Source of the DNA: Deltaproteobacteria bacterium
GTDB taxonomy: Bacteria; Desulfobacterota; BSN033; UBA1163
DNA: 64,000 bases
Direction of reading: 5' to 3'
NCBI GenBank assembly: GCA_016875195.1
Contig: VGRY01000005.1
Coordinates: 1-64,000 of the forward strand
Positions 1 to 64,000 of the stretch are shown one piece after another; position 1 is the first letter of the stretch, and each line of letters starts with the position of its first letter. A program made the translations under genes and the position numbers. A model generated the notes under the pieces. The model ran no database searches, was not told the DNA's origin, and saw only the letters and a program-made list of their open reading frames with translations.

Positions 1-416
1 ATACCTCTCAGTATCTATTGGAACTCATTAAGAAAGGGAAGCTGCAATTTACCAAAGAATACCCGAAGAAAGTGACCTATCATGATCCCTGTTACCTGGG
101 GAGACACAATGGCATCTATGACGAACCTCGGGAGGTCCTAAAGAAGATCCCTGGGTTGGAACTGGTGGAGATGGACGAGTCCCGGGAAGAGAGTCTTTGT
201 TGTGGGATGGGAGGAGGCCGGATTTGGATGGAGACGGCGAAAGATGAAAGATTCTCGGACATCCGGTTGCAGCAGGCGATTGGAGTGGGGGCGGAGGTGT
301 TGGTGACAACCTGTCCGTACTGCATCAGCCAGTTTGAGGACAGTCGGTTGACGTTGAAAGACAGTGAAGCCTTACAGATCAAAGACCTCACTGAAGTGAT
401 ACAGGAGGTTATTTAA
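1..416 (+). CDS. HdrD-like CCG-domain iron-sulfur protein, C-terminal part
   Basis: The reading frame is open from base 3, so the gene enters from the left and only about the last 137 residues are present. The piece has one CCG (cysteine-rich) domain: YHDPCYLGRH, then LCCGMGGG, then TCPYC. In HdrB/HdrD proteins two such domains bind the special [4Fe-4S] clusters that reduce disulfides or similar acceptors. The most likely product is a heterodisulfide-reductase-related (HdrD or HdrBC-fusion type) subunit. It precedes hdrA in the same direction, so it is probably the acceptor-side subunit of the complex encoded downstream. A glycolate-oxidase or lactate-utilisation CCG protein is the alternative; the missing N-terminus would decide. 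Confidence 0.85.
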   Translation, partial: TSQYLLELIKKGKLQFTKEYPKKVTYHDPCYLGRHNGIYDEPREVLKKIPGLELVEMDESREESLCCGMGGGRIWMETAKDERFSDIRLQQAIGVGAEVLVTTCPYCISQFEDSRLTLKDSEALQIKDLTEVIQEVI

Positions 417-500
417 AGGCAAACCCTAAACGTAACCCCTCCCTTCCTCCCCTTAAATTAAGGAGAGGTGAAGTTGGGTGAGTTCCTCCCCTTAGTGGCT

Positions 501-620
501 GTGTCGCAATCCCCTTTTCGTCATTGCGAGCGACCGGAGGGAGCGTGGCAATCTCAGAATTATCAATACGTTATGAGATTGTTTCGGTCGTTTCACTCCC
601 TCGCAATGACATTACGACAC
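501..620. repeat. Palindromic intergenic element, MITE-like
   Basis: Imperfect inverted repeat of about 120 bp. GTGTCG at 501-506 mirrors CGACAC at 615-620. TCATTGCGAG at 521-530 mirrors CTCGCAATGA at 600-609. CAATCTC near 549 mirrors GAGATTG near 576. It has no coding capacity and sits between the HdrD-like gene and hdrA. Elements with this CATTGCGAG...CTCGCAATG layout are dispersed in several unrelated bacterial genomes. It can fold into a long hairpin and could terminate or process the transcript. Confidence 0.75.
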
Positions 621-673
621 AGTCTCTTAAGTAAGGGGAGGTCAGGTGGGGTTAGAGATGAGGTTATAGCGAA

Positions 674-3600
674 GTGGAAAAAGGACAATTTGCAGAACTG
701 TTTGACAAGAGTTCCATAGACAGTCATCGCGGTGATGTGATGGTTGTTGGTGGGGGGATCAGCGGTGTTCAGGCCTCTCTCGACCTCGCTGCATCGGGTT
801 TTAAGGTCTATCTGGTTGACAGGGCACCTGCTATCGGCGGCAAGATGGCCCAGCTGGACAAGACCTTTCCCACCAATGACTGCTCCATCTGAATACTTGC
901 CCCCAAACTGGTCGAGGTCGGCCGGCATCCCAACATTGAGATCCTCACCTATACTGAAGTCGAAAAGGTAGAAGGAGACGCAGGTCAATTCAGCGTAACC
1001 CTGCTCAAGAAGCCCAGATACATCGAAGAGGAAAAGTGTACGGGTTGCGGTGCCTGCGTTGAGTACTGCCCGATCATGGTCCAGGATGAATACAATCAAA
1101 ACCTATCTTTGAATAAGGCCATTCATGTCTATTTCTCTCAGGCAGTTCCGCTGGTCACCTATATCGACTCTAAAAAGTGTTCTTTCCTGAACAACGAGAA
1201 ATGTGCCATCTGTGCGGGGATTTGCAAGAATAACGCTATCGATCTTTACCAGAAACCGGAGAAAATAGAAGTTGAAGTGGGGGCGATCATTCTTGCTCCG
1301 GGTTTTGAAACCTTTGACCCGAAGTTGAAGAGCGACTATGGCTACGGGAAGATGCAGAACGTAGTAACGAGCCTTGACTTCGAAAGAATACTGTGCGCCA
1401 CCGGGCCTTACGAAGGTGAGATCAGGCGCCCTTCTGACAGGAGACATCCACATAAAATAGCTTGGATACAATGTGTCGGCTCGAGACAGGTTATCCCGGG
1501 AGGCAACAGCTACTGTTCGGCCGTATGCTGTACCTATACCCAGAAGCAGGTGATCTTGACAAAAGACCACGATGCTCAGGCCGAGTGTACCATATTCCAT
1601 AACGATGTTCGCTCTTTTGGGAAAGATTTCGAACGATTCTATCAGAGAGCGGAAAATCTTCCCGGGATTCGGTTTATAAGAAGCTTCGTTTCAATCGGGA
1701 GAGAGATCCCTGAAACCAAGAATGTGACGATACGTTACTCTACCTATGAGGATGGGGTCAAGGAGGAGGAATTCGACCTCGTGGTATTATCCGTTGGATT
1801 GAACCCTCCTGATGATGTGAAGGAGATGTCTCAGAAGTTCTCCATTGAACTCACTTCTGAAGGATTCTGTAAAACCAATCCTGTCAATCCTGTCGAGACC
1901 TCCCGGCCTGGTATTTTCGTGAGCGGGGCGTTTCAGGGTCCTATAGACATTCCTGAGTCGATCGTTACAGCCAGTGGGGCGGATGCCCTTTGCAGTCAGC
2001 TGCTTGCCTTCCGCCGAGGGGAGATGGCAGCCGAAAGGGAATATCCAGAGGAAAGGAATGCCGAGGGAGAAGAGCCCAGGGTAGGGGTTTTCGTCTGCCA
2101 CTGCGGGGCGAATATCGGAAGGGTCGTCAATGTTCCTTCGGTAGCCGAATATGCTTCCAGCTTGAAGAATGTGGTCTATGCTCAGGAAACCCTCTTTGCA
2201 TGTGCTACCGACACTGCCAAAAAGATAGGAGAAACCATCCGGGAGAAAGGGTTGAATCGCGTGGTTGTCGCCGCCTGCACTCCGAGGACACATGAACCCT
2301 TATTCCGTGAGACGCTTCGTGAAGGGGGAATCAATCCATACTACTTTGAAATGGCCAATATCCGAGAGCACTGCTCGTGGGTCCATGCGCGAGAGAAAGA
2401 AACTGCCACACAGAAGGCAAAGGATATCGTCCGGATGTCAGTAGCACGGGCGGTTCGTTTAAAACCATTAAAAGAGTTCGATTTGCCGGTTGATAAAAGA
2501 GCGCTGGTGGTTGGCGGAGGTGTGGCTGGATTGACCAGCGGACTGAGCCTTGCCAACCAGGGATTTGAGGTTTTCCTGCTGGAAAAGGATACGGAGCTCG
2601 GGGGAATGGCTCGGAGAATTCATTCCACCCTCGAAGGGCTGGATGTTCAGACCTATCTGCATAATCTTATACGCAAGGTTTATGAGCACCCCTCTGTTCA
2701 CGTATTTACGAATTCTAAGATCACAGGTGTTTCCGGCTATGTGGGAAATTTTGTCACGAGCGTGAAAGTCGGCTGGATGAAGAAGGAGATCCGACACGGA
2801 ATAGCCATCATTGCAACCGGTGCCGAGGAATACAAGCCCACCGAATACCTCTATGGCAAGGATGACAGGGTATTGACCCAGCTCGAACTGGGAAAGCGAA
2901 TTGCCATTGGAGAGGAAAGGCTGAACAATTCTCAGAATGTGGTGATGATTCAATGTGTGGGGTGCAGAAATGAAGAGAGAAATTATTGCAGCCGGGTCTG
3001 CTGCGGCCACTCTATCAAGAACGCATTGAAGCTGAAAGAGTTGAATCCCCGGATGGATATCTACGTCCTCTACCGGGATATGAGAACGTATGGATTCGCA
3101 GAGGATTATTACCGTGAAGCGGCAAACAAGAATGTGAAGTTCATCCGCTATGAACCGGACGATAAGCCCCAGGTGGAGATCATCGAGGAGGGAGGACAGC
3201 GTATTTTGAGAGTTACCGTGACTGATCTTGTTCTCGGTAATAAGCTCGAGATGGATGCAGACCTGCTCGTTTTAGCGGCTGCTGTTGTTCCTTTGGAAAC
3301 GAATGCGGAAATATCCCGATTTTTCAAGGTTCCCTTGAATCCGGATGGTTTCTTTCAGGAGGCTCATGTGAAGCTGAGACCTGTTGACTTTGCTGCCGAG
3401 GGTGTCTTCTTGTGCGGCATGGCTCACTATCCCAAGCATCTATCGGAAGCAGTCAACCAGGCTTACGGGGCTGCGGGACGGGCGGTTACGATTCTTTCAA
3501 AGGATTTCGTCACAGCCTCCGGGGCTGTGAGCGAGGCCAATGAGAAAGACTGCGTATCCTGCGGGGTTTGTATTTCAGTATGCAAGTGCGGTGCGATAGA

Positions 3601-3766
3601 GTTTCGTGACACACCGAAAGGTAAGAAGGCATGGGTGAATTCTGTTCTTTGTGAAGGAGATGGTCTCTGTACTGCAAAGTGTCCCACAGGGGCTATTCAG
3701 TTAAAACACTTTACCGATGAGGATCTCGTCGCCCAAATCGACGCGATAATGGAAGACAGACGATGA
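674..3766 (+). CDS. hdrA: HdrA-like FAD iron-sulfur subunit, selenoprotein (UGA read as Sec73)
   Basis: Electron-bifurcating flavoprotein subunit of a soluble heterodisulfide-reductase-type complex. Two open segments, 674-892 and from 1076 on, lie in the same frame and are separated only by TGA at 890-892. Read through as Sec, residues 70-77 become CSIUILAP, matching the Cys-containing motif of the family. The order is: FAD-binding VVGGGISG (about residue 24), Sec73, [4Fe-4S] site at C122-C132, a second cysteine group at 169-184, a second FAD-binding GGGVAG (about 612), and a C-terminal two-cluster ferredoxin (about 960-1000). The length of about 1030 residues fits the long HdrA type. GTG at 674 is the likely start because a stop lies at 659-661. 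MvhD, NuoE and NuoF genes follow. The Sec reading is inferred from frame, motif and a downstream hairpin; HdrA is a known selenoprotein family. Confidence 0.93.
908..925 (+). promoter_or_regulatory. Candidate bacterial SECIS hairpin in hdrA
   Basis: A 7-bp stem (908-914 with 919-925, including two G-U pairs) closes a four-base loop AGGU at 915-918. The loop begins 22 nt after the UGA. This fits the bacterial SECIS model known from fdhF: a short stem, a small loop with G in its first two bases, and 16-37 nt spacing. It would recruit SelB with Sec-tRNA. Confidence 0.7.
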
Positions 3767-3845
3767 ACAATGGACAATGAACGATGAACAATGAACAAAA
3801 AAGAGGAGATTTCCGTTCAATGTTCATCGTTTAACGTTCATCGTA
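3766..3845. repeat. Word-echo intergenic repeat
   Basis: The gap between hdrA and mvhD is made of near copies of ATGAACAATG and its reverse complement (GTTCATCGT, ACGTTCATCG). The two halves can fold back on each other. No gene is seen. The element belongs to the wider set of repeats that fill gaps in this window. Confidence 0.6.
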
Positions 3846-3875
3846 TTTATTTCCAATCAAGGAGTTGAGATAAAA

Positions 3876-4667
3876 ATGAGCACAGAGCTTAAATTTGAAC
3901 CAAGGATATTAGGGTTTGTGTGCCATTGGTGAGGCTACGGCGCTGCTGACCTGGCTGGAGTTTCCAGACTGCAATATACGGCTGAGATCAGGATGGTGCG
4001 TGTGATGTGCACCGGCAGAATTGACCCGGCCTTTATCATCAGGGCTTTCTCTAATGGAACAGACGGAGTCTTTATCGGCGGCTGTTGGCCGGGCGAATGC
4101 CATTATCCCATGGAAGGAAATTACCATGCATTGAGCATGGTGCTTCTAACTAAAAAATTACTGAAGCATATAGGGGTGAACCCCGAAAGGTTGAGACTGG
4201 AATGGGTATCTGCAGCTCAGGGAATCCGCTTTGCCGAAGTGGTCAATGACGTTGTTAAAAAAGTGAAAGAGCTGGGGCCGATTGGAAAAGGCGAAGGGAT
4301 TGACGAAAATGGATTGAAATTCAAACTCGAAGCCATCCGGAATTTGCTCCCTTATATGAAGCTGGTGGAAAGGGAGAGGCTGAGGGTGCCTGTTGATTCA
4401 GAGGCAGCCTATAGGGAATTTTTCGCAAGTGACGAGGTGGACAGATTATTCCACGAATTGATCGTTGATCCATTGGTCATGAGCCAAATCATGTTGCTCC
4501 TGCGAGAGAAACCCCTTTCTCTCGGGGAAATCTCTGCAACCTTAGGCTTAAACTCGTCTGAAGCCTCAAGATATCTCAATCGTTCATCAAGACAAGGATT
4601 CATCAGGTTTGATGAGAGCCAGAAACGCTTTGTTCCTGTCAGGGGAGAGAAAGCGGGAGCAAGATGA
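3876..4667 (+). CDS. mvhD: MvhD/FlpD-like [2Fe-2S] subunit, selenoprotein (UGA read as Sec19), with C-terminal winged-helix domain
   Basis: MvhD-type proteins pass electrons between a hydrogenase, formate dehydrogenase or NADH module and HdrA. From ATG 3876, just after GGAG, the frame reads FVCHW, TGA at 3930-3932, then GYGAAD. This matches the family CxWC-x-Y-x-GAD motif with Sec in place of the second Cys. The frame continues without a break to 4667. Other cluster ligands are C45 (MCTGR) and C70/C75 (GGCWPGEC). The family core ends near residue 140. About 120 further residues include a helix-turn-helix-like segment (about 208-247: LSLGEISATLGLNSSEASRYL), which is unusual for MvhD. The stop overlaps the NuoE start (ATGA), so the genes are translationally coupled. 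Without readthrough the product would lose its [2Fe-2S] motif. Confidence 0.93.
3955..3967 (+). promoter_or_regulatory. Candidate bacterial SECIS hairpin in mvhD
   Basis: A perfect 5-bp stem CTGGA/TCCAG closes a GTT loop at 3960-3962. The loop begins 27 nt after the UGA and its first base is G, as the bacterial SECIS model requires. Confidence 0.7.
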
Positions 4668-5149
4668 AGGGAAAGAAAAGGGTGAGAAAAGCATCGATGG
4701 GTGAGAGTAAAATCGATGAGATCATCAATAAACATCAAAGCGAAGCCAGCTCACTCATTCAAATATTGCTTGAGATTCAGCGTGAACATCACTGGCTTCC
4801 CAAAGAAGCCCTGGAGAAGGTCAGTGAAAAATTAAACGTACCTTTAAGCCGGATCCAGCATATCGTCACTTTTTATAAAGCCTTCAGCTTGGTTCCGCGA
4901 GGTCGTCATGAAATTCACGTCTGCATGGGGACCGCCTGCCATGTCCGTGGCGCCCCTCGGCTGCTTGACACGGTTCAAGATATGATCGGAATCAAACCGG
5001 GTGAGACGGACAAGGATTTAAAGTTCAGCCTTGAGACCGTGAACTGCCTCGGCTGCTGTGCTTTAGGGCCGGTGATGGAACTGGATGGGAAATATCATGG
5101 AAAGATGGCACCAACTGAGGTAGAAGGCGTCTTAACAAAGTGTGATTAA
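4664..5149 (+). CDS. nuoE: NuoE-like thioredoxin-fold [2Fe-2S] subunit
   Basis: A 161-residue homologue of the 24-kDa subunit of NADH dehydrogenase (NuoE/HndA/HoxE). The four [2Fe-2S] ligands follow the family spacing C-x4-C-x35-C-x3-C: C87, C92, C128 and C132. The protein works with the NuoF-like partner downstream as an NADH-oxidising or NAD-reducing module. The ATG at 4664 overlaps the mvhD stop by 4 bases; an in-frame ATG at 4697 is an alternative start. No other respiratory complex I genes are nearby, so it probably serves the soluble HdrA-MvhD complex and not a membrane complex. Confidence 0.93.
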   Translation: MKGKKRVRKASMGESKIDEIINKHQSEASSLIQILLEIQREHHWLPKEALEKVSEKLNVPLSRIQHIVTFYKAFSLVPRGRHEIHVCMGTACHVRGAPRLLDTVQDMIGIKPGETDKDLKFSLETVNCLGCCALGPVMELDGKYHGKMAPTEVEGVLTKCD

Positions 5150-5204
5150 TGCTTCATGGCCGGGATGGCACTTGGGAACCATGAAAAGATCAGGGGCGTT
5201 TGGA

Positions 5205-5335
5205 AAAGGTTACGGTTACGAAGCCCGTTTCGTTTAAGGTCCAACGGTTATGTGAACTTCTTGAACCGAAGAACGTAACCGAATGACGATACAGGTATCG
5301 TTACCCTAACCGTTACCCAAAACTTATTTATACCT
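5205..5335. repeat. Intergenic inverted/word-echo repeat
   Basis: The 197-bp gap between the nuoE- and nuoF-like genes holds GGTTACGGTTACGAAGCCCG and mirrored pieces (AACGGTTATG, GAACGTAACCG, CGTTACCCTAACCGTTACCC). A related element occurs at 29365-29515 and a weak copy near 62560. No coding sequence is seen. Confidence 0.6.
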
Positions 5336-5346
5336 AAGGTAGGATT

Positions 5347-7272
5347 ATGGCAAGGATCAGCTCACCTGATGCGTTAGAGAAAGTCAGACAGAAGATATTA
5401 TCCCGGAGAGATCCAAACCAGCCTTGTATCTCCATATGCGCTGGCACGGGTTGTCTGGCCTCTGGCGCAAATAATGTGGTTTCTGCCTTTGAAGCCGAGA
5501 TTCAAAGACAGGGTTTAAAGGCGGAGGTCAATACCAAAGGAACCGGATGCCCTGGATTTTGTGAGAGAGGGCCTGTGGTGGTCATCTATCCTGAAGAGAT
5601 ATGCTATCTGCAGGTAAAGCCGGAAGACGTTCATGAGATTGTCTCCGAGACCATCAAGGGGAAAAGGGTGGTGGAGCGTCTGCTCTATGTGGACCCAACC
5701 AATGGCGAAAAGGCAATCCATGAATCGGATATTCCCTTCTATAAGCATCAGGTAAGAAACATCATCGGCAATAACATTAAGATTGATCCTAAGAGCATTG
5801 ATGATTATCTGGCGCTCGGAGGGTATTCTGCTTTAGCCAAAGCCCTTTTGCGGATGACCGGAGAGCAGGTGTTGGAGGAGGTCAAGAAATCAAACCTGAG
5901 AGGAAGGGGAGGTGGCGGTTTTCCCGCAGGGAGAAAGTGGGAGGAATCCCGCCATGCCATTAGCGACATCAAGTACGTGATCGTTAATGCCGATGAGGGC
6001 GACCCAGGCGCATTTATGGATCGAGCAATCCTCGAAGGAAACCCTCACTCCATCCTTGAGGGATTGATCATCGGAGGTTATGCCATCGGATCCCACGAGG
6101 GCTATATTTACGTTCGACAGGAATATCCCTTAGCCGTAGAAAATGTGATCATCGCCATCAAGCAGGCCGAGGCGTATGGTTTGCTTGGAAGAGATATCCT
6201 CGGCTCGGGTTTTGATTTCAGGGTTAAAGTGCACCGAGGAGCTGGCGCTTTCGTTTCTGGAGAGTCGAGTGCATTGATGACGGCATTGGAAGGCAAGGTG
6301 GGAGAGCCCAGGCCGAAGTATATCCATACTGCCATCAAGGGACTTTGGGATCGGCCCAGCGTGTTGAATAATGTTGAGACTTGGGCGAATGTGCCGCTCA
6401 TTATCAATAAAGGCGCTGATTGGTTTGCTCAATTCGGAGAGGAACAGAGCAAGGGCACAAAGATTTTTTCCTTGGTCGGTAAGATCAATAATACCGGCCT
6501 TGTGGAAGTGGTCATGGGCATCACCCTGAGAGATATTATCTATAAGGTGGGCGGTGGAATTCCAGGGGGCAAGAGGTTCAAGGCCGTGCAGACCGGAGGC
6601 CCGTCCGGAGGATGTCTCCCCGAGCAACTGTTGGATATCAAGGTTGATTTTGATGAGCTTACCAAAGCCGGATCGATGATGGGGTCGGGTGGAATGATTG
6701 TCATGGACGAAGACACCTGTATGGTAGATGTCGCCAGGTACTTCCTCGACTTCCTCAGCGATGAATCGTGCGGCAAATGTGTCCCATGCCGTGAAGGCAT
6801 CCGGCAGATGCTTAAGATCCTAACGAATATCAGCAAAGGGAAGGGAAGGGAGGGCGACATCGAGCTTTTGGAAGAGCTATCCGAGACCACCCGGGATGCT
6901 TCGCTCTGCGCTTTGGGCAAGAGCGCCCCCAACCCAGTGATCAGCACGATACGCTATTTCAGGGATGAGTATGAGACTCACATCAAGGGGAAGAGGTGCC
7001 CGGCTTATTTCTGCAAGGAGATAGTCTCGTACTATATTGATCCGGAGAAGTGCCAGGCGTGTATGATGTGCCTTCGGAAATGCCCTGCAGAGGCGATTGA
7101 TGGCGGCAAAAACAAGATTCATATCATTGACCAGGAGAAATGCACCAAGTGTAAAACCTGCTTCGAAGTCTGTCCCACTCGCTTTAATGCAGTGATGCGC
7201 ATTTCCGGAGAGCCTGTTCCGCCTCCGATCCCTGAACAAAGAAGAATGATCACCAGAGAGAGTAGGACTTAA
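5347..7272 (+). CDS. nuoF: NuoF-like NADH-binding FMN iron-sulfur subunit
   Basis: A 641-residue long-form NuoF (HndC/HoxF-like). It has an N-terminal thioredoxin-like [2Fe-2S] domain (CAGTGC near residue 27, TGCPGFC near 60), the FMN/NADH domain with GRGGGGFPAG, an SLBB segment, the [4Fe-4S] motif SCGKCVPCREG, and a C-terminal two-cluster ferredoxin (CQACMMCLRKCP, CTKCKTCFEVCP). This layout belongs to soluble bifurcating hydrogenases and Hdr-linked NADH modules, not to membrane complex I. ATG 5347 follows AAGGTAGG. Likely role: exchange electrons between NAD(P)H and HdrA through MvhD. Confidence 0.95.
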   Translation: MARISSPDALEKVRQKILSRRDPNQPCISICAGTGCLASGANNVVSAFEAEIQRQGLKAEVNTKGTGCPGFCERGPVVVIYPEEICYLQVKPEDVHEIVSETIKGKRVVERLLYVDPTNGEKAIHESDIPFYKHQVRNIIGNNIKIDPKSIDDYLALGGYSALAKALLRMTGEQVLEEVKKSNLRGRGGGGFPAGRKWEESRHAISDIKYVIVNADEGDPGAFMDRAILEGNPHSILEGLIIGGYAIGSHEGYIYVRQEYPLAVENVIIAIKQAEAYGLLGRDILGSGFDFRVKVHRGAGAFVSGESSALMTALEGKVGEPRPKYIHTAIKGLWDRPSVLNNVETWANVPLIINKGADWFAQFGEEQSKGTKIFSLVGKINNTGLVEVVMGITLRDIIYKVGGGIPGGKRFKAVQTGGPSGGCLPEQLLDIKVDFDELTKAGSMMGSGGMIVMDEDTCMVDVARYFLDFLSDESCGKCVPCREGIRQMLKILTNISKGKGREGDIELLEELSETTRDASLCALGKSAPNPVISTIRYFRDEYETHIKGKRCPAYFCKEIVSYYIDPEKCQACMMCLRKCPAEAIDGGKNKIHIIDQEKCTKCKTCFEVCPTRFNAVMRISGEPVPPPIPEQRRMITRESRT

Positions 7273-7302
7273 CATTGCACAAAAGGGAGGAATTACTTCT
7301 CA

Positions 7303-7352
7303 TAACGCCCCCCAACCCCCTCTTAAATTAAGAGGGGGAGAGGGGGAGTTAG
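7303..7352. repeat. C-rich/G-rich inverted repeat
   Basis: CCCCCTCTTAAATTAAGAGGGGGAG forms a hairpin centred on TTAAATTAA and flanked by further C and G runs. Copies of the same design occur near 440, 16535, 42120, 43370, 43420, 46545, 47920 and 48680. Confidence 0.7.
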
Positions 7353-7427
7353 ACAAGGGGAGATTTTCCAATGGTTATGTCAATTCAATTATAAGATTGC
7401 TAATATGTAACAACAGGATAGAACAAA

Positions 7428-8036
7428 ATGAGTGAGATCCTTTTACAGATTGACGGAAAAGAAGTAGAGGCAAAGGAAGGGATGACCATTTTGGAAGCGG
7501 CCCAAAAGGCAGAGATCTCTATCCCTACGCTTTGTCACCTTGAAAAGTTGGAGAATTATGGGGCTTGCCGGATTTGCACCGTAGAGATCGAGAATCGCGG
7601 AAGGACACAACTGGTTGCCGCCTGCCTTTATCCCGTTGAAAGAAATTTGGTGGTCCGGACAAGGTCCGGGAAAATAGATAAGATTCGCAAAGTGCTTTTG
7701 GACCTGATGCTTGCCCATGCTCCAGATTCCCAGGCATTGAAGGACTTGGCTCAACAGTATGGAGCAGATCAATCTCGTTTTGAAAAAGAGCCTTCTTTTT
7801 GCATTCTCTGTGGTCTATGTGTAAGGTACTGTGCCGAGGTCAAGAAGAAGAATGCGGTTGCATTTGTTGACCGAGGCGTCAGACGAGAGATCAGTTTCAT
7901 TCCGGAGATCGCTTCCAAGGAGTGCTGGAACTGCAAGGAATGTTTTCCGCTTTGTCCCACATCTTACTTACAGGCAGCTTACTTTTTAGTCGAAGGGCTT
8001 ACGTTTCCCCCTTCTTCTGCCTCAGTTGACCCCTAA
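7428..8036 (+). CDS. 2Fe-2S/4Fe-4S ferredoxin subunit (NuoG/HndD N-terminal-like)
   Basis: A 202-residue protein with an N-terminal [2Fe-2S] ferredoxin domain (C36, C47, C50, C66) and two [4Fe-4S] motifs (C125-C135: CILCGLCVRYC; C166-C176: CWNCKECFPLC). This equals the electron-wiring N-terminus of NuoG or HndD without a catalytic domain. It closes the hdrA-mvhD-nuoE-nuoF operon and probably carries electrons to or from ferredoxin. Its last residues (about SSASVDP) run into the inverted repeat at 8035-8112, so the native C-terminus may have been altered when the repeat arrived. Confidence 0.88.
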   Translation: MSEILLQIDGKEVEAKEGMTILEAAQKAEISIPTLCHLEKLENYGACRICTVEIENRGRTQLVAACLYPVERNLVVRTRSGKIDKIRKVLLDLMLAHAPDSQALKDLAQQYGADQSRFEKEPSFCILCGLCVRYCAEVKKKNAVAFVDRGVRREISFIPEIASKECWNCKECFPLCPTSYLQAAYFLVEGLTFPPSSASVDP

Positions 8037-8112
8037 AAAGGGGACAGGCTACTTTTTTATTTAAGGTTTTTGCTCCTCCATGAACTAATAAAAAGTAGCC
8101 TGTCCCCTTTTT
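8035..8112. repeat. Perfect 23-bp inverted repeat at convergent gene ends
   Basis: The arms at 8035-8057 and 8090-8112 are exact reverse complements containing GGGGACAGGCTAC, with 32 bp between. Both arms are bordered by A/T runs. The + strand gene stops inside the left arm and the - strand gene stops at the edge of the right arm, so the element can terminate transcription in both directions. Confidence 0.9.
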
Positions 8113-9205
8113 ATCTAATTGTTGATTTCACCATGTCATTGGGGCTGAAGCCGCTGCCCTGTGCTACTTTTCCGATGGCCGCATCCACACCGAAGAGCTC
8201 GGATATTCTGATGATCCCCTTGAGCTGGCCCGTGGTCCATCCGAGAGAGATCTTTGTGGCAGGATGGATGATCTCCTTTCCAGGTTCATATATCTCAAGG
8301 GTGTCTCCGATTCTGAGACCGGAGAGCCTGCCTGCATTGATAAAGAGATTCTCTCCTTCAATCTTTGCAATGGTGGTCGTCCAGTCAAGATAATCAAGCT
8401 GTCTGAAAAAACCGTCCAGGATGTCCTCCAGACCGAAATCAATGGCTTTCATCACGGCCTTGCTCCGGCTATATTCTCCTGTTTCTTTTGTGCCGAAGAT
8501 GGGACTCCTTCCGATAAAGGTTTTGAGCAGATTTCCCGTGGAGGCATCCACGAGGCGGATCTCCACTTTTGCCGTGGCAAAGGAGACCTCTCCCTCCGAT
8601 GTTTCAGAGGCTTTTGAGGAAAGAATGCTTACATCCGTGACTGTTCCCAGGGCAAAAGCCTGGATTCCCAGGGACCGGTGAGCCTGTTTCATCACCGGCA
8701 GTTCAATCAGGCTCTCAAATTTAACTCCTTCACGGTTTAACATCTCTGAGACAACACCTTTTTCCATGATGATCACGCGCTGGGTGGCCTCGAGTTTGTC
8801 GGAAAGCCGTTTTGCCACTGCCTCCCCGATCTTTTCTTCTTGGTAGGTCGTCTTATTTTCGAAGTCTAAAATGGCCACCTTCTTTTTGAAGCCCATCTGG
8901 AGGAAGGGGAGGGGAGCCGCGGCAAATGGCCGGGTAGGCATAGAGGTTACTCGGGTCTCCGGTTCTCGCTTGGGAACAGGTTCAGGAGTAGGTTTTTTAC
9001 CAGGATCAGGGGTTTCCGTTCTGGGAGGGTTGATGCCCTTGGCCGTCTCCATTCCTTCAACCCTCACGGTCTTGCTCTCCGGCAGTTTTTCAGTCTTTTT
9101 TTCGTCTTTCTTTCCGATCAACGGAAGACTTGAGCAGGAGGCGAGAAAAATGATCAATAGGAAGAAAACGGATAGAATAAAAAATATTTTTCTGTATCTT
9201 ATCAT
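8111..9205 (-). CDS. CsgG/FlgT-like outer-membrane lipoprotein
   Basis: A 364-residue exported lipoprotein. The N-terminus has a hydrophobic signal ending in the lipobox FLASC. A Pro/Lys/Glu-rich linker follows to about residue 110. Next is a CsgG-like domain beginning KKVAILDFENKT, and a C-terminal domain resembling FlgT-C (INAGRLSGLRIGDTLEIYEPG). CsgG-family proteins act at the outer membrane in secretion or cell-envelope assembly. The start at 9205 is chosen because GAGGAG lies just upstream and the signal peptide begins there; a longer upstream frame has no signal-peptide logic. It stands alone, so its substrate is unknown. A second protein with a CsgG-like N-terminus is at 13722-15329. 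Confidence 0.8.
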   Translation of the reverse strand: MIRYRKIFFILSVFFLLIIFLASCSSLPLIGKKDEKKTEKLPESKTVRVEGMETAKGINPPRTETPDPGKKPTPEPVPKREPETRVTSMPTRPFAAAPLPFLQMGFKKKVAILDFENKTTYQEEKIGEAVAKRLSDKLEATQRVIIMEKGVVSEMLNREGVKFESLIELPVMKQAHRSLGIQAFALGTVTDVSILSSKASETSEGEVSFATAKVEIRLVDASTGNLLKTFIGRSPIFGTKETGEYSRSKAVMKAIDFGLEDILDGFFRQLDYLDWTTTIAKIEGENLFINAGRLSGLRIGDTLEIYEPGKEIIHPATKISLGWTTGQLKGIIRISELFGVDAAIGKVAQGSGFSPNDMVKSTIR

Positions 9206-9484
9206 AGATACTCCTCGTTTATTGTCATTTTGGATTCTCAAAGTGTCATGCCGAACTCGTTTCGGCATCTCTAAATCTTTAACCCTGATCCTGAAATAAA
9301 TTCAGGATGACATAATAGTAATTAACGCACTACTCCTTCATGTGAGAAGGTCTCCCTTTTCTTCCTCCTCCCCTGGTGGGAGGAGGTGAGGAGGAGGGGG
9401 AATGATGCTGTTATATTACCAATTTTAAAGAAGATGTCAAGGTGAGTTGACTTACCCCTGAATCAGCCATCCATTGGCGACCGA
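9206..9484. other. Gene-free region with two repeats
   Basis: No gene is seen. Bases 9244-9312 form an element bounded by TGTCAT/ATGACA, with inner hairpins TGCCGAA/TTTCGGCA and CCTGAA/TTCAGG. Bases about 9350-9403 hold a C-rich then G-rich inverted repeat (CCTCCTCCCC, GGGAGGAGG). Confidence 0.6.
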
Positions 9485-9619
9485 TTATCGGGTATGAAGA
9501 TTTAAGAATTTGAAAAAGATCTTGATTTCCTTTTCAGTAAGCGAAAGAACATTAGGAAGGCTGGTGAGAAGCTTTTTTATCTTCGACCAATCGAGTTCAA
9601 AGCCGTATCGTTTATATCC
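9485..9619 (-). pseudogene. Open fragment without start, unassigned
   Basis: Directly downstream of the nucleotidyltransferase, the - strand is open for 44 codons (beginning GYKRYGFELDWSKIKKLL) without a start codon. It may be the eroded partner of the nucleotidyltransferase. I do not recognise it. Confidence 0.3.
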
Positions 9620-9956
9620 TTAATCCCTCCTTGAGAGCGCGTTTTTTAATTGGGGACATCGCTTTTTCAAAAGGAATTAAATCAATCTGAAACGGGTGGG
9701 CCAGCGCCGAGACTTCGGCAAGGATTTTAAAATATTTTTTGCTATTAAGACCTTTTACCAGTAGGTCAATATCCGTGCCACACCATAAGAAATCTGGCCT
9801 TGAGACGAGAGACCCAAACAGAATGGTCTCTTTCGCATGATATTTATCTTTTAGGACTTTAGCGACCAACTCTGCCTTCTCGATGGCAGACTTCCTCCTC
9901 TGTCTTTCCTCTTCTTTTCTTTCATCCCATACACTGCGATATTCCATCTTATTCAT
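9612..9956 (-). CDS. MNT-type nucleotidyltransferase domain protein
   Basis: A 114-residue protein with a minimal nucleotidyltransferase domain: the GS motif (ILFGSLVSRPDF), TDIDLLVKG about 10 residues on, and a later acidic position in FQIDLIPF. In this family such proteins often act as the antitoxin of a MNT-HEPN pair by AMPylating the partner. No intact HEPN partner is adjacent. A HepT remnant lies 3 kb away at 12888-13019, and an unidentified fragment follows directly downstream. The N-terminal 35 residues are a charged helix. Confidence 0.75.
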   Translation of the reverse strand: MNKMEYRSVWDERKEEERQRRKSAIEKAELVAKVLKDKYHAKETILFGSLVSRPDFLWCGTDIDLLVKGLNSKKYFKILAEVSALAHPFQIDLIPFEKAMSPIKKRALKEGLRI

Positions 9957-10230
9957 AGTGCCATCATATCATAAATGTAGGCTCTTTCCAAGATATCTAT
10001 AAAATTGAGTTAACGGCGACTCATCCTTTTGTCCGATGTCAACAGGCTGTTGCCCAATAAAAAAGTCCACTTAAATCACCGTTTACCCTTCGACAGGCTC
10101 AGGGCGAACGGTGATTTATTGAAACATTGTAATTTTTTATGGCCATGTCCTGCGAAACGCGGGATCGAAGCACGAAATGAATTTAAGCAATAACTTGTAA
10201 AGGTGTACCCCGGGATTCCATCGAGGGCAT
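9957..10230. other. Gene-free region with a hairpin
   Basis: AAATCACCGTTT at 10073 mirrors GAACGGTGATTT ending at 10117, with CCCTTCGACAGGCTCAGGG in the middle. This is a well-formed stem-loop resembling dispersed CTTCGACAGGCTCAGGG elements. Nothing else was recognised here. Confidence 0.55.
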
Positions 10231-10291
10231 AAAAAAAGGGCGGCTCCCCTTCGATCCCGACTCATCGGGACTCAGGATGAACCGCCCTTTT
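10231..10291 (-). terminator. Rho-independent terminator of the porin gene
   Basis: Read on the - strand, AAAGGGCGGTTC pairs with GAGCCGCCCTTT and is followed by a run of T. It lies 17 bp after the porin stop. The loop holds its own CCCGATGAGTCGGG hairpin. Confidence 0.85.
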
Positions 10292-10307
10292 GGCTACACA
10301 CTTTCGG

Positions 10308-11654
10308 TTAGAAACTGTATAGCAATCTGGAGGTTATGATCCAGGGAGTCTTTGGTTTGACTTCCGCAGCACCGAACTTCAAAGCATCCCCTCTTGTCAT
10401 AAAACCACCACCGATTTGGTATTTGAGTTGTTTGTAGATCTGGAACTCGTTGATCAGATCTAATTCCCAACCGATGGTTTTGTGATCCCTCGGTGAGGTT
10501 CCAACGGTGTTTCCATTTTTGGTGGTATCACCGATATACAGGGCTTGAAGGGTAACTTTATACCATGGTGTGGCCGCGAAACTGCCATAGAGCTTTCCAA
10601 ACCAGACACCACCAAGGGGGCGATCAGCAAATGCCGTACCAGCGACACCACCTCGAATTCCAGTGTTTCCTCGGTTGACCCAGGAGCTGAAGAAGACTAA
10701 GCTCTCTCCAAAAACAGCGGGCGATTCTGATCCAGGAGGTATAAGATAGGCTTCGTTCTTAGTTGCTGTTGTTTTTTTATCTCCTGAACCATATGCTCCA
10801 ACCACTCCAAAATTGAACTTCTCCCATGGGAAGTCGACTTTGAGTCGGGTTGCCCAGCCACGTAATTTAGTATCCGCTCCAACTCTAGGTTCAATTTTTC
10901 CTCTGTTATGGATGAAATCGAAGTTGATGTTCACAGGGCCTACTTTCCCGTCTGCATAGAGTCCGACGTAGGTTGCATTGGCCTGATTTGCCGGAGCCGC
11001 AGCATATGCAACCGGGTAAGTATTCATGTTGAAATGAACCCCATAACCTCCAACAGTTATCTTGTCAATTTTGGCGTTTACATCAAGACCATAGACATCA
11101 ACATCGTCAGAATCAAACGCATCTCCTTCAAGATATTTGAACCAGAAGAGTCTGATCATCGCGGGGTCTACCTTGACGAAGGTCGAAATCCCCGTAGCAT
11201 CCGTAGAAATTAACATGTGGGGCCGGACGGCCAAACCCTGTAAACCCACTCTCATCTGGGTCGGAACTGGGATGAAGGGAAGACCGAAGTCGAAGAATAA
11301 ATGCTTAATTTCGACAGCGACCTGGTCAGCATTCATGAGCCCCAATTGATTTCTGCCACCAGCCGCATCACCCCATTGACTGGAGTCCATTTCAAAGTGA
11401 AATGTTCCGCTTACATTTTTACCATAGATAAAGTCGAATTTGAGGTGGGCACGGGTTTCCATGAAGGCATGTTTTTGATTGTTCAAAGCAATTGTTGCTA
11501 GTGTTGCATTTCTAAAATATTCTGTTTGGGCATCAATAAACCCTGATGCTTTAAACTCAAGTTTTGGTTCTTCTTTTTTGGCCTGGGCAAATGCCATGCT
11601 TCCAAAAGCAAGAACCAGTAATGCGATTAAACTCAGAACAACAAATTTTTTCAT
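10308..11654 (-). CDS. Outer-membrane porin
   Basis: A 448-residue protein with a classic signal peptide (MKKF..., cleavage after AFAQA). The body is rich in alternating amphipathic beta-strand stretches, and the C-terminal residue is Phe (LLYSF), the outer-membrane assembly signal. It probably forms a diffusion channel for small solutes; the substrate cannot be read from sequence. GAGGAGG lies just upstream of ATG 11654. It is a single-gene transcription unit with a good promoter about 220 bp upstream and a strong terminator, as expected for an abundant protein. Confidence 0.85.
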   Translation of the reverse strand: MKKFVVLSLIALLVLAFGSMAFAQAKKEEPKLEFKASGFIDAQTEYFRNATLATIALNNQKHAFMETRAHLKFDFIYGKNVSGTFHFEMDSSQWGDAAGGRNQLGLMNADQVAVEIKHLFFDFGLPFIPVPTQMRVGLQGLAVRPHMLISTDATGISTFVKVDPAMIRLFWFKYLEGDAFDSDDVDVYGLDVNAKIDKITVGGYGVHFNMNTYPVAYAAAPANQANATYVGLYADGKVGPVNINFDFIHNRGKIEPRVGADTKLRGWATRLKVDFPWEKFNFGVVGAYGSGDKKTTATKNEAYLIPPGSESPAVFGESLVFFSSWVNRGNTGIRGGVAGTAFADRPLGGVWFGKLYGSFAATPWYKVTLQALYIGDTTKNGNTVGTSPRDHKTIGWELDLINEFQIYKQLKYQIGGGFMTRGDALKFGAAEVKPKTPWIITSRLLYSF

Positions 11655-12087
11655 CTCTTTTCCTCCTCAATTGATTTGGTGATTCGTGAATTGTGATTTC
11701 TAAATCGTTACTCACTAACAAAATTCACCACCACTTACTTGAACCAACCTCCTTAATTCGTGATTCGTGAATCGTGTTAACCAATTACAATCACTCCTCA
11801 CTAGCTGCCTCATTCACCTCCTTTCCTTGGGATTATGTGAAAACAAATTACAAGCAGATTAAATTTTTCTAATTCTATAGCACTCCCAAAAAGAGATGTC
11901 AAGAGTTTTTTTGAGATTTTTTGAGATTTCCGGGAAATTCCAGAAATCTCTGATTACACCGATTAGAGACCCATTACAACGATTACAAATATGAGGAGAT
12001 TGAGTCGCAATTAGCCGTTTTACTGTTCGAAAGCTTCAGAGCCAACGGCCCTGGAATTGTAGCCCCAATTTCACCTCTGCCATCCCA
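11655..12087. other. Porin leader and repeat region
   Basis: This holds the porin promoter (see 11874-11902) and a leader of about 210 nt. Bases about 11676-11800 are word-echo repeats built from TTCGTGATTCGTGAATCGTG and its complement. Nothing coding was recognised in 11903-12087. Confidence 0.55.
11874..11902 (-). promoter_or_regulatory. Sigma-70-type promoter of the porin
   Basis: Read on the - strand: TTGACA (11902-11897), a 17-bp spacer, then TATAGA (11879-11874). The -35 box is consensus and the spacing optimal. Confidence 0.75.
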
Positions 12088-12330
12088 TCAACTTTGTTGA
12101 TGAAAACTTTCGACGGGTCGCACATGTGCGATCTCGCGACGGCCAATTGGGCGCACTTGCGAAGAAAAGAGTGAAACAACTGCCATTGTTTCACCGTCAA
12201 GAGTCGCAAACTCAACCTCATATCCTTTACTGTTATCGTGCACCAGCACAACTGTTCCAATATTGCCACGCTCAAAGCCATATTCCGGCAAATCGGTAGT
12301 AAGCACTATGGTGTCTAATTCTTTTATCAT
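12088..12330 (-). CDS. DUF4926 protein
   Basis: An 80-residue small protein. The N-terminal 60 residues (MIKELDTIVLTTDLPE..., then GNIGTVVLVHD, YEVEFATLDGET) match my recollection of the DUF4926 family, a small beta-barrel-like domain often found beside DUF6883 or toxin-antitoxin-like genes. The function is unknown. AAAGGAGG sits upstream of the ATG. The last 18 residues (RREIAHVRPVESFHQQS) lie outside the family core and may be readout of neighbouring sequence. Confidence 0.7.
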   Translation of the reverse strand: MIKELDTIVLTTDLPEYGFERGNIGTVVLVHDNSKGYEVEFATLDGETMAVVSLFSSQVRPIGRREIAHVRPVESFHQQS

Positions 12331-12887
12331 CAGGACCTCCTTTGCAATGGGTAAGAAGTTACATAAATGAAAGAAGGTATCCTTCTATTTTCCTCTTTGG
12401 AATAACTGCCCTATCAATATCGGGAAGTTCCAATTCTTATCTCCAAAACTTGCCGAGTTGCAACATTTTAGCCTTATGAAAAAAGGAGTTTCATGAGTTA
12501 ATTGATCAAAAGAATCATGATAGAATCCCCCTTCATCCCCCTTTTCCAAACTGATCTTTACCCATAAGTGGAGTCGCTGGACACAATGGGCACTCCAACA
12601 AATTCCCCATCCCCCTCCTGGCCTCCCCCTTTCCCGCCCCGGTCTATTGAATAGGGCGGGACCGGGGGAAGGTGGAGGAATTACACGATGAGCGGGACAA
12701 CTACCCTCCTCTTCAGGGGGAGGGTTAGGGTGGGGGTGGGGTATCCTAAGCCTCAATCATACTAATTGTACGATCCCTCCTTGTATCCAGCCTACCAACT
12801 TATGGGACATGTTAAGTTTTCCAACGGGGGAAATCCCTATCTCCTCCCTTTGGAAAAGGGAGGTCGGGAGGGATTTTACAAAGATTT
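12331..12887. other. Repeat-rich gap
   Basis: No gene is supported. Bases about 12530-12740 consist of C-rich and G-rich inverted repeats (CCCCCTCCTGGCC, GGGGGAGGGTTAGGGTGGGGG) with CGGTCTATTGAATAGGGCGGGACCGGG in the middle. Bases about 12825-12880 hold AAATCCCTATCTCCTCCC mirrored by GGGAGGTCGGGAGGGATTTT, which abuts the truncated HepT remnant. Confidence 0.6.
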
Positions 12888-13019
12888 TCAAACTAAAGTG
12901 TTAATAGTTTTCTTATCTTGCAAAAATTCATCAAATTCCATTCCGGAGGTAAATTCGTCTATATCCTGGATGGAAATCAAAATGTCCTTTATATAATCTG
13001 AAAAATCTCTATCCTTCAT
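12888..13019 (-). pseudogene. HepT (DUF86) toxin, truncated N-terminal remnant
   Basis: The - strand from ATG 13019 reads MKDRDFSDYIKDILISIQD, then FDEFLQDKKTINTLV, then TGA. This is the start of the HepT/DUF86 HEPN family, which is normally about 110 residues. After the TGA the frame gives KSL then TAA, still similar to the family (RSLEVIGEA), and then runs into the C/G-rich repeat. The gene has therefore decayed or been cut by the repeat. Its usual MNT antitoxin is not adjacent; the nearest is at 9612-9956. Confidence 0.7.
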
Positions 13020-13142
13020 ATTGTTACAACTTCTTATTAATAGGGCGGCTACAGAGGGGCGCCCCTACTATTCGATATTAGGCAGGAGTGACGAATTTGA
13101 AAATATTAGAGGTTCCCTAAATTTAATGCAAACCCAGAAAGA

Positions 13143-13367
13143 TTAAGTTCCCATAAATTCTTCAACCGTCAATTTTGCTTGTTTCAAAATCCCACGCAAA
13201 GTGCCAAGCGCTAATTCTTTATGTAAGGGAACAACACAACCGATTTCGTCATCGATAATCTTTTTTTTCAAAACGACATGACTGCCACGCTGACGAGCTT
13301 GTTTAAAGCCGAGAGTCTCCAGTCTCCGAATTGTTTCTTTTCCGGAGATTCTTTTTAATTTAGACAT
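13143..13367 (-). CDS. hicA: HicA family toxin
   Basis: A 74-residue protein with the HicA double-stranded-RNA-binding-like fold: the ISGKETIRRLETLGFKQ helix, GSHVVLKK with the active-site His, and a C-terminal GTLRGILKQAKLTVEEF. HicA toxins are mRNA interferases neutralised by HicB. It follows hicB and overlaps it by 8 bp, so the two are co-translated. The antitoxin-first order (hicB-hicA) is the less common arrangement. Confidence 0.88.
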   Translation of the reverse strand: MSKLKRISGKETIRRLETLGFKQARQRGSHVVLKKKIIDDEIGCVVPLHKELALGTLRGILKQAKLTVEEFMGT

Positions 13368-13572
13368 TTACAGCCGCCTCAAATGTTGTCATCAGAGGTT
13401 TTGAGACCTCCTGTAATGGAAACTCTTCGAGATATAATTCAGTAGCCTCTCTCAAGTTTGTAATTGCTTCATCAATGGTATATCCCTGACTCACCGTACC
13501 AACCTCCGGGCACTCCGCCACATAAATATCGTCTTCTTTGTGAAGAATGGCTGTAAAAGTTCTTATAGACAT
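13360..13572 (-). CDS. hicB: HicB family antitoxin
   Basis: A 70-residue protein with the HicB core: FTAILHKEDDIYVAECPEVGTVSQG, then TIDEAITNLREATELYLEE. The start at 13572 has GGAGGG just upstream and gives the family N-terminus. A longer upstream frame adds 51 unrelated residues and is rejected. There is no separate DNA-binding domain, so repression of its own promoter would need the core fold. It pairs with hicA directly downstream. Confidence 0.88.
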   Translation of the reverse strand: MSIRTFTAILHKEDDIYVAECPEVGTVSQGYTIDEAITNLREATELYLEEFPLQEVSKPLMTTFEAAVNV

Positions 13573-13721
13573 ATTTCCCTCCATCATTTTATATTTCGGA
13601 TACGTAACACGCCTGTCCCGACAGATCGGGGATTGCGAAACGATTATCACGATCAAACATGTATTGAAAATAAAGGAAGAACCTATGTAATCTTTTTTTG
13701 AAATCGCTGTAATCAATTTTT

Positions 13722-15329
13722 TCAAAACAACTTAAAGAACATAATATGGCTGGCGCTTTTGCCGCCTATAGCGCCAGGGGCATCGGATTCTACCACTGCC
13801 ACCACCAGATCATCATTACCGTCATTGTCAGCATCCCTCACCTGAAAGTCCGAAATATAGCCCTTGATCTCCCGCGTCTTCCAGTTTGTCGTTAAGCTGC
13901 TTTCATCCCAGATGAGGTTATAAATTTCTCCTGATTCCAAAATCCTCACCCTTTTAAAGAAAGTCCCTGATGAGAATTCATTTCGACTGGTGATGACTTC
14001 AGGGATTCCATCGCCATCAAGATCCCTAACGAGAATTCTTCCCTGGATATAAACCCTCCAGGGTAGCGAATCCTGGGGCCGGAAACTCTCTTCTTTTTTT
14101 CTTAAGGTATCGTAGTAAATATTTGTTCCCCCATACCTACTACGACTCCCCCATAAGAATTTTCCGTCAGGAGAGATAATTTTCAATCGGTCTGAATCAT
14201 CCAGTGTGATAGTATCTATTACCCCTTGGTTTCGTATATCAGCTACAGTGAAACCAAAGATTTTAGTCTCCTTAGGGAAAGGCATTTTGGGCCCCTTTTC
14301 GAAGGTTTTTTTCTTCCACACAAATTTATAAATAGGGCCTGTAAATAAACCATCGGAGCCCATCTGCTGTCCCATTAAAACAGACCCATCTTTTGGATGT
14401 TCGAGTACCCTGAAGAACCACCCAGCCCGTCGGGTGATCGTTCTAAATTCTCCCTGCTCGTATTCGAGGATGAAAGACTGCAAGTTATCCTCAATGACGG
14501 AGGTGACAATGATTTCAGCATAGCCATTTCGGTTGATATCTGTCACATCGAGGGTAAGAAAATTATGTTGATAGCCCGCCTCGATTTTTCGGAAGAGGCT
14601 CAATTTATCGCCGTCGTATTTAAAGACATAGATGTTGTGGTGATCCATGGCCACTATTTCATTTTTTTTGTCTCCGTCCACATCGCCGATATCGAGACCC
14701 TTGATTTCGAAATTAAAGGTCTGGCTCTTTTTGAACCCGATCCCTTCGGGTCCAACCCTTCCAATCTCCCTATCCGGTCGGATCAGATGTGCGGATCTGG
14801 AATCGGACGGTCGAGCAGTTGTAACCCGGCGGCCAAGAATTCGAAATCCGATATCCTGGGCGAAATCGCCAATCTTTAACATGACATCATCAATGCCTTT
14901 GTGCTGGGTATAGGCGCCCAGCGGGGGCTTCTCCTCGGTGACGCTGATGAGCCGGGCATCGAGGCTGATGTAGTCCCCGATCTTGGTGATGCTCCCGAGA
15001 ACCACAAAGTCCGCCCCGACTCTGGTTCCGACCTGTTGTGCCACGGCCTCGTCAAGACGCATGGGTCTCATCTCCCAGAGAATTCTCTCTACCAGATTCC
15101 TCTCAACGACGATGATTCTTCCCTCCACGGTGATCCGGGATATAAGGATGTCATTGATGCCTTCCCTTAGATAATCCAGATTTTCCTGACTGTGGATGAC
15201 AAAGGGGAGGATCGCCACTTTATAAACCTTGCTGGGGTCTTTTGGCTGGGCAAGGGAAGAAGAGAGGAGAGTGAATGTCAAGATAAGACAGAAAGCGATA
15301 AGAATGATTGATTTTCTATTTATTTTCAT
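13722..15329 (-). CDS. Exported protein: CsgG/TolB-N-like domain plus VCBS/FG-GAP repeats
   Basis: A 535-residue protein. A signal peptide (MKINRKSIILIAFCLIL..., cleavage after SLAQ) is followed by a CsgG/FlgO-like domain (YKVAILPFVIHSQEN...VVERNLVERIL...GADFVVLGSI). The second half has several beta-propeller blades with calcium-binding signatures: DVDGDKKNEI, DINRNGYAEI, DLDGDGIPEV and DADNDGNDDL. It acts in the periplasm or outer membrane. The CsgG-like head suggests an envelope-assembly role, and the propeller could bind protein or glycan. The combination is seen in anaerobic deltaproteobacteria but I know of no assigned function. Confidence 0.78.
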   Translation of the reverse strand: MKINRKSIILIAFCLILTFTLLSSSLAQPKDPSKVYKVAILPFVIHSQENLDYLREGINDILISRITVEGRIIVVERNLVERILWEMRPMRLDEAVAQQVGTRVGADFVVLGSITKIGDYISLDARLISVTEEKPPLGAYTQHKGIDDVMLKIGDFAQDIGFRILGRRVTTARPSDSRSAHLIRPDREIGRVGPEGIGFKKSQTFNFEIKGLDIGDVDGDKKNEIVAMDHHNIYVFKYDGDKLSLFRKIEAGYQHNFLTLDVTDINRNGYAEIIVTSVIEDNLQSFILEYEQGEFRTITRRAGWFFRVLEHPKDGSVLMGQQMGSDGLFTGPIYKFVWKKKTFEKGPKMPFPKETKIFGFTVADIRNQGVIDTITLDDSDRLKIISPDGKFLWGSRSRYGGTNIYYDTLRKKEESFRPQDSLPWRVYIQGRILVRDLDGDGIPEVITSRNEFSSGTFFKRVRILESGEIYNLIWDESSLTTNWKTREIKGYISDFQVRDADNDGNDDLVVAVVESDAPGAIGGKSASHIMFFKLF

Positions 15330-15374
15330 AGGTGTTCCTTTCGCGCAAAGGAAATTCTATCTCTCTGATCAAAC

Positions 15375-15403
15375 AACATAGGGATATGATGGTTTATTTT
15401 CAA
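15375..15403 (-). promoter_or_regulatory. Putative promoter for the CsgG/VCBS gene
   Basis: Read on the - strand: TTGAAA, a 17-bp spacer, TATGTT, about 45 bp upstream of ATG 15329. Confidence 0.55.
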
Positions 15404-15427
15404 GGATTTGTCAATTAGCAAAATCGT

Positions 15428-15457
15428 TTGACACCATTCCCATCTCTATGGTATCCA
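15428..15457 (+). promoter_or_regulatory. Putative promoter for the glycan locus
   Basis: TTGACA at 15428, an 18-bp spacer, TATCCA at 15452. It points toward the glycosyltransferase gene at 15554 and diverges from the promoter at 15375-15403. Confidence 0.45.
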
Positions 15458-15553
15458 ATGTTTATTAAGATTACAGTATTGCATATATTTATAAAATAAA
15501 AGTCATGCGTCACGCCTGCCCCGACAAGTCGGGGGACACGGACACGGAGTCAT

Positions 15554-16501
15554 ATGTATCGGGATAAAAAGATCGCAGTCATTGTTCCTGCCTATAACGA
15601 GGAGAAGCTGATCGCCAAGGTCTTAAAAACGACCCCATCCTTTGTTGACCACATCGTCGTCATCGATGATGCAAGCTCTGACCGAACGGGAGAAGTCATT
15701 ATAGCTCATCAGGGGGAAGATTCGCGAATCACCTTTATTCAACATAAGGCCAATGAAGGGGTAGGGGGGGGTATCGTCACCGGATATAAGTGGGCGAGGG
15801 ACCATGAAATTGATATCAGTGTCGTCATGGCAGGTGATGCCCAGATGGATCCAATAGACCTCCCCCGGCTGTTGGATCCTGTGGTTGAAGGAAAGACCGA
15901 TTATTCCAAAGGCAATCGCCTCTTCACCGGCAAGGCATGGAAAGTCATCCCGAAAACAAGGTATTTAGGCAACGGTGTTCTCTCCTTTTTAACAAAGATT
16001 GCCTCCGGATACTGGCACGTGGCTGATTCGCAGTCAGGTTATGCCGCCATTACCCTTGAGGCGCTCAAAACCATTGACCTGGATACCATCTATAAACGCT
16101 ACGGAATGCCGAACGACCTCCTGGTAAAATTGAACGTCTATAATTTCAGGGTGCAGGATGTTCCGGTAACCCCTGTGTATGGCATCGGGGAGCGTTCGGG
16201 GATCAAGATTTACAAGGTCGTCTTCACGCTCTCCTTTTTACTGATGAAACTCTTCTTCTGGAGGCTCAAAGAGAAGTATATCATCCGTGACTTCCATCCA
16301 TTGGTTCTTTTTTACCTGCTGGGGCTTTTTCTGGCTCCCATCGGGGTTGGTTTTGGTTTATATCTTCTGATCTATCGACTTTTTATCGGACCCGTTGCGG
16401 CCACCAGCGCCCTGTTTGCGGCCTTCTTTGCCATCTCGGGCCTCCAATCGCTCTTTTTTGCCATGTGGTTCGACATGGAGTATAACAAGGAGCTGAAATA
16501 G
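15554..16501 (+). CDS. Family 2 glycosyltransferase with C-terminal membrane segments
   Basis: A 315-residue protein. The GT-A domain begins IAVIVPAYNEE (residues 5-15), with DDASSDRT near 37 and the metal-binding VMAGDAQMDP near 91, like dolichyl-phosphate sugar synthases. Two hydrophobic segments near 250-275 and 280-305 anchor it to the inner membrane. It probably transfers a sugar from a nucleotide donor to a polyprenyl phosphate or a growing glycan. It is the first gene of the surface-glycan locus that runs to 26810. Confidence 0.88.
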   Translation: MYRDKKIAVIVPAYNEEKLIAKVLKTTPSFVDHIVVIDDASSDRTGEVIIAHQGEDSRITFIQHKANEGVGGGIVTGYKWARDHEIDISVVMAGDAQMDPIDLPRLLDPVVEGKTDYSKGNRLFTGKAWKVIPKTRYLGNGVLSFLTKIASGYWHVADSQSGYAAITLEALKTIDLDTIYKRYGMPNDLLVKLNVYNFRVQDVPVTPVYGIGERSGIKIYKVVFTLSFLLMKLFFWRLKEKYIIRDFHPLVLFYLLGLFLAPIGVGFGLYLLIYRLFIGPVAATSALFAAFFAISGLQSLFFAMWFDMEYNKELK

Positions 16502-16530
16502 CAATAACCAATAGCCAAGCACCAATAACA

Positions 16531-16577
16531 TAACGCCCCCCAACCCCCTCTTAATTAAGAGGGGGAGAGGGGGAGTT
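16531..16577. repeat. C-rich/G-rich inverted repeat
   Basis: CCCCCTCTTAATTAAGAGGGGGAG, the same family as 7303-7352, lies between the two glycosyltransferase genes. Confidence 0.65.
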
Positions 16578-16626
16578 ATTGCTTGGGGTTTGGTTATTGG
16601 AATTTATATTGTATTGGAGATTGACA

Positions 16627-17772
16627 TTGAATATCTGTATTATCACCTCTTCTTTCCCTTCTCGCCCCGACGATCATCTGCAGGCTCCTTTCCTGATTGA
16701 CTTTATTAATGAGGTGGGAAAAAGAGGGCATCGGACTTTCGTTTTTACCCAGGATCGGACCGGAGAAAAGCAAGAATTTTTAGAGGGGGTCAAAATAAAG
16801 TGGTTCCACTGGATGGGATCTCAAAAACCACTTGTCAAACTTAATGTATTCAACCCCCCGGATTTGGTTCGAATCATTAGTTTATTCTGGAAGGGTCAGG
16901 AGGCAATCCTCCCATTTGTGAAAGAGAATAAGATCGCTGCATGTCTTGCCCTATGGGTTTTGCCTGCAGGCTATTTTTCAAATTATGTTTATCGAAAAAC
17001 AGGAATCCCATATTCCGTATGGGCGCTCGGTTCGGATATTTATCGGTACGGGAAGAACCCTTTCCTTTATCCTTTCATGAAAAGGGTCGTTATGGAAGCA
17101 CGTGGGGTCTTTGCCGATGGTTTTGACCTCACCAGAAAGGTGGAGGAACAGTATAAGAGGAAATGTGAGTTTTTGGCGACCACACGGAAATTTAACCCAC
17201 CACCCAATGAACCCGATAAACTCAACGTACCCAACGAACTTAATAAACCCTACCATTTTCTTTTTGTGGGAAGGCTTGAAAAGGTGAAGGGGATCGATCT
17301 CCTCCTTCGGGCTATAGCCTTATTAAAGAAGGAAGATTTAAATTTTCATCTTACTGTGGTGGGAAAAGGAGGCATGGAGGAGTGGGCAGGAAGCTTCGCG
17401 AAACAGGAAGGGATAGAGGATAAAGTCACCTTGACTGGTGCTCTATCGAATCCTTCTCTAGCCTCTTTATACCAGTCCTCCGATTGTGTAGTGATTCCTT
17501 CCCGCTCCGAATCGATCCCTCTCGTATTTTCTGAGGCATTAAATTTCAGCAGGGAGTTAATCGTCACGGATGTGGGCGATATGGGTGAGCTGGGACGTCA
17601 ATATGGAGTGGCTGATGTGGTTCCTCCGGAGAACCCCGTTGCCCTGAAAGAAGCACTCAAGGAGAGACTTAAGTCGCAAAAAAGTTCGATCAAAGAAGAG
17701 AAAAGGGAAGAATTGTTGAAGCTCTTTGATATCAGGACCAGTGTTGGCAGGTTTTTGAAAGACTATGTATAA
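16627..17772 (+). CDS. Family 4 glycosyltransferase
   Basis: A 381-residue GT-B glycosyltransferase. The N-terminal half begins LNICIITSSFPSRPDDH, and the C-terminal half has FVGRLEKVKGIDLLLRA, TLTGALSN and the donor-binding PSRSESIPLVFSEAL (E-x7-E type). TTG at 16627 is preferred over an upstream frame because GGAG precedes it and the family N-terminus starts there. Residues about 191-208 (NPPPNEPDKLNVPNELNK) look like an in-frame insertion of a word-echo repeat just before the second domain. It probably adds a sugar to the lipid-linked glycan. Confidence 0.85.
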   Translation: MNICIITSSFPSRPDDHLQAPFLIDFINEVGKRGHRTFVFTQDRTGEKQEFLEGVKIKWFHWMGSQKPLVKLNVFNPPDLVRIISLFWKGQEAILPFVKENKIAACLALWVLPAGYFSNYVYRKTGIPYSVWALGSDIYRYGKNPFLYPFMKRVVMEARGVFADGFDLTRKVEEQYKRKCEFLATTRKFNPPPNEPDKLNVPNELNKPYHFLFVGRLEKVKGIDLLLRAIALLKKEDLNFHLTVVGKGGMEEWAGSFAKQEGIEDKVTLTGALSNPSLASLYQSSDCVVIPSRSESIPLVFSEALNFSRELIVTDVGDMGELGRQYGVADVVPPENPVALKEALKERLKSQKSSIKEEKREELLKLFDIRTSVGRFLKDYV

Positions 17773-17892
17773 GGATCGTGTCCGTGACCGTGTCGCGTGT
17801 CCGGGATTAAAAAATAAGAAACGTAACCATGTAGTCTGTTAGAATTATCGGTAATTCTTACGGACACGGGGCACGGACACGGTCACGGTATT
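17773..17892. repeat. GTGTCCGTG/CACGGACAC inverted repeat
   Basis: Multiple copies of GTGTCCGTGACCGTG on one side and ACGGACACGGTCACGG on the other form a long imperfect hairpin. Related elements lie at 19694-19780, 20168-20205, 21340-21370, 32400-32435 and near 15515. Confidence 0.7.
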
Positions 17893-17904
17893 ATGGAGGA
17901 ATCA

Positions 17905-18618
17905 ATGAAAGCAATCATTCTGGCAGGTGGCAAAGGAACGCGACTTGCTCCCTATACTACTGTTTTCCCAAAACCCTTGATGCCCATCGATGGAATGCCC
18001 ATCCTTGAGGTCATGGTAAGACAACTGGCCCATTTTAAAATCAAGGATTTAATTTTCACTGTGAGCCGTCATTCAGAATCCCTGATTTCGGCCTATTTTG
18101 GCGATGGTGAAAAATATGGAGTGAATATTGCCTATTCAAGAGAGGATAAGCCCCTCGGGACAGCGGGTCCGCTTTCTCTTCTCCAGGATCTTCCGGAGAC
18201 CTTTCTTGTTCTGAATGGTGATATTCTCACCACACTCGATTATCAACGATTACTCTCCTATCACCGGAAAGAGGGAGGGTTGGTCACCATTGCAATGAGT
18301 CAGAAAAAAATGCAAGTAGAATTGGGTGTTATGGAGTTTGATCGAAGATGCCGGTTAACCCGATATATTGAAAAGCCGATGCTCTCTTATTCAGTGAGTA
18401 TGGGAATTTATGTGTTTCAGAAAAGGGCGCTGAAATATATTCCTGTCCAGAAACGTCTGGATTTTCCGGAACTGATTCAGAGACTTCTCCGGAAACATGA
18501 GAAGGTGGCCTGTTATCCATCGAAGGATTTCTGGCTTGACATCGGCAGGCATGAAGATTATGAAGAGGCGCAGAAGAAATTCCAGGAGATGAGGAAGAAG
18601 TTGTTGCATGAAAAATGA
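17905..18618 (+). CDS. Sugar-phosphate nucleotidyltransferase
   Basis: A 237-residue protein with the NTP-transferase signature MKAIILAGGKGTRLAPYTTVFPKPLMP, then VLNGDILTTLDY (metal-binding Asp) and YIEKP. It makes a nucleotide-activated sugar (mannose-1-phosphate guanylyltransferase or glucose-1-phosphate thymidylyltransferase type; the base cannot be decided). The GGAGG upstream matches ATG 17905 better than the in-frame ATG four codons earlier. It precedes a dehydratase and an aminotransferase, so its product may feed an amino-sugar pathway. Confidence 0.88.
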   Translation: MKAIILAGGKGTRLAPYTTVFPKPLMPIDGMPILEVMVRQLAHFKIKDLIFTVSRHSESLISAYFGDGEKYGVNIAYSREDKPLGTAGPLSLLQDLPETFLVLNGDILTTLDYQRLLSYHRKEGGLVTIAMSQKKMQVELGVMEFDRRCRLTRYIEKPMLSYSVSMGIYVFQKRALKYIPVQKRLDFPELIQRLLRKHEKVACYPSKDFWLDIGRHEDYEEAQKKFQEMRKKLLHEK

Positions 18619-18713
18619 ATGACGTGAGGTGTGAATCGTGAGCCGTGACTCGTCACTCTAAATAACGAATCACCAATCACCATTCACCAATCACGAATAT
18701 TGGCGAGGTTTCT
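18619..18713. repeat. Word-echo intergenic repeat
   Basis: Copies of GTGAATCGTGAGCCGTGACTCG face AATCACCAATCACCATTCAC. Related elements occur at 11676-11800 and 39653-39690. Confidence 0.55.
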
Positions 18714-19694
18714 ATGGCAAATATTCTGATAACGGGCGCTGGAGGGTTTATCGGAAGCCATCTATCCGAAGAGTTGGTCAGGCAGGGAGAGGAGGTCAGG
18801 GCTTTTGTCCGCTACAATTCAAGGAATGAGAAGGGCCTTCTGGAGGACCTGCCTGCGGAAATCAAGGACCAGATTGAGGTGATTCCGGGTGATCTAAAGG
18901 ACCCGGATGGGGTGAGGAAGGCGGTCCGGGGATGTAATAAAGTTTTTCATCTGGGTGCGCTTATTGCCATTCCATACTCCTACTTCCATCCTTTCAATTT
19001 TGTTCAGACGAATGTCATTGGGACAGCCCACCTTCTCAATGCCTGCCTCGAAGAAAATTCCGTAGAACATATCATCCATACCTCCACGAGTGAGGTTTAC
19101 GGGACCGCACAATATGTTCCTATCGACGAGAAGCATCCCCTTCAGGCGCAATCTCCTTATGCAGCCAGTAAAATTTCTGCCGATAAGCTGGCTGAGAGCT
19201 ACCATCTCTCATTCGGCCTTCCAGTCGCCATTCTCCGGCCGTTTAATACCTATGGCCCCCGGCAGTCGCTACGTGCCATCATCCCCACCATTATCTCCCA
19301 GGCCATTGAGAACAAAAAGATTCAGTTAGGGAATCTCAAGCCAAGAAGAGATTTTCTTTATGTAAAGGATACGGTTCGGGGTTTTATTCAAATCGGAAAA
19401 TGTGATGAGGCGATTGGAAAGGTTGTCAATATCGGAGCGGGGAAAGACATCTCGGTCGAGGAATTGGTAAAGACAGTTTTGAGCTTGATGGAGAAGAAGG
19501 GCGAGCTCGAAATTGAAGATCGAAGAATCAGGCCGGATAAGAGCGAGGTCATGCAACTTCTTTCCGACACCCGGTTGGCCAAGAAGCTTTTCGAGTGGTC
19601 TCCCCGGTATTCCCTTGAAAAAGGATTGAAAGAAACCATTAGATGGTATCGTAAGAACCTTTCCCGTTTCACGGTTGGGAGTTATCCGCTATAA
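18714..19694 (+). CDS. NAD-dependent sugar-nucleotide 4,6-dehydratase (LegB-like)
   Basis: A 326-residue extended SDR enzyme with the Rossmann motif ITGAGGFIGSH, HLGALIAIPYSY, active-site YAASK (Tyr and Lys), and RPFNTYGPRQS. Overall wording is close to LegB-type NAD-dependent 4,6-dehydratases, which open the route to 4-amino-4,6-dideoxy sugars and legionaminic acid. A DegT aminotransferase follows at 20220, the expected next enzyme. It acts in the cytoplasm. UDP-glucuronate or UDP-glucose epimerase is the less likely alternative. Confidence 0.85.
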   Translation: MANILITGAGGFIGSHLSEELVRQGEEVRAFVRYNSRNEKGLLEDLPAEIKDQIEVIPGDLKDPDGVRKAVRGCNKVFHLGALIAIPYSYFHPFNFVQTNVIGTAHLLNACLEENSVEHIIHTSTSEVYGTAQYVPIDEKHPLQAQSPYAASKISADKLAESYHLSFGLPVAILRPFNTYGPRQSLRAIIPTIISQAIENKKIQLGNLKPRRDFLYVKDTVRGFIQIGKCDEAIGKVVNIGAGKDISVEELVKTVLSLMEKKGELEIEDRRIRPDKSEVMQLLSDTRLAKKLFEWSPRYSLEKGLKETIRWYRKNLSRFTVGSYPL

Positions 19695-19810
19695 AGACCG
19701 TGTCCGTGACCGTGTCGCGTGTCCGTAGGTTCAAAACATAAAAACGGTGTCCGTGACCGCGTTGCGTGTCCGTAGAAATCGTAAATACATGTCTGGGAAA
19801 GGAGATACCT

Positions 19811-20161
19811 ATGAGAAAAGTAGAGGATTTAGATGTATTCAAACTATCTCACTCGCTGGCATTAGAAATATTTCAACTCACAAAGACTTTTCCTGAGGAA
19901 GAAAAATTCGGGCTTATTTCACAAATGAGAAGGGCTGCCTATTCTATTCCAATGAACCTAATGGAAGGGGCACACCGGTTAGGTTCAAAGGAGTATTGAC
20001 AATTTGTTGGCATTGCACGAGGTTCCACAGGGGAGGTAAAGTATCAGTTAATGCTGGCTAAAGATCTGGATTATATATCAGAGGATCGATATTCCAATTT
20101 AAGATTGAAATACGAACGAGTGAGTCAAATGTTAACCAAATTAGCGAAATCCTTAGAATGA
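19811..20161 (+). pseudogene. Four-helix-bundle (23S rRNA-IVS-type) protein with in-frame UGA
   Basis: Two open pieces in one frame around TGA 19997-19999 read RKVEDLDVFKLSHSLALEIF, then GAHRLGSKEY, the stop, then QFVGIARGSTGEVKYQL. Joined, they give a full-length 116-codon four-helix-bundle protein of the 23S rRNA intervening-sequence family. At the stop position the family usually has Arg or another ordinary residue, and a CGA to TGA change would explain it. There is no convincing SECIS-like hairpin after this UGA, unlike the three Sec genes. I call it a one-mutation pseudogene; readthrough is possible but unproven. ATG 19811 follows GGAG. It is flanked on both sides by GTGTCCGTG repeats, as if inserted between the dehydratase and aminotransferase. 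Confidence 0.75.
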
Positions 20162-20219
20162 AATTTACTGGCGGACACGGAGAACGGACACGGACACGAT
20201 AAATAAATGGCGTTACCCA

Positions 20220-21350
20220 TTGTCTGACATTGATCTGGGCAAAGAGGAGGAACGGGAAGTCCTGAAGGTGCTTCGTTCAGGTTGGCTTTCCTCGGGGCCG
20301 GTCACGGAGAGATTCGAACAGGCATTTTCGAAATATATGGGCGGAGGAGATGCGGTGGCCGTTTCGAATGGGACAGCGGCCCTTCATCTTGCTCTCGCCT
20401 GCCTCGATTTGAAAGAAGGAGACGAAGTGATCCTGCCCTCTCTCACCTTTGTGGCAACCGCAAACGCCGTGCTTTATACTGGGGCAACCCCTGTTTTTGC
20501 AGACATTAACGGCAGGGATGATCTGAATATTTCGCCGGATGAAATTGAAAAAAATATTACAGAGAGGACCAAGGCGATCGTTGTCATGCATTACGGAGGA
20601 TTCCCGTGCAAGATGGAATCTATCCTCGCGATCGCCCGAAAACACAACCTTTATGTGATCGAGGATGCGGCTCATGCTCCGGGTGCGGTATATCGGGGGA
20701 AGAAATGCGGGACCATAGGAGACCTGGGCTGTTTCAGCTTCTTCTCCAACAAAAATATCGTCACAGGGGAGGGGGGGCTCGTTTTCACCCGGGACAGGGC
20801 TCTGGCTGAAAGAATAAGAACCATGAGGTCCCATGGCATGAAAACCCTTTCGTGGGATAAGTATCGTGGCCGCGTTTCGTCCTATGACATCGAACGATTG
20901 GGATACAACTACCGGACAACAGAGATTCAATCCGCCCTGGGCTTAATCCAGTTAAAAAAATTGGACCGGAATAACAGAAGGAGAAAGAAACTGGTAAACG
21001 CGTATCGAAAAGAACTTCGGGGGATCGAAGGAGTCTCTCTTCCCTTTTCTCGATCAGGGGGCAGTCCTTCTTATCATATCTTTCCGATTTTACTTGCCCC
21101 GGCCATCGATAGGAATAAGGCGGTAGAGAGGTTAAAAGATTCAGGGATTCAGTCAAGTGTCCACTACCCTCCGGTCCATCTTTTTTCCTTTTATCGGAAC
21201 AATTTTGGATTCCAGGAAGGCATGCTTCCTAAAACCGAAGAGATGAGCAGAAGGGAACTCACCCTACCACTTCATCCGCTGATGGATGTGGAAGATGTGA
21301 AGTGGATTGCAAACCAGATAAAGAAAATTTTGAAATCAACGGACACGTAA
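20220..21350 (+). CDS. DegT/DnrJ/EryC1 family aminotransferase
   Basis: A PLP-dependent sugar aminotransferase of about 376 residues. It has NGTAALHLAL, IEDAAHAPGA, SFFSNKNIVTGEGG (PLP Lys) and YNYRTTEIQSALGL. It would aminate the keto-sugar from the upstream dehydratase. The N-terminus is odd: ATG at 20207 gives MALPI and then falls out of frame with SDIDLGKEEE, which is where family members continue. A one-base indel near 20219 is likely; otherwise translation must start at TTG 20220 with no visible ribosome-binding site. Confidence 0.88.
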   Translation: MSDIDLGKEEEREVLKVLRSGWLSSGPVTERFEQAFSKYMGGGDAVAVSNGTAALHLALACLDLKEGDEVILPSLTFVATANAVLYTGATPVFADINGRDDLNISPDEIEKNITERTKAIVVMHYGGFPCKMESILAIARKHNLYVIEDAAHAPGAVYRGKKCGTIGDLGCFSFFSNKNIVTGEGGLVFTRDRALAERIRTMRSHGMKTLSWDKYRGRVSSYDIERLGYNYRTTEIQSALGLIQLKKLDRNNRRRKKLVNAYRKELRGIEGVSLPFSRSGGSPSYHIFPILLAPAIDRNKAVERLKDSGIQSSVHYPPVHLFSFYRNNFGFQEGMLPKTEEMSRRELTLPLHPLMDVEDVKWIANQIKKILKSTDT

Positions 21351-21372
21351 CACGGTCACGGACACGTTATTG

Positions 21373-22377
21373 ATGATGGAACTAAACGTTTTTGAATCTC
21401 CGGGTCAGGAATGGGATGAGTTTGCTTCCCGATATACGGACCTGATCTTTTACCAGTCCCTATGGAGTGAGGTGCTCAGAAAAGGGTTGGGAGGGCAACC
21501 CCTTTATTTTTACCTAAAGAAAGGAAGCGAGATTGTTGCGGGACTGCCGGGAATTCTGCTCAATATTAAAATTTTTAAAATTCTCTATGCCTCCCTTCCC
21601 TATGGTCACTTCATCGGCGAGAAGTCTTATTATTCAACTTTTTTGGAACTTTTAGAGAAGGAGTTTAGGAAGATAGGAATTGATCAGGCGAGGATCGCAG
21701 GATCGCCCTTATTAGAATCTTTCCAACTTGAAACATTCGTCCCTGTAACTGCCAGATGTACACTTTTAGACTTCAACCGTTTTGATAAGGAGAAGGTTCG
21801 CGAAAGATACCCAAGTGAGGTCCGGAGAGCAGTTCGAAAGGCTGAGAAAAACGGGCTTTTTATAAAAAGAGCCGACTCCCGAGAGGAGGTCGAGACCTTT
21901 CATCGATTGTATCTTTCCTCTATGAATCGGAATCAGGCGATGGCCAAGTATCCGCTCCAATGGTTTTATGGGTTATATGAGATGCTGGTTCAACAGCGGA
22001 AAGCCGATTTTATTTTCGCGGTGAAACATCCAGATCAATATGCAGCAGGCGTTTGTGTAGTCTATTCTTCAACTTCGGTTCATTACCTTCATAACGGATC
22101 GGATGAATCCTTTCTGGAGAGTCGGCCTAATGATTTGATTGTCGATCATATTATTCAAGAAGGTTTAACAGAAGGAAAAGCTGTTCTAGATTTTATGGGG
22201 TCGGATCCCAATGACCTTTCCTTAATTCGATTCAAAGAGAAATGGGGAAGTCAGTCAAGAGATATTCATACCTACGTGAAAAATTACCATCCTTTCCGAT
22301 GTAAGATCTGGGAGATGGGAAAGAGACTGGCAAGCACGGGAGTGGGGAGTAAGTTGGTGAAAACATTCCGGGGATAA
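21373..22377 (+). CDS. FemAB/BioF2-like GNAT acyltransferase
   Basis: A 334-residue protein with the double-GNAT (FemAB-like) layout. It has FYQSLWSEVL near the N-terminus, YPSEVRRAVRKAEKNGL in the middle, and a C-terminal VLDFMGSDPNDLSLIRFKEKWG, typical of the BioF2-like acetyltransferase domain seen in exopolysaccharide loci. It probably adds an acyl or aminoacyl group to a sugar of the surface glycan. The acceptor is unknown. It lies 22 bp after the aminotransferase, which supports acylation of the new amino sugar. Start: ATG 21373 or 21376. Confidence 0.75.
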   Translation: MMELNVFESPGQEWDEFASRYTDLIFYQSLWSEVLRKGLGGQPLYFYLKKGSEIVAGLPGILLNIKIFKILYASLPYGHFIGEKSYYSTFLELLEKEFRKIGIDQARIAGSPLLESFQLETFVPVTARCTLLDFNRFDKEKVRERYPSEVRRAVRKAEKNGLFIKRADSREEVETFHRLYLSSMNRNQAMAKYPLQWFYGLYEMLVQQRKADFIFAVKHPDQYAAGVCVVYSSTSVHYLHNGSDESFLESRPNDLIVDHIIQEGLTEGKAVLDFMGSDPNDLSLIRFKEKWGSQSRDIHTYVKNYHPFRCKIWEMGKRLASTGVGSKLVKTFRG

Positions 22378-22383
22378 GAACCG

Positions 22384-23121
22384 ATGGGATCCAGAATAGG
22401 AAGATGGGGAGATGGGGAGATCGGGGGGTGGGGTGAAAGGGCTCAAAAGGGATTCCTGGCTTCGGGGATTGATCCTGCCGATCGAAAAGGCCATAAGAAT
22501 CTCTACATTGATCTCCTTCAGAAAAAGGCATTAGCGGAAGTCCTCGACCTAACAGGAGAGGAGACCGTCCTTGATTTCGGATGTGGAAGCGGGAGGATTT
22601 CACACTGGATTGCACCGAGGGTAAAGAAGGTGATCGGATTAGAGGTGACCCCCGGGATGATCGAACTGGCAGAGAAGAACAGGACCTCCGGGAATGTGGA
22701 ATTTATCCTTTATGATGGAGTGAATTTCCCTGTGTTTCCTTTTTTGTTCGATCTCCTCCTGTCCATCGGCGTGCTTCAGATCATGAGAGGGGAAGTATTA
22801 AAGAATACGGTTTCACATCTGGCGAATTATTTGAAAAAAGGTGGGAAAGGTTATTTCATTGAACAGGTATCCGATAATCCAAAGATGGGGCGGCCCAAAC
22901 TCGCAGATTACCTTCAGGCGTTTCAGGAATCAGGGTTGGAGTGCCTTCAATCTTATCCGATTCGAAAAGGTCGATCATCATTGCTCTATTTGATTCGATA
23001 TGGAGTGATTCCAAAGAAGTGGTTTCCCTCCATTGCTCACTGGGAGCTAAAAAGGAATAGGAAAAATAGTAGGAACATATCCTACTATCAAGACTATTTA
23101 TTCTTGTTAAGGAGAAAATGA
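22384..23121 (+). CDS. Class I SAM-dependent methyltransferase
   Basis: A 245-residue protein with the SAM-binding motif VLDFGCGSGRIS near residue 60 and GLEVTPGMIELAEK after it. It overlaps the next methyltransferase by 4 bp. The first 17 residues (RIGRWGDGEIGGWGE) come from a GATGGGGA simple repeat, so the true start may be further in or the repeat may have become coding. Target: a sugar, lipid or glycan precursor of this locus; not determinable. Confidence 0.8.
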   Translation: MGSRIGRWGDGEIGGWGERAQKGFLASGIDPADRKGHKNLYIDLLQKKALAEVLDLTGEETVLDFGCGSGRISHWIAPRVKKVIGLEVTPGMIELAEKNRTSGNVEFILYDGVNFPVFPFLFDLLLSIGVLQIMRGEVLKNTVSHLANYLKKGGKGYFIEQVSDNPKMGRPKLADYLQAFQESGLECLQSYPIRKGRSSLLYLIRYGVIPKKWFPSIAHWELKRNRKNSRNISYYQDYLFLLRRK

Positions 23122-23882
23122 ACCCAAAGAGAGGCTATCAACTCCATCTGTCACGTGGAGATACCGTTTTAAAAAATGTTGAGGGAAGATCCCGGAAATA
23201 TCAAAAGATCATTAGTGTTTTAAAAGACTTCCGCCCAATCAAGCCTGTTTCCACCTGCCTGGATATTGGATGCTCCAGTGGGGTGATTACCTCTTCGCTC
23301 GGAGAACATTTTTTTAGAGTCCTTGGGGTTGATATCGATCAGGAAGCAGTTCAATATGCAAAGGATCATTTTTCATCCCCTGGAGTCCAATTCATGCTGG
23401 CCGATGCTATGAACTTTCCATTTAAAGAAAATTCCATCGATGTCATCATTTGCAATCATATTTATGAGCATGTGCCTCAAGCAGAGCAGTTGATGGAAGA
23501 GATTTATAGGGTGTTGAAAGAGAGTGGCGTTTGCTACTTTGCCGCCGGAAATAAATATATGGTCATTGAAGGACACTACGGCCTTCCCTTTCTCTCATGG
23601 CTTCCGAAGTTTCTTGCCGATCTTTATTTGAGACTGACCGGAAAAGGGGATTCATATTATGAATCACATCGTTCGCTCTGGGGGTTGAGGCAACTACTGA
23701 GGAGGTTTGACATAAAAGACTATACTTTGCCCATCATCCGCGATCCAGAAAAATTCTTTTCGACGGACATCATTCATAAAGAATTATCTCTGTACGGCTG
23801 GATTCGACTCCTGGCTCCAGTGCTATATCCCTGGATACCCACCTACATTTGGGTGTTGACGAGGAAGCGAGGGACACCTTGA
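23118..23882 (+). CDS. Class I SAM-dependent methyltransferase
   Basis: A 254-residue protein with CLDIGCSSGVITSSLGEHF (SAM motif I), LGVDIDQEAVQYAK, then DAMNFPFKENSIDVIICNHIYEH (motifs II/III), as in Methyltransf_11 proteins. Start and stop overlap both neighbours (ATGA at 23118, TTGA at 23879), so the three genes are translationally coupled. It is likely to methylate a glycan or polyprenyl intermediate. Confidence 0.85.
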   Translation: MNPKRGYQLHLSRGDTVLKNVEGRSRKYQKIISVLKDFRPIKPVSTCLDIGCSSGVITSSLGEHFFRVLGVDIDQEAVQYAKDHFSSPGVQFMLADAMNFPFKENSIDVIICNHIYEHVPQAEQLMEEIYRVLKESGVCYFAAGNKYMVIEGHYGLPFLSWLPKFLADLYLRLTGKGDSYYESHRSLWGLRQLLRRFDIKDYTLPIIRDPEKFFSTDIIHKELSLYGWIRLLAPVLYPWIPTYIWVLTRKRGTP

Positions 23883-24796
23883 ACTATAGAAAAATAGTGA
23901 GATGGATTGTTGTCTTCGCCATTTTCTTTTTTTTAGGGAAAATGGTCTGGGAGAATTGGGTCCAGGTCAAAGAGGCTTCTTTTACTCTCCGGCCCCTCCC
24001 CCTTATGTTTTCAACCTTCCTCTTCGCTTTCAGTTATTTCATTCAAATCTGGGCGTGGTATCTGATCACCCGGAAGTTAGAAATTGCCCTTTCGATCAGG
24101 GAAACACTGGAGAGTTGGTTTTACTCGCAATTGGGGAAATATCTGCCCGGGAAAATCTGGCTTCTTCTGGGGCGGTTCTATCTTTACGAGTCGAAAGGGA
24201 AATCAAAGAAGCTGATTTCCACCGCACTCTATTTTGAAACGGTGACCATCCTTTTCGCAGGAGGGTTGATTTTCCTGGCATCCCTTTTTCTGCTCGACGG
24301 GACGCCCGTATTGATTCGAGGGTCACAGACCGGATGGGTGGTTTTCTTATTGCTGATGGTCTTCCTCTTTCTCCACCCCCGATTTCTTCAGAAAATCATG
24401 AACTGGTTCCTCGTACGATGCAGGCGAGAGAGGGTGACCCTCTCCATTTCTTATGTCGATGTGTTAACCGTATTGTTTGTATGTGTGTTGGCCTGGTTGA
24501 TCGGGGGAATCGGGTTTTATCTGTTTGTAGACGCCATCTATCCGGTTGCCTCAAGGCATCTTCTTTTTTTTACAGGGGCGCTGGCGGTATCAAGCACACT
24601 GGGATTGATTGCTGTTTTTGCCCCGGCAGGCCTTGGCGTTCGGGAGGGGGCGCTGGTCTATCTCCTGGCCCATCTGCTTCCCTCTCCGGTTGCTGTCATC
24701 CTTTCCGTGACCACCAGGCTCTGGATGACATTGATTGAAATCGGGTTAATCGGAGTGGTATATATGTTCAGCAAAGTGAAAAAAGGGAGACAGTAA
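23879..24796 (+). CDS. LPG-synthase-TM-like integral membrane protein
   Basis: An inner-membrane protein of about 305 residues with 7-8 hydrophobic segments. Diagnostic pieces are QLGKYLPGKIWLLLGR and a late GLIAVFAPAGLGVREGA, the hallmark of the lysylphosphatidylglycerol-synthase TM/UPF0104 family. Members are flippase-like proteins in lipid or glycan loci. TTG at 23879 is preferred: it overlaps the upstream stop and begins directly at NYRKIVRW; GTG 23849 is the alternative. A second family member is at 27764-28741. Confidence 0.8.
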   Translation: MNYRKIVRWIVVFAIFFFLGKMVWENWVQVKEASFTLRPLPLMFSTFLFAFSYFIQIWAWYLITRKLEIALSIRETLESWFYSQLGKYLPGKIWLLLGRFYLYESKGKSKKLISTALYFETVTILFAGGLIFLASLFLLDGTPVLIRGSQTGWVVFLLLMVFLFLHPRFLQKIMNWFLVRCRRERVTLSISYVDVLTVLFVCVLAWLIGGIGFYLFVDAIYPVASRHLLFFTGALAVSSTLGLIAVFAPAGLGVREGALVYLLAHLLPSPVAVILSVTTRLWMTLIEIGLIGVVYMFSKVKKGRQ

Positions 24797-24799
24797 GAG

Positions 24800-26092
24800 A
24801 TGCCAAAGTCTAAAAAGTCCCACACAATAGAGAAAAAGAAAGAAACAGTTACTCAATCTTCTCCTAAAAACCGGTTTACCATCCCACTTAATCATCTTAT
24901 CGCCATCGGATTGATTGTCGGGGTTGCTCTGATGGCTTATTCCAACTCCTTTGATGTGCCTTTCCATTTTGATGATCGGCCCAACATCCTCCAAAATCCG
25001 AATATTCAAATCCAAGTTTTTACTTGGGATCGGTTGGTAAGTTTTATCACCCACACCTATGAAGTTTCCATCCGGGTATTTTCCTATTTTACTTTTGCAT
25101 TAAATTACTACTTTGGAGGGTTTAATCTCTTTTACTACCACCTGGTAAATTTTATCATCCATGTCGCATGCGGAATATTCCTCTATTGGTTTCTCATGTT
25201 GACCTTTAACCTGCCTTATTTGAGGGATGAATATGGACCCATGTCCTATAAAGTAGCTCTCTTCGCCAGTTTGATTTTTATCGCCCATCCCATCCAAACC
25301 CAATCCGTCACGTATATCGTCCAGAGGATGAGCAGCATGGCCGGGATGTTTTACCTCCTTGCGATGGTTCTCTATGTGAAAGGGAGGTTGTCATCCGGCA
25401 AAGGGAGGTTCGCCTATTTTACGGCCACAGGACTGGTTTATCTTCTGGGGATTTTTTCAAAAGAGAATGTGGCCATCCTTCCACTCTTTGTTCTCCTCTA
25501 TGAGTTTTATTTTTTTCAAAACCTGACCATCGGTCCGAAAGGGAAGAAAACCTTTCTGACGGTCGTTTCCATCGTGGGTTTGCTCGCCATTGTCGGATTG
25601 GCGGTCTGGGGAAATCGCTATTATGAGTTGATCATCGAAGGCTATAAAATCAGAGACTTCACACTGAGCGAAAGAGTCCTGACCCAGCTTCGGGTGGTTC
25701 TCTATTATCTGACGCTTTTAGCCTATCCTCACCCCTCCCGATTGAACCTGGATTATGACTTTCCCGTATCGAAAACACTTATCGATCCTCCCACCACCCT
25801 TATCTCAATGGTTATTGTGGCCGGACTGATCGGTTACAGTATATGGGCGGCTAAGAGGAGACCCGTTCTGTCTTTTTGTGTCTTATGGTATTTTGGAAAT
25901 CTGGTGATCGAGTCATCGATCTTCCCTCTGGAAATGGCATATGAACACAGGCTTTATCTCCCTTCCGTCGGGCCCTTTATCTTTTTCAGCCTTGTTGCCA
26001 TCTGGAGCCTGGAGACGTTGAGGAAAAAATTGGTTTTGGGCAAGCCCCACCCGATGCCTGGAATACCTGTCAGCGCAGGAAGGAAGAGATGA
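24800..26092 (+). CDS. Multi-spanning glycosyltransferase-like (TMTC/PMT-type) protein, membrane part
   Basis: A 430-residue protein with about 9-10 membrane segments. The early lumenal motif FHFDDRPNILQNP and the later FIAHPIQTQSVTYIVQRMSS, SKENVAILPL and EMAYEHRLYLPSVG are typical of TMTC-like proteins, in which a GT-C-type membrane domain is followed by TPRs. Here the frame stops at 26092 and the last membrane segment and the TPRs continue in another frame from 26097. Likely role: polyprenyl-linked sugar transfer to protein or glycan. Confidence 0.8.
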   Translation: MPKSKKSHTIEKKKETVTQSSPKNRFTIPLNHLIAIGLIVGVALMAYSNSFDVPFHFDDRPNILQNPNIQIQVFTWDRLVSFITHTYEVSIRVFSYFTFALNYYFGGFNLFYYHLVNFIIHVACGIFLYWFLMLTFNLPYLRDEYGPMSYKVALFASLIFIAHPIQTQSVTYIVQRMSSMAGMFYLLAMVLYVKGRLSSGKGRFAYFTATGLVYLLGIFSKENVAILPLFVLLYEFYFFQNLTIGPKGKKTFLTVVSIVGLLAIVGLAVWGNRYYELIIEGYKIRDFTLSERVLTQLRVVLYYLTLLAYPHPSRLNLDYDFPVSKTLIDPPTTLISMVIVAGLIGYSIWAAKRRPVLSFCVLWYFGNLVIESSIFPLEMAYEHRLYLPSVGPFIFFSLVAIWSLETLRKKLVLGKPHPMPGIPVSAGRKR

Positions 26093-26096
26093 ATTG

Positions 26097-26810
26097 ATGA
26101 AACAGAATAGATTTCATATAACCGAAATCATATTTTTTATCGTCGTTCTCCTCCCTCTTTTAACGGGCACCTATCTGAGAAACGGGGTCTGGGGCAATGA
26201 GATCGAACTCTGGACACATTGTATTAAAAAATCTCCGGGCAAAGCGCGGCCCTATGTAAATCTTGGTTTTGCTTTTTACAATGAAGAAAATTTTGAAAAA
26301 GCATTTGAATTCAACCAGAAAGCCATCGAATTGGACCCGGGATTTGCCAATGCGTACCACAACCTCGGACTGGTTTACCAAAAAATGAAGGATTTGGATC
26401 AAGCGGTTCTGATGGTGGAAAAGTCGATCCAACTTGATCCCGACCTTAAGATGGCCTTTTATTCTCTTGGAAATATTTATTTTGAAAAGAAGGAATATGA
26501 GGCATCGGTCCGGGCTTTTAAACGGTTTTTAGAAACCTTTCCTTATTTTCCAAATGTGAACCATCAGATGGGTATTATTTGTGCGGTCCAGAGGCAGTTT
26601 GATAAGGCCATTGAGGCATTCGAGTTGGAGCTACAAATCAACCCGTCTCATACCCTGGCTCACCTCAATTTAGGGCAGATCTACTGGTATGAATTCCAGA
26701 AGAAAGAAAAAGCCCTTAAACATTTAAAGGCAGCTCTCGCGTTAGATCCCTTCCTTCCTAACCGGGCCGGGATTCAAAGTCTGGTCCGTCAACTGGAGAG
26801 AATTTTATAA
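26097..26810 (+). CDS. TPR protein, split C-terminal part of the TMTC-like protein
   Basis: A 237-residue protein. One N-terminal hydrophobic segment (ITEIIFFIVVLLPLLTGTY) is followed by the TMTC-like junction RNGVWGNEIELWTHCIKKSPGKAR and about five TPRs (ARPYVNLGFAF, ANAYHNLGLVY, KMAFYSLGNIY and so on). In related genomes these parts form one chain with the preceding protein. Here a frame change separates them, with ATG 26097 four bases after the upstream TGA and AGGA upstream, so coupled translation of two polypeptides is possible. A sequencing indel is the alternative. Confidence 0.8.
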   Translation: MKQNRFHITEIIFFIVVLLPLLTGTYLRNGVWGNEIELWTHCIKKSPGKARPYVNLGFAFYNEENFEKAFEFNQKAIELDPGFANAYHNLGLVYQKMKDLDQAVLMVEKSIQLDPDLKMAFYSLGNIYFEKKEYEASVRAFKRFLETFPYFPNVNHQMGIICAVQRQFDKAIEAFELELQINPSHTLAHLNLGQIYWYEFQKKEKALKHLKAALALDPFLPNRAGIQSLVRQLERIL

Positions 26811-27081
26811 ATAAGGGCCAATGAGCTGGATTTCGGTGCGGCGGTGGAGTAAAGATCCATTTGGGGCCATCTTGCCTTTTCAAATTTGCTTCGTTCATCT
26901 TCTCAATCTCAGCAGGAGTTAAAAGAAGACGGTCTGGATTCTTGATTTTATGGATCTAGAATAGAGAATCTTCAAATCGCTTAGAATCGGCATGAACCTG
27001 GTTACTTATCAGAATCATTTGGGCCACAAGAAGAAAAAATAAGGTTGCGAACAGTCTTTTCTATGAAATCATCTGTGCCAT
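26811..27081 (-). pseudogene. Degraded exported-protein gene
   Basis: The - strand reads MAQMIS, TAG, then KRLFATLFFLLVAQMILISN with QVHADSKRFEDSLF, TAG, then NPDRLLLTPAEIEKMNEAN and a Pro-rich end. That is a signal peptide plus the start of a mature protein, interrupted by two TAG codons and running into the TPR gene. The LLLTPAEIEKMNEAN piece resembles the start of SH3/NlpC-P60 cell-wall proteins, but this is a weak match. I see a decayed remnant. Confidence 0.5.
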
Positions 27082-27131
27082 TGGCTTAAATGGCTGGAAC
27101 TAAAATTATAAAGATCTTTTTAAAAAATGGC

Positions 27132-27160
27132 TTGACAAATAAAATTATATATATTAAATT
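27132..27160 (+). promoter_or_regulatory. Sigma-70-type promoter
   Basis: TTGACA at 27132-27137, a 17-bp spacer and TAAATT at 27155-27160 in an AT-rich stretch. The predicted start is near 27167, about 25 nt before a strong terminator hairpin. Confidence 0.65.
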
Positions 27161-27166
27161 AAATGC

Positions 27167-27222
27167 ATCTCGGTTGGTTTTGTACCAAAACGAGTTACCC
27201 CAAAATGGTAACTCTTTTTTTT
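27167..27222 (+). ncRNA. Short terminated transcript or attenuator upstream of the PxxKW gene
   Basis: Downstream of the promoter at 27132 come a hairpin GTTTTG-TAC-CAAAAC enclosed by CTCG/CGAG (about 27170-27195) and then a textbook terminator. In that terminator GAGTTACC (27192-27199) pairs with GGTAACTC (27207-27214), followed by eight T. The two hairpins overlap at CGAG, so they are mutually exclusive alternatives. This could be a small RNA of about 55 nt or an attenuator for the gene at 27307. No known riboswitch is recognised. Confidence 0.5.
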
Positions 27223-27306
27223 GGGTTTTAAGAGAGGATTTAAAATCTTCTTTATTTTCAATACCTTTTGAAAAAACAATCCCATAATGAAAGGGGGTAG
27301 ATCGAC

Positions 27307-27594
27307 ATGGTTTGCCAGACCATCAAACCTGGAACAGAGTGTATTTTCATGAAGAAGAACGGCTGTTCCTATAACGGTGGAAGGTGTTATCCCGTTGTGG
27401 AGTCCTGCAAAGGGTGTGACCGAGTGGTGACTTATGATGCAGGTTCTTATTGCAAGACCTATTGCGAGCCCAGTCTGAAATGGACAAAGGGAACCTGTAA
27501 TTTTGCCACACACATCAAAAAGGAAGTAAAAGAAGACACCTTTAAACTGAATCCTTTGAAGGCATCCAAGCGAAATGTCAGCCAGAGGGCTTGA
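27307..27594 (+). CDS. PxxKW family cysteine-rich protein
   Basis: A 95-residue small protein with about ten Cys (MVCQTIKPGTEC, NGCSYNGGRC, VESCKGCDRV, YCKTYC) and the PSLKW motif that names the PxxKW family, which is found mainly in Desulfobacterota. The function is unknown; the Cys spacing suggests metal or Fe-S binding. It has its own upstream promoter and attenuator-like element and a downstream terminator, so it is a stand-alone regulated unit. Confidence 0.85.
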   Translation: MVCQTIKPGTECIFMKKNGCSYNGGRCYPVVESCKGCDRVVTYDAGSYCKTYCEPSLKWTKGTCNFATHIKKEVKEDTFKLNPLKASKRNVSQRA

Positions 27595-27625
27595 GTCTAA
27601 GCCTTTGATGTCGTTATGATTCGGG

Positions 27626-27668
27626 AAGCCCTCCTTACTTTTGTTTTTAAAACAAAGAGGAGGGCTTT
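27626..27668 (+). terminator. Rho-independent terminator
   Basis: AAGCCCTCCT (27626-27635) pairs with AGGAGGGCTT (27658-27667), and CTTTTGTTTT/AAAACAAAG extends the inner stem. It lies about 30 bp after the PxxKW gene. The T run is short on the + strand. Confidence 0.65.
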
Positions 27669-27763
27669 ACCCCGTTAGAAATAACGGCCCCACTATCCTA
27701 CCGAAGTTGCCTCCTAAATAGTCCTAGCAAAGCTTAACACCCTGTTGGAGTTTCGAACGGGGT

Positions 27764-28741
27764 TTATTGTTTCTGCCTCTGCCCGGATAGATTAAAAAAG
27801 ACCCAGCAGAGGAAGGCCATTATACCGCAGAGAAGAAAGATTAAGATGTGAACCCCGAAACCTGTGGTGATAGCCTCTTCCTTAGATAGTCCTACAATCA
27901 AAAATCCTGCTGCCCATCCTGCTTCGAGTGTCCCCCAATTTCCTAGTCCGCTGATCGGGAGAGCATTGGCAATGACCGCAACGGTTGATCCGAACACCAC
28001 TTGAAAAGGGGGAATTTCAATCCCGCATCCTCTCAAAAAAGCATAAAAAGTATAGAAGATCATCATCCACGACCCCAGACTTACCAGACTCACTGAGAGA
28101 TGAGTTCTTCTCGCTTTGATCGCATAAAAATCTTCTGCCATGTCATGAATTTTCCTTTGAACCCAGTGGAGCGTTTTGCTATTTTTAAACTTAGTCCATC
28201 TAACGCTTATAGTGATGAGTTGGGATATCCACCCCAGGAAGGTACTCATATGGGAGAAAGCAAATAAGATGGCGAGGATTAGAAGGATTAAGAGAAAGAT
28301 GGTCAGCGGGAGGTTAATCTGGAGAATGTCCTGAAATCCGATGATGGCAAATAGAAAGATGATCAGGACGATGAAGAAATCGTAGACTCTTGAAGCAATT
28401 AAGGAAGCCAAGCCTTCAGTCATACTCAGACCGATCCGCTTGCTTAAAAAATAGGGATAAGTGAGCTCCCCCAATTTGGAAGGAAGGACCATCAGCGATA
28501 GATGGTAGAAGACGGCGATGCAAAACAGTTCGGAAAGAAGGATTTTCATAGAATAAATCAGCCATTTGAATCTTAAAGCACGGAGAAAAATGGCGAGGAG
28601 ATAGGCGATGGACCCAACAACAGCCCAATGCGGATTAATATTTTTTAGTAGTCGAAAGAGGTCTTGGATCGAGATCTGTGTGAAAAGAATGAAGAGAATT
28701 CCGATTGTGATAAGAAAAGGGAGGAGATATCTTTTCAGCAA
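27764..28741 (-). CDS. LPG-synthase-TM/flippase-like membrane protein
   Basis: A 325-residue polytopic protein with about 8 membrane segments. It has SIAYLLAIFLRALRFKWL near the start, PSKLGELTYPYFL in the middle, and the late NALPISGLGNWGTLEAGWAAGFL, all family landmarks of the lysylphosphatidylglycerol-synthase TM domain (flippase-like). It is distinct from the family member at 23879. It is followed by few clues to the substrate; the small coiled-coil gene upstream on the same strand may be co-transcribed. Confidence 0.82.
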   Translation of the reverse strand: MLKRYLLPFLITIGILFILFTQISIQDLFRLLKNINPHWAVVGSIAYLLAIFLRALRFKWLIYSMKILLSELFCIAVFYHLSLMVLPSKLGELTYPYFLSKRIGLSMTEGLASLIASRVYDFFIVLIIFLFAIIGFQDILQINLPLTIFLLILLILAILFAFSHMSTFLGWISQLITISVRWTKFKNSKTLHWVQRKIHDMAEDFYAIKARRTHLSVSLVSLGSWMMIFYTFYAFLRGCGIEIPPFQVVFGSTVAVIANALPISGLGNWGTLEAGWAAGFLIVGLSKEEAITTGFGVHILIFLLCGIMAFLCWVFFNLSGQRQKQ

Positions 28742-28761
28742 AGTGATTGGTAGTTTCCTCT

Positions 28762-29190
28762 TTAAGATACAGCTTTAAGATGTTTTTCCAACTCTTCGAT
28801 GCGACCCTGAAGGACGAAGACCCTTTGTTTTAAATCCACTATTTCTTTTTCAAGATGTTCTCTGAGAACAATTTCTTTATCCTGTTTCACTTTCATTCCG
28901 CCCAATTGTGCTTCCACCCTGTCCAGCCGCTCTTCTATTCTCTGAAGAGAGATTGTAATCGTATGATATTCTGTTTCGAGTCGATCCAGCCTGTGATATA
29001 TCTGGTCAAAGTGATCTAAGAGATCATCGAATTTCCTGTCGTGTTCTTCCAACTTTTTCTCAATCTTATCGAATCGAGGTTCGATTCGGTTAAGGATATA
29101 GGATTCGATTCGGTCAAACCGGGGTTCGATCGTTTTTTTATGAAATTCCTCAAGAGCATCGGTCAGGTCTTTTTTGGTAATAGGCTCCAT
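28762..29190 (-). CDS. Coiled-coil protein
   Basis: A 142-residue charged protein, almost entirely helical with heptads. An internal duplication gives IEPRFDRIESYILNR followed by IEPRFDKIEKKLEEH. A second long coil fills the C-terminal half. There is no signal peptide or membrane segment. The function is unknown. It is 20 bp upstream of the flippase-like gene on the same strand. Confidence 0.7.
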   Translation of the reverse strand: MEPITKKDLTDALEEFHKKTIEPRFDRIESYILNRIEPRFDKIEKKLEEHDRKFDDLLDHFDQIYHRLDRLETEYHTITISLQRIEERLDRVEAQLGGMKVKQDKEIVLREHLEKEIVDLKQRVFVLQGRIEELEKHLKAVS

Positions 29191-29531
29191 ATTCCGTCCC
29201 TCTCTCTTTTAACCTATGGTTCGAACATTAGCACGATTTCGATGCAGGGTCAACTCTAATAAATTTCAATATGTTCACGAAGATTGACGGTTACACTAAA
29301 AAATGATACATAAGAATCAATGGATCTTCCCAAGACAATACCCACGAATGGTAACGAGAAAATACTCCGAGGGTTAGGGTTACGGCTACGAAGCCCGTTT
29401 CGTCATTCGGTAACGGTTATGTTTAAAAGCATTAAACACGAGCGACGTAGCCTTTGATAGACGATACGGGTCCCGCAAAATGCGGGATTACCGTTGCCGT
29501 TAGACGAAACCCTTATTTTGTGAGCAATAAG
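29191..29531. other. Gene-free region with repeat
   Basis: Bases about 29365-29515 hold a relative of the 5205-5335 element: GGTTACGGCTACGAAGCCCG, then GGTAACGGTTATG and mirrored ACGATACGGGTCCCGC/GCGGGATTACCGTT. The rest shows nothing recognisable except sequence leading into the tRNA. Confidence 0.55.
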
Positions 29532-29606
<75 letters not shown>

Positions 29607-29619
29607 GGTAAAATAGGTC

Positions 29620-30066
29620 ATGAGAAAATCAATCCTTACAATTATCCTCCTTCTCTTAATCCCCGTTTTAACTCATGCTGAACCGATTAAGTGGCAGTCC
29701 TATCAGGATGGCATGAAGAAGGCGAAGGCAGAGAACAAAAAGGTTTTTCTGAATTTTCATGCGGATTGGTGAACCTACTGCAAGAAGATGGAGGCGGAGT
29801 CCTTCAACCAGCCCGACATTATTAAATTCTTATCCACGAACCTCATCTCCATTCGAGTCGATGTGGATAAGGAGAAGAAGATTGCCTCCACCTATTATGT
29901 CAGGAGCCTCCCTGTATCGTGGTTCCTCGAACCAAATGGAGAGAAGATCACAAGTATTCCAGGCTATGTCAATCCCGAATTATTTCTGGTTATCCTCAAG
30001 TATATTAACTCCGGAAGCTATAAAACGATGACACTGTTGGAATTTAAGAAACAGAGTGCAAAGTAA
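29620..30066 (+). CDS. Exported thioredoxin-fold selenoprotein (UGA read as Sec51)
   Basis: From ATG 29620 the frame gives a signal peptide (MRKSILTIILLLLIPVLTHA), then FLNFHADW, TGA at 29770-29772, then TYCKKMEAESF and an uninterrupted thioredoxin-like rest to 30066 (RSLPVSWFLEPNG with the cis-Pro position, 148 residues). The site is the family WCxxC motif, here W-U-T-Y-C, so Sec replaces the attacking Cys. A candidate hairpin follows the UGA. Proteins of this type (thioredoxin_7/DUF255-like) act in periplasmic thiol redox or cytochrome and disulfide maturation; the partner is unknown. It starts 14 bp after tRNA-Thr. If UGA were a stop, both the active site and the fold would be lost. Confidence 0.9.
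29784..29805 (+). promoter_or_regulatory. Candidate SECIS hairpin in the thioredoxin-like gene
   Basis: GGA (29790-29792) pairs with TCC (29800-29802) around loop GGCGGAG, which begins 20 nt after the UGA with G first. GAA/TTC extends the stem across a 3-nt bulge. It is weaker than the hairpins in hdrA and mvhD. Confidence 0.45.
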
Positions 30067-30071
30067 ACGCC

Positions 30072-30254
30072 TTACCTTCTTGTTTCACCTCGGCCATGCC
30101 TCATCTCCTCAAAGCTTTCAGCTCCTTGTTTTGATTTGAAAAAATCTCCACACTTCGGGCATCGAATACCCGTCTCATTTGATGTAGAAGCACAACCCAT
30201 GCTGAGAGAGCCGAGAAAAATCAGTATCATGACGAGTGCTAACCATTTTTTCAT
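30072..30254 (-). CDS. Small lipoprotein with a CPKC motif
   Basis: A 60-residue protein. MKKWLALVMILIFLGSLSMGC is a lipoprotein signal with lipobox SMGC. The mature part has CPKCGDFFKSKQG, a zinc-ribbon-like half. The start at 30254 is preferred over a longer frame because GGAG precedes it. The function is unknown. It is convergent with the Sec thioredoxin gene and lies directly downstream of malQ, probably a separate unit. Confidence 0.65.
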   Translation of the reverse strand: MKKWLALVMILIFLGSLSMGCASTSNETGIRCPKCGDFFKSKQGAESFEEMRHGRGETRR

Positions 30255-30272
30255 AATTGTTCTCCTTTCCAT

Positions 30273-31778
30273 CTAAATGTATCTTCTGTAAGTTTCCGTC
30301 ATCTCAAGGAGCATTTCTGCATGTGCAGAGGTCAACTGGTCGGGCAGAAGCCGCCACTCCCAATTTCCACTCGAGGTGGATGGCTTGTTCATCCTTGCCT
30401 CTTCCCCCAGCCCTAAGATGTCTTGAATAGGATTGATGATTGTATTGGCCACAGACATCATCCCCAACCGTATGAGTTCGACTGGTGCCTGATGAGATGA
30501 GAACTCTTTTCCCAGATAACGGAATACTCTTTTTTTATCCTGAAGGGTCGCTTCATTTTCAAACCATCCCCTCACCGTATTATTGTCATGGGTTCCTGTG
30601 TAGACCATGGTATGGGGGATGAAGTTATGGGGGAGATAGGGATGATCAGGGTTGTCTTCCCCGAAAGCAAATTGAAGCACCCGCATTCCCGGGAAACCGA
30701 AGCTCTCCATCACCTCTTTTACATCAGGCGTAATGATTCCAAGGTCCTCTGCGATAAACGCATGGGCCGGAAAATTTTTGAGAAGGGTTGTGAAAAAATC
30801 AGTTGCAGGCGCCTCAACCCATTTGCCATGGATGGCGGTTGTCTCTTGGGCGGGAACTTCCCAGAAGGCGACCAACCCTCTAAAATGATCAAGACGCAGA
30901 ATATCCAAGAGGCGAAGATTGTGGGAAATACGATCGAGCCACCACTGGTAGTCCGTCTTTTGGAGAACGTCCCACCGAAACGTGGGGTTTCCCCAGAGTT
31001 GGCCCGTTTTGCTAAAGTAATCCGGAGGGACACCGGCAACCCCTATGGGTTTCCCTTCCTGGTTTAGATTAAAGATCTCGGGGTGTGCCCAGACATCGGC
31101 GCTATCATGATTGACATAGATGGGAACATCGCCGATGAATTGAACTCCTCTCTGATTGCAGTAGCTCTTCAGAGAGAGCCACTGTTTGAAGAAAAGATAT
31201 TGGTAACATTTCTCCTGTTCGATCTCGTCCTTGAATTCTTTTTCGATTATTTCAAGTGATTGAGCGTTTCTATCTCTCAGGCCCTTCTCCCATTCGCTCC
31301 ACGCTTTTCCTTCGCGATGTTTTTTGATCACAAAAAAAAGGGCCACGTCTTCCAGCCACTCTCCATTTTCGTTACAGAATGTTTCAAAAGCATCCTTCTT
31401 TTTTTTATCTGTTTTAAAGGCAACGAAAGCACGGCGGAGCAAACCTGATTTATAGGGGATCACAGAAGCATAGTCACAGCGTCCTACCGGGAATGGAGGG
31501 ATCTCTTCAATTTCTCTTTTCTTGAGAAGACCGGATTCGGCGAGAAGCTCCGGGCTGATCAGAAGCGGGTTACCTGCGAACGCCGAGGGACTGCTGTACG
31601 GAGAATTTCCGCAGGCTTGGTCTGTGAAGTTCAGGGGCAGGACCTGCCAATAACTCTGCTTTGCCCGGGCTAAGAAGTCGGCAAATTGATAAGCCTGAGG
31701 TCCCAGATCGCCTATTCCAAAAGGCGAAGGAAGAGAGGTGATATGGAGGAGAATGCCACTGGCTCTGTGCGTTGTCAT
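30273..31778 (-). CDS. malQ: 4-alpha-glucanotransferase (GH77)
   Basis: A 501-residue amylomaltase, the usual short bacterial length. Motifs: GILLHITSLPSPFGIGDLG at the N-terminus, ILRLDHFRGLVAFWEVP (nucleophile Asp), AFIAEDLGIITPDV (acid/base Glu) and YTGTHDNNTVRGW (stabilising Asp). It transfers alpha-1,4-glucan segments in the cytoplasm during glycogen or maltodextrin metabolism. It is divergent from the GNAT and phosphofructokinase genes. Confidence 0.95.
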   Translation of the reverse strand: MTTHRASGILLHITSLPSPFGIGDLGPQAYQFADFLARAKQSYWQVLPLNFTDQACGNSPYSSPSAFAGNPLLISPELLAESGLLKKREIEEIPPFPVGRCDYASVIPYKSGLLRRAFVAFKTDKKKKDAFETFCNENGEWLEDVALFFVIKKHREGKAWSEWEKGLRDRNAQSLEIIEKEFKDEIEQEKCYQYLFFKQWLSLKSYCNQRGVQFIGDVPIYVNHDSADVWAHPEIFNLNQEGKPIGVAGVPPDYFSKTGQLWGNPTFRWDVLQKTDYQWWLDRISHNLRLLDILRLDHFRGLVAFWEVPAQETTAIHGKWVEAPATDFFTTLLKNFPAHAFIAEDLGIITPDVKEVMESFGFPGMRVLQFAFGEDNPDHPYLPHNFIPHTMVYTGTHDNNTVRGWFENEATLQDKKRVFRYLGKEFSSHQAPVELIRLGMMSVANTIINPIQDILGLGEEARMNKPSTSSGNWEWRLLPDQLTSAHAEMLLEMTETYRRYI

Positions 31779-31876
31779 TGTTCGAAGATTTATCTGTGGT
31801 TACCCCCTCACCCCAACCCTCTCCCACCGGAGGAGAGGGGGAATCATTGATCATATTATACTTGAACGAAAAAGAG

Positions 31877-31906
31877 TTTACCAGAGAGGGTCGTGTGGTG
31901 TATAAT
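31877..31906 (+). promoter_or_regulatory. Putative promoter of the GNAT gene
   Basis: TTTACC at 31877, an 18-bp spacer and a perfect TATAAT at 31901. The start would be near 31913, 16 nt before ATG 31929. The -35 is weak. Confidence 0.5.
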
Positions 31907-31928
31907 TGTCTCCAGCGAGGAGGAGACG

Positions 31929-32405
31929 ATGAGGATTCGGCCACTGGTTTCTGAAGATCGGGAGAAGCTTCGCCAGATGATCATCAGGACCAGTGTCTTT
32001 ACCGATGATGAGGTTGGTGTTGCCATGGAGCTGATTGACATCGTGATCGGAAATAAAAACCAAAAAGATTACACGATCGTCTGTACGGTGGACGGTCATA
32101 ATGAACCAGCAGGGTATGTCTGCTATGGCCCTGTTCCGATGACCCAGGGGACTTTCGACCTTTACTGGATTGTTATTGACCCTAAGGTTCAGGGACAAAA
32201 GATCGGATCGGAACTTCTGGATTACATGGAGAGGGAAATAAGAGAATTGCAGGGCAGAATGATCCTTGCAGATACCTCCTCAATCCCTTCCTATGAGAAG
32301 GCCAATCGATTTTACCTGAAGAGAGGATTTAAGGAAGTGGCAAGAATTGCCGATTATTACTGGAAGGGAAACGACCGAATCACTTATTGTAAAAAATTAA
32401 CGTGA
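31929..32405 (+). CDS. GNAT family N-acetyltransferase
   Basis: A 158-residue protein with RIRPLVSEDREKL at the start, the acetyl-CoA loop VIDPKVQGQKIGSELLDYME, and the C-terminal SYEKANRFYLKRGFKEVARI. The substrate is unknown. ATG 31929 follows AGGAGGAGA at a good distance; the upstream in-frame ATG would add 12 residues with no function and falls on the -10 region. Confidence 0.85.
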   Translation: MRIRPLVSEDREKLRQMIIRTSVFTDDEVGVAMELIDIVIGNKNQKDYTIVCTVDGHNEPAGYVCYGPVPMTQGTFDLYWIVIDPKVQGQKIGSELLDYMEREIRELQGRMILADTSSIPSYEKANRFYLKRGFKEVARIADYYWKGNDRITYCKKLT

Positions 32406-32446
32406 CCGTGTCCGTGGTTCGTGTCCGTTAAGAATAGGAGGAGACA

Positions 32447-33556
32447 ATGGAAAAAAAGAGAATCGGTGTACTGACTGGCGGGGGAGATTGTGCAGGATTA
32501 AATCCGGCGATCAAGTGGGTGGTCAAGACAGCGCTCGATGAGAGGCTCAAGCGGACGAGAAAGGTTGAGCATGAGGTTATTGGAATACGGGATGGCTGGA
32601 AGGGGCTGGTTCAGCCAGAGGAAGCCGGGGATTTGCCTGTCTCCAGGGTTGTCACACTGTCCGAGGAGATGGTGAGAACATGGGACCGCTACGGCGGGAC
32701 GAATCTTGGCACGTCGAGAACGAATCCTTATGATCCAAAGAAAGATCGTTCAGCCAGTGTTCTTGAGAATCTGGAGCGATTTCGGATTGACTATTTAATT
32801 GCTATCGGCGGTGAGGATACCCTCGGGGTGGCGAACAAACTTCATCGAAAAGGGGTGAAGGTGGTTGGTATTCCAAAGACAATTGATAAGGACCTCTCCG
32901 GGACCGATTATACGTTGGGGTTTGAGACTGCTCTCAATGTCATCACCGAGGAGATTGACCGCCTTCGAACAACAGCCGGTTCACACCGGAGGATTTTCGT
33001 GGTGGAGACGATGGGAAGACATGCAGGCTGGTTAGCCCTGGAAGGAGGGGAGTCGAGCGGTGCCTATATCATCCTCATTCCCGAGTACGATTTCGATGTC
33101 AACAGGGTTAACGAATTGCTCATGGAGGGCCATCGAAAAGGAACCCGATACGAGATCATCGTCGTGGCTGAGGGAGCAAAACCTGCCGGAGGCACTGAGA
33201 TCATCAAGGAGAATGGTGTGGATAGTTTTGGCCACAAAGCCCTGGGGGGGATCGGAGAATTTCTGGCAGATGAGATAACAAAGACGACGAAGATCGAAAC
33301 GCGAAGCATTGTCCTGAGCCATCTCCAGAGGGGAGGCGCTCCCTGTGCCTATGACCGGAGAATGGGGAGGTATTTCGGGATTGCGGCCGTGGATCTGATT
33401 GCAAAAGAGGATTTTGGAAAGATGGTGAGTTACCGGAATGGAAAGATCACAGCGGTTCCTCTCGAAGAGGCGGTGGGTAAACTGAATATCGTTGATGTGA
33501 AGACCCAGTATGATGTTGAACGGTATAACGGGAGGAGGACGATTCTGGGGTATTAA
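32447..33556 (+). CDS. pfkA: Phosphofructokinase, PPi- or mixed-substrate type
   Basis: A 369-residue enzyme of glycolysis (fructose-6-phosphate to fructose-1,6-bisphosphate). Motifs: LTGGGDCAGLNPAIKW, AIGGEDTLGVANKL, PKTIDKDLSGTDYTLGFETA and ETMGRHAGWLAL. At the positions that separate donors, this protein has Asp (GGED, where ATP enzymes have GGDG) and Lys (PKTID, where E. coli has PGTID). In the family this points to pyrophosphate as donor, or to the group III mixed-substrate enzymes. GGAGGAGA precedes the ATG. It would suit an energy-limited anaerobe. Confidence 0.9.
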   Translation: MEKKRIGVLTGGGDCAGLNPAIKWVVKTALDERLKRTRKVEHEVIGIRDGWKGLVQPEEAGDLPVSRVVTLSEEMVRTWDRYGGTNLGTSRTNPYDPKKDRSASVLENLERFRIDYLIAIGGEDTLGVANKLHRKGVKVVGIPKTIDKDLSGTDYTLGFETALNVITEEIDRLRTTAGSHRRIFVVETMGRHAGWLALEGGESSGAYIILIPEYDFDVNRVNELLMEGHRKGTRYEIIVVAEGAKPAGGTEIIKENGVDSFGHKALGGIGEFLADEITKTTKIETRSIVLSHLQRGGAPCAYDRRMGRYFGIAAVDLIAKEDFGKMVSYRNGKITAVPLEEAVGKLNIVDVKTQYDVERYNGRRTILGY

Positions 33557-33695
33557 GAAAAAATACGAAATCCGAATATCGAAATTCGAAACAAATCCGA
33601 AATTCGAATTTCAAAATTCTAAACTTTAATCTGTTTGGAAATTGGTATTTTGAATATTCGTGCTTGTTTCGGATTTCGTGCTTCGAAATTAGAAT
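33557..33695. repeat. CGAAATCCGAA/TTCGGATTTCG inverted repeat
   Basis: Copies of CGAAATCCGAAATTCGAAAC face GTTTCGGATTTCGTGCTTCG and fold into a long imperfect stem. The same family occurs at 50515-50690 and 57278-57425. Confidence 0.7.
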
Positions 33696-34106
33696 TTATG
33701 TTTCAAAAAGTCGTTGATATTCTTTCTTCATGCAGCGATCCATGACCACCTTTAATCCTTCCTTCTCTGCTTCTTCGCGTGCCCCTTGATGGATCACTCC
33801 TTCCTGCATCCAAACGACCGTTGCACCCCTTTGGATCGATTCTTCGACAACAGGAGGAACATCTTCGGACTTTCTGAAGATATCAACGACGTCGATCTTG
33901 ATCTCTTTCGGAATCTCCGTCAGACTACGGTAAACCTTTTCTCTTAGGATGGTTTCTCCATCCGGGCGGACCGGTATAATGCGATAGCCTTTTGACTGGA
34001 GGTAGGCAGCTACCCTATAACTTGGTCTGTCATCTTTTAGTGAAATCCCTACGACTGCCACGGTTTTGCATTCCTTGAGCATCTTTTTTAGTTCTTCGTC
34101 GTTCAT
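33696..34106 (-). CDS. CoA-binding domain protein (YccU-like)
   Basis: A 136-residue Rossmann-like protein with VAVVGISLKDDRPSYRVAAYL, GYRIIPVRPDGE, and late VVWMQEGVIHQGAREEAEKEG followed by MDRCMKKEY. These are the landmarks of the CoA-binding family that forms the N-terminal part of ADP-forming acyl-CoA synthetases. The stand-alone form has no assigned reaction. Confidence 0.88.
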   Translation of the reverse strand: MNDEELKKMLKECKTVAVVGISLKDDRPSYRVAAYLQSKGYRIIPVRPDGETILREKVYRSLTEIPKEIKIDVVDIFRKSEDVPPVVEESIQRGATVVWMQEGVIHQGAREEAEKEGLKVVMDRCMKKEYQRLFET

Positions 34107-34163
34107 TAATCTTCCTCGGAGATTCGATCTTTTACCCTCGACTTTTGACCTCTTTCACCTTTA

Positions 34164-36650
34164 TTAAGGGCCGGTCATGTTGGATCGGGAAGGGTGGTTG
34201 AGAGGCCACCCACTGATGGAAGTTCCTGATGCAGATTCACCTTTTCCTTTCGGTCCGGTCTCTTCAACAAAGGCTTCCAGGATGGACTGTGGGGAGCTGG
34301 GATCCGCAGGGATTCCTGTTTCGAGGTCAACCCTCATCAAGACGATTTTTTCAGGAACCCTGAAGGGTTCGATGGGGGTATCTCTCAAAGCCTGATCCAT
34401 AAAAGAGATCCAGATGGGAAGGGCAGCTCTCGATCCCGTCTCATGCCTTCCAAGCGAAACCTTATCATCAAAACCGACCCAGACTCCTGCAAGAAGAGAA
34501 GGAGTGTATCCGACAAACCAAGCATCCGCGTAGTCGCTGGAGGTTCCGGTCTTTCCGGCAATTGGCCTGCCGAGAACCTTTGCCCTCTGACCTGTCCCAT
34601 GCTGGACAACTCCCTGGAGAAGATGGGTGATGATAAACGCATTTTGTGGAGAGATGACCCGTTCTTTAAGGATCGGGGCAGGGGCTGGTGCTGGAGTGAC
34701 TACCGCCTCTTCTTCTTCCTCCCCCTCTTCTTCCTGTTCATCCAGTTCGATATAAGGGGTGTTCTCTTCAAGGACCTCCCCTTTCATGGTGACGATCTTT
34801 TTGATGAAGATAGGTTTGATCCGTTCTCCACCATTGGCAAAAATCCCAAAGGAAGAGGCCATCTCTAACATGGATATTCCAGAGGTTCCCAGAGCGACAG
34901 AGAGGTCCCGCTTGATGGGAGATTCAACTCCCATCTTTTTGATGAATTTGAGGGCAAAACCCACTCCGATGTCTTCGAGAATCTTGACTGTAACGACATT
35001 TCTGGAATGAGCGAGAGCATTCCGGAAGGTGATAGGGCCTTTAAATTCTTTATCATAATTTTTGGGAGCCCAGTAAGTTCCGCCGTCGTGATCCATATAT
35101 TCGATTGGCGAATCCATCAGGATCGTGGACGGGTTGTAACCTTTTTCGAGCGCTGCCGCATAGATGAAGGGTTTAAAGGCAGAGCCCGGTTGTCTTCGGG
35201 AATGGGCAGCACGGTTAAACTGACTTTCGCTGAAATTTCGTCCTCCCACCATCGCCTTCACATATCCGGTTTGTGGATCAGAACAAATCAGAGCTCCCTG
35301 GACAAGAGGCTCCTGCTCTAACGCGAGAACGAGAGGTTGGTCTTTTCTGGCAGGCTCCTTCACTCTCACATGGACAACATCCCCTATTTTTAATAGATCC
35401 GCAGGGGACTTCACCTGAGCGGGCTTGAAATGGGCTGTGGGTTTGATCTGGAGGGCCCAGGTCATTTCAGCATAGGGCAGCATTCCCCTACGATCCTCCA
35501 CCCAGACCGTATAGAGCTTTTTGGAGTCATCTTTGGAGAGGATGACTCCATCGAATATTTCGTTCAATGAAAGGGGTTGGAGCACACCTCTCTTCTTTTT
35601 TGTAAGGTCTCTCACCTCATCAGGAGTGAGCGTCTGGATAGGTCCCCGAAACCCTTGCCTCTTATCCAGCTCCCTCAACCCCATCTCGACTGATTTCTGT
35701 GCGGCTTTCTGAAGGTTGAGATCAAGGGTGGTATAGATTCTCAATCCATCTTTGTAAAGTTTCTCTTTGCCATATTTTTTCTCGACCTGATGGCGGATGA
35801 ACTCCGTAAAATAAGGGGCTTTGCTGAAAAAGGCACTCTCCCTGGATTGAATCTTCAGAGGTGTCCGCTGTGTCTTCTCCTTTTGCTCCTGCGAGATGAA
35901 ACCCAGTTCCACCATCCGCACGAGGACATAATTCTGCCGTTCCTTAGCGCGGGTTAGATTGTTAACAGGAGAATAGCGGCTGGGAGCTTTCGCCAGACCT
36001 GCTAACAGGGTGATTTCGGAAAGATTGAGCTGTTCCACTCGTTTATTGAAATAGCTCTCTGAAGCGGCTTCAATTCCATAAGCGCCATTTCCGAGATAGA
36101 TATGGTTGAGATAGAGGGTGAGAATCTCTTCTTTGGAGAAATTCCGTTCAAGGCCAAACGCATAGGCGACCTCTTTCAATTTTCGGAGAAAACTTCTCTT
36201 GGGAGTGAGAAAGAAGGTTTTGGTCACCTGCTGCGTGATGGTGCTCCCACCTTGGACAATCTTTCCGGCGATCAGGTTTTTCAGCATCGCACGGGCAATT
36301 CCTTTATAGTCAATCCCACTGTGCTGGAAAAACTCAGCGTCCTCAGCAGCGAGAAATGCCTGGATGAGAGGTTTTGGGATTTTCTCATAAGAAATTGGAA
36401 TGCGATTCTCCAATAGGAATTTTCCAACAACCTCATCCTCTTCGGAATAGACAATGGAAAAGGCGTTCAGGTCCCGTTCTTTCAGGGAGGCAAAGTCAGG
36501 AAGTTGACGGGAAAAAAAGAAGAAGAGAAGTGCTCCGGAGAGGAAGAGCAGAAAGGCCGATGTGATAAAGGCGATGATGATATAAAAGGCGAATCCCTTT
36601 TTGCCCTTTTTTTTTCTTGGATGTTTCGATCTCCTTCTCTTCTTGTCCAT
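34164..36650 (-). CDS. mrcA: Penicillin-binding protein 1A
   Basis: An 828-residue bifunctional class A PBP. A cytoplasmic basic tail is followed by one membrane segment (about 20-47). The GT51 transglycosylase has catalytic E103 in AAEDAEFF and GGSTITQQ. An OB-like linker follows, then the transpeptidase with S490 in GSAFKPF, SRN in AHSRNVV and KTGTSSDYADAWFVGY. It polymerises and cross-links peptidoglycan in the periplasm. A short acidic stretch (QEEEGEEEEEAV) lies within the transpeptidase half. Confidence 0.95.
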   Translation of the reverse strand: MDKKRRRSKHPRKKKGKKGFAFYIIIAFITSAFLLFLSGALLFFFFSRQLPDFASLKERDLNAFSIVYSEEDEVVGKFLLENRIPISYEKIPKPLIQAFLAAEDAEFFQHSGIDYKGIARAMLKNLIAGKIVQGGSTITQQVTKTFFLTPKRSFLRKLKEVAYAFGLERNFSKEEILTLYLNHIYLGNGAYGIEAASESYFNKRVEQLNLSEITLLAGLAKAPSRYSPVNNLTRAKERQNYVLVRMVELGFISQEQKEKTQRTPLKIQSRESAFFSKAPYFTEFIRHQVEKKYGKEKLYKDGLRIYTTLDLNLQKAAQKSVEMGLRELDKRQGFRGPIQTLTPDEVRDLTKKKRGVLQPLSLNEIFDGVILSKDDSKKLYTVWVEDRRGMLPYAEMTWALQIKPTAHFKPAQVKSPADLLKIGDVVHVRVKEPARKDQPLVLALEQEPLVQGALICSDPQTGYVKAMVGGRNFSESQFNRAAHSRRQPGSAFKPFIYAAALEKGYNPSTILMDSPIEYMDHDGGTYWAPKNYDKEFKGPITFRNALAHSRNVVTVKILEDIGVGFALKFIKKMGVESPIKRDLSVALGTSGISMLEMASSFGIFANGGERIKPIFIKKIVTMKGEVLEENTPYIELDEQEEEGEEEEEAVVTPAPAPAPILKERVISPQNAFIITHLLQGVVQHGTGQRAKVLGRPIAGKTGTSSDYADAWFVGYTPSLLAGVWVGFDDKVSLGRHETGSRAALPIWISFMDQALRDTPIEPFRVPEKIVLMRVDLETGIPADPSSPQSILEAFVEETGPKGKGESASGTSISGWPLNHPSRSNMTGP

Positions 36651-36723
36651 AAGGAATACAGGAGGGAAAAAAAGGAAAACCCTTAAACCACAGAGTTTTC
36701 CCTTTTTTGTGACGGGTGGATCA

Positions 36724-37014
36724 CTATTTTTTCTTCTTTGTCATTTGAGATTTCAGGTCTTCCACCTGTTTTTTCAAGGCTTGATTCTCAGCGGTGAGAG
36801 AAGTGATGGCTGCATCTTTCTCAGCGCCCTTTTGGATCTCTTCCTTCAACTTCTGTACCTCAAGTTTCAGCTTGTCATTGTCTGACTTAAGGTTGGTGTT
36901 TTCCGCTTTCAGTTTTTCATTCTCGGCTTTGATGTCCGCGCCACATCCGGTCAGGGCCGAAATGAGCATGCCGATCACAAACACCGAAAGGATCACAGAT
37001 ATTGCCTTCTTCAT
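36724..37014 (-). CDS. Small coiled-coil lipoprotein
   Basis: A 96-residue protein. The lipoprotein signal MKKAISVILSVFVIGMLISALTG ends before Cys. The mature part is one continuous Lys/Glu/Asn coiled coil (KLKAENTNLKSDNDKLKLE...) and ends KKKK. It resembles Lpp-like outer-membrane lipoproteins in design, and the terminal lysines could allow a peptidoglycan link, but homology is not shown. It has a good promoter just upstream. Confidence 0.75.
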   Translation of the reverse strand: MKKAISVILSVFVIGMLISALTGCGADIKAENEKLKAENTNLKSDNDKLKLEVQKLKEEIQKGAEKDAAITSLTAENQALKKQVEDLKSQMTKKKK

Positions 37015-37058
37015 TGATTGCTCACCTCCTTCTCTATGAATTTTTACTTTTTCGAACC

Positions 37059-37087
37059 ATTATAAGTCTCTCTGTTTCAAAAATCAA
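37059..37087 (-). promoter_or_regulatory. Promoter of the coiled-coil lipoprotein gene
   Basis: Read on the - strand: TTGATT, a 17-bp spacer, and a perfect TATAAT (37064-37059), about 45 bp before ATG 37014. On the other strand TTGACG at 37111 and TATAGA at 37132 (15-bp spacer) may drive the acyl-CoA synthetase gene at 37163. Confidence 0.7.
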
Positions 37088-37162
37088 ATTGTTTTAAACT
37101 TATTTCTAACTTGACGAGAGGTTCTTTTTTCTATAGAGTTGTGGGAGAAAAGGAGAGGTTGT

Positions 37163-38698
37163 ATGGATCTTGGGAAGATTCTCACCCTTCAAGCCAGCAA
37201 ATATCCCAAACGGAATGCGCTCATCTGCGACTCGGAGAAAATCACCTATCAGGAGTTTAATGAGCGGGCCAATCGGCTCGCCAATGGATTGCTCCGCCTG
37301 GGTTTAAGAAAGGGAGATAAGATTGCTGTCCTTCTCTTCAATTCGATCCCCCTCGTTGAGATTCTCTTTGCCTCCGCCAAGACAGGAGGTGTCTTTACGC
37401 CGATCAATTTTAGATTTACCTCCGAGGAAGTCTTTTATATCCTGGACCACTCTGATGCCCGTTTTTTTATCTATGGAGAGGAGTTCTCTGAGCTTGTTGA
37501 GAGGATCCGCCATAGGCTTCATAAAGTGGAATGTTTTTTTTCCTTAGGAGAATCCGCTCCTCCTTCTATTTTGAACTATGAAACTTTTTTAAGAGAATGT
37601 TCTGCCCAGGAACCGGATATCCCTCTCTCCGAGGAGGATGAGTGCCAGTTGATGTATACCTCTGGAACCACAGGAAAGCCGAAAGGGGCGCTTCTCACCC
37701 ATGAGAACCTGCTTTGGAACCTTTTTAATACTGTTTTGGGAAGGGAAGAGAAGGAAGGCGAGACCTCCATTGTCATCGGCCCTCTTTATCATACCGCAGC
37801 CCTGAATAATCATTTTTTCACCCGTGTGGCGATGGCGGGGACCAGTGTCCTCGTCAGGCAGTTTGATCCGGAAAGGGTGATGGAGATCATCGAAAAAGAG
37901 AAGGTGACAATTATTTCAGGCGCTCCTGCCGCCTATCATTTGTTGCTCTCCCTTCCTAAGAGCCGGTATGACACTCGCTCCATCACTAAATGCACCACCG
38001 GAGCCTCGATCCTTCCCAATGAAACAAAAGTAAAATTGATGAAATTCTTTCCCAACCTCTCCGGCATTTATGATGTTTATGGATGCACCGAAGCCACTCC
38101 CTCGATTTCCATTCTCAAGGCAAAGGACTCTCTGAAAAAAAAGGAGTGTGTTGGACCGGCTGTTCCATTCCTCGAAGTGAGAATCGTGGATGATCAGGAT
38201 CGAGAACTTCCAATAGGAGAATTAGGGGAATTGATCTGTCGTGGCCCCAATGTGATGAAGGGTTATTATAAGGATAAGGAGGCGACTCAAGAGGCTCTCA
38301 AAGGCGGTTGGCTTCACACAGGGGACCTGGCCCGCATGGATGAGGAAGGATTTGTCTATATCGTTGACCGGAAAAAAGATATGATTGTCAGTGGTGGAGA
38401 AAACATCTATCCACGTGAGATTGAAGAGATCTTATACAGCCATCCCAAAATTGATGATGCAGCCGTCATCGGAGTTCCTGATCCGGTCTGGGGGGAATCG
38501 GTCAGGGCTGTCCTCGTTTTGAGGAAAGGGGAAAGAATGACTGATGAGGAGGTGATCGAATACTGTAAAAGCCATCTTGCCAGTTACAAGAAACCCAAAT
38601 CGGTGGAATTTGTGGAGGGCCTTCCAAGAAATCCCTCAGGGAAGGTTCTCAAAACCATATTAAGGGAGAGATATTTAAAGAAAGGAGAGAGGCTATGA
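37163..38698 (+). CDS. AMP-forming acyl-CoA synthetase
   Basis: A 511-residue ANL-superfamily ligase. P-loop YTSGTTGKPKGALLTHEN, then VYGCTEATPSIS, GWLHTGDLARMDEEGF, DRKKDMIVSGGENIYPREIE and the catalytic Lys in PRNPSGKVLK. It activates a carboxylic acid to its CoA thioester with ATP. ATG 37163 follows GGAGAGG; an earlier in-frame start is less likely. The stop overlaps the start of the TAXI binding protein (ATGA), so uptake and activation of the same acid are probably coupled. Confidence 0.92.
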   Translation: MDLGKILTLQASKYPKRNALICDSEKITYQEFNERANRLANGLLRLGLRKGDKIAVLLFNSIPLVEILFASAKTGGVFTPINFRFTSEEVFYILDHSDARFFIYGEEFSELVERIRHRLHKVECFFSLGESAPPSILNYETFLRECSAQEPDIPLSEEDECQLMYTSGTTGKPKGALLTHENLLWNLFNTVLGREEKEGETSIVIGPLYHTAALNNHFFTRVAMAGTSVLVRQFDPERVMEIIEKEKVTIISGAPAAYHLLLSLPKSRYDTRSITKCTTGASILPNETKVKLMKFFPNLSGIYDVYGCTEATPSISILKAKDSLKKKECVGPAVPFLEVRIVDDQDRELPIGELGELICRGPNVMKGYYKDKEATQEALKGGWLHTGDLARMDEEGFVYIVDRKKDMIVSGGENIYPREIEEILYSHPKIDDAAVIGVPDPVWGESVRAVLVLRKGERMTDEEVIEYCKSHLASYKKPKSVEFVEGLPRNPSGKVLKTILRERYLKKGERL

Positions 38699-39651
38699 CA
38701 AAATCTATTTTTTTAATAACGTTGTTCTTACTGATTGTGATGGTGTGTGTGGGTCAGGCACAGGAGAAGCGGTTGGTCATTGGAACGGCGAGCACCGGAG
38801 GGACATGGTACCTTTTAGGAGGAGGGGTTTCTGGAATCATCAATAAATATATCAAGGGGGTCACGTCTACGGCGATCCCTTCAGGAGCCTCGATTGAGAA
38901 CATCAGGGCCATTTCGAAAATGAAGCAGGATTTGGCCCTCACCATGCCGGACATCGCCTTTTATGCTTTCAATGGGCAGGAAATGTTTAAAGATGGGAAA
39001 GTGGACGATATCAGGGGTCTCTTTTCAACCTATCCGATCGATATCCAGATCTATGTGGAGGAAAAATCTTCGATCAAGAGCATCTCCGACATAAAAGGAA
39101 AGAATCCCAAAGTGGCAGTGGGACCACCTGGGAGCGGGACAGAGGTGATGGCAAGGTATGTTTTAAAAGAGTACGGGATCACCTATGACGATATTCAGGA
39201 GCAGTTCCTTTCTCACACCGAGGCGACTGCCGCGATGAAGGATGGGAATATTGAAGTGGGCATTGTCACCCTTGGAACGCCCGCGCCCACGTTGGTGGAA
39301 TTGACCCGTTATAAGAAGATTCGGTTTCTCGATATCGAGCCTGCAGTCGGGGAGAGGGTGAATAAAAAATTTCCAGCTTACTTTCCGAGGGTCATTCCTT
39401 CGGGGACCTATCCCGGGATGGCCAAGGAGCATCACACCCTGGGGTGGATGGGTTTCTTCATCGTTAATAAGGATTGCACCGGAGACCTTGCCTATGAAAT
39501 GTTAAAGGCAATTTTCGATCATAAAGCGGAACTGGATGCCATCCATGCCATGTTTAAGGAGATCACATTGGCGAATGCGACCAAGGGGATGTCAATTCCG
39601 CTTCATCCGGGTGCAGTTCGATTCTTCAAGGAGAGAGGAGTGATTAAGTAA
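38695..39651 (+). CDS. TAXI-type TRAP transporter solute-binding protein
   Basis: A 318-residue periplasmic binding protein with a signal peptide (MTKSIFLITLFLLIVMVCVGQA) and the TAXI landmark LVIGTASTGGTWYLLGGGVSGIINKY. Later come AVGPPGSGTEVMARYVL and the C-terminal IPLHPGAVRFFKERG. It binds a carboxylate in the periplasm and delivers it to the fused permease at 40208. It is co-translated with the acyl-CoA synthetase. Confidence 0.93.
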   Translation: MTKSIFLITLFLLIVMVCVGQAQEKRLVIGTASTGGTWYLLGGGVSGIINKYIKGVTSTAIPSGASIENIRAISKMKQDLALTMPDIAFYAFNGQEMFKDGKVDDIRGLFSTYPIDIQIYVEEKSSIKSISDIKGKNPKVAVGPPGSGTEVMARYVLKEYGITYDDIQEQFLSHTEATAAMKDGNIEVGIVTLGTPAPTLVELTRYKKIRFLDIEPAVGERVNKKFPAYFPRVIPSGTYPGMAKEHHTLGWMGFFIVNKDCTGDLAYEMLKAIFDHKAELDAIHAMFKEITLANATKGMSIPLHPGAVRFFKERGVIK

Positions 39652-39652
39652 C

Positions 39653-39689
39653 CAGTGATCAATGATCGGTGATCAGTGGTTAGTCATCA
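39653..39689. repeat. GTGATCA word-echo repeat
   Basis: Short run of near copies AGTGATCAATGATCGGTGATCAGTGG between the binding protein and the DUF1850 gene. It can fold on itself (TGATCA). Confidence 0.5.
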
Positions 39690-40244
39690 GTGAAAACCAT
39701 GGTGTACCAAAAGATAAAAAGTAAAATGAGCAGGGGAGCTTTCATCTTGTGGATCGTTTTAGGGACATCTGTTTTCGTTGGTTGCCTTGAGACGTTGTGG
39801 CCTGCCTATCGCTTGGAGGTTTCAAGCGAGGGCAAGCCCGATGCCTTTCTCTCCCTGCCAGTTTCTCCAGGGGACAAGTTCAGCATCCGGTTTTTCCATT
39901 CCTATGATCGAGCCTTTTTCCAGGAAAATTATGAGATCGAACACGGATCGCAAATTCTTCTTAGGGATATGACCTTTCAATCCCATCTCAATGGCAGTGG
40001 ATTTGCCTATCCCAATTTTCACCTCCGGCCGGATGGCGTGGGAGAGTTAAGGGATATCAATGAGACAAGGGAGAAGGTTCAGTTTATGATGGGATCAAGA
40101 GACCTAGCCGATCATAAGCTCATCTTTAAAGGTAAAACCTTTCATCTCTCGGATGGGATCGAATCTTTTGAGATTGTAGAGATCAAACTGAAAAAGAGGA
40201 TGGTTTTATGGGACGTATTCGAAAAAGTCACCTCGTCACTCTAA
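39690..40244 (+). CDS. DUF1850 protein of the TAXI transporter
   Basis: A protein of up to 184 residues with an N-terminal hydrophobic anchor (GAFILWIVLGTSVFVG) and the DUF1850 core FSIRFFHSYDRAFFQENYEIE. Genes of this family typically sit between the TAXI binding protein and permease, as here. The role is unknown, presumably accessory. It overlaps the permease start by 37 bp. The start is uncertain: GTG 39690 or ATG 39726, neither with a clear ribosome site. Confidence 0.75.
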   Translation: MKTMVYQKIKSKMSRGAFILWIVLGTSVFVGCLETLWPAYRLEVSSEGKPDAFLSLPVSPGDKFSIRFFHSYDRAFFQENYEIEHGSQILLRDMTFQSHLNGSGFAYPNFHLRPDGVGELRDINETREKVQFMMGSRDLADHKLIFKGKTFHLSDGIESFEIVEIKLKKRMVLWDVFEKVTSSL

Positions 40245-42070
40245 CCGCCATCGGGATGTCGGTCTTTCATCTCTATACGTCCCAGCTCGGGCTCTTCTCA
40301 GCCATTGTCCAGCGCTCCATCCATCTTCTCTTTGCCCTTCTTCTCATCTTTCTGACGATTCCAACAATAGGGGGCAAGGATCCAGGGAAAGCCGAACCAC
40401 CAAAACTCTCTACACTATGGGATTATTTTCTATTCCTCCTCAGCTTGATAAGCATCATCTATCTTGTCTACCAATTCAGAGAGATTGTGATGAGGGGGGG
40501 GGCTACGACAAAATATGATCTCGTCATGGGTGGCATTCTGATCCTCCTTGTCCTCGAAGCAACGAGAAGATCTCTCGGATGGTCGCTCCCCATCATTGCT
40601 ATTTTAGGCATTCTTTATGCCCTTTTAGGGGACCGGATTCCAGGATTGTGGGGGCATAAGGGGGTGGACCTGGAAACATTTATAGCCTATCAGTTTGTCA
40701 CTACAGAGGGACTTTTCACCATTCCCCTTGGTGTCTCTGCAAGTTTCATCTTCATCTTTATCCTCTTTGCGGCCTTTCTCGTTGCTTCCGGGACAGGGGA
40801 GTTTTTCATCGATTTTGCCAATTCCCTCACCGGCAATTGGAGAGGAGGCCCTGCCAAAGTCGCGATCGTTAGCAGTGCCTTCTTCGGAACAATCTCCGGA
40901 AGTTCGGTGGCCAATGTGGTAAGCACGGGGTCCTTCACGATTCCACTCATGAAGAAGATCGGATATACGCCTAAGTTTGCAGGGGCTGTGGAGGCGGTAG
41001 CCTCGACCGGAGGTCAGTTCATGCCTCCGGTGATGGGTGCCGCGGCCTTTATCATGGCTGATATGCTTGGAATTCCCTATATCCGGGTCTGCCTTGGTGC
41101 CATGATCCCTGCGATCCTCTATTACTTTGCCCTCTTCTATATGGTCCATCTCGAGGCCGTAAAACTGGGCTTAAAAGGAATCCCGAAAGAACAGTTACCT
41201 CGGCTGAAACAGGTGATCTTCCAGAGGGGACATCTCATCCTGCCTGCTTTTCTTCTCGTTTATCTCCTTGTCATAGGCTACTCACCGATGAAGGCGGGTT
41301 TCTGGTCAATCTGGGCGGTCATGGGGGTCAGTTTATTCAGGAAAGAGACAAGGATTGGTGCTAAGAAGTTTCTTTCAGCCCTTGAAAAAGGGGCAATGAC
41401 ATCAAGAGAGGTAGCCTTGGCCTGTGCCTGCGCAGGGATCATCATCGGCGTGGTCACTCAGACAGGCCTCGGATTAAAGTTCTCCACCCTTGTAATCGAA
41501 GCGTGTAAGGGAGAACTCATTTTAGCGTTGGTCGCCGTGATGTTTACCTCGATGATCATGGGCCTTGGTTTAACCACTTCTGCCGCCTATATTCTCACGG
41601 TTATCTTAGGAGGACCGGTCCTTATAAAACTGGGCGTTGATCCTCTAGCTGCCCATATGTTCGTTTTTTATTACGCCTGTATCTCTACAATCACACCTCC
41701 AGAAGCCCTGACCGCCTACGCTGGAGCAGGAATAGCAGGATCTCCTCCTTTTGCCACTGCATTTTCGGCTATGAGACTTGCAGCCATTGCCTATTTTATA
41801 CCCTTTCTCTTCGTCTACTATCCTGTTCTCATATGGAAAGGAGAACTGCTTCATATTCTCTCCGCATTTCTGACGGCCATCATCGGATGTTTGGCTCTTG
41901 GCTCTGCTATTCAGGGTCATTTAGTGAATAGGTTAAACTGGTTCTATAGATTCTTCTTATTTATTGCGGCTTTCACCCTGATCAAACCCGGCATTACCTC
42001 GGATATTCTCGGAGGTGGTATTCTTGCTGTCATCTTTCTTTTCCAGAGGATGAAAAACAGGAAAGGATGA
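40208..42070 (+). CDS. TRAP transporter fused permease (TAXI type)
   Basis: A 620-residue inner-membrane protein with about 16-18 hydrophobic segments, fusing the small DctQ-like and large DctM-like parts. DctM landmarks: GTISGSSVANVVSTGSFTIP, ASTGGQFMPPVMGAAAF, and a mirrored second half with ACACAGIIIGVV and STITPPEALTAY. It imports a carboxylate using a sodium or proton gradient. It works with the binding protein at 38695. Confidence 0.93.
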   Translation: MGRIRKSHLVTLTAIGMSVFHLYTSQLGLFSAIVQRSIHLLFALLLIFLTIPTIGGKDPGKAEPPKLSTLWDYFLFLLSLISIIYLVYQFREIVMRGGATTKYDLVMGGILILLVLEATRRSLGWSLPIIAILGILYALLGDRIPGLWGHKGVDLETFIAYQFVTTEGLFTIPLGVSASFIFIFILFAAFLVASGTGEFFIDFANSLTGNWRGGPAKVAIVSSAFFGTISGSSVANVVSTGSFTIPLMKKIGYTPKFAGAVEAVASTGGQFMPPVMGAAAFIMADMLGIPYIRVCLGAMIPAILYYFALFYMVHLEAVKLGLKGIPKEQLPRLKQVIFQRGHLILPAFLLVYLLVIGYSPMKAGFWSIWAVMGVSLFRKETRIGAKKFLSALEKGAMTSREVALACACAGIIIGVVTQTGLGLKFSTLVIEACKGELILALVAVMFTSMIMGLGLTTSAAYILTVILGGPVLIKLGVDPLAAHMFVFYYACISTITPPEALTAYAGAGIAGSPPFATAFSAMRLAAIAYFIPFLFVYYPVLIWKGELLHILSAFLTAIIGCLALGSAIQGHLVNRLNWFYRFFLFIAAFTLIKPGITSDILGGGILAVIFLFQRMKNRKG

Positions 42071-42107
42071 AGATCCAGCATTCTTATTACCTTGTCAAAA
42101 TAGTCCT

Positions 42108-42186
42108 TATAACCCCTCCTATCCTCCCCTTATTTTAAGGGGAGGAATATCCCCCTCTTATGTTAAGAGGGGGATAGGGGGAGTTA
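42108..42186. repeat. C-rich/G-rich inverted repeats
   Basis: AACCCCTCCTATCCTCCCC faces AAGGGGAGGA, followed directly by CCCCCTCTTATGTTAAGAGGGGG. It lies between the permease and dehydrogenase genes. Confidence 0.65.
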
Positions 42187-42226
42187 CTTCTTGCAGTGAG
42201 TCAAATTTTTAAGTGTGTGAGGAGAT

Positions 42227-43321
42227 ATGAAGACCAGTAAGGCGATGGTTCTCGAAGCACCGGGAAGAATGGTCATGAAGGAGTTTCCCATTCCATCGAT
42301 CGGACCTAAAGAGGGACTCCTTAAAGTGGAGATGGTCGGGATCTGCGGTTCGGATGTGGGCATGTACCGGGGAAAAGCCACGAGGGCTCCTCGACCTTAT
42401 CCCATCATCATGGGCCATGAGATCTTCGGCACGGTCATTCAAATCGGGGAAGAAGCATCCAGAAGATGGAACATAGAAGAGGGGGACCGGACGATTGTCG
42501 AATATGCGTTTGGATGTGGAGAATGTTTCTATTGCAAGCAGGGGAATTATATTCACTGTGAAGCAATGTGTACCTATGGATCGATGATTTCCTGCAAAGA
42601 CCCGCCACACCTCTGGGGCGCTTACAGCCAATATCTCTATCTCCCCCCGAGGGCGATGGTCCATAAAGTTTCCAAAACGCTTTTGCCTGAAGTGGGAATC
42701 CTGATCTGCGCCGTCCTGGGAAACGGCATAAGATGGCTTCAGACCCTTGGGGGCCTTTCTACCGGAGATACGGTGGTAATTCAGGGACCAGGACAGCAGG
42801 GACTTGCAGGCGTAATCATAGCCAGGGAAGCGGGTGCCAAAAAGGTGATCGTGACTGGAATATCAAAAGACAAAATTCGGTTCGATTTAGCAAAGACCTT
42901 TGGAGCAGATGAGATCATCGATATCGAGAAAGATGATCCAATCCAGAGAGTGAAAGAGATTACAGAAGGAAGGATGGCCGATCTTGTCATAGATGTGACA
43001 GGAAATCCAAGAGGAGCGATCACAGCCATTGATCTGGTCAAGAAAAAAGGGACGGTTGTCCTTCCAGGACTCTATGGTATGGATCGGGAGATTCCCCTGG
43101 TTCTTGATAAGGTCGTTTACAAGGAGTTGAGGGTACAGGGCGCCTTCAGCCATGATTTTCAATCTGTCCTTCCTGCGATCCGTTTGGCCGAATCAGGAAA
43201 ATACCCCCTCAAGAAGATGGTGACACATTGGTTTCCACTCGAGAAAGCTGAGATGGCGATAAGAGTTGCCGGAGGAGAAGTTCAAGGAGAGGATCCGATT
43301 AAAGTGGTGATCGTTCCTTAA
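42227..43321 (+). CDS. Zinc-dependent medium-chain dehydrogenase
   Basis: A 364-residue MDR-family alcohol/polyol dehydrogenase. Catalytic-zinc Cys is in GICGSDVGMYRG and the His in MGHEIFG. Structural-zinc Cys are in CGECFYCKQGNYIHC. The nucleotide-binding loop is GPGQQGLAGVIIA. It oxidises or reduces an alcohol/ketone with NAD(P). Its position between two TAXI transporter sets suggests a role in catabolism of the imported substrate. AGGAGA precedes the ATG. Confidence 0.88.
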   Translation: MKTSKAMVLEAPGRMVMKEFPIPSIGPKEGLLKVEMVGICGSDVGMYRGKATRAPRPYPIIMGHEIFGTVIQIGEEASRRWNIEEGDRTIVEYAFGCGECFYCKQGNYIHCEAMCTYGSMISCKDPPHLWGAYSQYLYLPPRAMVHKVSKTLLPEVGILICAVLGNGIRWLQTLGGLSTGDTVVIQGPGQQGLAGVIIAREAGAKKVIVTGISKDKIRFDLAKTFGADEIIDIEKDDPIQRVKEITEGRMADLVIDVTGNPRGAITAIDLVKKKGTVVLPGLYGMDREIPLVLDKVVYKELRVQGAFSHDFQSVLPAIRLAESGKYPLKKMVTHWFPLEKAEMAIRVAGGEVQGEDPIKVVIVP

Positions 43322-43359
43322 CAAAGAGATTTTTCTTGCATCTGTGTGGCTCTCTCTTA

Positions 43360-43460
43360 TATTCCCCTCTTAGTTTAAGGGGGGATAAAGGGGGGTTAGG
43401 GAAATAAGATAACCCATAACCCCTCCTAACCTCCCCTTTTGGTAAAGGGGAGGAATATAG
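43360..43460. repeat. Two C-rich/G-rich inverted repeats in tandem
   Basis: CCCCTCTTAGTTTAAGGGGGGAT at 43363 and CCCCTCCTAACCTCCCCTTTTGGTAAAGGGGAGG at 43415, the same family as 7303-7352. Confidence 0.65.
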
Positions 43461-43507
43461 ATAAATCACATAATAAAACTGGAGGAATCAGCAAAGATCA
43501 AAACTTC

Positions 43508-43537
43508 TTGACATCGATAGTTATTTATTGGTATTGA
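43508..43537 (+). promoter_or_regulatory. Putative promoter of the second TAXI operon
   Basis: TTGACA at 43508, an 18-bp spacer and TATTGA at 43532, 33 bp before ATG 43570. Confidence 0.55.
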
Positions 43538-43569
43538 ATAGCGATAAATCCATATTAAGGAGGGTGACA

Positions 43570-44529
43570 ATGAAATTGAATAGGTTGATGTGTTTAGGTT
43601 GTGGGTTATTCATTCTTTTAATGGTACCTCTTATCTCTTTCGGTCAGGAGAAAGTGGACATAAAATTCATGACCGGCCCGATGGGAGGATCTTGGTATCC
43701 ATTGGGAGGAGCCATTGCCGAATTGATCCAGAAAGAAATTCCAGGAACGACAGTCACCGTTTCTCCGGGAGGAGGAATGGCCAATGTGGTCGGCGTTGAG
43801 GGGGGAAAGGCCGATATCGGTTTTGGAAACTCTCCTACCAGTGTGGATGCGGTATACGGGAAAGAACCTTTCAAAACCAAAGCCAATAACGTGAAACAGT
43901 TGGCCAACCTCTACCCTCAATACTACCAAATGTTTGTCCTGGAGGAGTCAGGGATCAAGACGGTTGCAGACCTCAAAGGAAAAGTCATCTGTCCCGGACC
44001 GAAAGGACACACAGGTGAACTTGTAAGCCAGCAGATCCTTCAGGTGTATGGTCTTTCCTACAAAGATATGTCCAAGGTGCAACATGTGAGCTATACGGAC
44101 TCCACCTCGCTGATGAAAGACGGACATGCGCATGCCTGGCTTCCTGGCACCACCATCCCTGCTTCCCAAGGACTGGATTTGGCCACGACCAAGAAGATCC
44201 GACTCCTTTCGATCCCCGACGATAAGATCAAGGAAATGCAAAAGTTTAACGTGGGATATTTGAAGCGGATCATCCCCAAAGGGACCTATTCCGGCGTGGA
44301 TTATGACGTCGCCACGATAGGATATTTTACCCACATGGTCGTTAGTGCAAAACTCCCCGATGATCTAGTTTACAAGCTCACGAAGATCCTTGCAGGGAAC
44401 GTGGACCGACTGGCCCAGGTGGTCAAGGACATGAAGGGAGTAACTGTAGAGGATCTGGCACTCGATATCGGTGTTCCCTTCCACCCTGGGGCATTGAAAT
44501 TTTACAAAGAAGCGATGGTCATCAAATAA
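43570..44529 (+). CDS. TAXI-type TRAP transporter solute-binding protein
   Basis: A 319-residue protein with a signal peptide (MKLNRLMCLGCGLFILLMVPLISFG) and the TAXI start VDIKFMTGPMGGSWYPLGGAIAEL. Later come CPGPKGHTGELVSQQIL and the C-terminal VPFHPGALKFYKE. It is paired with the permease at 44619 and is clearly different in sequence from the binding protein at 38695, so a different acid is likely. AAGGAGG precedes ATG 43570; the earlier in-frame start overlaps the promoter. Confidence 0.93.
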   Translation: MKLNRLMCLGCGLFILLMVPLISFGQEKVDIKFMTGPMGGSWYPLGGAIAELIQKEIPGTTVTVSPGGGMANVVGVEGGKADIGFGNSPTSVDAVYGKEPFKTKANNVKQLANLYPQYYQMFVLEESGIKTVADLKGKVICPGPKGHTGELVSQQILQVYGLSYKDMSKVQHVSYTDSTSLMKDGHAHAWLPGTTIPASQGLDLATTKKIRLLSIPDDKIKEMQKFNVGYLKRIIPKGTYSGVDYDVATIGYFTHMVVSAKLPDDLVYKLTKILAGNVDRLAQVVKDMKGVTVEDLALDIGVPFHPGALKFYKEAMVIK

Positions 44530-44549
44530 ACCCTTTGATGCATTGGGCA

Positions 44550-44601
44550 AAAACAATTGAATTGTTTTTGAATGAGGCGGGAATGGATTCATTCCCGCCT
44601 C
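44550..44601 (+). promoter_or_regulatory. Tandem hairpins between binding protein and permease genes
   Basis: AAAACAATT/AATTGTTTT (about 44550-44569) and GAGGCGGGAATG/CATTCCCGCCTC (44574-44601) form two strong stems with only a weak T run. Such structures between a binding-protein gene and its permease gene commonly stabilise the upstream mRNA or partly terminate, giving excess binding protein. Confidence 0.6.
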
Positions 44602-44618
44602 TGTTATAGGGAGACCGT

Positions 44619-46478
44619 ATGGAACGATTCCTCCGGATAGTTAAGAAGTTCATGGTCGTGCTCGCGATTTCTATGTCCGCTTACCACCTTTACACGGCTG
44701 CCTTCGGAGCGCCGGAGGCGATGATGCACCGTTCCATCCATCTCATCTTCACACTGGTTCTGATTATTCTTCTGGGAATTTCCAGCAGAATGGGAAAAAA
44801 GAAGATCAGTCTTTACATCGATTTTGGCCTTCTCTTGTTGGTACTTATTTCCATGAGCCATATTTTCCTCAATTACGACTATATCGTGACCCGGTACCCT
44901 TACGTTCATCCCCTGACCCAGTGGGATTTTGTGATGGGGATTGTGTTGACCCTGGTTCTTTTAGAGGCCTCGAGAAGGGTGATCGGATGGGCCCTGCCCA
45001 TCACGGCAGCCGCGTTTCTTCTCTATACCATCTTCGGTGAGCATCTCCCCGGACTGATGCGGCACACGGGGTTCACCCTCGAAACGATCATCGACCAGCT
45101 CTATTTGACCACCGAGGGGATCTTCGGCATTCCCCTGGGGGTTTCTGCGACCTATGTCATCCTGTTCGTGATCTTTGGTGCCTTTCTGGAGCAATCCGGA
45201 ACCGGACAGTTCTTTATGGATTTCGCCACCTCTTTGGTGGGGGGGGCCAGGGGAGGCCCTGGCAAGATCTCTTGCGTCTCCTCGAGCCTCTTCGGGACGA
45301 TTTCCGGAAGCGCGGTGGCCAATGTGATGGTCGATGGATGGCTCACCATCCCCTTGATGAAACGGACAGGGTTTAAACACGAATTTGCAGCCGCGGTCGA
45401 GGCCACGGCTTCCACTGGGGGGCAGATCATGCCTCCGGTCATGGGCGCGGCAGCCTTTGTCATTGCTGAATTTACGGGTATCTCCTACATCGATATCTGC
45501 AAGCATGCCTTGATCCCGGCCCTTCTTTATTACCTGGCCCTTTTCATGGCCATCCATTTCGAGGCCAGCAGGACGGGCCTTCTGGGCATCCCCAAGGAAG
45601 AAAGACCAGTTCTCAAAAGGGTGATCATCACGAAGGGGCATCTCTTTATTCCCCTCATCGTCATCGTCTATTTCATGCTGGCTGGATACACTCCCATGTA
45701 TGCCTGCATCTATGCGACCCTTTCAGTCCTTATTATCAGCATGCTCAGGGGGGACACTCGCATGGGATTGAAGAAGATCCTGGGTTCTCTGGAATTTGGG
45801 GCGATGAACATGCTGCCCGTGGCAGCGGCCTGCGCCTGTGCCGGTATCGTGGTGGGAACGATCAACTTGACCGGCCTGGGGTTGAAGTTCACCAGTCTCA
45901 TCCTCTTTATTGCAGGAGATTCACTCGTTCCCGCTCTCATCTTCACCATGATTGCCGGGATCATTTTGGGGATGGGACTCCCCACCACGGCGGCCTATAT
46001 TGTCCAGGCCGCACTCCTCATTCCGGCCCTGATCAAACTGGGGGTGCCGGTGATTGCAGCTCATCTCTTCGTCTTTTACTTTGCCATCATCTCCGCGATT
46101 ACGCCTCCAGTGGCCATGGCGGTCTATGCAGCCGCGGGTATCAGCGGGTCGAACATATGGAAAACAGGGATCGCGGCCATGAAGATCGGAGCCACGGGCT
46201 TCATTGTTCCCTTTATGTTTGTCTATGGTCCTTCCCTTCTGCTCATTGGCTCTCCCGGAAGTGTTATTGCCACTGTTATCTCCGCATCGATCGGTGTGGT
46301 GCTTCTCTCCGCCGGATTGATGGGATGGTTATTGAAAGAAGCAACCTTGTTGGAAAGGGCAATGCTCGTCGCCGGAGCCATCTTCCTGATCAAACCCGGA
46401 CTTTGGACTGATTTGATCGGCCTCGGCCTTCTGATGGTCGTTGTTTTTCTCCAGAAGTTCAGACATCGTTCGGGGTAA
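44619..46478 (+). CDS. TRAP transporter fused permease (TAXI type)
   Basis: A 619-residue polytopic protein, close in layout to the one at 40208: SAYHLYTAAFGAPEAMMHRSIHL at the start, GTISGSAVANVMVDGWLTIP, ASTGGQIMPPVMGAAAF, ACACAGIVVGTINLTGLG, and AITPPVAMAVYAAAGISG. It imports a carboxylate with the binding protein at 43570. No separate DUF1850 gene accompanies this set. Confidence 0.93.
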   Translation: MERFLRIVKKFMVVLAISMSAYHLYTAAFGAPEAMMHRSIHLIFTLVLIILLGISSRMGKKKISLYIDFGLLLLVLISMSHIFLNYDYIVTRYPYVHPLTQWDFVMGIVLTLVLLEASRRVIGWALPITAAAFLLYTIFGEHLPGLMRHTGFTLETIIDQLYLTTEGIFGIPLGVSATYVILFVIFGAFLEQSGTGQFFMDFATSLVGGARGGPGKISCVSSSLFGTISGSAVANVMVDGWLTIPLMKRTGFKHEFAAAVEATASTGGQIMPPVMGAAAFVIAEFTGISYIDICKHALIPALLYYLALFMAIHFEASRTGLLGIPKEERPVLKRVIITKGHLFIPLIVIVYFMLAGYTPMYACIYATLSVLIISMLRGDTRMGLKKILGSLEFGAMNMLPVAAACACAGIVVGTINLTGLGLKFTSLILFIAGDSLVPALIFTMIAGIILGMGLPTTAAYIVQAALLIPALIKLGVPVIAAHLFVFYFAIISAITPPVAMAVYAAAGISGSNIWKTGIAAMKIGATGFIVPFMFVYGPSLLLIGSPGSVIATVISASIGVVLLSAGLMGWLLKEATLLERAMLVAGAIFLIKPGLWTDLIGLGLLMVVVFLQKFRHRSG

Positions 46479-46539
46479 GGCTTGATGAGTGGGGTTATTA
46501 AGATGAATTCTTTCGCATTTTGTGTGAGCACTTTTATCT

Positions 46540-46592
46540 TCATAACCCCTCCACACCTCCCCTTAATTTAAGGGGAGACTGGGTGGGGTTAC
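46540..46592. repeat. C-rich/G-rich inverted repeat
   Basis: TAACCCCTCCACACCTCCCC, a TTAATTTAA centre, then GGGGAGACTGGGTGGGGTTA: the same element family as 7303-7352. Confidence 0.65.
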
Positions 46593-46661
46593 GAAGGGGC
46601 TGAAGGAGATAAAATTAAATTACCTCCTCATTACCCGTAAGGCTTTTTGAAGGGAGAATAC

Positions 46662-47912
46662 GTGTTGAAGAAAGCGGTTATTGTCAGTGCGGTGCGCACA
46701 CCGATTGGAAGGTACATGGGGATGTTGAAAGACATTCCTGCTTATGATCTGGGAGCGCTGGTGTTGAATGAGGCAGTCCGCAGGGCAGGGCTGGATCCGG
46801 GTCGGGTGGATGAGGTCATCCTGGGACAGTCCTATCAGAACGGGGAATATGTGAATATTGCACGGATGTCGCTTCTCAAGGCAGGATGGCCGGAGAAGAT
46901 TCCCGGCATCACCCTGGACCGGCGCTGTTGCACAGGGCTGGATGTGATTTGCTCTGCAGCGATGGCGATCCAGTCGGGGCATGCGGAGGTGGTGGTGGCG
47001 GGTGGCGTAGAGAGCATGAGCAGTGCAGAGTTCTTTCTTCCGGGAGAAGTCAAATGGGGGATCGGAGGTAAGAAGGGAATACCGAGGGGACATGGCGATC
47101 TTTCCATTTGGGGGATTCCCCTCTATGACCGGATTCAACGGGCCAGGGTGATGTCCCAGCCTGAAGAGAGATACGGGATACTGCCATCGATGATGTCCTG
47201 GGCAGAGACAGCAGCGAAGGAGGAAAAGATCTCAAGAGAGGAGTGCGATCGCTGGGCTCTGGAAAGCCACCGGAAGGCGTGTGCAGCCATGGAGACGGGC
47301 AAGTTCAGAGAAGAGATCGTTCCGGTGCCTGTTTCACAGGGTAAAGGAAAGGTATCATTGATTGAGCAGGACGAAACGCCAAGGTCGGATACGACCCTTG
47401 AACAGCTATCAAAACTTTCCCCTGTTTTAGGAGGGGTCTGCACTGCCGGAAACTCATCCTCGGAGAACGATGGGGCTGCAGCCTGTGTGGTCATGTCCGA
47501 AGAGAAGGCTGGGGCGTTAGGGTTGAAGCCTCTTGCATCGATCAAAGAGTTTGCCGTTGCGGGTGTGGATCCACGCTTTACCTATCAGGCAGTAGACCAT
47601 GCGGTCAGGAAAGTTCTTGCGAGGACAGATTTGAAAATCGATCAGATCGATTTAATCGAGATTCAGGAAGCATTTGCTGCCCAGGTTCTGGCAGATCTGA
47701 AGATGTTGAATATCTCGCAAAAGGATTATTCGAGAATCAATGTGAATGGATCGGGTATCTCCCTTGGCCATCCCATTTCGTGCACCGGGACAAGAGTGAT
47801 GGTCACACTCCTTCACGAATTGAAAAGGCGTGACAGTCGTTATGGCCTGGAGACCATCTGCGGCGGCGGGGGTCTGGGGATTGCAGCTATCTTCGAAAGG
47901 GAAAAGGGGTAA
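46662..47912 (+). CDS. Acetyl-CoA acetyltransferase (thiolase II type)
   Basis: A thiolase of about 416 residues. The nucleophile Cys is C89 in DRRCCTGLDV, the His region is EIQEAFAAQ (usual NEAFA, here QEAFA), and NGSGISLGHPISCTGTR and CGGGGLGIAAIF carry the second His and Cys. It condenses or cleaves acetoacetyl-CoA or a longer 3-ketoacyl-CoA. GTG 46662 follows GGGAG; TTG 46647 would add five residues. It is followed by a carbonic-anhydrase-like protein and a hydroxyacyl-CoA dehydrogenase, consistent with CoA-ester degradation. Confidence 0.92.
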   Translation: MLKKAVIVSAVRTPIGRYMGMLKDIPAYDLGALVLNEAVRRAGLDPGRVDEVILGQSYQNGEYVNIARMSLLKAGWPEKIPGITLDRRCCTGLDVICSAAMAIQSGHAEVVVAGGVESMSSAEFFLPGEVKWGIGGKKGIPRGHGDLSIWGIPLYDRIQRARVMSQPEERYGILPSMMSWAETAAKEEKISREECDRWALESHRKACAAMETGKFREEIVPVPVSQGKGKVSLIEQDETPRSDTTLEQLSKLSPVLGGVCTAGNSSSENDGAAACVVMSEEKAGALGLKPLASIKEFAVAGVDPRFTYQAVDHAVRKVLARTDLKIDQIDLIEIQEAFAAQVLADLKMLNISQKDYSRINVNGSGISLGHPISCTGTRVMVTLLHELKRRDSRYGLETICGGGGLGIAAIFEREKG

Positions 47913-47914
47913 CC

Positions 47915-47975
47915 CCCCTCTATTCCCCCCTTAAGTTAAGTCGTTGCGACTCGAAACCGAGGGGGGATGAAGGGG
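47915..47975. repeat. C-rich/G-rich inverted repeat with insert
   Basis: CCCCCCTCTATTCCCCCC and TTAAGTTAAG, then GTCGTTGCGACTCGAAACCGAG, then GGGGGATGAAGGGGGGTTA. A sister copy with the same ...CGACTCGCAACCGAG insert is at 48676-48768, so the insert moved or was copied with the repeat. Confidence 0.65.
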
Positions 47976-47979
47976 GGTT

Positions 47980-48588
47980 ATGGTAGAGAAAAAGAAAGAT
48001 CCTACTAATTTTAAAAGAGATCGAAGGGAACCATGCGTGAAGGATTTCCGTTCAAATCCATCCTTTCATATCACTCCTTTTGAAGGTAAATCTCCACAGT
48101 TTGATGAGACCGTTTTCATCGACCCATCGGCCAGGCTGATTGGAGATGTTGTGCTTGGACCTCATGTGTCCATTTTCCCTTTTGCACTTTTAAGAGCGGA
48201 TAGCAATCGAATTATTGTAGGGGAGCGTTCTGTTATCCTGGATAAGGTGCTTGTTGAGTCTCCAGGGAAAGAACCAGTGATCATTGAAGAGAGAGTTCTC
48301 ATCAGCCATGGCGCCATGCTCCATGGATGTGTTGTTAGGCAGGGAGCAATTGTGGGAATTGGGGCAATCGTTCTGGACAGAGCAGAGGTGGGCAGAAATT
48401 CTATTGTAGGAGCTGGAAGTGTTGTGCCTCCGGGGATGAAGATTCCGGATGATTCGCTGGTTCTCGGCATTCCGGCAAAGGTGGTAAGAACGCTGACCGA
48501 CGATGAACGGAAAAGATCGGCAGATCAGTTAACCGAGGCTTATGAGAAATCGAGAAAGTATATGAAGATCTTTCTGGAAAAACCGTAG
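47980..48588 (+). CDS. Gamma-carbonic-anhydrase-like left-handed beta-helix protein
   Basis: A 202-residue protein with hexapeptide repeats over residues 40-155 and a C-terminal helix. The family segment ISHGAMLHGCVV keeps two of the three zinc His, but the first (normally in a V-V-H turn) is replaced in KVLVESPG. Catalytic carbonic anhydrase activity is therefore doubtful. Related PaaY-like proteins occur in CoA-ester catabolic operons with thiolases, as here. The N-terminal 30 residues are outside the core and begin right at the repeat's edge, so the start may be later. Confidence 0.78.
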   Translation: MVEKKKDPTNFKRDRREPCVKDFRSNPSFHITPFEGKSPQFDETVFIDPSARLIGDVVLGPHVSIFPFALLRADSNRIIVGERSVILDKVLVESPGKEPVIIEERVLISHGAMLHGCVVRQGAIVGIGAIVLDRAEVGRNSIVGAGSVVPPGMKIPDDSLVLGIPAKVVRTLTDDERKRSADQLTEAYEKSRKYMKIFLEKP

Positions 48589-48675
48589 CGTCCAAACAGT
48601 TAAGGAATAAAAATTCAATCATATATTACGATATTTATTAAATGTCTAAGATAGTAAGGATATCGATTTGTAAAA

Positions 48676-48768
48676 TCCCTCCTAACCTCCCTTTGCCAAA
48701 GGGAGGGATTACCCCTCTTTGGCAAAGTCGGTACGACTCGCAACCGAGAGGGGTGAGGGGAGATTTTC
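48676..48768. repeat. C-rich/G-rich inverted repeat with insert
   Basis: AAATCCCTCCTAACCTCCC and GCCAAAGGGAGGGATT, then CCCCTCTTTGGCAAAG, GTCGGTACGACTCGCAACCGAG and GGGGTGAGGGGAGATTTT. It is close to the copies at 12825 and 47915. The sequence after it (TTCCAATG.TTATGTCAATTCAATT) also matches the end of the gap at 7366-7392, so a longer unit was copied. Confidence 0.7.
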
Positions 48769-48828
48769 CAATGTTTATGTCAATTCAATTCGAAGACTGT
48801 TAATAAGTAATTTATTAGAGGAGAGACA

Positions 48829-49776
48829 ATGCCGGCAGATCAAATAAAAAGAGTGTTGGTGATTGGGGCAGGGACCATGGGCCATTCCATAGCGCTGGTT
48901 TTTGCCCGGGGTGGTTATGAAGTCGATCTTGTGGATCTTGATGAGAACATCCTTAAAAAAAGCCTCGGCCTGATTCAATCCAATCTGCGGACCCTGAAAG
49001 ATGCGAAGATGGTCCATGTAAGGTCGATTCCTAAGATTTTGAGCCGGATCCATCCTTTCACTTCTCTTGAAGTGGCAGAGAAGGCGGATCTGGTTATAGA
49101 GGCTATATCAGAAAGTCCAAAAGCAAAACGAAAACTTTTTCAGACTCTGGATCGTCTCTGTCCTGCCAGAACGATCTTTACCAGCAATACCTCCTATCTC
49201 AATATCTTTCAATTAACCAAAGGAATCCGCCCGGACAAGATGTTGATTGCTCACTGGTACGCACCTCCACATCTCATTCCCCTTGTTGATCTAGTCAAAG
49301 GTCCTGGAACATCCGCAAAGACAATAAAAACAGCGAAAGAGATTCTCTTGAAATTGGGGAAGACGCCGGTGATGATGGAGAAGTTCATTCCCGGATACAT
49401 TTCCAATCGCCTCCAAAGAGCAATGGCAAGGGAGATCTTCTTCCTTCTGGATGGAGGATATGCCACAGCAGAGGAGATCGACCGGGCAGTGAAGAGCAGC
49501 CTTGGGATCAGAATTCCTATTGTCGGAGTGGTTCAACGGTATGATTTTACAGGATTGGACCTTGCCCTCGACTTTGAAAATAACCCTTCTATCCATCTGG
49601 TCTCAAAGAAGAGAAGACCAAAGACCTTGATCCAGTTGGTAAAAAAGGGGTGTCTGGGGGTCAAATCGGGTAGGGGATTCTACGATTATACCTCAAAGGA
49701 TATACGGGAAGTTTTGAAAGAACGTGACCGGAAGTTGATCAAATTGCTGAAGTTTTTAGACCGGGAGAAATTTTAA
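48829..49776 (+). CDS. 3-hydroxyacyl-CoA dehydrogenase
   Basis: A 315-residue protein. NAD-binding VLVIGAGTMGHSIALVFARGG (residues about 7-27), EAISESPKAKR, the catalytic His region IAHWYAPPHLIPLVDLV, then PGYISNRLQRAMAREIFFLLDGG and a C-terminal 3HCDH domain. It oxidises an L-3-hydroxyacyl-CoA with NAD. In this setting it would feed the thiolase upstream. The H-W-Y-x-P form of the active-site loop differs from the fatty-acid H-F-F-N-P form and suggests a shorter or substituted substrate. Confidence 0.88.
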   Translation: MPADQIKRVLVIGAGTMGHSIALVFARGGYEVDLVDLDENILKKSLGLIQSNLRTLKDAKMVHVRSIPKILSRIHPFTSLEVAEKADLVIEAISESPKAKRKLFQTLDRLCPARTIFTSNTSYLNIFQLTKGIRPDKMLIAHWYAPPHLIPLVDLVKGPGTSAKTIKTAKEILLKLGKTPVMMEKFIPGYISNRLQRAMAREIFFLLDGGYATAEEIDRAVKSSLGIRIPIVGVVQRYDFTGLDLALDFENNPSIHLVSKKRRPKTLIQLVKKGCLGVKSGRGFYDYTSKDIREVLKERDRKLIKLLKFLDREKF

Positions 49777-49857
49777 GAGAAGCATAAGGTATCTGTATAA
49801 TTATTGGAAACAAAATAGCTATTTTGTTGTCTTTATAAGAGGAGACACACAGATTTA

Positions 49858-50448
49858 ATGGAGCGTTCTCCGAAGATTCAGAAAGAGGTGATTGAGGGGT
49901 GTAAGGCTGGAGACGAAAGAGCCTTTTCGGAGATCGTTCTCACTTATCAGAAGAAAGTGTTTAATATTGCCTTTCGGATGTTAGGGAACCGGGAGGAGGC
50001 AAAGGAGTTGTCCCAGGAGGTTTTCCTCTCTGTCCTGGAGTCGATTAAAGATTTAAAAGAGGCGGTCAAATTTGAATCTTGGTTAACGCAGATCACCTTG
50101 AACCACTGTCGAAATCGCTGGAAATATTTGAAGCGTAGGCAATATTTTAAGACCGACTCGCTGGACGATCCCATTGAAACGGAAGACGGAGAGATGGAGA
50201 GACAGGTTTTTGACCCTTCCGATAATCCGGAAACCACCTTCGAAAAAAAGATGATTCGGCAGTTTGTTCAAAGGGGATTAATGAAGTTGAAGGAAGACCA
50301 AAAAGAGATGATTGTATTGCGGGACCTTCAGGGATACTCTTATGAAGAGCTTGGAGAATTGTTTTCCCTTCCTGAAGGGACAATCAAGTCGAGGCTTCAT
50401 AGGGCCAGAATGGACCTCAAAGAGATTCTTGAAAGATCTGTGCATTAG
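49858..50448 (+). CDS. ECF-type RNA polymerase sigma factor
   Basis: A 196-residue protein. Region 2 has AFSEIVLTYQKKVFNIAFRMLGN and EEAKELSQEVFLSVLE; region 4 has LRDLQGYSYEELGELFSLPEGTIKSRLHRARMDLKEIL. It is a RpoE/SigW-like alternative sigma factor for envelope stress genes. Its presumed anti-sigma factor is the next gene, 293 bp away and separated by a repeat, where such pairs normally overlap. Confidence 0.92.
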   Translation: MERSPKIQKEVIEGCKAGDERAFSEIVLTYQKKVFNIAFRMLGNREEAKELSQEVFLSVLESIKDLKEAVKFESWLTQITLNHCRNRWKYLKRRQYFKTDSLDDPIETEDGEMERQVFDPSDNPETTFEKKMIRQFVQRGLMKLKEDQKEMIVLRDLQGYSYEELGELFSLPEGTIKSRLHRARMDLKEILERSVH

Positions 50449-50514
50449 TACTTTATGGATAATATTATATGGTGAATAGCAATCACATGTTGGCGAGATT
50501 ATATACAATTAATT

Positions 50515-50690
50515 GGGTCAAAATTCGAAGCACGAAATCCGAAACTCGAAACAATCTCAAATGAACAAATTTTAAATGTTCGAAACAGGAAAGTTTGGAA
50601 ATTTAGATTTCGAAAATTTGAATTTGTTTCGGATTGGTCCTAAGAGGACGCTTCGCCCGATATTCGGATTTCGGATTTTCCCAGATCCAA
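50515..50690. repeat. CGAAATCCGAA inverted repeat between sigma and anti-sigma genes
   Basis: Copies of CGAAGCACGAAATCCGAAAC face TTTCGGATTGG and TTCGGATTTCGGATTTTC. It is the same family as 33557-33695 and 57278-57425. Confidence 0.7.
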
Positions 50691-50740
50691 TAACCGTTTG
50701 GATACTGAATGACTGAAACTAGGACCAAGGAGTAAAGTCG

Positions 50741-51775
50741 ATGGAATGCAGTGAAGTGCGTGACCAATTTTCCTCCCTGATAGAGGGAGACGTGAAGCCT
50801 CCGGAAGATGAGGGATTAAGAGAACATCTTCGTTCCTGTGAGGGTTGCCAAAAGGAATGGGAGCAGTTCAAACGGATGATGAGCTGGCTTCATAAAACTG
50901 AGGAAGAGGAGGTGCCGGAAGGATTTCTTTCAGAGATACAGAGAAAGCGGGAAGAACCAAAGGGAAAAGAGATTCGAAGCGGGACTTGGTTCTTGCGTTC
51001 TGCAAAAATTCCTATCCAGGCTGCGGCCATGGTGATGATCGTCTTTTTAGCCCTTTATCTCACCAAAATGGCGCCCTTTGATACGCTTGAGAAAAGAGCT
51101 GTTGAGAAACCTGAGGTTGCGGAATCGAGTAGGGATAAGGAAGCCCCTTTTTTAAAGGAAGAGGTGGAGCAGAAGAAACCCTCACCACCCCCCACCCTCT
51201 ATCGAAAGGATTATGTCCCAGAAGCCAAATCCTCTGTTTCTGATGAAAAAATAAGTGCCCAAGATAATATGGCTCAGAAGATGAAAGAGGGGGATAGGAG
51301 CCTGCCTGCTCCTCCTCTTAAGGAAGAGATAGCAAGTCCAAGGGAGATGGCGAAGGTAGAAGCGCCTCTTCAGGAAGAAAAGAGAAAAGAACCTGAGAGG
51401 GTTGGAGCAGCCAGGCTGTCTCTTGAAAAAAAATCAGCCCGGGAAATAACTTTGAAAATCAGTGACCGGGAGAAAGCCTATTCACAAGTTCAAGAGTTGG
51501 CAAAAAGAATGGGAGGCGAGGTGACTCGGGAGAATGTAGATGTCCTTCAGGCTTCTTTGCCTGCATCTACCTATGCAGAATTTGAAAATGAATTGACCCA
51601 AATCGGTTCCCCTCCTGCAGCCCCTAAACCCATTGTTCCAAAAGGGATGAAGGATGATTTGAAGCTTGCCGCCGGAAAGAGCAAGGAACAAGAGGAGAAA
51701 GGAAAAGAACTCTCCCAGCCAATGGCCTTGAAGGAAAATACTATTTCCATCCGCATCCACCTCATCCTCGAATGA
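50741..51775 (+). CDS. Zinc-finger anti-sigma factor with C-terminal DUF4349-like segment
   Basis: A 344-residue protein. The N-terminal ZAS zinc finger is LREHLRSCEGC (H-x3-C-x2-C). One membrane segment spans about residues 88-106 (AAAMVMIVFLALYL). A long Lys/Glu/Pro linker follows, then a periplasmic domain (ITLKISDREKAYSQVQELAKRMGGEV...). The last part resembles the DUF4349-type domain seen behind some anti-sigma factors. It would hold the sigma factor at the membrane until an envelope signal arrives. Confidence 0.85.
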   Translation: MECSEVRDQFSSLIEGDVKPPEDEGLREHLRSCEGCQKEWEQFKRMMSWLHKTEEEEVPEGFLSEIQRKREEPKGKEIRSGTWFLRSAKIPIQAAAMVMIVFLALYLTKMAPFDTLEKRAVEKPEVAESSRDKEAPFLKEEVEQKKPSPPPTLYRKDYVPEAKSSVSDEKISAQDNMAQKMKEGDRSLPAPPLKEEIASPREMAKVEAPLQEEKRKEPERVGAARLSLEKKSAREITLKISDREKAYSQVQELAKRMGGEVTRENVDVLQASLPASTYAEFENELTQIGSPPAAPKPIVPKGMKDDLKLAAGKSKEQEEKGKELSQPMALKENTISIRIHLILE

Positions 51776-51787
51776 TACCCGATCTAA

Positions 51788-51816
51788 TTGACTTGTCAGG
51801 ACAATCCTTGTATAAA
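51788..51816 (+). promoter_or_regulatory. Promoter of the LysM-NlpC/P60 gene
   Basis: TTGACT at 51788, a 17-bp spacer and TATAAA at 51811, about 90 bp before ATG 51908. Confidence 0.6.
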
Positions 51817-51907
51817 TAATAGCAATTCACTCATTCTCATCTTATATCATCTCAGCGATCAGGTATAATTATCATTTCTGATTCAGGATTATACCAGAAA
51901 GGGGGGC

Positions 51908-52825
51908 ATGATGGGACGAAAAGGGTTTGTGGGGGTGATACTGGTCGTCCTATTTGTTTTGACCTGCCCATACGACGGGTCAGCAGAAGAGCGTTATACG
52001 GTTAAACCAGGAGATTCCCTCTATTCGATTTCAAAATCATATGGCATCTCTATTGATGCTTTAAAAGAGGCGAATAAGCTTGAGGGAAGTCATCTCAAAC
52101 TGAATCAGGTTCTCTTCATCCCGAATCCTAAAAAGAAGCCGACCGAAAAGGCAGTCCGGAGGGCCCAGCCCGAGACAGAACCCTACATCGTAAAAAATGG
52201 AGATAGCCTTTATGTCCTATCGAAGAAGACAGGGCTTTCGGTTCAAGAAATCAAGAGGATGAACCAACTCCAAGCGGATGGACTCAAGACAGGACAACGA
52301 CTCGTCCTGTCGAGAAAGCAGGAGACAAGAACAGAAGAGGTCGAGGAAATCGGTGATGGAGAGGAGATCAGAGAGAGTGATCTGGCCCAGGGAGAAGGTC
52401 AAGCAGTTTTGGAATCGCTTGGAAAATGGAAAGACACAGAAGAGAGGAGCCTGTTCATCAGGGTAGTTAAGAACTTTTTGGGAGTTCCTTACCGGTTAGG
52501 CGGTTCTACCCTTAAGGGGATCGATTGCTCAGCGTTTGTGAAAAAGATGTTTGAAATTTTTAATGTTGAACTACCCAGGACTACCAGGGAACAGTTGCGA
52601 GTCGGTAAGAAAGTAAAGAGAGAAGAGCTTGAGGAGGGGGATGTCATTTTCTTCAAAACCCAAAGGGCAACCCGTACCCATGTGGGAATCTATATCGGCA
52701 ACAATGAGTTCATCCACGCCTCCTATCGAAGCAAAGAGGTGAGGGTGGATAATCTGGACACCCCTTATTTTGACAAACGATTCATCAATGGGGTGCGCAT
52801 CATCGAATTAGAGAAGGAGACTTAA
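51908..52825 (+). CDS. LysM-NlpC/P60 peptidoglycan endopeptidase
   Basis: A 305-residue exported protein. After the signal peptide (GFVGVILVVLFVLTCPYDGSA) come two LysM domains (YTVKPGDSLYSISKSYGIS; YIVKNGDSLYVLSKKTGLS), a charged linker, and an NlpC/P60 domain with catalytic Cys in GIDCSAFV and His in THVGIYIGNNEFIHAS. It cleaves peptide stems in peptidoglycan. The upstream sigma/anti-sigma pair suggests envelope-stress control, though this gene has its own promoter. Confidence 0.93.
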   Translation: MMGRKGFVGVILVVLFVLTCPYDGSAEERYTVKPGDSLYSISKSYGISIDALKEANKLEGSHLKLNQVLFIPNPKKKPTEKAVRRAQPETEPYIVKNGDSLYVLSKKTGLSVQEIKRMNQLQADGLKTGQRLVLSRKQETRTEEVEEIGDGEEIRESDLAQGEGQAVLESLGKWKDTEERSLFIRVVKNFLGVPYRLGGSTLKGIDCSAFVKKMFEIFNVELPRTTREQLRVGKKVKREELEEGDVIFFKTQRATRTHVGIYIGNNEFIHASYRSKEVRVDNLDTPYFDKRFINGVRIIELEKET

Positions 52826-52829
52826 CATT

Positions 52830-53438
52830 ATGATTCTTGCCATCAATTCTAAAAATCCACAGTTGAGACTGGTCCGGAAGGTGGTTGAAGCACTGGAAGG
52901 AGGGGGAGTGATTGGATATCCTACTGACACTGTCTACGGAGTGGGTTGTGACCTTTTCAACCAGGAGGCAATCCAGAAGGTATACCGATTGAAAAAAATG
53001 GAGGGAAAGAAGCCACTCAGCTTCATCTGCTCCGACTTAAAGGACATCAGCCGTTATGCCTATGTTTCCAATTATGCCTATAAGATGATGAAGAAACTGC
53101 TTCCCGGACCCTATACCTTTGTTTTGACGGCAACTAAACTTGTTCCCAAGATCGCCATGACCAAGCAGAATACCGTTGGCATCCGTATTCCGGACAATAA
53201 GATCTGCCTCAGTCTGGTCCGGGAACTGGGACATCCAATCATCAGCACAAGCGTTTATAAACCTGACGAAAGTCTCTTCAATGATCCCGTCGAAATTGAA
53301 GATCGCTTCGCCAAACAGCTCGATCTGGTCATTGACGGTGGAGTGATTGTTGCCGAGCATTCCAGCATCATCGATCTCACCGGTGAATTCCCAAAAGTCA
53401 TCAGAAAAGGGAAAGGGGATGTGAGTCTTTTTCAATAG
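52830..53438 (+). CDS. Threonylcarbamoyl-AMP synthase (Sua5/YrdC/YciO family)
   Basis: A 202-residue protein with GVIGYPTDTVYGVGCDLFN, KGMEGKK-type KKMEGKKPLSFICSDL, LPGPYTFVLTAT and TVGIRIPDN. It makes threonylcarbamoyl-AMP for the t6A tRNA modification, or belongs to the related YciO branch. It starts 4 bp after the LysM gene, so the two are co-transcribed. Confidence 0.9.
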   Translation: MILAINSKNPQLRLVRKVVEALEGGGVIGYPTDTVYGVGCDLFNQEAIQKVYRLKKMEGKKPLSFICSDLKDISRYAYVSNYAYKMMKKLLPGPYTFVLTATKLVPKIAMTKQNTVGIRIPDNKICLSLVRELGHPIISTSVYKPDESLFNDPVEIEDRFAKQLDLVIDGGVIVAEHSSIIDLTGEFPKVIRKGKGDVSLFQ

Positions 53439-53465
53439 GAGACGATTCCCCCGAAGGAGGAGAAA

Positions 53466-54035
53466 ATGGGACGAAAGAGCCTTCCACCTACCACCTTACT
53501 CTTTCCCACGCCGGTTGTCCTGGTCACCTGCGTGGATCAAAAGGGAAGACCGAATATCATCACCCTGGCATGGGCAGGAGTGGTCAATTCCGAACCTCCC
53601 ATGATTGGCATCTCTGTCAGGCTGGAGCGCTATTCGTATGGTTGTATCAAAGAAATGGGAGAATTTGTGGTCAATCTTCCCACGGAGAAGATGGTCAGAG
53701 GAGTTGATGCCTGCGGCATCGTATCAGGAAAAGGGACAGATAAATTCGAACTGACGGGGTGGAAAGCTATTCCTGCCGAGAAAGTGAAAACGCCATTGAT
53801 TGACGAATCTCCGGTGCAAATGGAATGTAAAGTCAAACAGATTATCCCCCTCGGAAGCCACGATCTCTTTCTTGGCGAAATCGTCGCTCTTCATGTGAAG
53901 GAGGAAATTGAGAAGGAGAAGGGCCGGATCGATATTTTGAAAGCCCTCCCAGTGGCTTTTTGTACGGGTGCGCGGGAGTACTGGAGCCTTGGAAAACCCC
54001 TCGGCCACTATGGTTTTACCAAAGGAAAACCATGA
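53466..54035 (+). CDS. Flavin reductase-like FMN-binding protein
   Basis: A 189-residue protein of the flavin-reductase domain family: TLLFPTPVVLVTCVD, NIITLAWAGVVNSEPPMIGISV, GEFVVNLPTEKMV. In anaerobes this family often binds FMN and passes electrons between flavin and Fe-S proteins. The electron partner is unknown. GAAGGAGG precedes the ATG, and the stop overlaps the next gene (ATGA). Confidence 0.88.
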   Translation: MGRKSLPPTTLLFPTPVVLVTCVDQKGRPNIITLAWAGVVNSEPPMIGISVRLERYSYGCIKEMGEFVVNLPTEKMVRGVDACGIVSGKGTDKFELTGWKAIPAEKVKTPLIDESPVQMECKVKQIIPLGSHDLFLGEIVALHVKEEIEKEKGRIDILKALPVAFCTGAREYWSLGKPLGHYGFTKGKP

Positions 54036-54874
54036 TCATTGACTGCCACACCCACATCTTCCCTGACGAAGTGAGAAAGAACAGGGAAACTTTCTGTCAA
54101 AGGGACAGAGCTTTTTCTTCCGTCTATACAAATCCCAAAGCCAGGCTCGTTGGAGCAGAGGATTTGATTGCCTCGATGGATGAATCCGGGATCGAGCAAT
54201 CCGTGATCTGTGGTTTCCCTTGGGGCGAACCGGAGCTTTGCGCTCTCCATAATCAATACCTGTTCGATTCTGCCTCGCGCTATCCCCACCGGTTGATCGT
54301 CTTCATTCTTCTCCTCTATTCAGACCCAGAATGGTCTGCCAAGGAACTGGAGCAAGGGATAAAGAACGGGGCAGAGGGAGTGGGGGAGATTGCTCTGTAC
54401 GATCGAGAGATGACGGTTCGGGATATCGAAGTGATGAAACCGGTTTTTAAGGAGATGGAAAAACGGAGGATTCCCATTCTTCTCCATACTAATGAACATC
54501 TCGGCCATTCCTATCCCGGTAAGGGTACGACTCCTCTTGAGATCTTCTACCAGTTTGCCCTTACCTTTCCATCTCTTCCCATTCTACTGGCCCACTGGGG
54601 CGGAGGGTTTCCTTTCTATGAGTTGATGCCCGAAGTGGCAAAGGCGATGAAGAATGTCTATTACGATACAGCCGCCTCTCCTTTTCTCTATTCGAAAAAG
54701 ATCTATGGAGTTGCAAAAGAGGTCGTAGGTGTGGAGAAGATTATTTTCGGTTCGGACTATCCCTTGGTTCGTCCCTCAAGGTATTTTCAGGAACTGGAGG
54801 AATCCGGCCTTTCGAAAGAAGATCAAAAGAAAATCCTCGGCCTGAATTTCTTGAAATTACTTCGATCAAAATAA
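54032..54874 (+). CDS. Amidohydrolase-family (PF04909-type) hydrolase or decarboxylase
   Basis: A 280-residue TIM-barrel metal enzyme: MIIDCHTHIFPDE (H-x-H), ILLHTNEHLGH, ILLAHWGGG and the late metal-binding Asp in IIFGSDYPL. This subfamily includes hydrolases and non-oxidative decarboxylases of aromatic acids. ATG 54032 overlaps the upstream stop and begins exactly at the family N-terminus; a longer frame is rejected. Confidence 0.88.
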   Translation: MIIDCHTHIFPDEVRKNRETFCQRDRAFSSVYTNPKARLVGAEDLIASMDESGIEQSVICGFPWGEPELCALHNQYLFDSASRYPHRLIVFILLLYSDPEWSAKELEQGIKNGAEGVGEIALYDREMTVRDIEVMKPVFKEMEKRRIPILLHTNEHLGHSYPGKGTTPLEIFYQFALTFPSLPILLAHWGGGFPFYELMPEVAKAMKNVYYDTAASPFLYSKKIYGVAKEVVGVEKIIFGSDYPLVRPSRYFQELEESGLSKEDQKKILGLNFLKLLRSK

Positions 54875-54879
54875 ATTTC

Positions 54880-55281
54880 TTATGGTCCCTGCCTCACGAA
54901 ACTAGAAGTGGCGGTTGCCAATAATATCCCATCTTCCTTTTTGAGGCTTGCCTTGGCTTTCACCAATTTCTTATGGACTTCGGTGATTTCTCCCTGAATG
55001 AGAAGAGGCTGAAGAGTCGGGGTCGGATGTCTGAATCGGACTTCCAGTGATGCCGCAATCGCATTGAATCCCAAATGATACACAAGATTGGCCATTGTCT
55101 CATCCAGAAGGGTTGAGATGATCCCGCCATGGACAACTCCATCCCACCCCTGGTAAGTAGGTTCAACCGTAAATTCGGTACGGATCGTCTGCTTCTCCTG
55201 GTCAACCTGAAACTTCATTTTTAATCCGTGCGGGTTTTTATCACCACACGCAAAACAGTAACCATTGGATACGAATTCCAT
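54880..55281 (-). CDS. PaaI-type hotdog thioesterase
   Basis: A 133-residue protein with the N-terminal CFACGDKNPHGLKMKF and the hotdog helix WDGVVHGGIISTLLDETMANL, the site of the catalytic acid. It hydrolyses acyl-CoA or aromatic-CoA thioesters, possibly to release CoA from dead-end intermediates. It is on the opposite strand to the flanking genes. Confidence 0.88.
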   Translation of the reverse strand: MEFVSNGYCFACGDKNPHGLKMKFQVDQEKQTIRTEFTVEPTYQGWDGVVHGGIISTLLDETMANLVYHLGFNAIAASLEVRFRHPTPTLQPLLIQGEITEVHKKLVKAKASLKKEDGILLATATSSFVRQGP

Positions 55282-55321
55282 GATTTCCTCCAGTAGACTC
55301 GTTCAAGGGTGCCATGTTCTG

Positions 55322-56146
55322 TCATCCGAAGAGTATCTTTTCGGCATTTTTATACAGGATGGCTTCAATCGTACGATCTTTGAGCGGCAGGGATTTAATG
55401 GTTTCAACATTCTTTGCGATGCTGCCCGGCATGGTAGGCCAATCAGAGCCAAAAACCACCTTATCGCTGTTCTTCTCAAGTTCCGGAAAGTAGTTGAGTA
55501 GATTTTGAGGCGGCAATCCCGTGATATCCATGTAAACATTTTTATGGAGGCGGGAGAGATAAAAACATTTGTCATACCAGAAACTCCGCCCACAGTGGGC
55601 CATGACGATTTTGAGGTCGGGGAAATCGACTGCCACATCGTCGAGGTGGATCGGATCACAATATTTCAGCCTTGTCCCTTTGAAGATAGACGTCCCGATG
55701 TGATAGAGCACCGGAATCCCCAACTCTTGAGCTTTGTGATAGAGTGGATAGAGCCTTGCTTCATTGGGATAATAGAATTGATAAGAGGGAAGGAATTTTA
55801 TACCTCTGACTCCCCCATTTTTAACCTGATCTTGAAGCCTCTCCACCATATCCCCATGGATGTTCGGGTTGATCGAGGTAAAGGGAAGGAGCATCTCCTG
55901 CCCCCGGCAAAATTCGATGACCACTTCTGTTGGGATGTTGGCGCTGGTAGCCGGGGCAACTTCAGCGAGGACGACCGCATACTTGACTCCCTGAGATTTT
56001 AAGTGAGAGACAACAAGCTCAGGACGCTGACTGTAGTCCTCTATCCTCGCATAGAACTCTGGATTGAGAGACTCTAAGTAATTGCGCCAGGTAGGGTTTA
56101 GCAAATCTTTTCTGACATAATGGGTATGAAAATCGATGATATCCAT
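55322..56146 (-). CDS. Amidohydrolase-family (PF04909-type) protein
   Basis: A 274-residue homologue of the protein at 54032: MDIIDFHTHYV (H-x-H), VLYHIGTSIFKGT, IVMAHCGRSFW and VVFGSDWPTMPG. It is likely to be a metal-dependent hydrolase or decarboxylase of an aromatic or cyclic acid; the substrate is unknown. It is probably co-transcribed with the thioesterase gene downstream on the same strand. Confidence 0.87.
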   Translation of the reverse strand: MDIIDFHTHYVRKDLLNPTWRNYLESLNPEFYARIEDYSQRPELVVSHLKSQGVKYAVVLAEVAPATSANIPTEVVIEFCRGQEMLLPFTSINPNIHGDMVERLQDQVKNGGVRGIKFLPSYQFYYPNEARLYPLYHKAQELGIPVLYHIGTSIFKGTRLKYCDPIHLDDVAVDFPDLKIVMAHCGRSFWYDKCFYLSRLHKNVYMDITGLPPQNLLNYFPELEKNSDKVVFGSDWPTMPGSIAKNVETIKSLPLKDRTIEAILYKNAEKILFG

Positions 56147-56217
56147 ATTGGGTTCCCCCCGTTTAATAAGGTTTTTAAATCATAGAAAAAACTTCATTCA
56201 ACACCGGACAAATTATC

Positions 56218-56246
56218 TTGACACGTTGAATGAATCATAATAAAAT
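56218..56246 (+). promoter_or_regulatory. Promoter of the livHMGF operon
   Basis: TTGACA at 56218, a 17-bp spacer and TAAAAT at 56241. The start would be near 56253, about 140 nt before the preferred livH start. The leader contains the perfect palindrome GGGCGACT-AA-AGTCGCCC at 56326-56343. Confidence 0.6.
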
Positions 56247-56391
56247 CCATCCTAATTTTCAACCAAACCTAATATCCATTAATAATGCGTCAATTAAGCG
56301 GGGAAGAATTGGGCCTCCCTATTTAGGGCGACTAAAGTCGCCCCTACCCCGTAACACTCACGCGTTAATATCCATCAAAGGGGTGACCTCT

Positions 56392-57276
56392 GTGGAAGTT
56401 CTTGTTTATGGGGTGGTCAATGGAATGACCTTTGTTCTGATGGCTGTTGGTTTTTCTTTTGTTTATGGCATCAGTCGGTTGCCCAACTTTGCCCATGGGG
56501 CTTTATATGTCGTCACAGGATTTATTACATGGAGCTTCATTAATAACGCAGGCCTTCCCTATTGGTTGAGCGTTATTTTATCCCTCCTCATCGTCTCTCT
56601 GGCTGGGATGGCGATCTATCAGTTCGTCATGATTCGGGTCAGAGGGATGCCCATCTCAGAGATCATCGTCTCCTTTGCAATTGCTCTGGCAATTCTTGAG
56701 GGGTTGAGGCTTCAAGGAATCGGGGGATTCAAAGGCTTTATTGGTCCGGGATATGTTTTGCCACGATTTATGGATGGGGTCGTCCAAACCGCCTGGTTGA
56801 CCATCGATCTTCAACGGGTTTTAATTATCGGTGTCGGAGTGATCTTTCTCAGTTTCATGTGGTTGTTTACCCATTATCATAAGATTGGACTTTCCCTTCG
56901 AGCAATGGCCCAGCATGAAAGGGCCGCCTTAATGCTCGGCATTAACTCGGATCGCATGGCGAATATTGCATTGGGCATAGGTTCAGCCTTAGCTGGATTA
57001 GCCGCGATTACGATTATGCCCCTGGGCAATGTCAATTGTGAATCAGGATACAGCGTCCTGAGCAATGCGATCGCCGTATGTGTCATCGGAGGCTTGGGAA
57101 GCTGGATGGGGACGATATTGGCGGCTCTCATCTTAGGCCTTGCCACCACCATCATGTCTGCCCTTGGTGGGACCATGTGGAATAATGTGCTCGTCTTTGG
57201 TCTTATTATTTTGATTCTGATCCTGAGACCTTCAGGCCTTTTTGGGAGACAGAAAGAATTGGAGGAAAGAGTTTAA
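56392..57276 (+). CDS. livH: Branched-chain amino-acid-type ABC transporter permease
   Basis: A 294-residue LivH-like inner-membrane protein with about 8 segments: VLVYGVVNGMTFVLMAVGFSFVYGI, MPISEIIVSFAIALAILEG, and the EAA-like loop GIGSALAGLAAI with GGLGSWMGTILAALILG. GTG 56392 is chosen because AAGGGG precedes it and the family N-terminus begins there. The longer open frame (from 56230) would translate the promoter-leader repeat. It transports a branched amino acid, amide or aromatic carboxylate. Confidence 0.88.
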   Translation: MEVLVYGVVNGMTFVLMAVGFSFVYGISRLPNFAHGALYVVTGFITWSFINNAGLPYWLSVILSLLIVSLAGMAIYQFVMIRVRGMPISEIIVSFAIALAILEGLRLQGIGGFKGFIGPGYVLPRFMDGVVQTAWLTIDLQRVLIIGVGVIFLSFMWLFTHYHKIGLSLRAMAQHERAALMLGINSDRMANIALGIGSALAGLAAITIMPLGNVNCESGYSVLSNAIAVCVIGGLGSWMGTILAALILGLATTIMSALGGTMWNNVLVFGLIILILILRPSGLFGRQKELEERV

Positions 57277-57277
57277 A

Positions 57278-57425
57278 AACAGAAATTCGAAGCACGAAAT
57301 TCGAATTTCGAAACAAATTCGAAATACTTAAATTTTCAAAAAAGTTTGGGTCATTCGAATTTTGGTCATTCGAATTTGTTTCGGATTTCGGTATTCGAAT
57401 TTCGAATTTAAATTTGGATTGAACT
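57278..57425. repeat. CGAAATTCGAA inverted repeat inside the liv operon
   Basis: CGAAGCACGAAATTCGAATTTCG faces CGAATTTGTTTCGGATTTCGG and CGAATTTCGAATTTAAATTTGG. It is the third copy of the family at 33557 and 50515, and separates livH from livM by 150 bp. Confidence 0.7.
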
Positions 57426-57426
57426 C

Positions 57427-58452
57427 ATGGATAAAAATTTGGCCACTGCAGAGAAACGAAAAGAGAGACTCGATCGTGGAATTAAAGCCCGAACCGAAGG
57501 TCTTTATGCGATCCAATCGTGGCGCGAGATACTCTATCTGGTAGCACCCCGGGCAAGTTTGATCATTGGCTTGCTCGTTCTGCCTTTGATCTTGCCCGGT
57601 CTTTACTGGCAAAGGGTCTTAGCCCTGGCAGGGGTTTATGCCCTGTTGGCTATCTCCTTTGACTTCCTGGCTGAGCGAGTGGGCCTGGTCTGCATTGGCG
57701 GGGCCTTTATGATCGGAGTGGGTGGCTACCTTTCCGGAGCGCTCAACTATTATTTTAAGTTGCCGATCTATCTGACGATGACCATTGGCACCTTTGGCGG
57801 AGCACTCTTTTGTACGTTGCTCTGGCTTCCCTGTTTGCCCCTTCGAGGCATCTACTTTGCAGTGGTCACATTCATGTTTCCGTTTTTAGCCACGAGCATC
57901 ATCGTGGCAGGAAATCTTTTTGAAGGCACTGAGGGATTGAGCCCTGTGGCAGGTTTTCCCAATACCTGGGTCGGTATCTACCTGATCATGGTCGTTCTTC
58001 TTCTCTCCATCTTCGGCCTGAGAAGGCTATGCGGGGAAGACATCGGGGTGGTGTTTGCCGGAATCAAGGACAATGACCAGGCAGTCATTGCCTCTGCTAT
58101 TAACGTGACTCGTGTCAAGGTCTATGCCCTCTATATTGCCAGCGTGATCGGATGTTTTGCCGGTTCATTTGTGGCCCATTTTTCAGGTTTTGTGGGAGTA
58201 TCCCTCTTCGTCGTTGACTTTTCAATCATGCCCATCTCGGCCTGCATCATGGGAGGGCCCGGGACTTTGGCCGGTCCTGCTCTGGGCGCGCTCATTCTCG
58301 CTCCCCTCTCTGAGTTACTCCGGGGATTTGGTCAGGTACGTGTGGTCCTCTACTGCGTGGTACTCATCGGGTTCATTCTGTTTAAACCGGAAGGATTACT
58401 CAATTGGGCTGCCCGGAAATACCATCAGATTGAACATTGGGTCAAGGTGTGA
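57427..58452 (+). CDS. livM: Branched-chain amino-acid-type ABC transporter permease
   Basis: A 341-residue LivM-like permease with about 9-10 membrane segments, LALAGVYALLAISFDFLAERVGLVCIGGAF near the start, and the late GPGTLAGPALGALILAPLSELLR typical of LivM. It pairs with LivH. No ribosome site is obvious before ATG 57427, perhaps because the repeat ends there. Confidence 0.9.
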   Translation: MDKNLATAEKRKERLDRGIKARTEGLYAIQSWREILYLVAPRASLIIGLLVLPLILPGLYWQRVLALAGVYALLAISFDFLAERVGLVCIGGAFMIGVGGYLSGALNYYFKLPIYLTMTIGTFGGALFCTLLWLPCLPLRGIYFAVVTFMFPFLATSIIVAGNLFEGTEGLSPVAGFPNTWVGIYLIMVVLLLSIFGLRRLCGEDIGVVFAGIKDNDQAVIASAINVTRVKVYALYIASVIGCFAGSFVAHFSGFVGVSLFVVDFSIMPISACIMGGPGTLAGPALGALILAPLSELLRGFGQVRVVLYCVVLIGFILFKPEGLLNWAARKYHQIEHWVKV

Positions 58453-58458
58453 AGATAG

Positions 58459-59223
58459 ATGGAAGAACCGAAAAAAACGATCATTAAGGTCGTGAATCTG
58501 AGTAAATCGTTTGGCGGGGTAAAAGCGCTTCGTAACGTCTCCTTTGATCTGCTTGAGGGAGAAGTGCTCGGGATCATCGGGCCCAATGGCTCAGGCAAGA
58601 CCACAATGGTCAACACCATCACAGGCTTTGTAAAACCGGAATCAGGAGATGTCTTTTTCAAAGACATCAGACTGACAGGACTTCCCCCCTATCAAATTGC
58701 AGACCTCGGGGTGGCAAGAACATTTCAGGTGGTCCGGCCCTTTCTCAGCCTGAGATCGTTTAAAAACCTCATCGTCCCCCTCTGGTCACCGAGGGCTCGC
58801 CGGTTCGCAGGAAGCCGTGGCGGAGATAGGGATGCGGTGGCCATCGATCTGCTTGAAGAAGTAGGATTCGAGAGAGATGCCTATGTTCCCTATAAGGCGG
58901 CCTCTGCACTTCCTCTGGGTTACTTGAAGCGGCTCGAGCTCGCTCGATGTCTCGCTCTGCGGCCTGAAGTCATCATCTGCGATGAAGTCTTTTCAGGGCT
59001 GAGCATGAGCGAGATTGCCAGCATGGTTCCATTGATTGAGAGGCTGCGGATGAGAGGGGTCACCATAATCATGATCGAACACAGGCTGAGGGAACTTTTC
59101 AGCGTAGCGAATAAAGTGATCGTTTTAAATTTTGGCGAGAAATTGGCTGAAGGGAAACCTGATCAGGTGATGCAGGATGAGAAAGTGAGACGGGCCTACC
59201 TCGGGGAGGAGATAAAATTGTGA
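58459..59223 (+). CDS. livG: Branched-chain amino-acid-type ABC transporter ATPase
   Basis: A 254-residue LivG-like ATPase. Walker A is GPNGSGKTT, the LivG-type signature is LPLGYLKRLELARCL in place of LSGGQ, and Walker B is VIICDEVFSGLS. The C-terminal end AYLGEEIKL is the LivG tail. It overlaps livF by 4 bp. Confidence 0.93.
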   Translation: MEEPKKTIIKVVNLSKSFGGVKALRNVSFDLLEGEVLGIIGPNGSGKTTMVNTITGFVKPESGDVFFKDIRLTGLPPYQIADLGVARTFQVVRPFLSLRSFKNLIVPLWSPRARRFAGSRGGDRDAVAIDLLEEVGFERDAYVPYKAASALPLGYLKRLELARCLALRPEVIICDEVFSGLSMSEIASMVPLIERLRMRGVTIIMIEHRLRELFSVANKVIVLNFGEKLAEGKPDQVMQDEKVRRAYLGEEIKL

Positions 59224-59975
59224 ACGTCATCCTCGAGGTCAAAGACCTGATGTTGTTCTATGAGAATGCTCTGGCGGTCAATAATGTGAGCCTGACCGTT
59301 AATGAAGGGCTCATCGTCGGGGTTTTTGGCTCAAACAGCGCTGGCAAATCGTCTCTGATGCTATGCATTTCAGGGATCATTCTGGATGTGAAGAAGAAAG
59401 AGGAGATGAAAGGTGGAGAGAGGATCACCCTTACCGGAGAAATAAAGTATAGAGGAGAAGACATTCTCACGATTGAACCGAGCAAAAGGGCTAAAAAAGG
59501 TATTATCCTCTGTCCGGAGAGGCGCCTCATTTTTCCCGAAAGCAGTGCCATCGAAAACCTGAGGATGGGTGGCTATCTGGCTACAAAAACCCAGGCGAAG
59601 AAGACCCTGGAATATGTTTTCAACCTCTTCCCTGAATTGGTGAAACTGAAGAGAAGGGCAGGGGGATTTCTCAGCGGAGGAGAACAGCAGATGCTGGCCA
59701 TCGGCAGGGCGCTGATGGCTCAGCCCAAACTCCTTTTACTTGATGAGCCTCTGCTTGGGTTGGCTCCGGCCATTGAGGTGAGGTTGGCCAAAGCGGTTAA
59801 GAGCATCAAAGAAGAAACTGGAATTACGGTTGTGGTCTCCGAGCAGTATGCCAGACCCGTGCTTCCCATTGTTGATTACGCCTATGTCCTTGAAAATGGG
59901 GGGTTGGTGGCCGAAGGGACCGGAAATGAATTGTTAGAAAACCCCGACGTGAAAGAAGCCTACTTTGGGTTGTAA
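59220..59975 (+). CDS. livF: Branched-chain amino-acid-type ABC transporter ATPase
   Basis: A 251-residue LivF-like ATPase. Walker A is GSNSAGKSS (one change from GxxGxGKS/T), the signature is LSGGEQQMLAIGRAL and Walker B LLLLDEPLLGLAP. A lysine-rich insert (DVKKKEEMKGGERI) lies just after Walker A, where LivF is usually shorter. Start is GTG 59220. Confidence 0.92.
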   Translation: MNVILEVKDLMLFYENALAVNNVSLTVNEGLIVGVFGSNSAGKSSLMLCISGIILDVKKKEEMKGGERITLTGEIKYRGEDILTIEPSKRAKKGIILCPERRLIFPESSAIENLRMGGYLATKTQAKKTLEYVFNLFPELVKLKRRAGGFLSGGEQQMLAIGRALMAQPKLLLLDEPLLGLAPAIEVRLAKAVKSIKEETGITVVVSEQYARPVLPIVDYAYVLENGGLVAEGTGNELLENPDVKEAYFGL

Positions 59976-60009
59976 ATCTAATATAGTCCGCCAAAAGTTC
60001 CTTTGAGGG

Positions 60010-60468
60010 TCAGGCTTTCTCCTTGCGATACCTTGCCTTCTTTTCTCGAACAATATAGGTAGATTCGGGCTTTAGAAATTCATCTATAGAGATAGCAATG
60101 CCTGGAAATTTCTCCTGAAGTTCCCGGTCCTCAGTCACAAAAAGAACACCCATATCCATAGCGGTGGCGACAAACTGCCCATCATAGGCGGTGATCCCAT
60201 ATTGTGAAACGAGGTCGATTACCTTGGAGGGAGAAGGCTCACACTCATTTTCAATCAGGGCCTTTGAAACCTTTTCCCAAACCTCCGAAGCCTTGTCCGG
60301 CCTGATCTGCTTAGATTTGATGGCGGTAGCCAAAATATTTTGGAATTCATAGCGCCACAGGACAGGCACAATCCATACAGGATCTTTTTCCTCAACCTGT
60401 TTAGCCTTGGATGTCAGAGAACTTGTCAGATTTCTTGCAGCAACGATATTTGAATCCACGACAATCAT
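60010..60468 (-). CDS. vapC: VapC-type PIN-domain toxin
   Basis: A 152-residue protein with the PIN acidic residues: MIVVDSNIVAARN at the start, EFQNILATA in the middle, AYDGQFVATAMDMGVLFVTEDREL late. It acts as an RNase toxin. ATG overlaps the antitoxin stop by 4 bp. Confidence 0.88.
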   Translation of the reverse strand: MIVVDSNIVAARNLTSSLTSKAKQVEEKDPVWIVPVLWRYEFQNILATAIKSKQIRPDKASEVWEKVSKALIENECEPSPSKVIDLVSQYGITAYDGQFVATAMDMGVLFVTEDRELQEKFPGIAISIDEFLKPESTYIVREKKARYRKEKA

Positions 60469-60683
60469 AGACGGCCTTCGCGTTTAGCGCGGTCGATAAA
60501 GTCCGCAGTCAAGACTGTTCGGGTTTGCGCAGGAGGTGGAAACTTCACAGGGTGAAAACGCCGCATCCTCTCTTCAAAAACGACAATGGCCTGTTGGGTC
60601 ATGGAGCGACGATTTCTTTCCGCCTCACGCTTTAGCCACTCATGGACCTCAGGGGGTATATCTTTTATCAACAGTCCAGGCAT
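60465..60683 (-). CDS. vapB: FitA/VapB-type ribbon-helix-helix antitoxin
   Basis: A 72-residue protein. The N-terminal LLIKDIPPEVHEWLKREAERNRRSMTQQ is a ribbon-helix-helix of the FitA type; the C-terminal tail binds and blocks the toxin. It is encoded just before vapC and has a strong promoter upstream that it probably autoregulates. Confidence 0.85.
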   Translation of the reverse strand: MPGLLIKDIPPEVHEWLKREAERNRRSMTQQAIVVFEERMRRFHPVKFPPPAQTRTVLTADFIDRAKREGRL

Positions 60684-60711
60684 AACCTACCTCCGATACC
60701 ATTTTGCTACC

Positions 60712-60740
60712 ATTATACTATCCCCTCATTGCCATGTCAA
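60712..60740 (-). promoter_or_regulatory. Promoter of vapBC
   Basis: Read on the - strand: TTGACA (60740-60735), a 17-bp spacer and TATAAT (60717-60712), both consensus, about 30 bp before ATG 60683. This is the best promoter in the window. Confidence 0.85.
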
Positions 60741-60768
60741 TTTACTTAAAGGGAAAATTCAGCCACAA

Positions 60769-60810
60769 AAATTGTACCTATAAATGCGATCGCAATTATA
60801 GGTACAATTT
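60769..60810 (-). terminator. 42-bp near-perfect palindrome, likely terminator
   Basis: AAATTGTACCTATAAATGCG and its mirror CGCAATTATAGGTACAATTT differ at one pair, with GCGATCGC at the centre. On the - strand the hairpin is followed by a T run and lies 20 bp after the acyl-CoA synthetase stop. The near-perfect symmetry also allows an operator role for vapBC. Confidence 0.7.
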
Positions 60811-60829
60811 GGAATTTGGTTTGTTGCTA

Positions 60830-62518
60830 CTATTTCTTTTTTTGAGTTTTTCTCCGTTCCTCGTCGCGGACTTCTCGTCTTAGGAGTTTACCTACCTTTG
60901 ATTTGGGGAGCATGTCTCTGAATTCGATATATCTTGGGACCTTATAGGGAGCAAGCCTTTCACGGCACCAGTTGAGCAGGTCGAGGGAGCTGACTCCTCT
61001 GGCATCTTCTTTTAACACCACAATGGCTTTGATGCGCTCTCCAGTTTTTGCATCAGGGACACCGACAACACAGGCGGCAATCACAGCAGAATGATCCTGC
61101 AGAACGGCTTCGATCTCAGAGGCAGAAACCCGGTACCCTTTATATTTAATGATATCCGCCCCTCGATCGACGAAGTAGAGTTGTCCATCCTCACCTCGAC
61201 GGGCGAAATCGCCCATGCGATAGAAAGTCTTCCCGTTAACTTTGACAAAGGAGCGGGCCGTCTCTTCTGGTTTATTCCAGTAATGCTTAAAGGTATATTC
61301 GCATCGGACAAGAACTTCTCCGACCTCATTCGTCGGGACCGTTTCCAAGGTGTCCGGATCAACGATGAGAACCTCGCGGGATGGCAATGGAATCCCGATC
61401 GATTCCGGAAGGGGGTCTTTATCAAAGGGAGAGGTCGTGGTGAAACCAACCTCTGTCGCACCATAGCACTGGAAGATGGGCCTACCGAATTTTTTTCTCC
61501 ATCGCTCATTAACTTCGGGTGGGAGCTTGTCCGCGCCACATAAGCAGAACCTGAGCGAAGAGCAGTCGTACATATCGACCCGGTCGTGTTCGAGAATCAT
61601 TCGGTAAAGGGTGGGCACGCCAAGAAACAAGGTCACTTTATACCGTTGGATGGTATCTAAAATAGCATCCACATCAGGGATGGGCATCAATAACAGAGGA
61701 TTGCCTTTGGTCAGTCCCCAGGCCATGGTCATGCCCTGGGCCATTTCATGAAAGAGAGGATTGATCATAATAAAACGCTCCTCTCCTCCCTCACCCACAA
61801 AACCCTCACTAATTTTACGGACCTCGCTGACAAAACTGACCACGGCCGTATGGTTGGTCGGGACACCCTTGGGAAAACCAGTGGTCCCTCCTGTATAGAG
61901 CAAACGACTAAGGTCTGCCCTCGGATTGATCTCCACTTTCGGGGGGTCAGGCGTGGATTCTTTAATCAGGTCTTTGAAGGAATAGACGTTCTTATCTTTT
62001 TCGACGACACCATGAGGTATCTTGTCAAAGATAGTTCCAACTGCCCGTTTCCACCAGGGGAGTAGGTCTGCGTAATTGGTGACAATGATTCCTCTCAGAC
62101 AGGTATTTTGGAAGACCTCTTTGACATAGCCAAAATTGGTATCCTGACAAAGGATGTAGATCGTTTGGGCATCATTGATCAGATATTCAATCTCAAAGGG
62201 AGTATAGATGGGAGAGACAGGGACAGGAGTGGCTCCTATCTTCATCGACCCAAGAAAACCAGCGAGAAATTGGGGTGAGTTGGGGATATAGAGCATGATC
62301 CGATCACCATGGCTTACCCCTAAGGTGTATAAGGCCTTGGCAAACCGGTCAATGAGCTCCTTCAGCTCAGCATACGTCCATGTTTTTCCCAAATAGATAA
62401 GGGCGGGCTTGTCTGGATATTTTTCACAGATACGGTCAATCGCTGCAAAGACCGGCTCATCGTAAATGGTCTTTTCATATTGGCCCACCTGGCCATAGAT
62501 TAACTCTTCAGAGGACAC
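60830..62518 (-). CDS. AMP-forming acyl-CoA synthetase
   Basis: A 562-residue ANL ligase with P-loop YTGGTTGFPKGVPTNHTA, CYGATEVGFTTTSP, YRMGDFARRGEDGQLYF, DRGADIIKYKGYRVSASEIE and the catalytic Lys in PKSKVGKLLRR. It activates a carboxylic acid to its CoA ester. It lies downstream of a Liv-type binding protein gene, so the imported ligand may be a carboxylate that this enzyme activates. Confidence 0.92.
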   Translation of the reverse strand: MSSEELIYGQVGQYEKTIYDEPVFAAIDRICEKYPDKPALIYLGKTWTYAELKELIDRFAKALYTLGVSHGDRIMLYIPNSPQFLAGFLGSMKIGATPVPVSPIYTPFEIEYLINDAQTIYILCQDTNFGYVKEVFQNTCLRGIIVTNYADLLPWWKRAVGTIFDKIPHGVVEKDKNVYSFKDLIKESTPDPPKVEINPRADLSRLLYTGGTTGFPKGVPTNHTAVVSFVSEVRKISEGFVGEGGEERFIMINPLFHEMAQGMTMAWGLTKGNPLLLMPIPDVDAILDTIQRYKVTLFLGVPTLYRMILEHDRVDMYDCSSLRFCLCGADKLPPEVNERWRKKFGRPIFQCYGATEVGFTTTSPFDKDPLPESIGIPLPSREVLIVDPDTLETVPTNEVGEVLVRCEYTFKHYWNKPEETARSFVKVNGKTFYRMGDFARRGEDGQLYFVDRGADIIKYKGYRVSASEIEAVLQDHSAVIAACVVGVPDAKTGERIKAIVVLKEDARGVSSLDLLNWCRERLAPYKVPRYIEFRDMLPKSKVGKLLRREVRDEERRKTQKKK

Positions 62519-62615
62519 GCCTTCTCCTTACTTATAGACAGAATTGGTTAAAAAGGTTTCGTCCAACGGTAACGAGGCCGCATAGTTAGAAAACGATAGG
62601 GAGATAAGGAGCTAA

Positions 62616-62651
62616 GGAGATAGGGAGAAAAAGCTTTTTCTCCTCATCTCC
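62616..62651. repeat. GGAGATAGGGAG inverted repeat
   Basis: GGAGATAGGGAGAAAAA faces TTTTTCTCCTCATCTCC around GC. Upstream of it are near copies (GGGAGATAAGGAG). It lies between the binding protein and the synthetase genes on the - strand and may limit readthrough. Confidence 0.6.
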
Positions 62652-62676
62652 CGACCTCCCATGCCCCTTATCCGAT

Positions 62677-63954
62677 TTACTTTGCAGACTTCACCCAGGG
62701 TGGAAGTTTATACTCGCCACTGGCTATTTCCTTGGGCCAGATGGAGACCCTCTTCCCATCCTGCCATTGTAAGAGTTGACCGACCAGCATCTCTTTGGGG
62801 TTGTTCCCATAGATAGCCTGGTGATTTGTTTTGTCAAATTTTAGCCTTCCTCCTGGGGTAACCATGTCCGTTTGCTCAATGGCAGAGACCAAAGTATCCA
62901 CGTCTAATGATCCAGTGCGCTCGATGGCCTCCTTGAGCATATAGAGAACCGTATAACTTGGAACATTGCCAGTTCCTCGAGGCTCATCTCCCCATCTTTT
63001 CTTAAAGGCATTAAAGTAAGGTTCTGTGAGGGGTGTTATTTTCTGGCCGGGGAGTGTCCCTCCCTCTCCAGCAAACTCAACGAGGTAAGCAACCTTTCCA
63101 CCTGTTTGCTTCCACATCACCGGATCTTCTGTTGGACCCACAAAACCGATTGGCACTGCCGGCACTTTCATATCCTGCCACTGGTTGATCATTGCTAAAG
63201 CCTCAGGGGTGTGATCCCAGATGAAGAGGACCTGGGCGCCCGATCTTCTGACATCCCGAAGCATCATTGAAAAGTCGGTGGTGGCCAGTGGGTGGATATC
63301 TTTGCCGACAATGGTCCAGCCGTCTGGGGCCGCCATCTTTTCAATGGCTGCGGCAGCTGCCTTGCAGTGAGCGGCTTCGGCGATGGAGATATACATCTTA
63401 TTGAAACCATATTTTTCTTTTAAATTCTGCAGTAACGAATAGACCTTTGGCATCCAGTAGGCCACATTCCCGCTCAGTCTGAAGGAGTATTTATAATTGG
63501 CAATATCCTTTCCTGTCTTCGCATGCCAGCCAGGGGTCCAGCAACCGATGTTGACGATGCTCATCACCTTATACTTAGGGAATAGATCCAGGGCGGCAAG
63601 GCAGCATTCCGACATGGTTGGCCCACCTGCAAGAATCTTAACCTTCTTATCCAGGATCAGTTTTTCTATCGCTAAAAGAACCTCGCTGGTTGGTACACCT
63701 GGTTCTTCATCGCGGGTATCCACGATTTCAAGCTTGAGAGGTCTCTTTACCGCACCCACTTTAATTCCACCAGCAGCATTGATCTCCTCCATGGCCAGGA
63801 TCATGGACCTCTCCCCATTCTGGCCATATGTGGAGGCTCGTGGGATGGGGGCCCCAATGACAATGGGCTCAGCCGTTTGTGGCAAGACATCACCCGGATG
63901 GCTCAAAAAGACAAACATCAGAAAACCTAATAAAAGTATAGAACTCTTCTTCAT
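62677..63954 (-). CDS. Liv-type ABC transporter substrate-binding protein
   Basis: A 425-residue periplasmic protein with a signal peptide (MKKSSILLLGFLMFVFLSHPGDVLP) and the Peripla_BP_6 pattern: IVIGAPIPRASTYGQNG, MILAMEEINAAGGIKV, KVKILAGGPTMSE and GFVGPTEDPVMW. It is likely to bind an amino acid, amide or aromatic acid for the LivHMGF system at 56392, though it is on the other strand. AAGGAGG precedes the ATG. Confidence 0.9.
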   Translation of the reverse strand: MKKSSILLLGFLMFVFLSHPGDVLPQTAEPIVIGAPIPRASTYGQNGERSMILAMEEINAAGGIKVGAVKRPLKLEIVDTRDEEPGVPTSEVLLAIEKLILDKKVKILAGGPTMSECCLAALDLFPKYKVMSIVNIGCWTPGWHAKTGKDIANYKYSFRLSGNVAYWMPKVYSLLQNLKEKYGFNKMYISIAEAAHCKAAAAAIEKMAAPDGWTIVGKDIHPLATTDFSMMLRDVRRSGAQVLFIWDHTPEALAMINQWQDMKVPAVPIGFVGPTEDPVMWKQTGGKVAYLVEFAGEGGTLPGQKITPLTEPYFNAFKKRWGDEPRGTGNVPSYTVLYMLKEAIERTGSLDVDTLVSAIEQTDMVTPGGRLKFDKTNHQAIYGNNPKEMLVGQLLQWQDGKRVSIWPKEIASGEYKLPPWVKSAK

Positions 63955-64000
63955 TGTATTGACCTCCTTTCTTCCATTTTAATTTAATGAATTTTGGTGG

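What the first reader, a model, noticed from the sequence alone, without database searches (positions are those of the whole stretch)
674..8036. Double-selenocysteine HdrA-MvhD with NADH module: a probable Sec-dependent bifurcating complex
HdrA (U73) and MvhD (U19) are both interrupted only by in-frame UGA at conserved Cys positions, each with a hairpin at SECIS distance. Both proteins lie on one electron path, and the operon continues with NuoE, NuoF and a ferredoxin-type subunit. There is no hydrogenase or formate dehydrogenase in view. A soluble NADH-HdrA complex with Sec at two successive redox centres is unusual. HdrA and F420-hydrogenase-delta-type selenoproteins are known families, so the novelty is in the combination.
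Basis: partly seen in the sequence, partly recalled or inferred. Interest (0 to 1): 0.78.

Follow-up and report, generated by a model that had tools for sequence, protein, structure and literature searches.

The report
Double-selenocysteine Bam-type aryl-CoA reductase module
This operon encodes the electron-supply half of a tungsten enzyme complex of the kind that anaerobes use to break open aromatic rings; two of its parts carry selenocysteine, and its catalytic part belongs to a little-known branch that may act on something other than benzoate.

Summary
Both UGAs (890-892, 3930-3932) lie where homologues carry Cys, synonymous constraint peaks just behind them, and the genome has selA, selB, selD and tRNA-Sec.

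The interpretation misses the enzyme. The window begins at a contig end inside bamD. In relatives the same genes follow bamB-bamC, an AOR-family tungsten subunit and its ferredoxin; here these lie on contig C3, which ends in the first 37 codons of bamD. The finding is bamD'EFGHI of a Bam-type (class II benzoyl-CoA reductase-like) complex.

Its BamB belongs to a separate clade (17 loci): W-ligand Cys322 and His260 kept, the Glu251 loop lost, positions 255/257 E/D, so benzoyl-CoA as substrate is unproven. Outside the genus 8 of 9 scored operons are Cys-BamE/Sec-BamF, one Cys/Cys; in the genus 6 of 6 are Sec/Sec. The Sec segment of BamE matches that of a paralogous operon although one Sec clade is rejected, suggesting copying between paralogs. 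Sec-BamE alone is known (PMC5109826).

The parts
3..416 (+). bamD, 3' part only (137 C-terminal residues; HdrD/HdrBC-like, CCG domain), cut by the contig end
   Evidence: PF02754 E 5.6e-22; 81% to the C-terminal part of BamD of L034; the 5' 37 codons lie at the start of contig C3
674..3766 (+). bamE: HdrA-like, 1030 aa, two FAD-type Rossmann motifs, selenocysteine at residue 73
   Evidence: PDB 5odc_A HdrA E 9e-201; residue 73 aligns with HdrA Cys197
890..892 (+). UGA = Sec73 of BamE
   Evidence: 22 rows UGA and 13 rows TGC/TGT at this codon in the 35-row set
908..925 (+). SECIS hairpin of bamE (7-bp stem in the minimum-energy fold; apical part holds GGUC), 15 nt behind the UGA
   Evidence: -10.2 kcal/mol, z -2.37; strongest synonymous constraint of the gene
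3876..4667 (+). bamF: MvhD/FlpD-like with C-terminal HTH, 263 aa, selenocysteine at residue 19
   Evidence: PF02662 E 1.3e-49; HTH_5 E 4.2e-5
3930..3932 (+). UGA = Sec19 of BamF
   Evidence: Cys in L037 and L138
3953..3970 (+). SECIS-like hairpin of bamF (core CUGGA-GUU-UCCAG)
   Evidence: weak on energy alone, z -0.56; synonymous constraint peak
4664..5149 (+). bamG: NuoE/HoxE-like [2Fe-2S] thioredoxin-fold subunit
   Evidence: PF01257 E 2.4e-51
5347..7272 (+). bamH: NuoF-like FMN/NAD(H) subunit with N-terminal 2Fe-2S and C-terminal 2x4Fe-4S domains
   Evidence: PF01512 E 3.8e-42, PF10589 E 7.4e-34, Fer4
7428..8036 (+). bamI: NuoG-N/HoxU-like Fe-S subunit
   Evidence: PF13510 E 3.6e-18, Fer4_7; gene order in relatives

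Best explanation
Window 3-8036 is the electron-transfer module bamD'-E-F-G-H-I of a Bam-type (class II benzoyl-CoA-reductase-like, 'class IV WOR') tungsten complex; the catalytic bamB and bamC precede it across an assembly gap (contig C3). Shown here: gene order in relatives, family of each subunit, the UGA/Cys alternation and synonymous constraint behind the UGAs, and a complete Sec machinery. Inferred: Sec73 of BamE and Sec19 of BamF are made by SelB/SECIS read-through and sit at redox centres next to the bifurcating flavin. BamE's flavin splits electrons: a high-potential branch leaves through BamF-BamG-BamH to NAD+ (or runs in reverse), and a low-potential branch goes through BamD/BamC to the W-cofactor of BamB, which reduces an acyl-CoA. 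Because this BamB belongs to a clade that lost the Glu251 loop and changed the 255/257 pair but keeps Cys322 and His260, I expect a related but possibly different aryl- or alicyclic-CoA substrate. BamE's Sec form was probably (re)gained in this genus by copying a segment of about 12 codons with UGA and SECIS from a Sec-type paralog.
For: BamB of L034 against the BamB crystal structure 4z3w: E 2.4e-212 (710 bits, against 196 bits for AOR 1aor); BamC against 4z3w chain E: 2e-64. Own BamB* at C3:978-2930, 91% to it. Order B-C-D-E-F-G-H-I in L031 (bamD split in two frames) and L034 (bamI cut by the contig end) and in 8 BamB* loci of other families. bamD N-terminal 37 codons at the C3 end. Sec machinery. 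UGA/Cys alternation and synonymous peak. BamB* signature in 17 of 17 loci. Sec rows rejected as one clade (lnL difference 101, p-AU 1.8e-55). In codons 73-78 and 79-84 own-genus BamE is 85% and 100% identical (nt) to type-E BamE but 56% and 47% to its sister Cys rows; the largest 12-codon difference in the gene (38.6 points) is at codon 75, the next outside that region 19.6. bamD is homogenised between the two operons within a genome in 2 of 3 genomes compared (97.1% and 99.7% nt; the third 75.2%), against about 75-80% between genomes of the genus.
Against: C3-C5 linkage is inferred from synteny, not from contiguous sequence; C77 begins in the same bamD repeat. The 'invariant' Zn site of BamB is not met. 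No benzoate-pathway gene was found beside the operon; the ring hydrolase and a hydratase-like gene lie 31-32 kb from bamB* on C3, and the hydratase model is reached over its cut-off in 0 of 23 genomes. G008 keeps BamB* and a canonical BamB but no hydrolase over cut-off, and its BamB* operon lacks bamD. L143 (G082) has bamB*-bamC without bamD-I nearby. The bamF hairpin is weak by energy. The local Sec-segment identity coincides with the SECIS itself, so constraint alone could keep it alike; over codons 131-1020 own-genus BamE is, by mean nt identity, no closer to the four sister Cys rows (66.5%, two of them on long branches) than to type E (68.9%), so the sister relation rests on the tree.
Confidence: 0.88

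Rival explanations
1. A stand-alone soluble NADH:HdrA-MvhD bifurcating complex, without BamB.
For: HdrA, MvhD, NuoE, NuoF homologues are adjacent; bamB is not in the window.
Against: The contig starts inside bamD; bamB*-bamC precede the same genes in L031 and L034 and in 9 of 12 BamB* loci of other families (L119 and L139 are cut by contig ends, L143 lacks bamD-I). Own bamB*-bamC and the bamD start lie at the end of C3. The HdrA-like protein scores below the curated cut-offs of the methanogen HdrA models (972.7 of 1100; 752.5 of 1400; 694.5 of 1300).
Confidence: 0.05
2. It is an ordinary benzoyl-CoA reductase: BamB* reduces benzoyl-CoA and the loop loss has no effect on substrate choice.
For: W-ligand Cys322 and His260 kept in 17 of 17 BamB*; ring hydrolase (Oah/BamA) over cut-off on the same contig C3; [quoted passage not shown]
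Against: BamB* is only 51-59% identical to G. metallireducens BamB and lacks the Glu251 loop, with E at 255 and D at 257; a canonical BamB (73% to G. metallireducens) coexists in G004 (L106) and G008 (L111), and G005 has a second match at 55% to BamB*, not examined further.
Confidence: 0.35
3. Both Sec-type BamE clades inherited Sec from one ancestor and the Cys forms are later losses; no copying between paralogs.
For: The excess similarity is confined to the SECIS-bearing codons, which selection on the RNA would preserve.
Against: On the tree two changes suffice, whereas Sec throughout the backbone would need three losses (my count on that tree); all 13 Cys rows share one motif C-I-E-S-P-K-[FL]-[IV]-E-C with a second Cys at 82.
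Confidence: 0.35
4. The UGAs are true stops (pseudogenes or assembly errors).
For: 60-nt folds show no structure signal.
Against: The same UGAs in 6 genomes of the genus and in paralogous operons, with conserved protein downstream; sel genes present.
Confidence: 0.02

Closest known systems
Class II benzoyl-CoA reductase BamBCDEFGHI (Geobacter metallireducens; BamBC crystal structures 4z3w-4z40)
   Same: Same subunit set and gene order; W-ligand Cys322 and His260 kept; BamF with C-terminal HTH (listed as 'hydrogenase, delta subunit; HTH' for G. metallireducens in passages of PMC1924859)
   Different: BamB* is 51-53% identical in this genus; Glu251 loop lost, 255=E, 257=D; BamE carries Sec as well as BamF. 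(That BamF is the Sec subunit in G. metallireducens, with 2 Se per complex, is recalled from Huwiler 2019, not held.)
bam cluster of Desulfococcus multivorans (PMC5109826; passages and section 10 seen)
   Same: BamE is listed there as a selenoprotein; two BamB copies
   Different: BamF is not in that paper's list of five Sec proteins; its BamB1/BamB2 are 64%/79% identical to G. metallireducens BamB, closer than BamB*
Type-E operon of the same genus (C77/L043 and others): bamBCDE, bamF fused to a 4Fe-4S domain, membrane Fe-S protein, EtfB, EtfA
   Same: BamE and BamF Sec-type, same SECIS segment, near-identical bamD in G000 and G005
   Different: Canonical BamB where tested; Etf/membrane output instead of BamGHI
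HdrA-VhuD/MvhD/FrhD selenoprotein operons (passages of PMC13188914; D. autotrophicum HRM2, passages of PMC2702500)
   Same: Sec in HdrA and in MvhD-type proteins, each in a Cys-x-x-Sec motif (table in PMC13188914)
   Different: Those serve Hdr/hydrogenase/formate complexes, not a tungsten aryl-CoA reductase

Membership tests
Class II benzoyl-CoA reductase (Bam complex) | AOR-family BamB with Cys322 as W ligand | tested here: met
   Own C3 BamB* and all 17 BamB* loci have Cys at the aligned column
Class II benzoyl-CoA reductase (Bam complex) | Zn/proton-relay residues Glu251, His255, Glu257, His260, called invariant in PMC12096430 | tested here: not met
   17 of 17 BamB*: loop around 251 lost (the aligner puts a gap, or a Trp, in that column), 255=E, 257=D, His260 kept. 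In 15 canonical rows E251/E257/H260 hold in 15, His255 in only 5
Class II benzoyl-CoA reductase (Bam complex) | Accessory subunits BamC-I in one operon with BamB | tested here: met
   L031 and L034, 8 loci of other families; in this genome split over C3 and C5 at a bamD repeat, so inferred there. G008 lacks bamD in this operon; L143 lacks bamD-I
Class II benzoyl-CoA reductase (Bam complex) | Reduces benzoyl-CoA; about 1 MDa complex with W, Zn, Se, flavins | not testable with these tools
   needs protein
Bacterial selenoprotein | In-frame UGA at a Cys position of homologues | tested here: met
Bacterial selenoprotein | SECIS hairpin behind the UGA | tested here: met
   Conserved hairpin sequence and synonymous peak; by energy alone clear for bamE only
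Bacterial selenoprotein | selA, selB, selD, tRNA-Sec in the genome | tested here: met
Methanogen-type HdrA (NCBIfam HdrA/HdrA2) | Score over the curated cut-off | tested here: not met
   972.7 of 1100, 752.5 of 1400, 694.5 of 1300 bits
Flavin-based electron bifurcation | Coupled endergonic/exergonic electron transfer | not testable with these tools
   inferred from HdrA homology

The most novel reading that the evidence does not exclude
BamB* complexes are a separate class of ATP-independent aryl-CoA (or alicyclic-CoA) reductase with a rebuilt proton relay and a substrate other than benzoyl-CoA; in one genus their bifurcating module became doubly Sec-dependent when a short UGA+SECIS segment, replacing the Cys73/Cys82 pair by Sec73/Val82, was copied by gene conversion from a paralogous operon.
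Probability: 0.35. Interest if true: 0.75.

Novelty: new variant of a known kind. Interest (0 to 1): 0.55.

Why it matters
Class II benzoyl-CoA reductases do one of the lowest-potential reductions in biology, and how bifurcation feeds them is unresolved. A clade with a natural loss in the Zn/proton-relay loop gives a direct test of that relay and of substrate choice. Matched Cys/Cys, Cys/Sec and Sec/Sec versions of the same BamE-BamF pair allow the role of Sec on a bifurcating electron path to be tested. A Sec form that appears to have moved as a short segment between paralogs would show one route by which a Cys protein becomes a selenoprotein.

Tried and rejected
Stand-alone NADH-HdrA complex: rejected once bamB-bamC were found upstream in relatives and on C3. 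Canonical benzoyl-CoA reductase without qualification: not claimed, because the Zn-site test failed. The DMSO-reductase-family neighbour (MoOR, P0010) as the missing formate dehydrogenase: not supported; acetylene hydratase, thiosulfate reductase and formate dehydrogenases match it with similar scores (300, 277, 265-200 bits), and none of the curated cut-offs among the 25 NCBIfam rows shown is reached. SECIS by folding energy alone: 60-nt folds failed; replaced by comparative evidence. Ancestral Sec with losses for BamE: kept as a rival. Literature for a double-Sec BamE/BamF or a second BamB clade: searches led to Sec-BamE for D. multivorans and WOR clades 62/63, nothing on the pair; in most papers I saw listings or passages only, and most subscription papers are not held. 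Rows dropped: hits under 60% (BamE) or 40% (BamF) identity and the duplicate loci L099, L100, L112; the BamF set still includes two MvhD outside the bam operons (L104_5854, L045) among its UGA rows, and of its six Cys rows only L037 is a bam-operon BamF beyond doubt. In some searches, BamE hits under 60% identity or with 600 or fewer aligned positions (so L114 is out). L113 starts after the site and could not be scored. The BamF codon is unread in L102, L104, L038, L092 and L040 (L038 reads TGA). One search scored at most 3 candidates per genome, so its counts are lower bounds. Not run: structure prediction, fold search, RNA covariance models.
Full report
1. Observation. Reading UGA as Sec, 674-3766 gives a 1030-aa HdrA-like protein with its only internal UGA at codon 73 (890-892), and 3876-4667 a 263-aa MvhD-like protein with its only internal UGA at codon 19 (3930-3932). 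NuoE-, NuoF- and NuoG-N/HoxU-like genes follow. The window is contig C5 of the genome from its first base, and the first gene (3-416, CCG domain) is cut by the contig end.

2. Selenocysteine. The genome has tRNA-Sec (79.3 bits, cut-off 47; ARAGORN also calls it), selB (360.9 bits), selA (631.5) and selD (368.2, itself with one in-frame UGA), all over their cut-offs. Relatives have UGA or Cys at both codons. In the 35-row BamE set 22 rows have UGA and 13 Cys at residue 73. Among the 23 UGA rows of BamE, synonymous-codon identity in the 10 codons from codon 76 is 0.954 against a mean of 0.531 (sd 0.073; 1010 windows), and the 11 best windows all start at codons 71-81. Among 21 UGA rows of BamF the 12 best of 182 windows start at codons 18-29. 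The conserved stretches are CUGGUC-GAGGUC-GGCCGG behind the bamE UGA and CUGGA-GUU-UCCAG behind the bamF UGA; Cys rows of the bam operons do not keep them. Energy alone is weaker evidence: short hairpins give z -2.37 (bamE) and -0.56 (bamF), 60-nt folds 0.19 and 0.80.

3. What it is. In L031 and L034 the CCG gene is preceded by a ferredoxin-type gene (about 182 aa) and that by a 652-aa AOR-family gene. The L034 AOR-family protein matches BamB of Geobacter metallireducens (4z3w_A) at E 2.4e-212, 710 bits, against 196 bits for aldehyde ferredoxin oxidoreductase; the ferredoxin matches BamC (4z3w_E) at 2e-64. The order is then bamB-C-D-E-F-G-H-I; in L031 bamD is split in two frames, in L034 bamI is cut by the contig end. 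BamF of G. metallireducens is listed in PMC1924859 (passages) as 'hydrogenase, delta subunit; HTH', and the window's MvhD-like protein has a C-terminal HTH. In the own genome bamB (91% to L034) and bamC lie at the end of C3, which runs into the first 37 codons of bamD; C5 and C77 both start late in bamD with 127 identical bases. So bamD looks like a two-copy repeat at which the assembly broke. By synteny with L031, L034 and L148+L099 I link C3 to C5, by inference only.

4. A divergent BamB. In a 36-row alignment (one row is a distant AOR) 17 BamB* loci (own genus and other families) share DWMA[VT]DEDD[SG]FHH[ND]NF and YKC[YF]GKDTY. They keep Cys322 and His260 of the G. metallireducens enzyme; the loop around Glu251 is missing (the column holds a gap, a Trp) and positions 255/257 are E/D. 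PMC12096430 (passages) calls Cys322 the W ligand and Glu251, His255, Glu257, His260 invariant Zn ligands and part of the proton path. In the 15 canonical rows, G. metallireducens included, E251, E257 and H260 are in all and His255 in 5. Three further rows (L145-L147, 58-59% to own) form another group. In a sample of 395 genomes of the phylum, 99 have a BamB-type match at E <= 1e-180, and 15 of these have one at 63% or more to the own BamB* (lower bounds). G004 and G008 hold both BamB* and a canonical BamB; G005 has a second match at 55%, not examined. For the own genome no canonical BamB was found (next best matches 43% or less); the part upstream of C77 is missing. By the rule on failed defining features I do not call this a benzoyl-CoA reductase; I call it a Bam-type complex with an unproven substrate.

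5. Neighbours. A DMSO-reductase-family protein (MoOR) lies near bamB* operons in L064, L031, L101, L148, L134, L135 and L137 (7 of 15 BamB* loci clustered; a partial match also in L144). An IclR-like regulator (by eye; 12 kb off in L064) recurs in 8 of 15 and an AMP-ligase-like gene (by eye) in 3 of 15. MoOR fits acetylene hydratase, thiosulfate reductase and formate dehydrogenases with similar scores. On C3 the ring hydrolase Oah/BamA (542.9 bits, cut-off 464.45) and a hydratase-like gene (168 bits, under its cut-off of 292.5) lie 31-32 kb from bamB*. Oah is over cut-off in 16 of 23 genomes of the class, not in G008; the hydratase model in 0 of 23.

6. Second operon. C77 carries bamD'-E(Sec)-F(Sec, fused to a 4Fe-4S domain)-membrane Fe-S protein-EtfB-EtfA. 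A similar arrangement with a bamB upstream is seen in L102, L103, L105, L106, L107, L109, L110 and L111; the bamB is canonical in the 7 of these 8 that I aligned (all but L103). So genomes of this genus have two Bam-type systems, one with a NADH-type module (BamGHI) and one with an Etf/membrane module. The two outputs proposed for one complex in PMC12096430 (NAD+ and menaquinone) are here on separate operons; BamGHI might also serve both, which I could not test.

7. How Sec came to BamE. All 22 Sec rows read U-I-L-[AS]-P-K-L-V-E-V at 73-82; all 13 Cys rows read C-I-E-S-P-K-[FL]-[IV]-E-C, with a second Cys at 82. Outside Bam, Cys with Val does occur: HdrA of 5odc reads C-I-L-A-P-K-M-V-D-V there. 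BamB* operons outside the genus: 8 of 9 scored Cys-BamE/Sec-BamF, 1 Cys/Cys. In the own genus 6 of 6 are Sec/Sec. A tree without codons 55-110 needs 2 changes and rejects all Sec rows as one clade (lnL difference 101, p-AU 1.8e-55; quick tree, after an earlier tree had been seen). Nucleotide identity of own-genus BamE to type-E BamE is 85% in codons 73-78 and 100% in 79-84, against 56% and 47% to the four sister Cys rows; in the other 6-codon bins shown the two differ less or the other way, and over codons 131-1020 they are 68.9% and 66.5%, so the sister relation to Cys rows rests on the tree. bamD is 97.1% (G000) and 99.7% (G005) identical between the two operons of one genome but 75.2% in G004, and about 75-80% between genomes of the genus, so exchange between the operons very probably occurs. 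Constraint on the SECIS could also keep these codons alike, hence only a moderate confidence in copying.

8. Mechanism. BamE residue 73 aligns with HdrA Cys197 of 5odc, and BamF residue 19 with MvhD residue 16 (counted on the printed alignments). [quoted passage not shown] That the Sec residues are cluster ligands I did not verify. The electron path given in Best explanation is inferred.

9. Known and new. Known: Bam complexes; Sec-BamE (D. multivorans, PMC5109826); operons with several selenoproteins including HdrA and MvhD/FrhD (PMC13188914; PMC2702500); WOR clades 62 and 63 for such complexes (PMC13328260), one of which may be BamB*. Not seen in what searches and the passages read showed me: a Sec/Sec BamE-BamF pair, the Sec73-Val82 / Cys73-Cys82 alternation, or the BamB* loop loss.

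Noticed in passing
L043 (C77) 6684-15771: Second Bam-type operon of the same genome: bamD', Sec-bamE, Sec-bamF fused to a 4Fe-4S domain, a membrane HdrDE-like Fe-S protein, EtfB, EtfA.
   Followed up: partly
window 1-416 and L043 15358-15773: First 127 bases identical, 97% over 415 nt: bamD is homogenised between two operons of the genome; same in G005 (99.7%), not in G004 (75.2%).
   Followed up: yes
L064 (C3) 3603-5672: DMSO-reductase-family protein without a clear subfamily, recurrently near BamB* operons, next to a TetR gene in four own-genus loci.
   Followed up: partly
L044 (C42) 4196-4579 and L104 5854-6240: MvhD paralogs with a stop codon at a second conserved Cys (BamF position 70): TGA in C42; in L104 a stop of unread type there besides UGA at position 19.
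   Followed up: no
G000:C22:28679-30613 and C79:3123-4043: Further frames of the genome with one internal UGA: an HdrA-type match (position not checked) and SelD.
   Followed up: no
window 633-653, 42111-42131, 43418-43438, 46544-46590, 48674-48694: Dispersed 21-bp repeat AAGGGGAGGTTAGGTGGGGTT, 6 matches with up to 3 mismatches against 0 expected; related repeats at the C3 end.
   Followed up: partly
L101 (G008): The BamB* operon of G008 has no bamD between bamC and bamE, while the type-E operon of the same genome (L111) has one.
   Followed up: no
window 37139-64000: Catabolic region: AMP-ligases, zinc alcohol dehydrogenase, thiolase; by eye also TRAP-type and ABC-type uptake genes and a 3-hydroxyacyl-CoA dehydrogenase.
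   Followed up: partly
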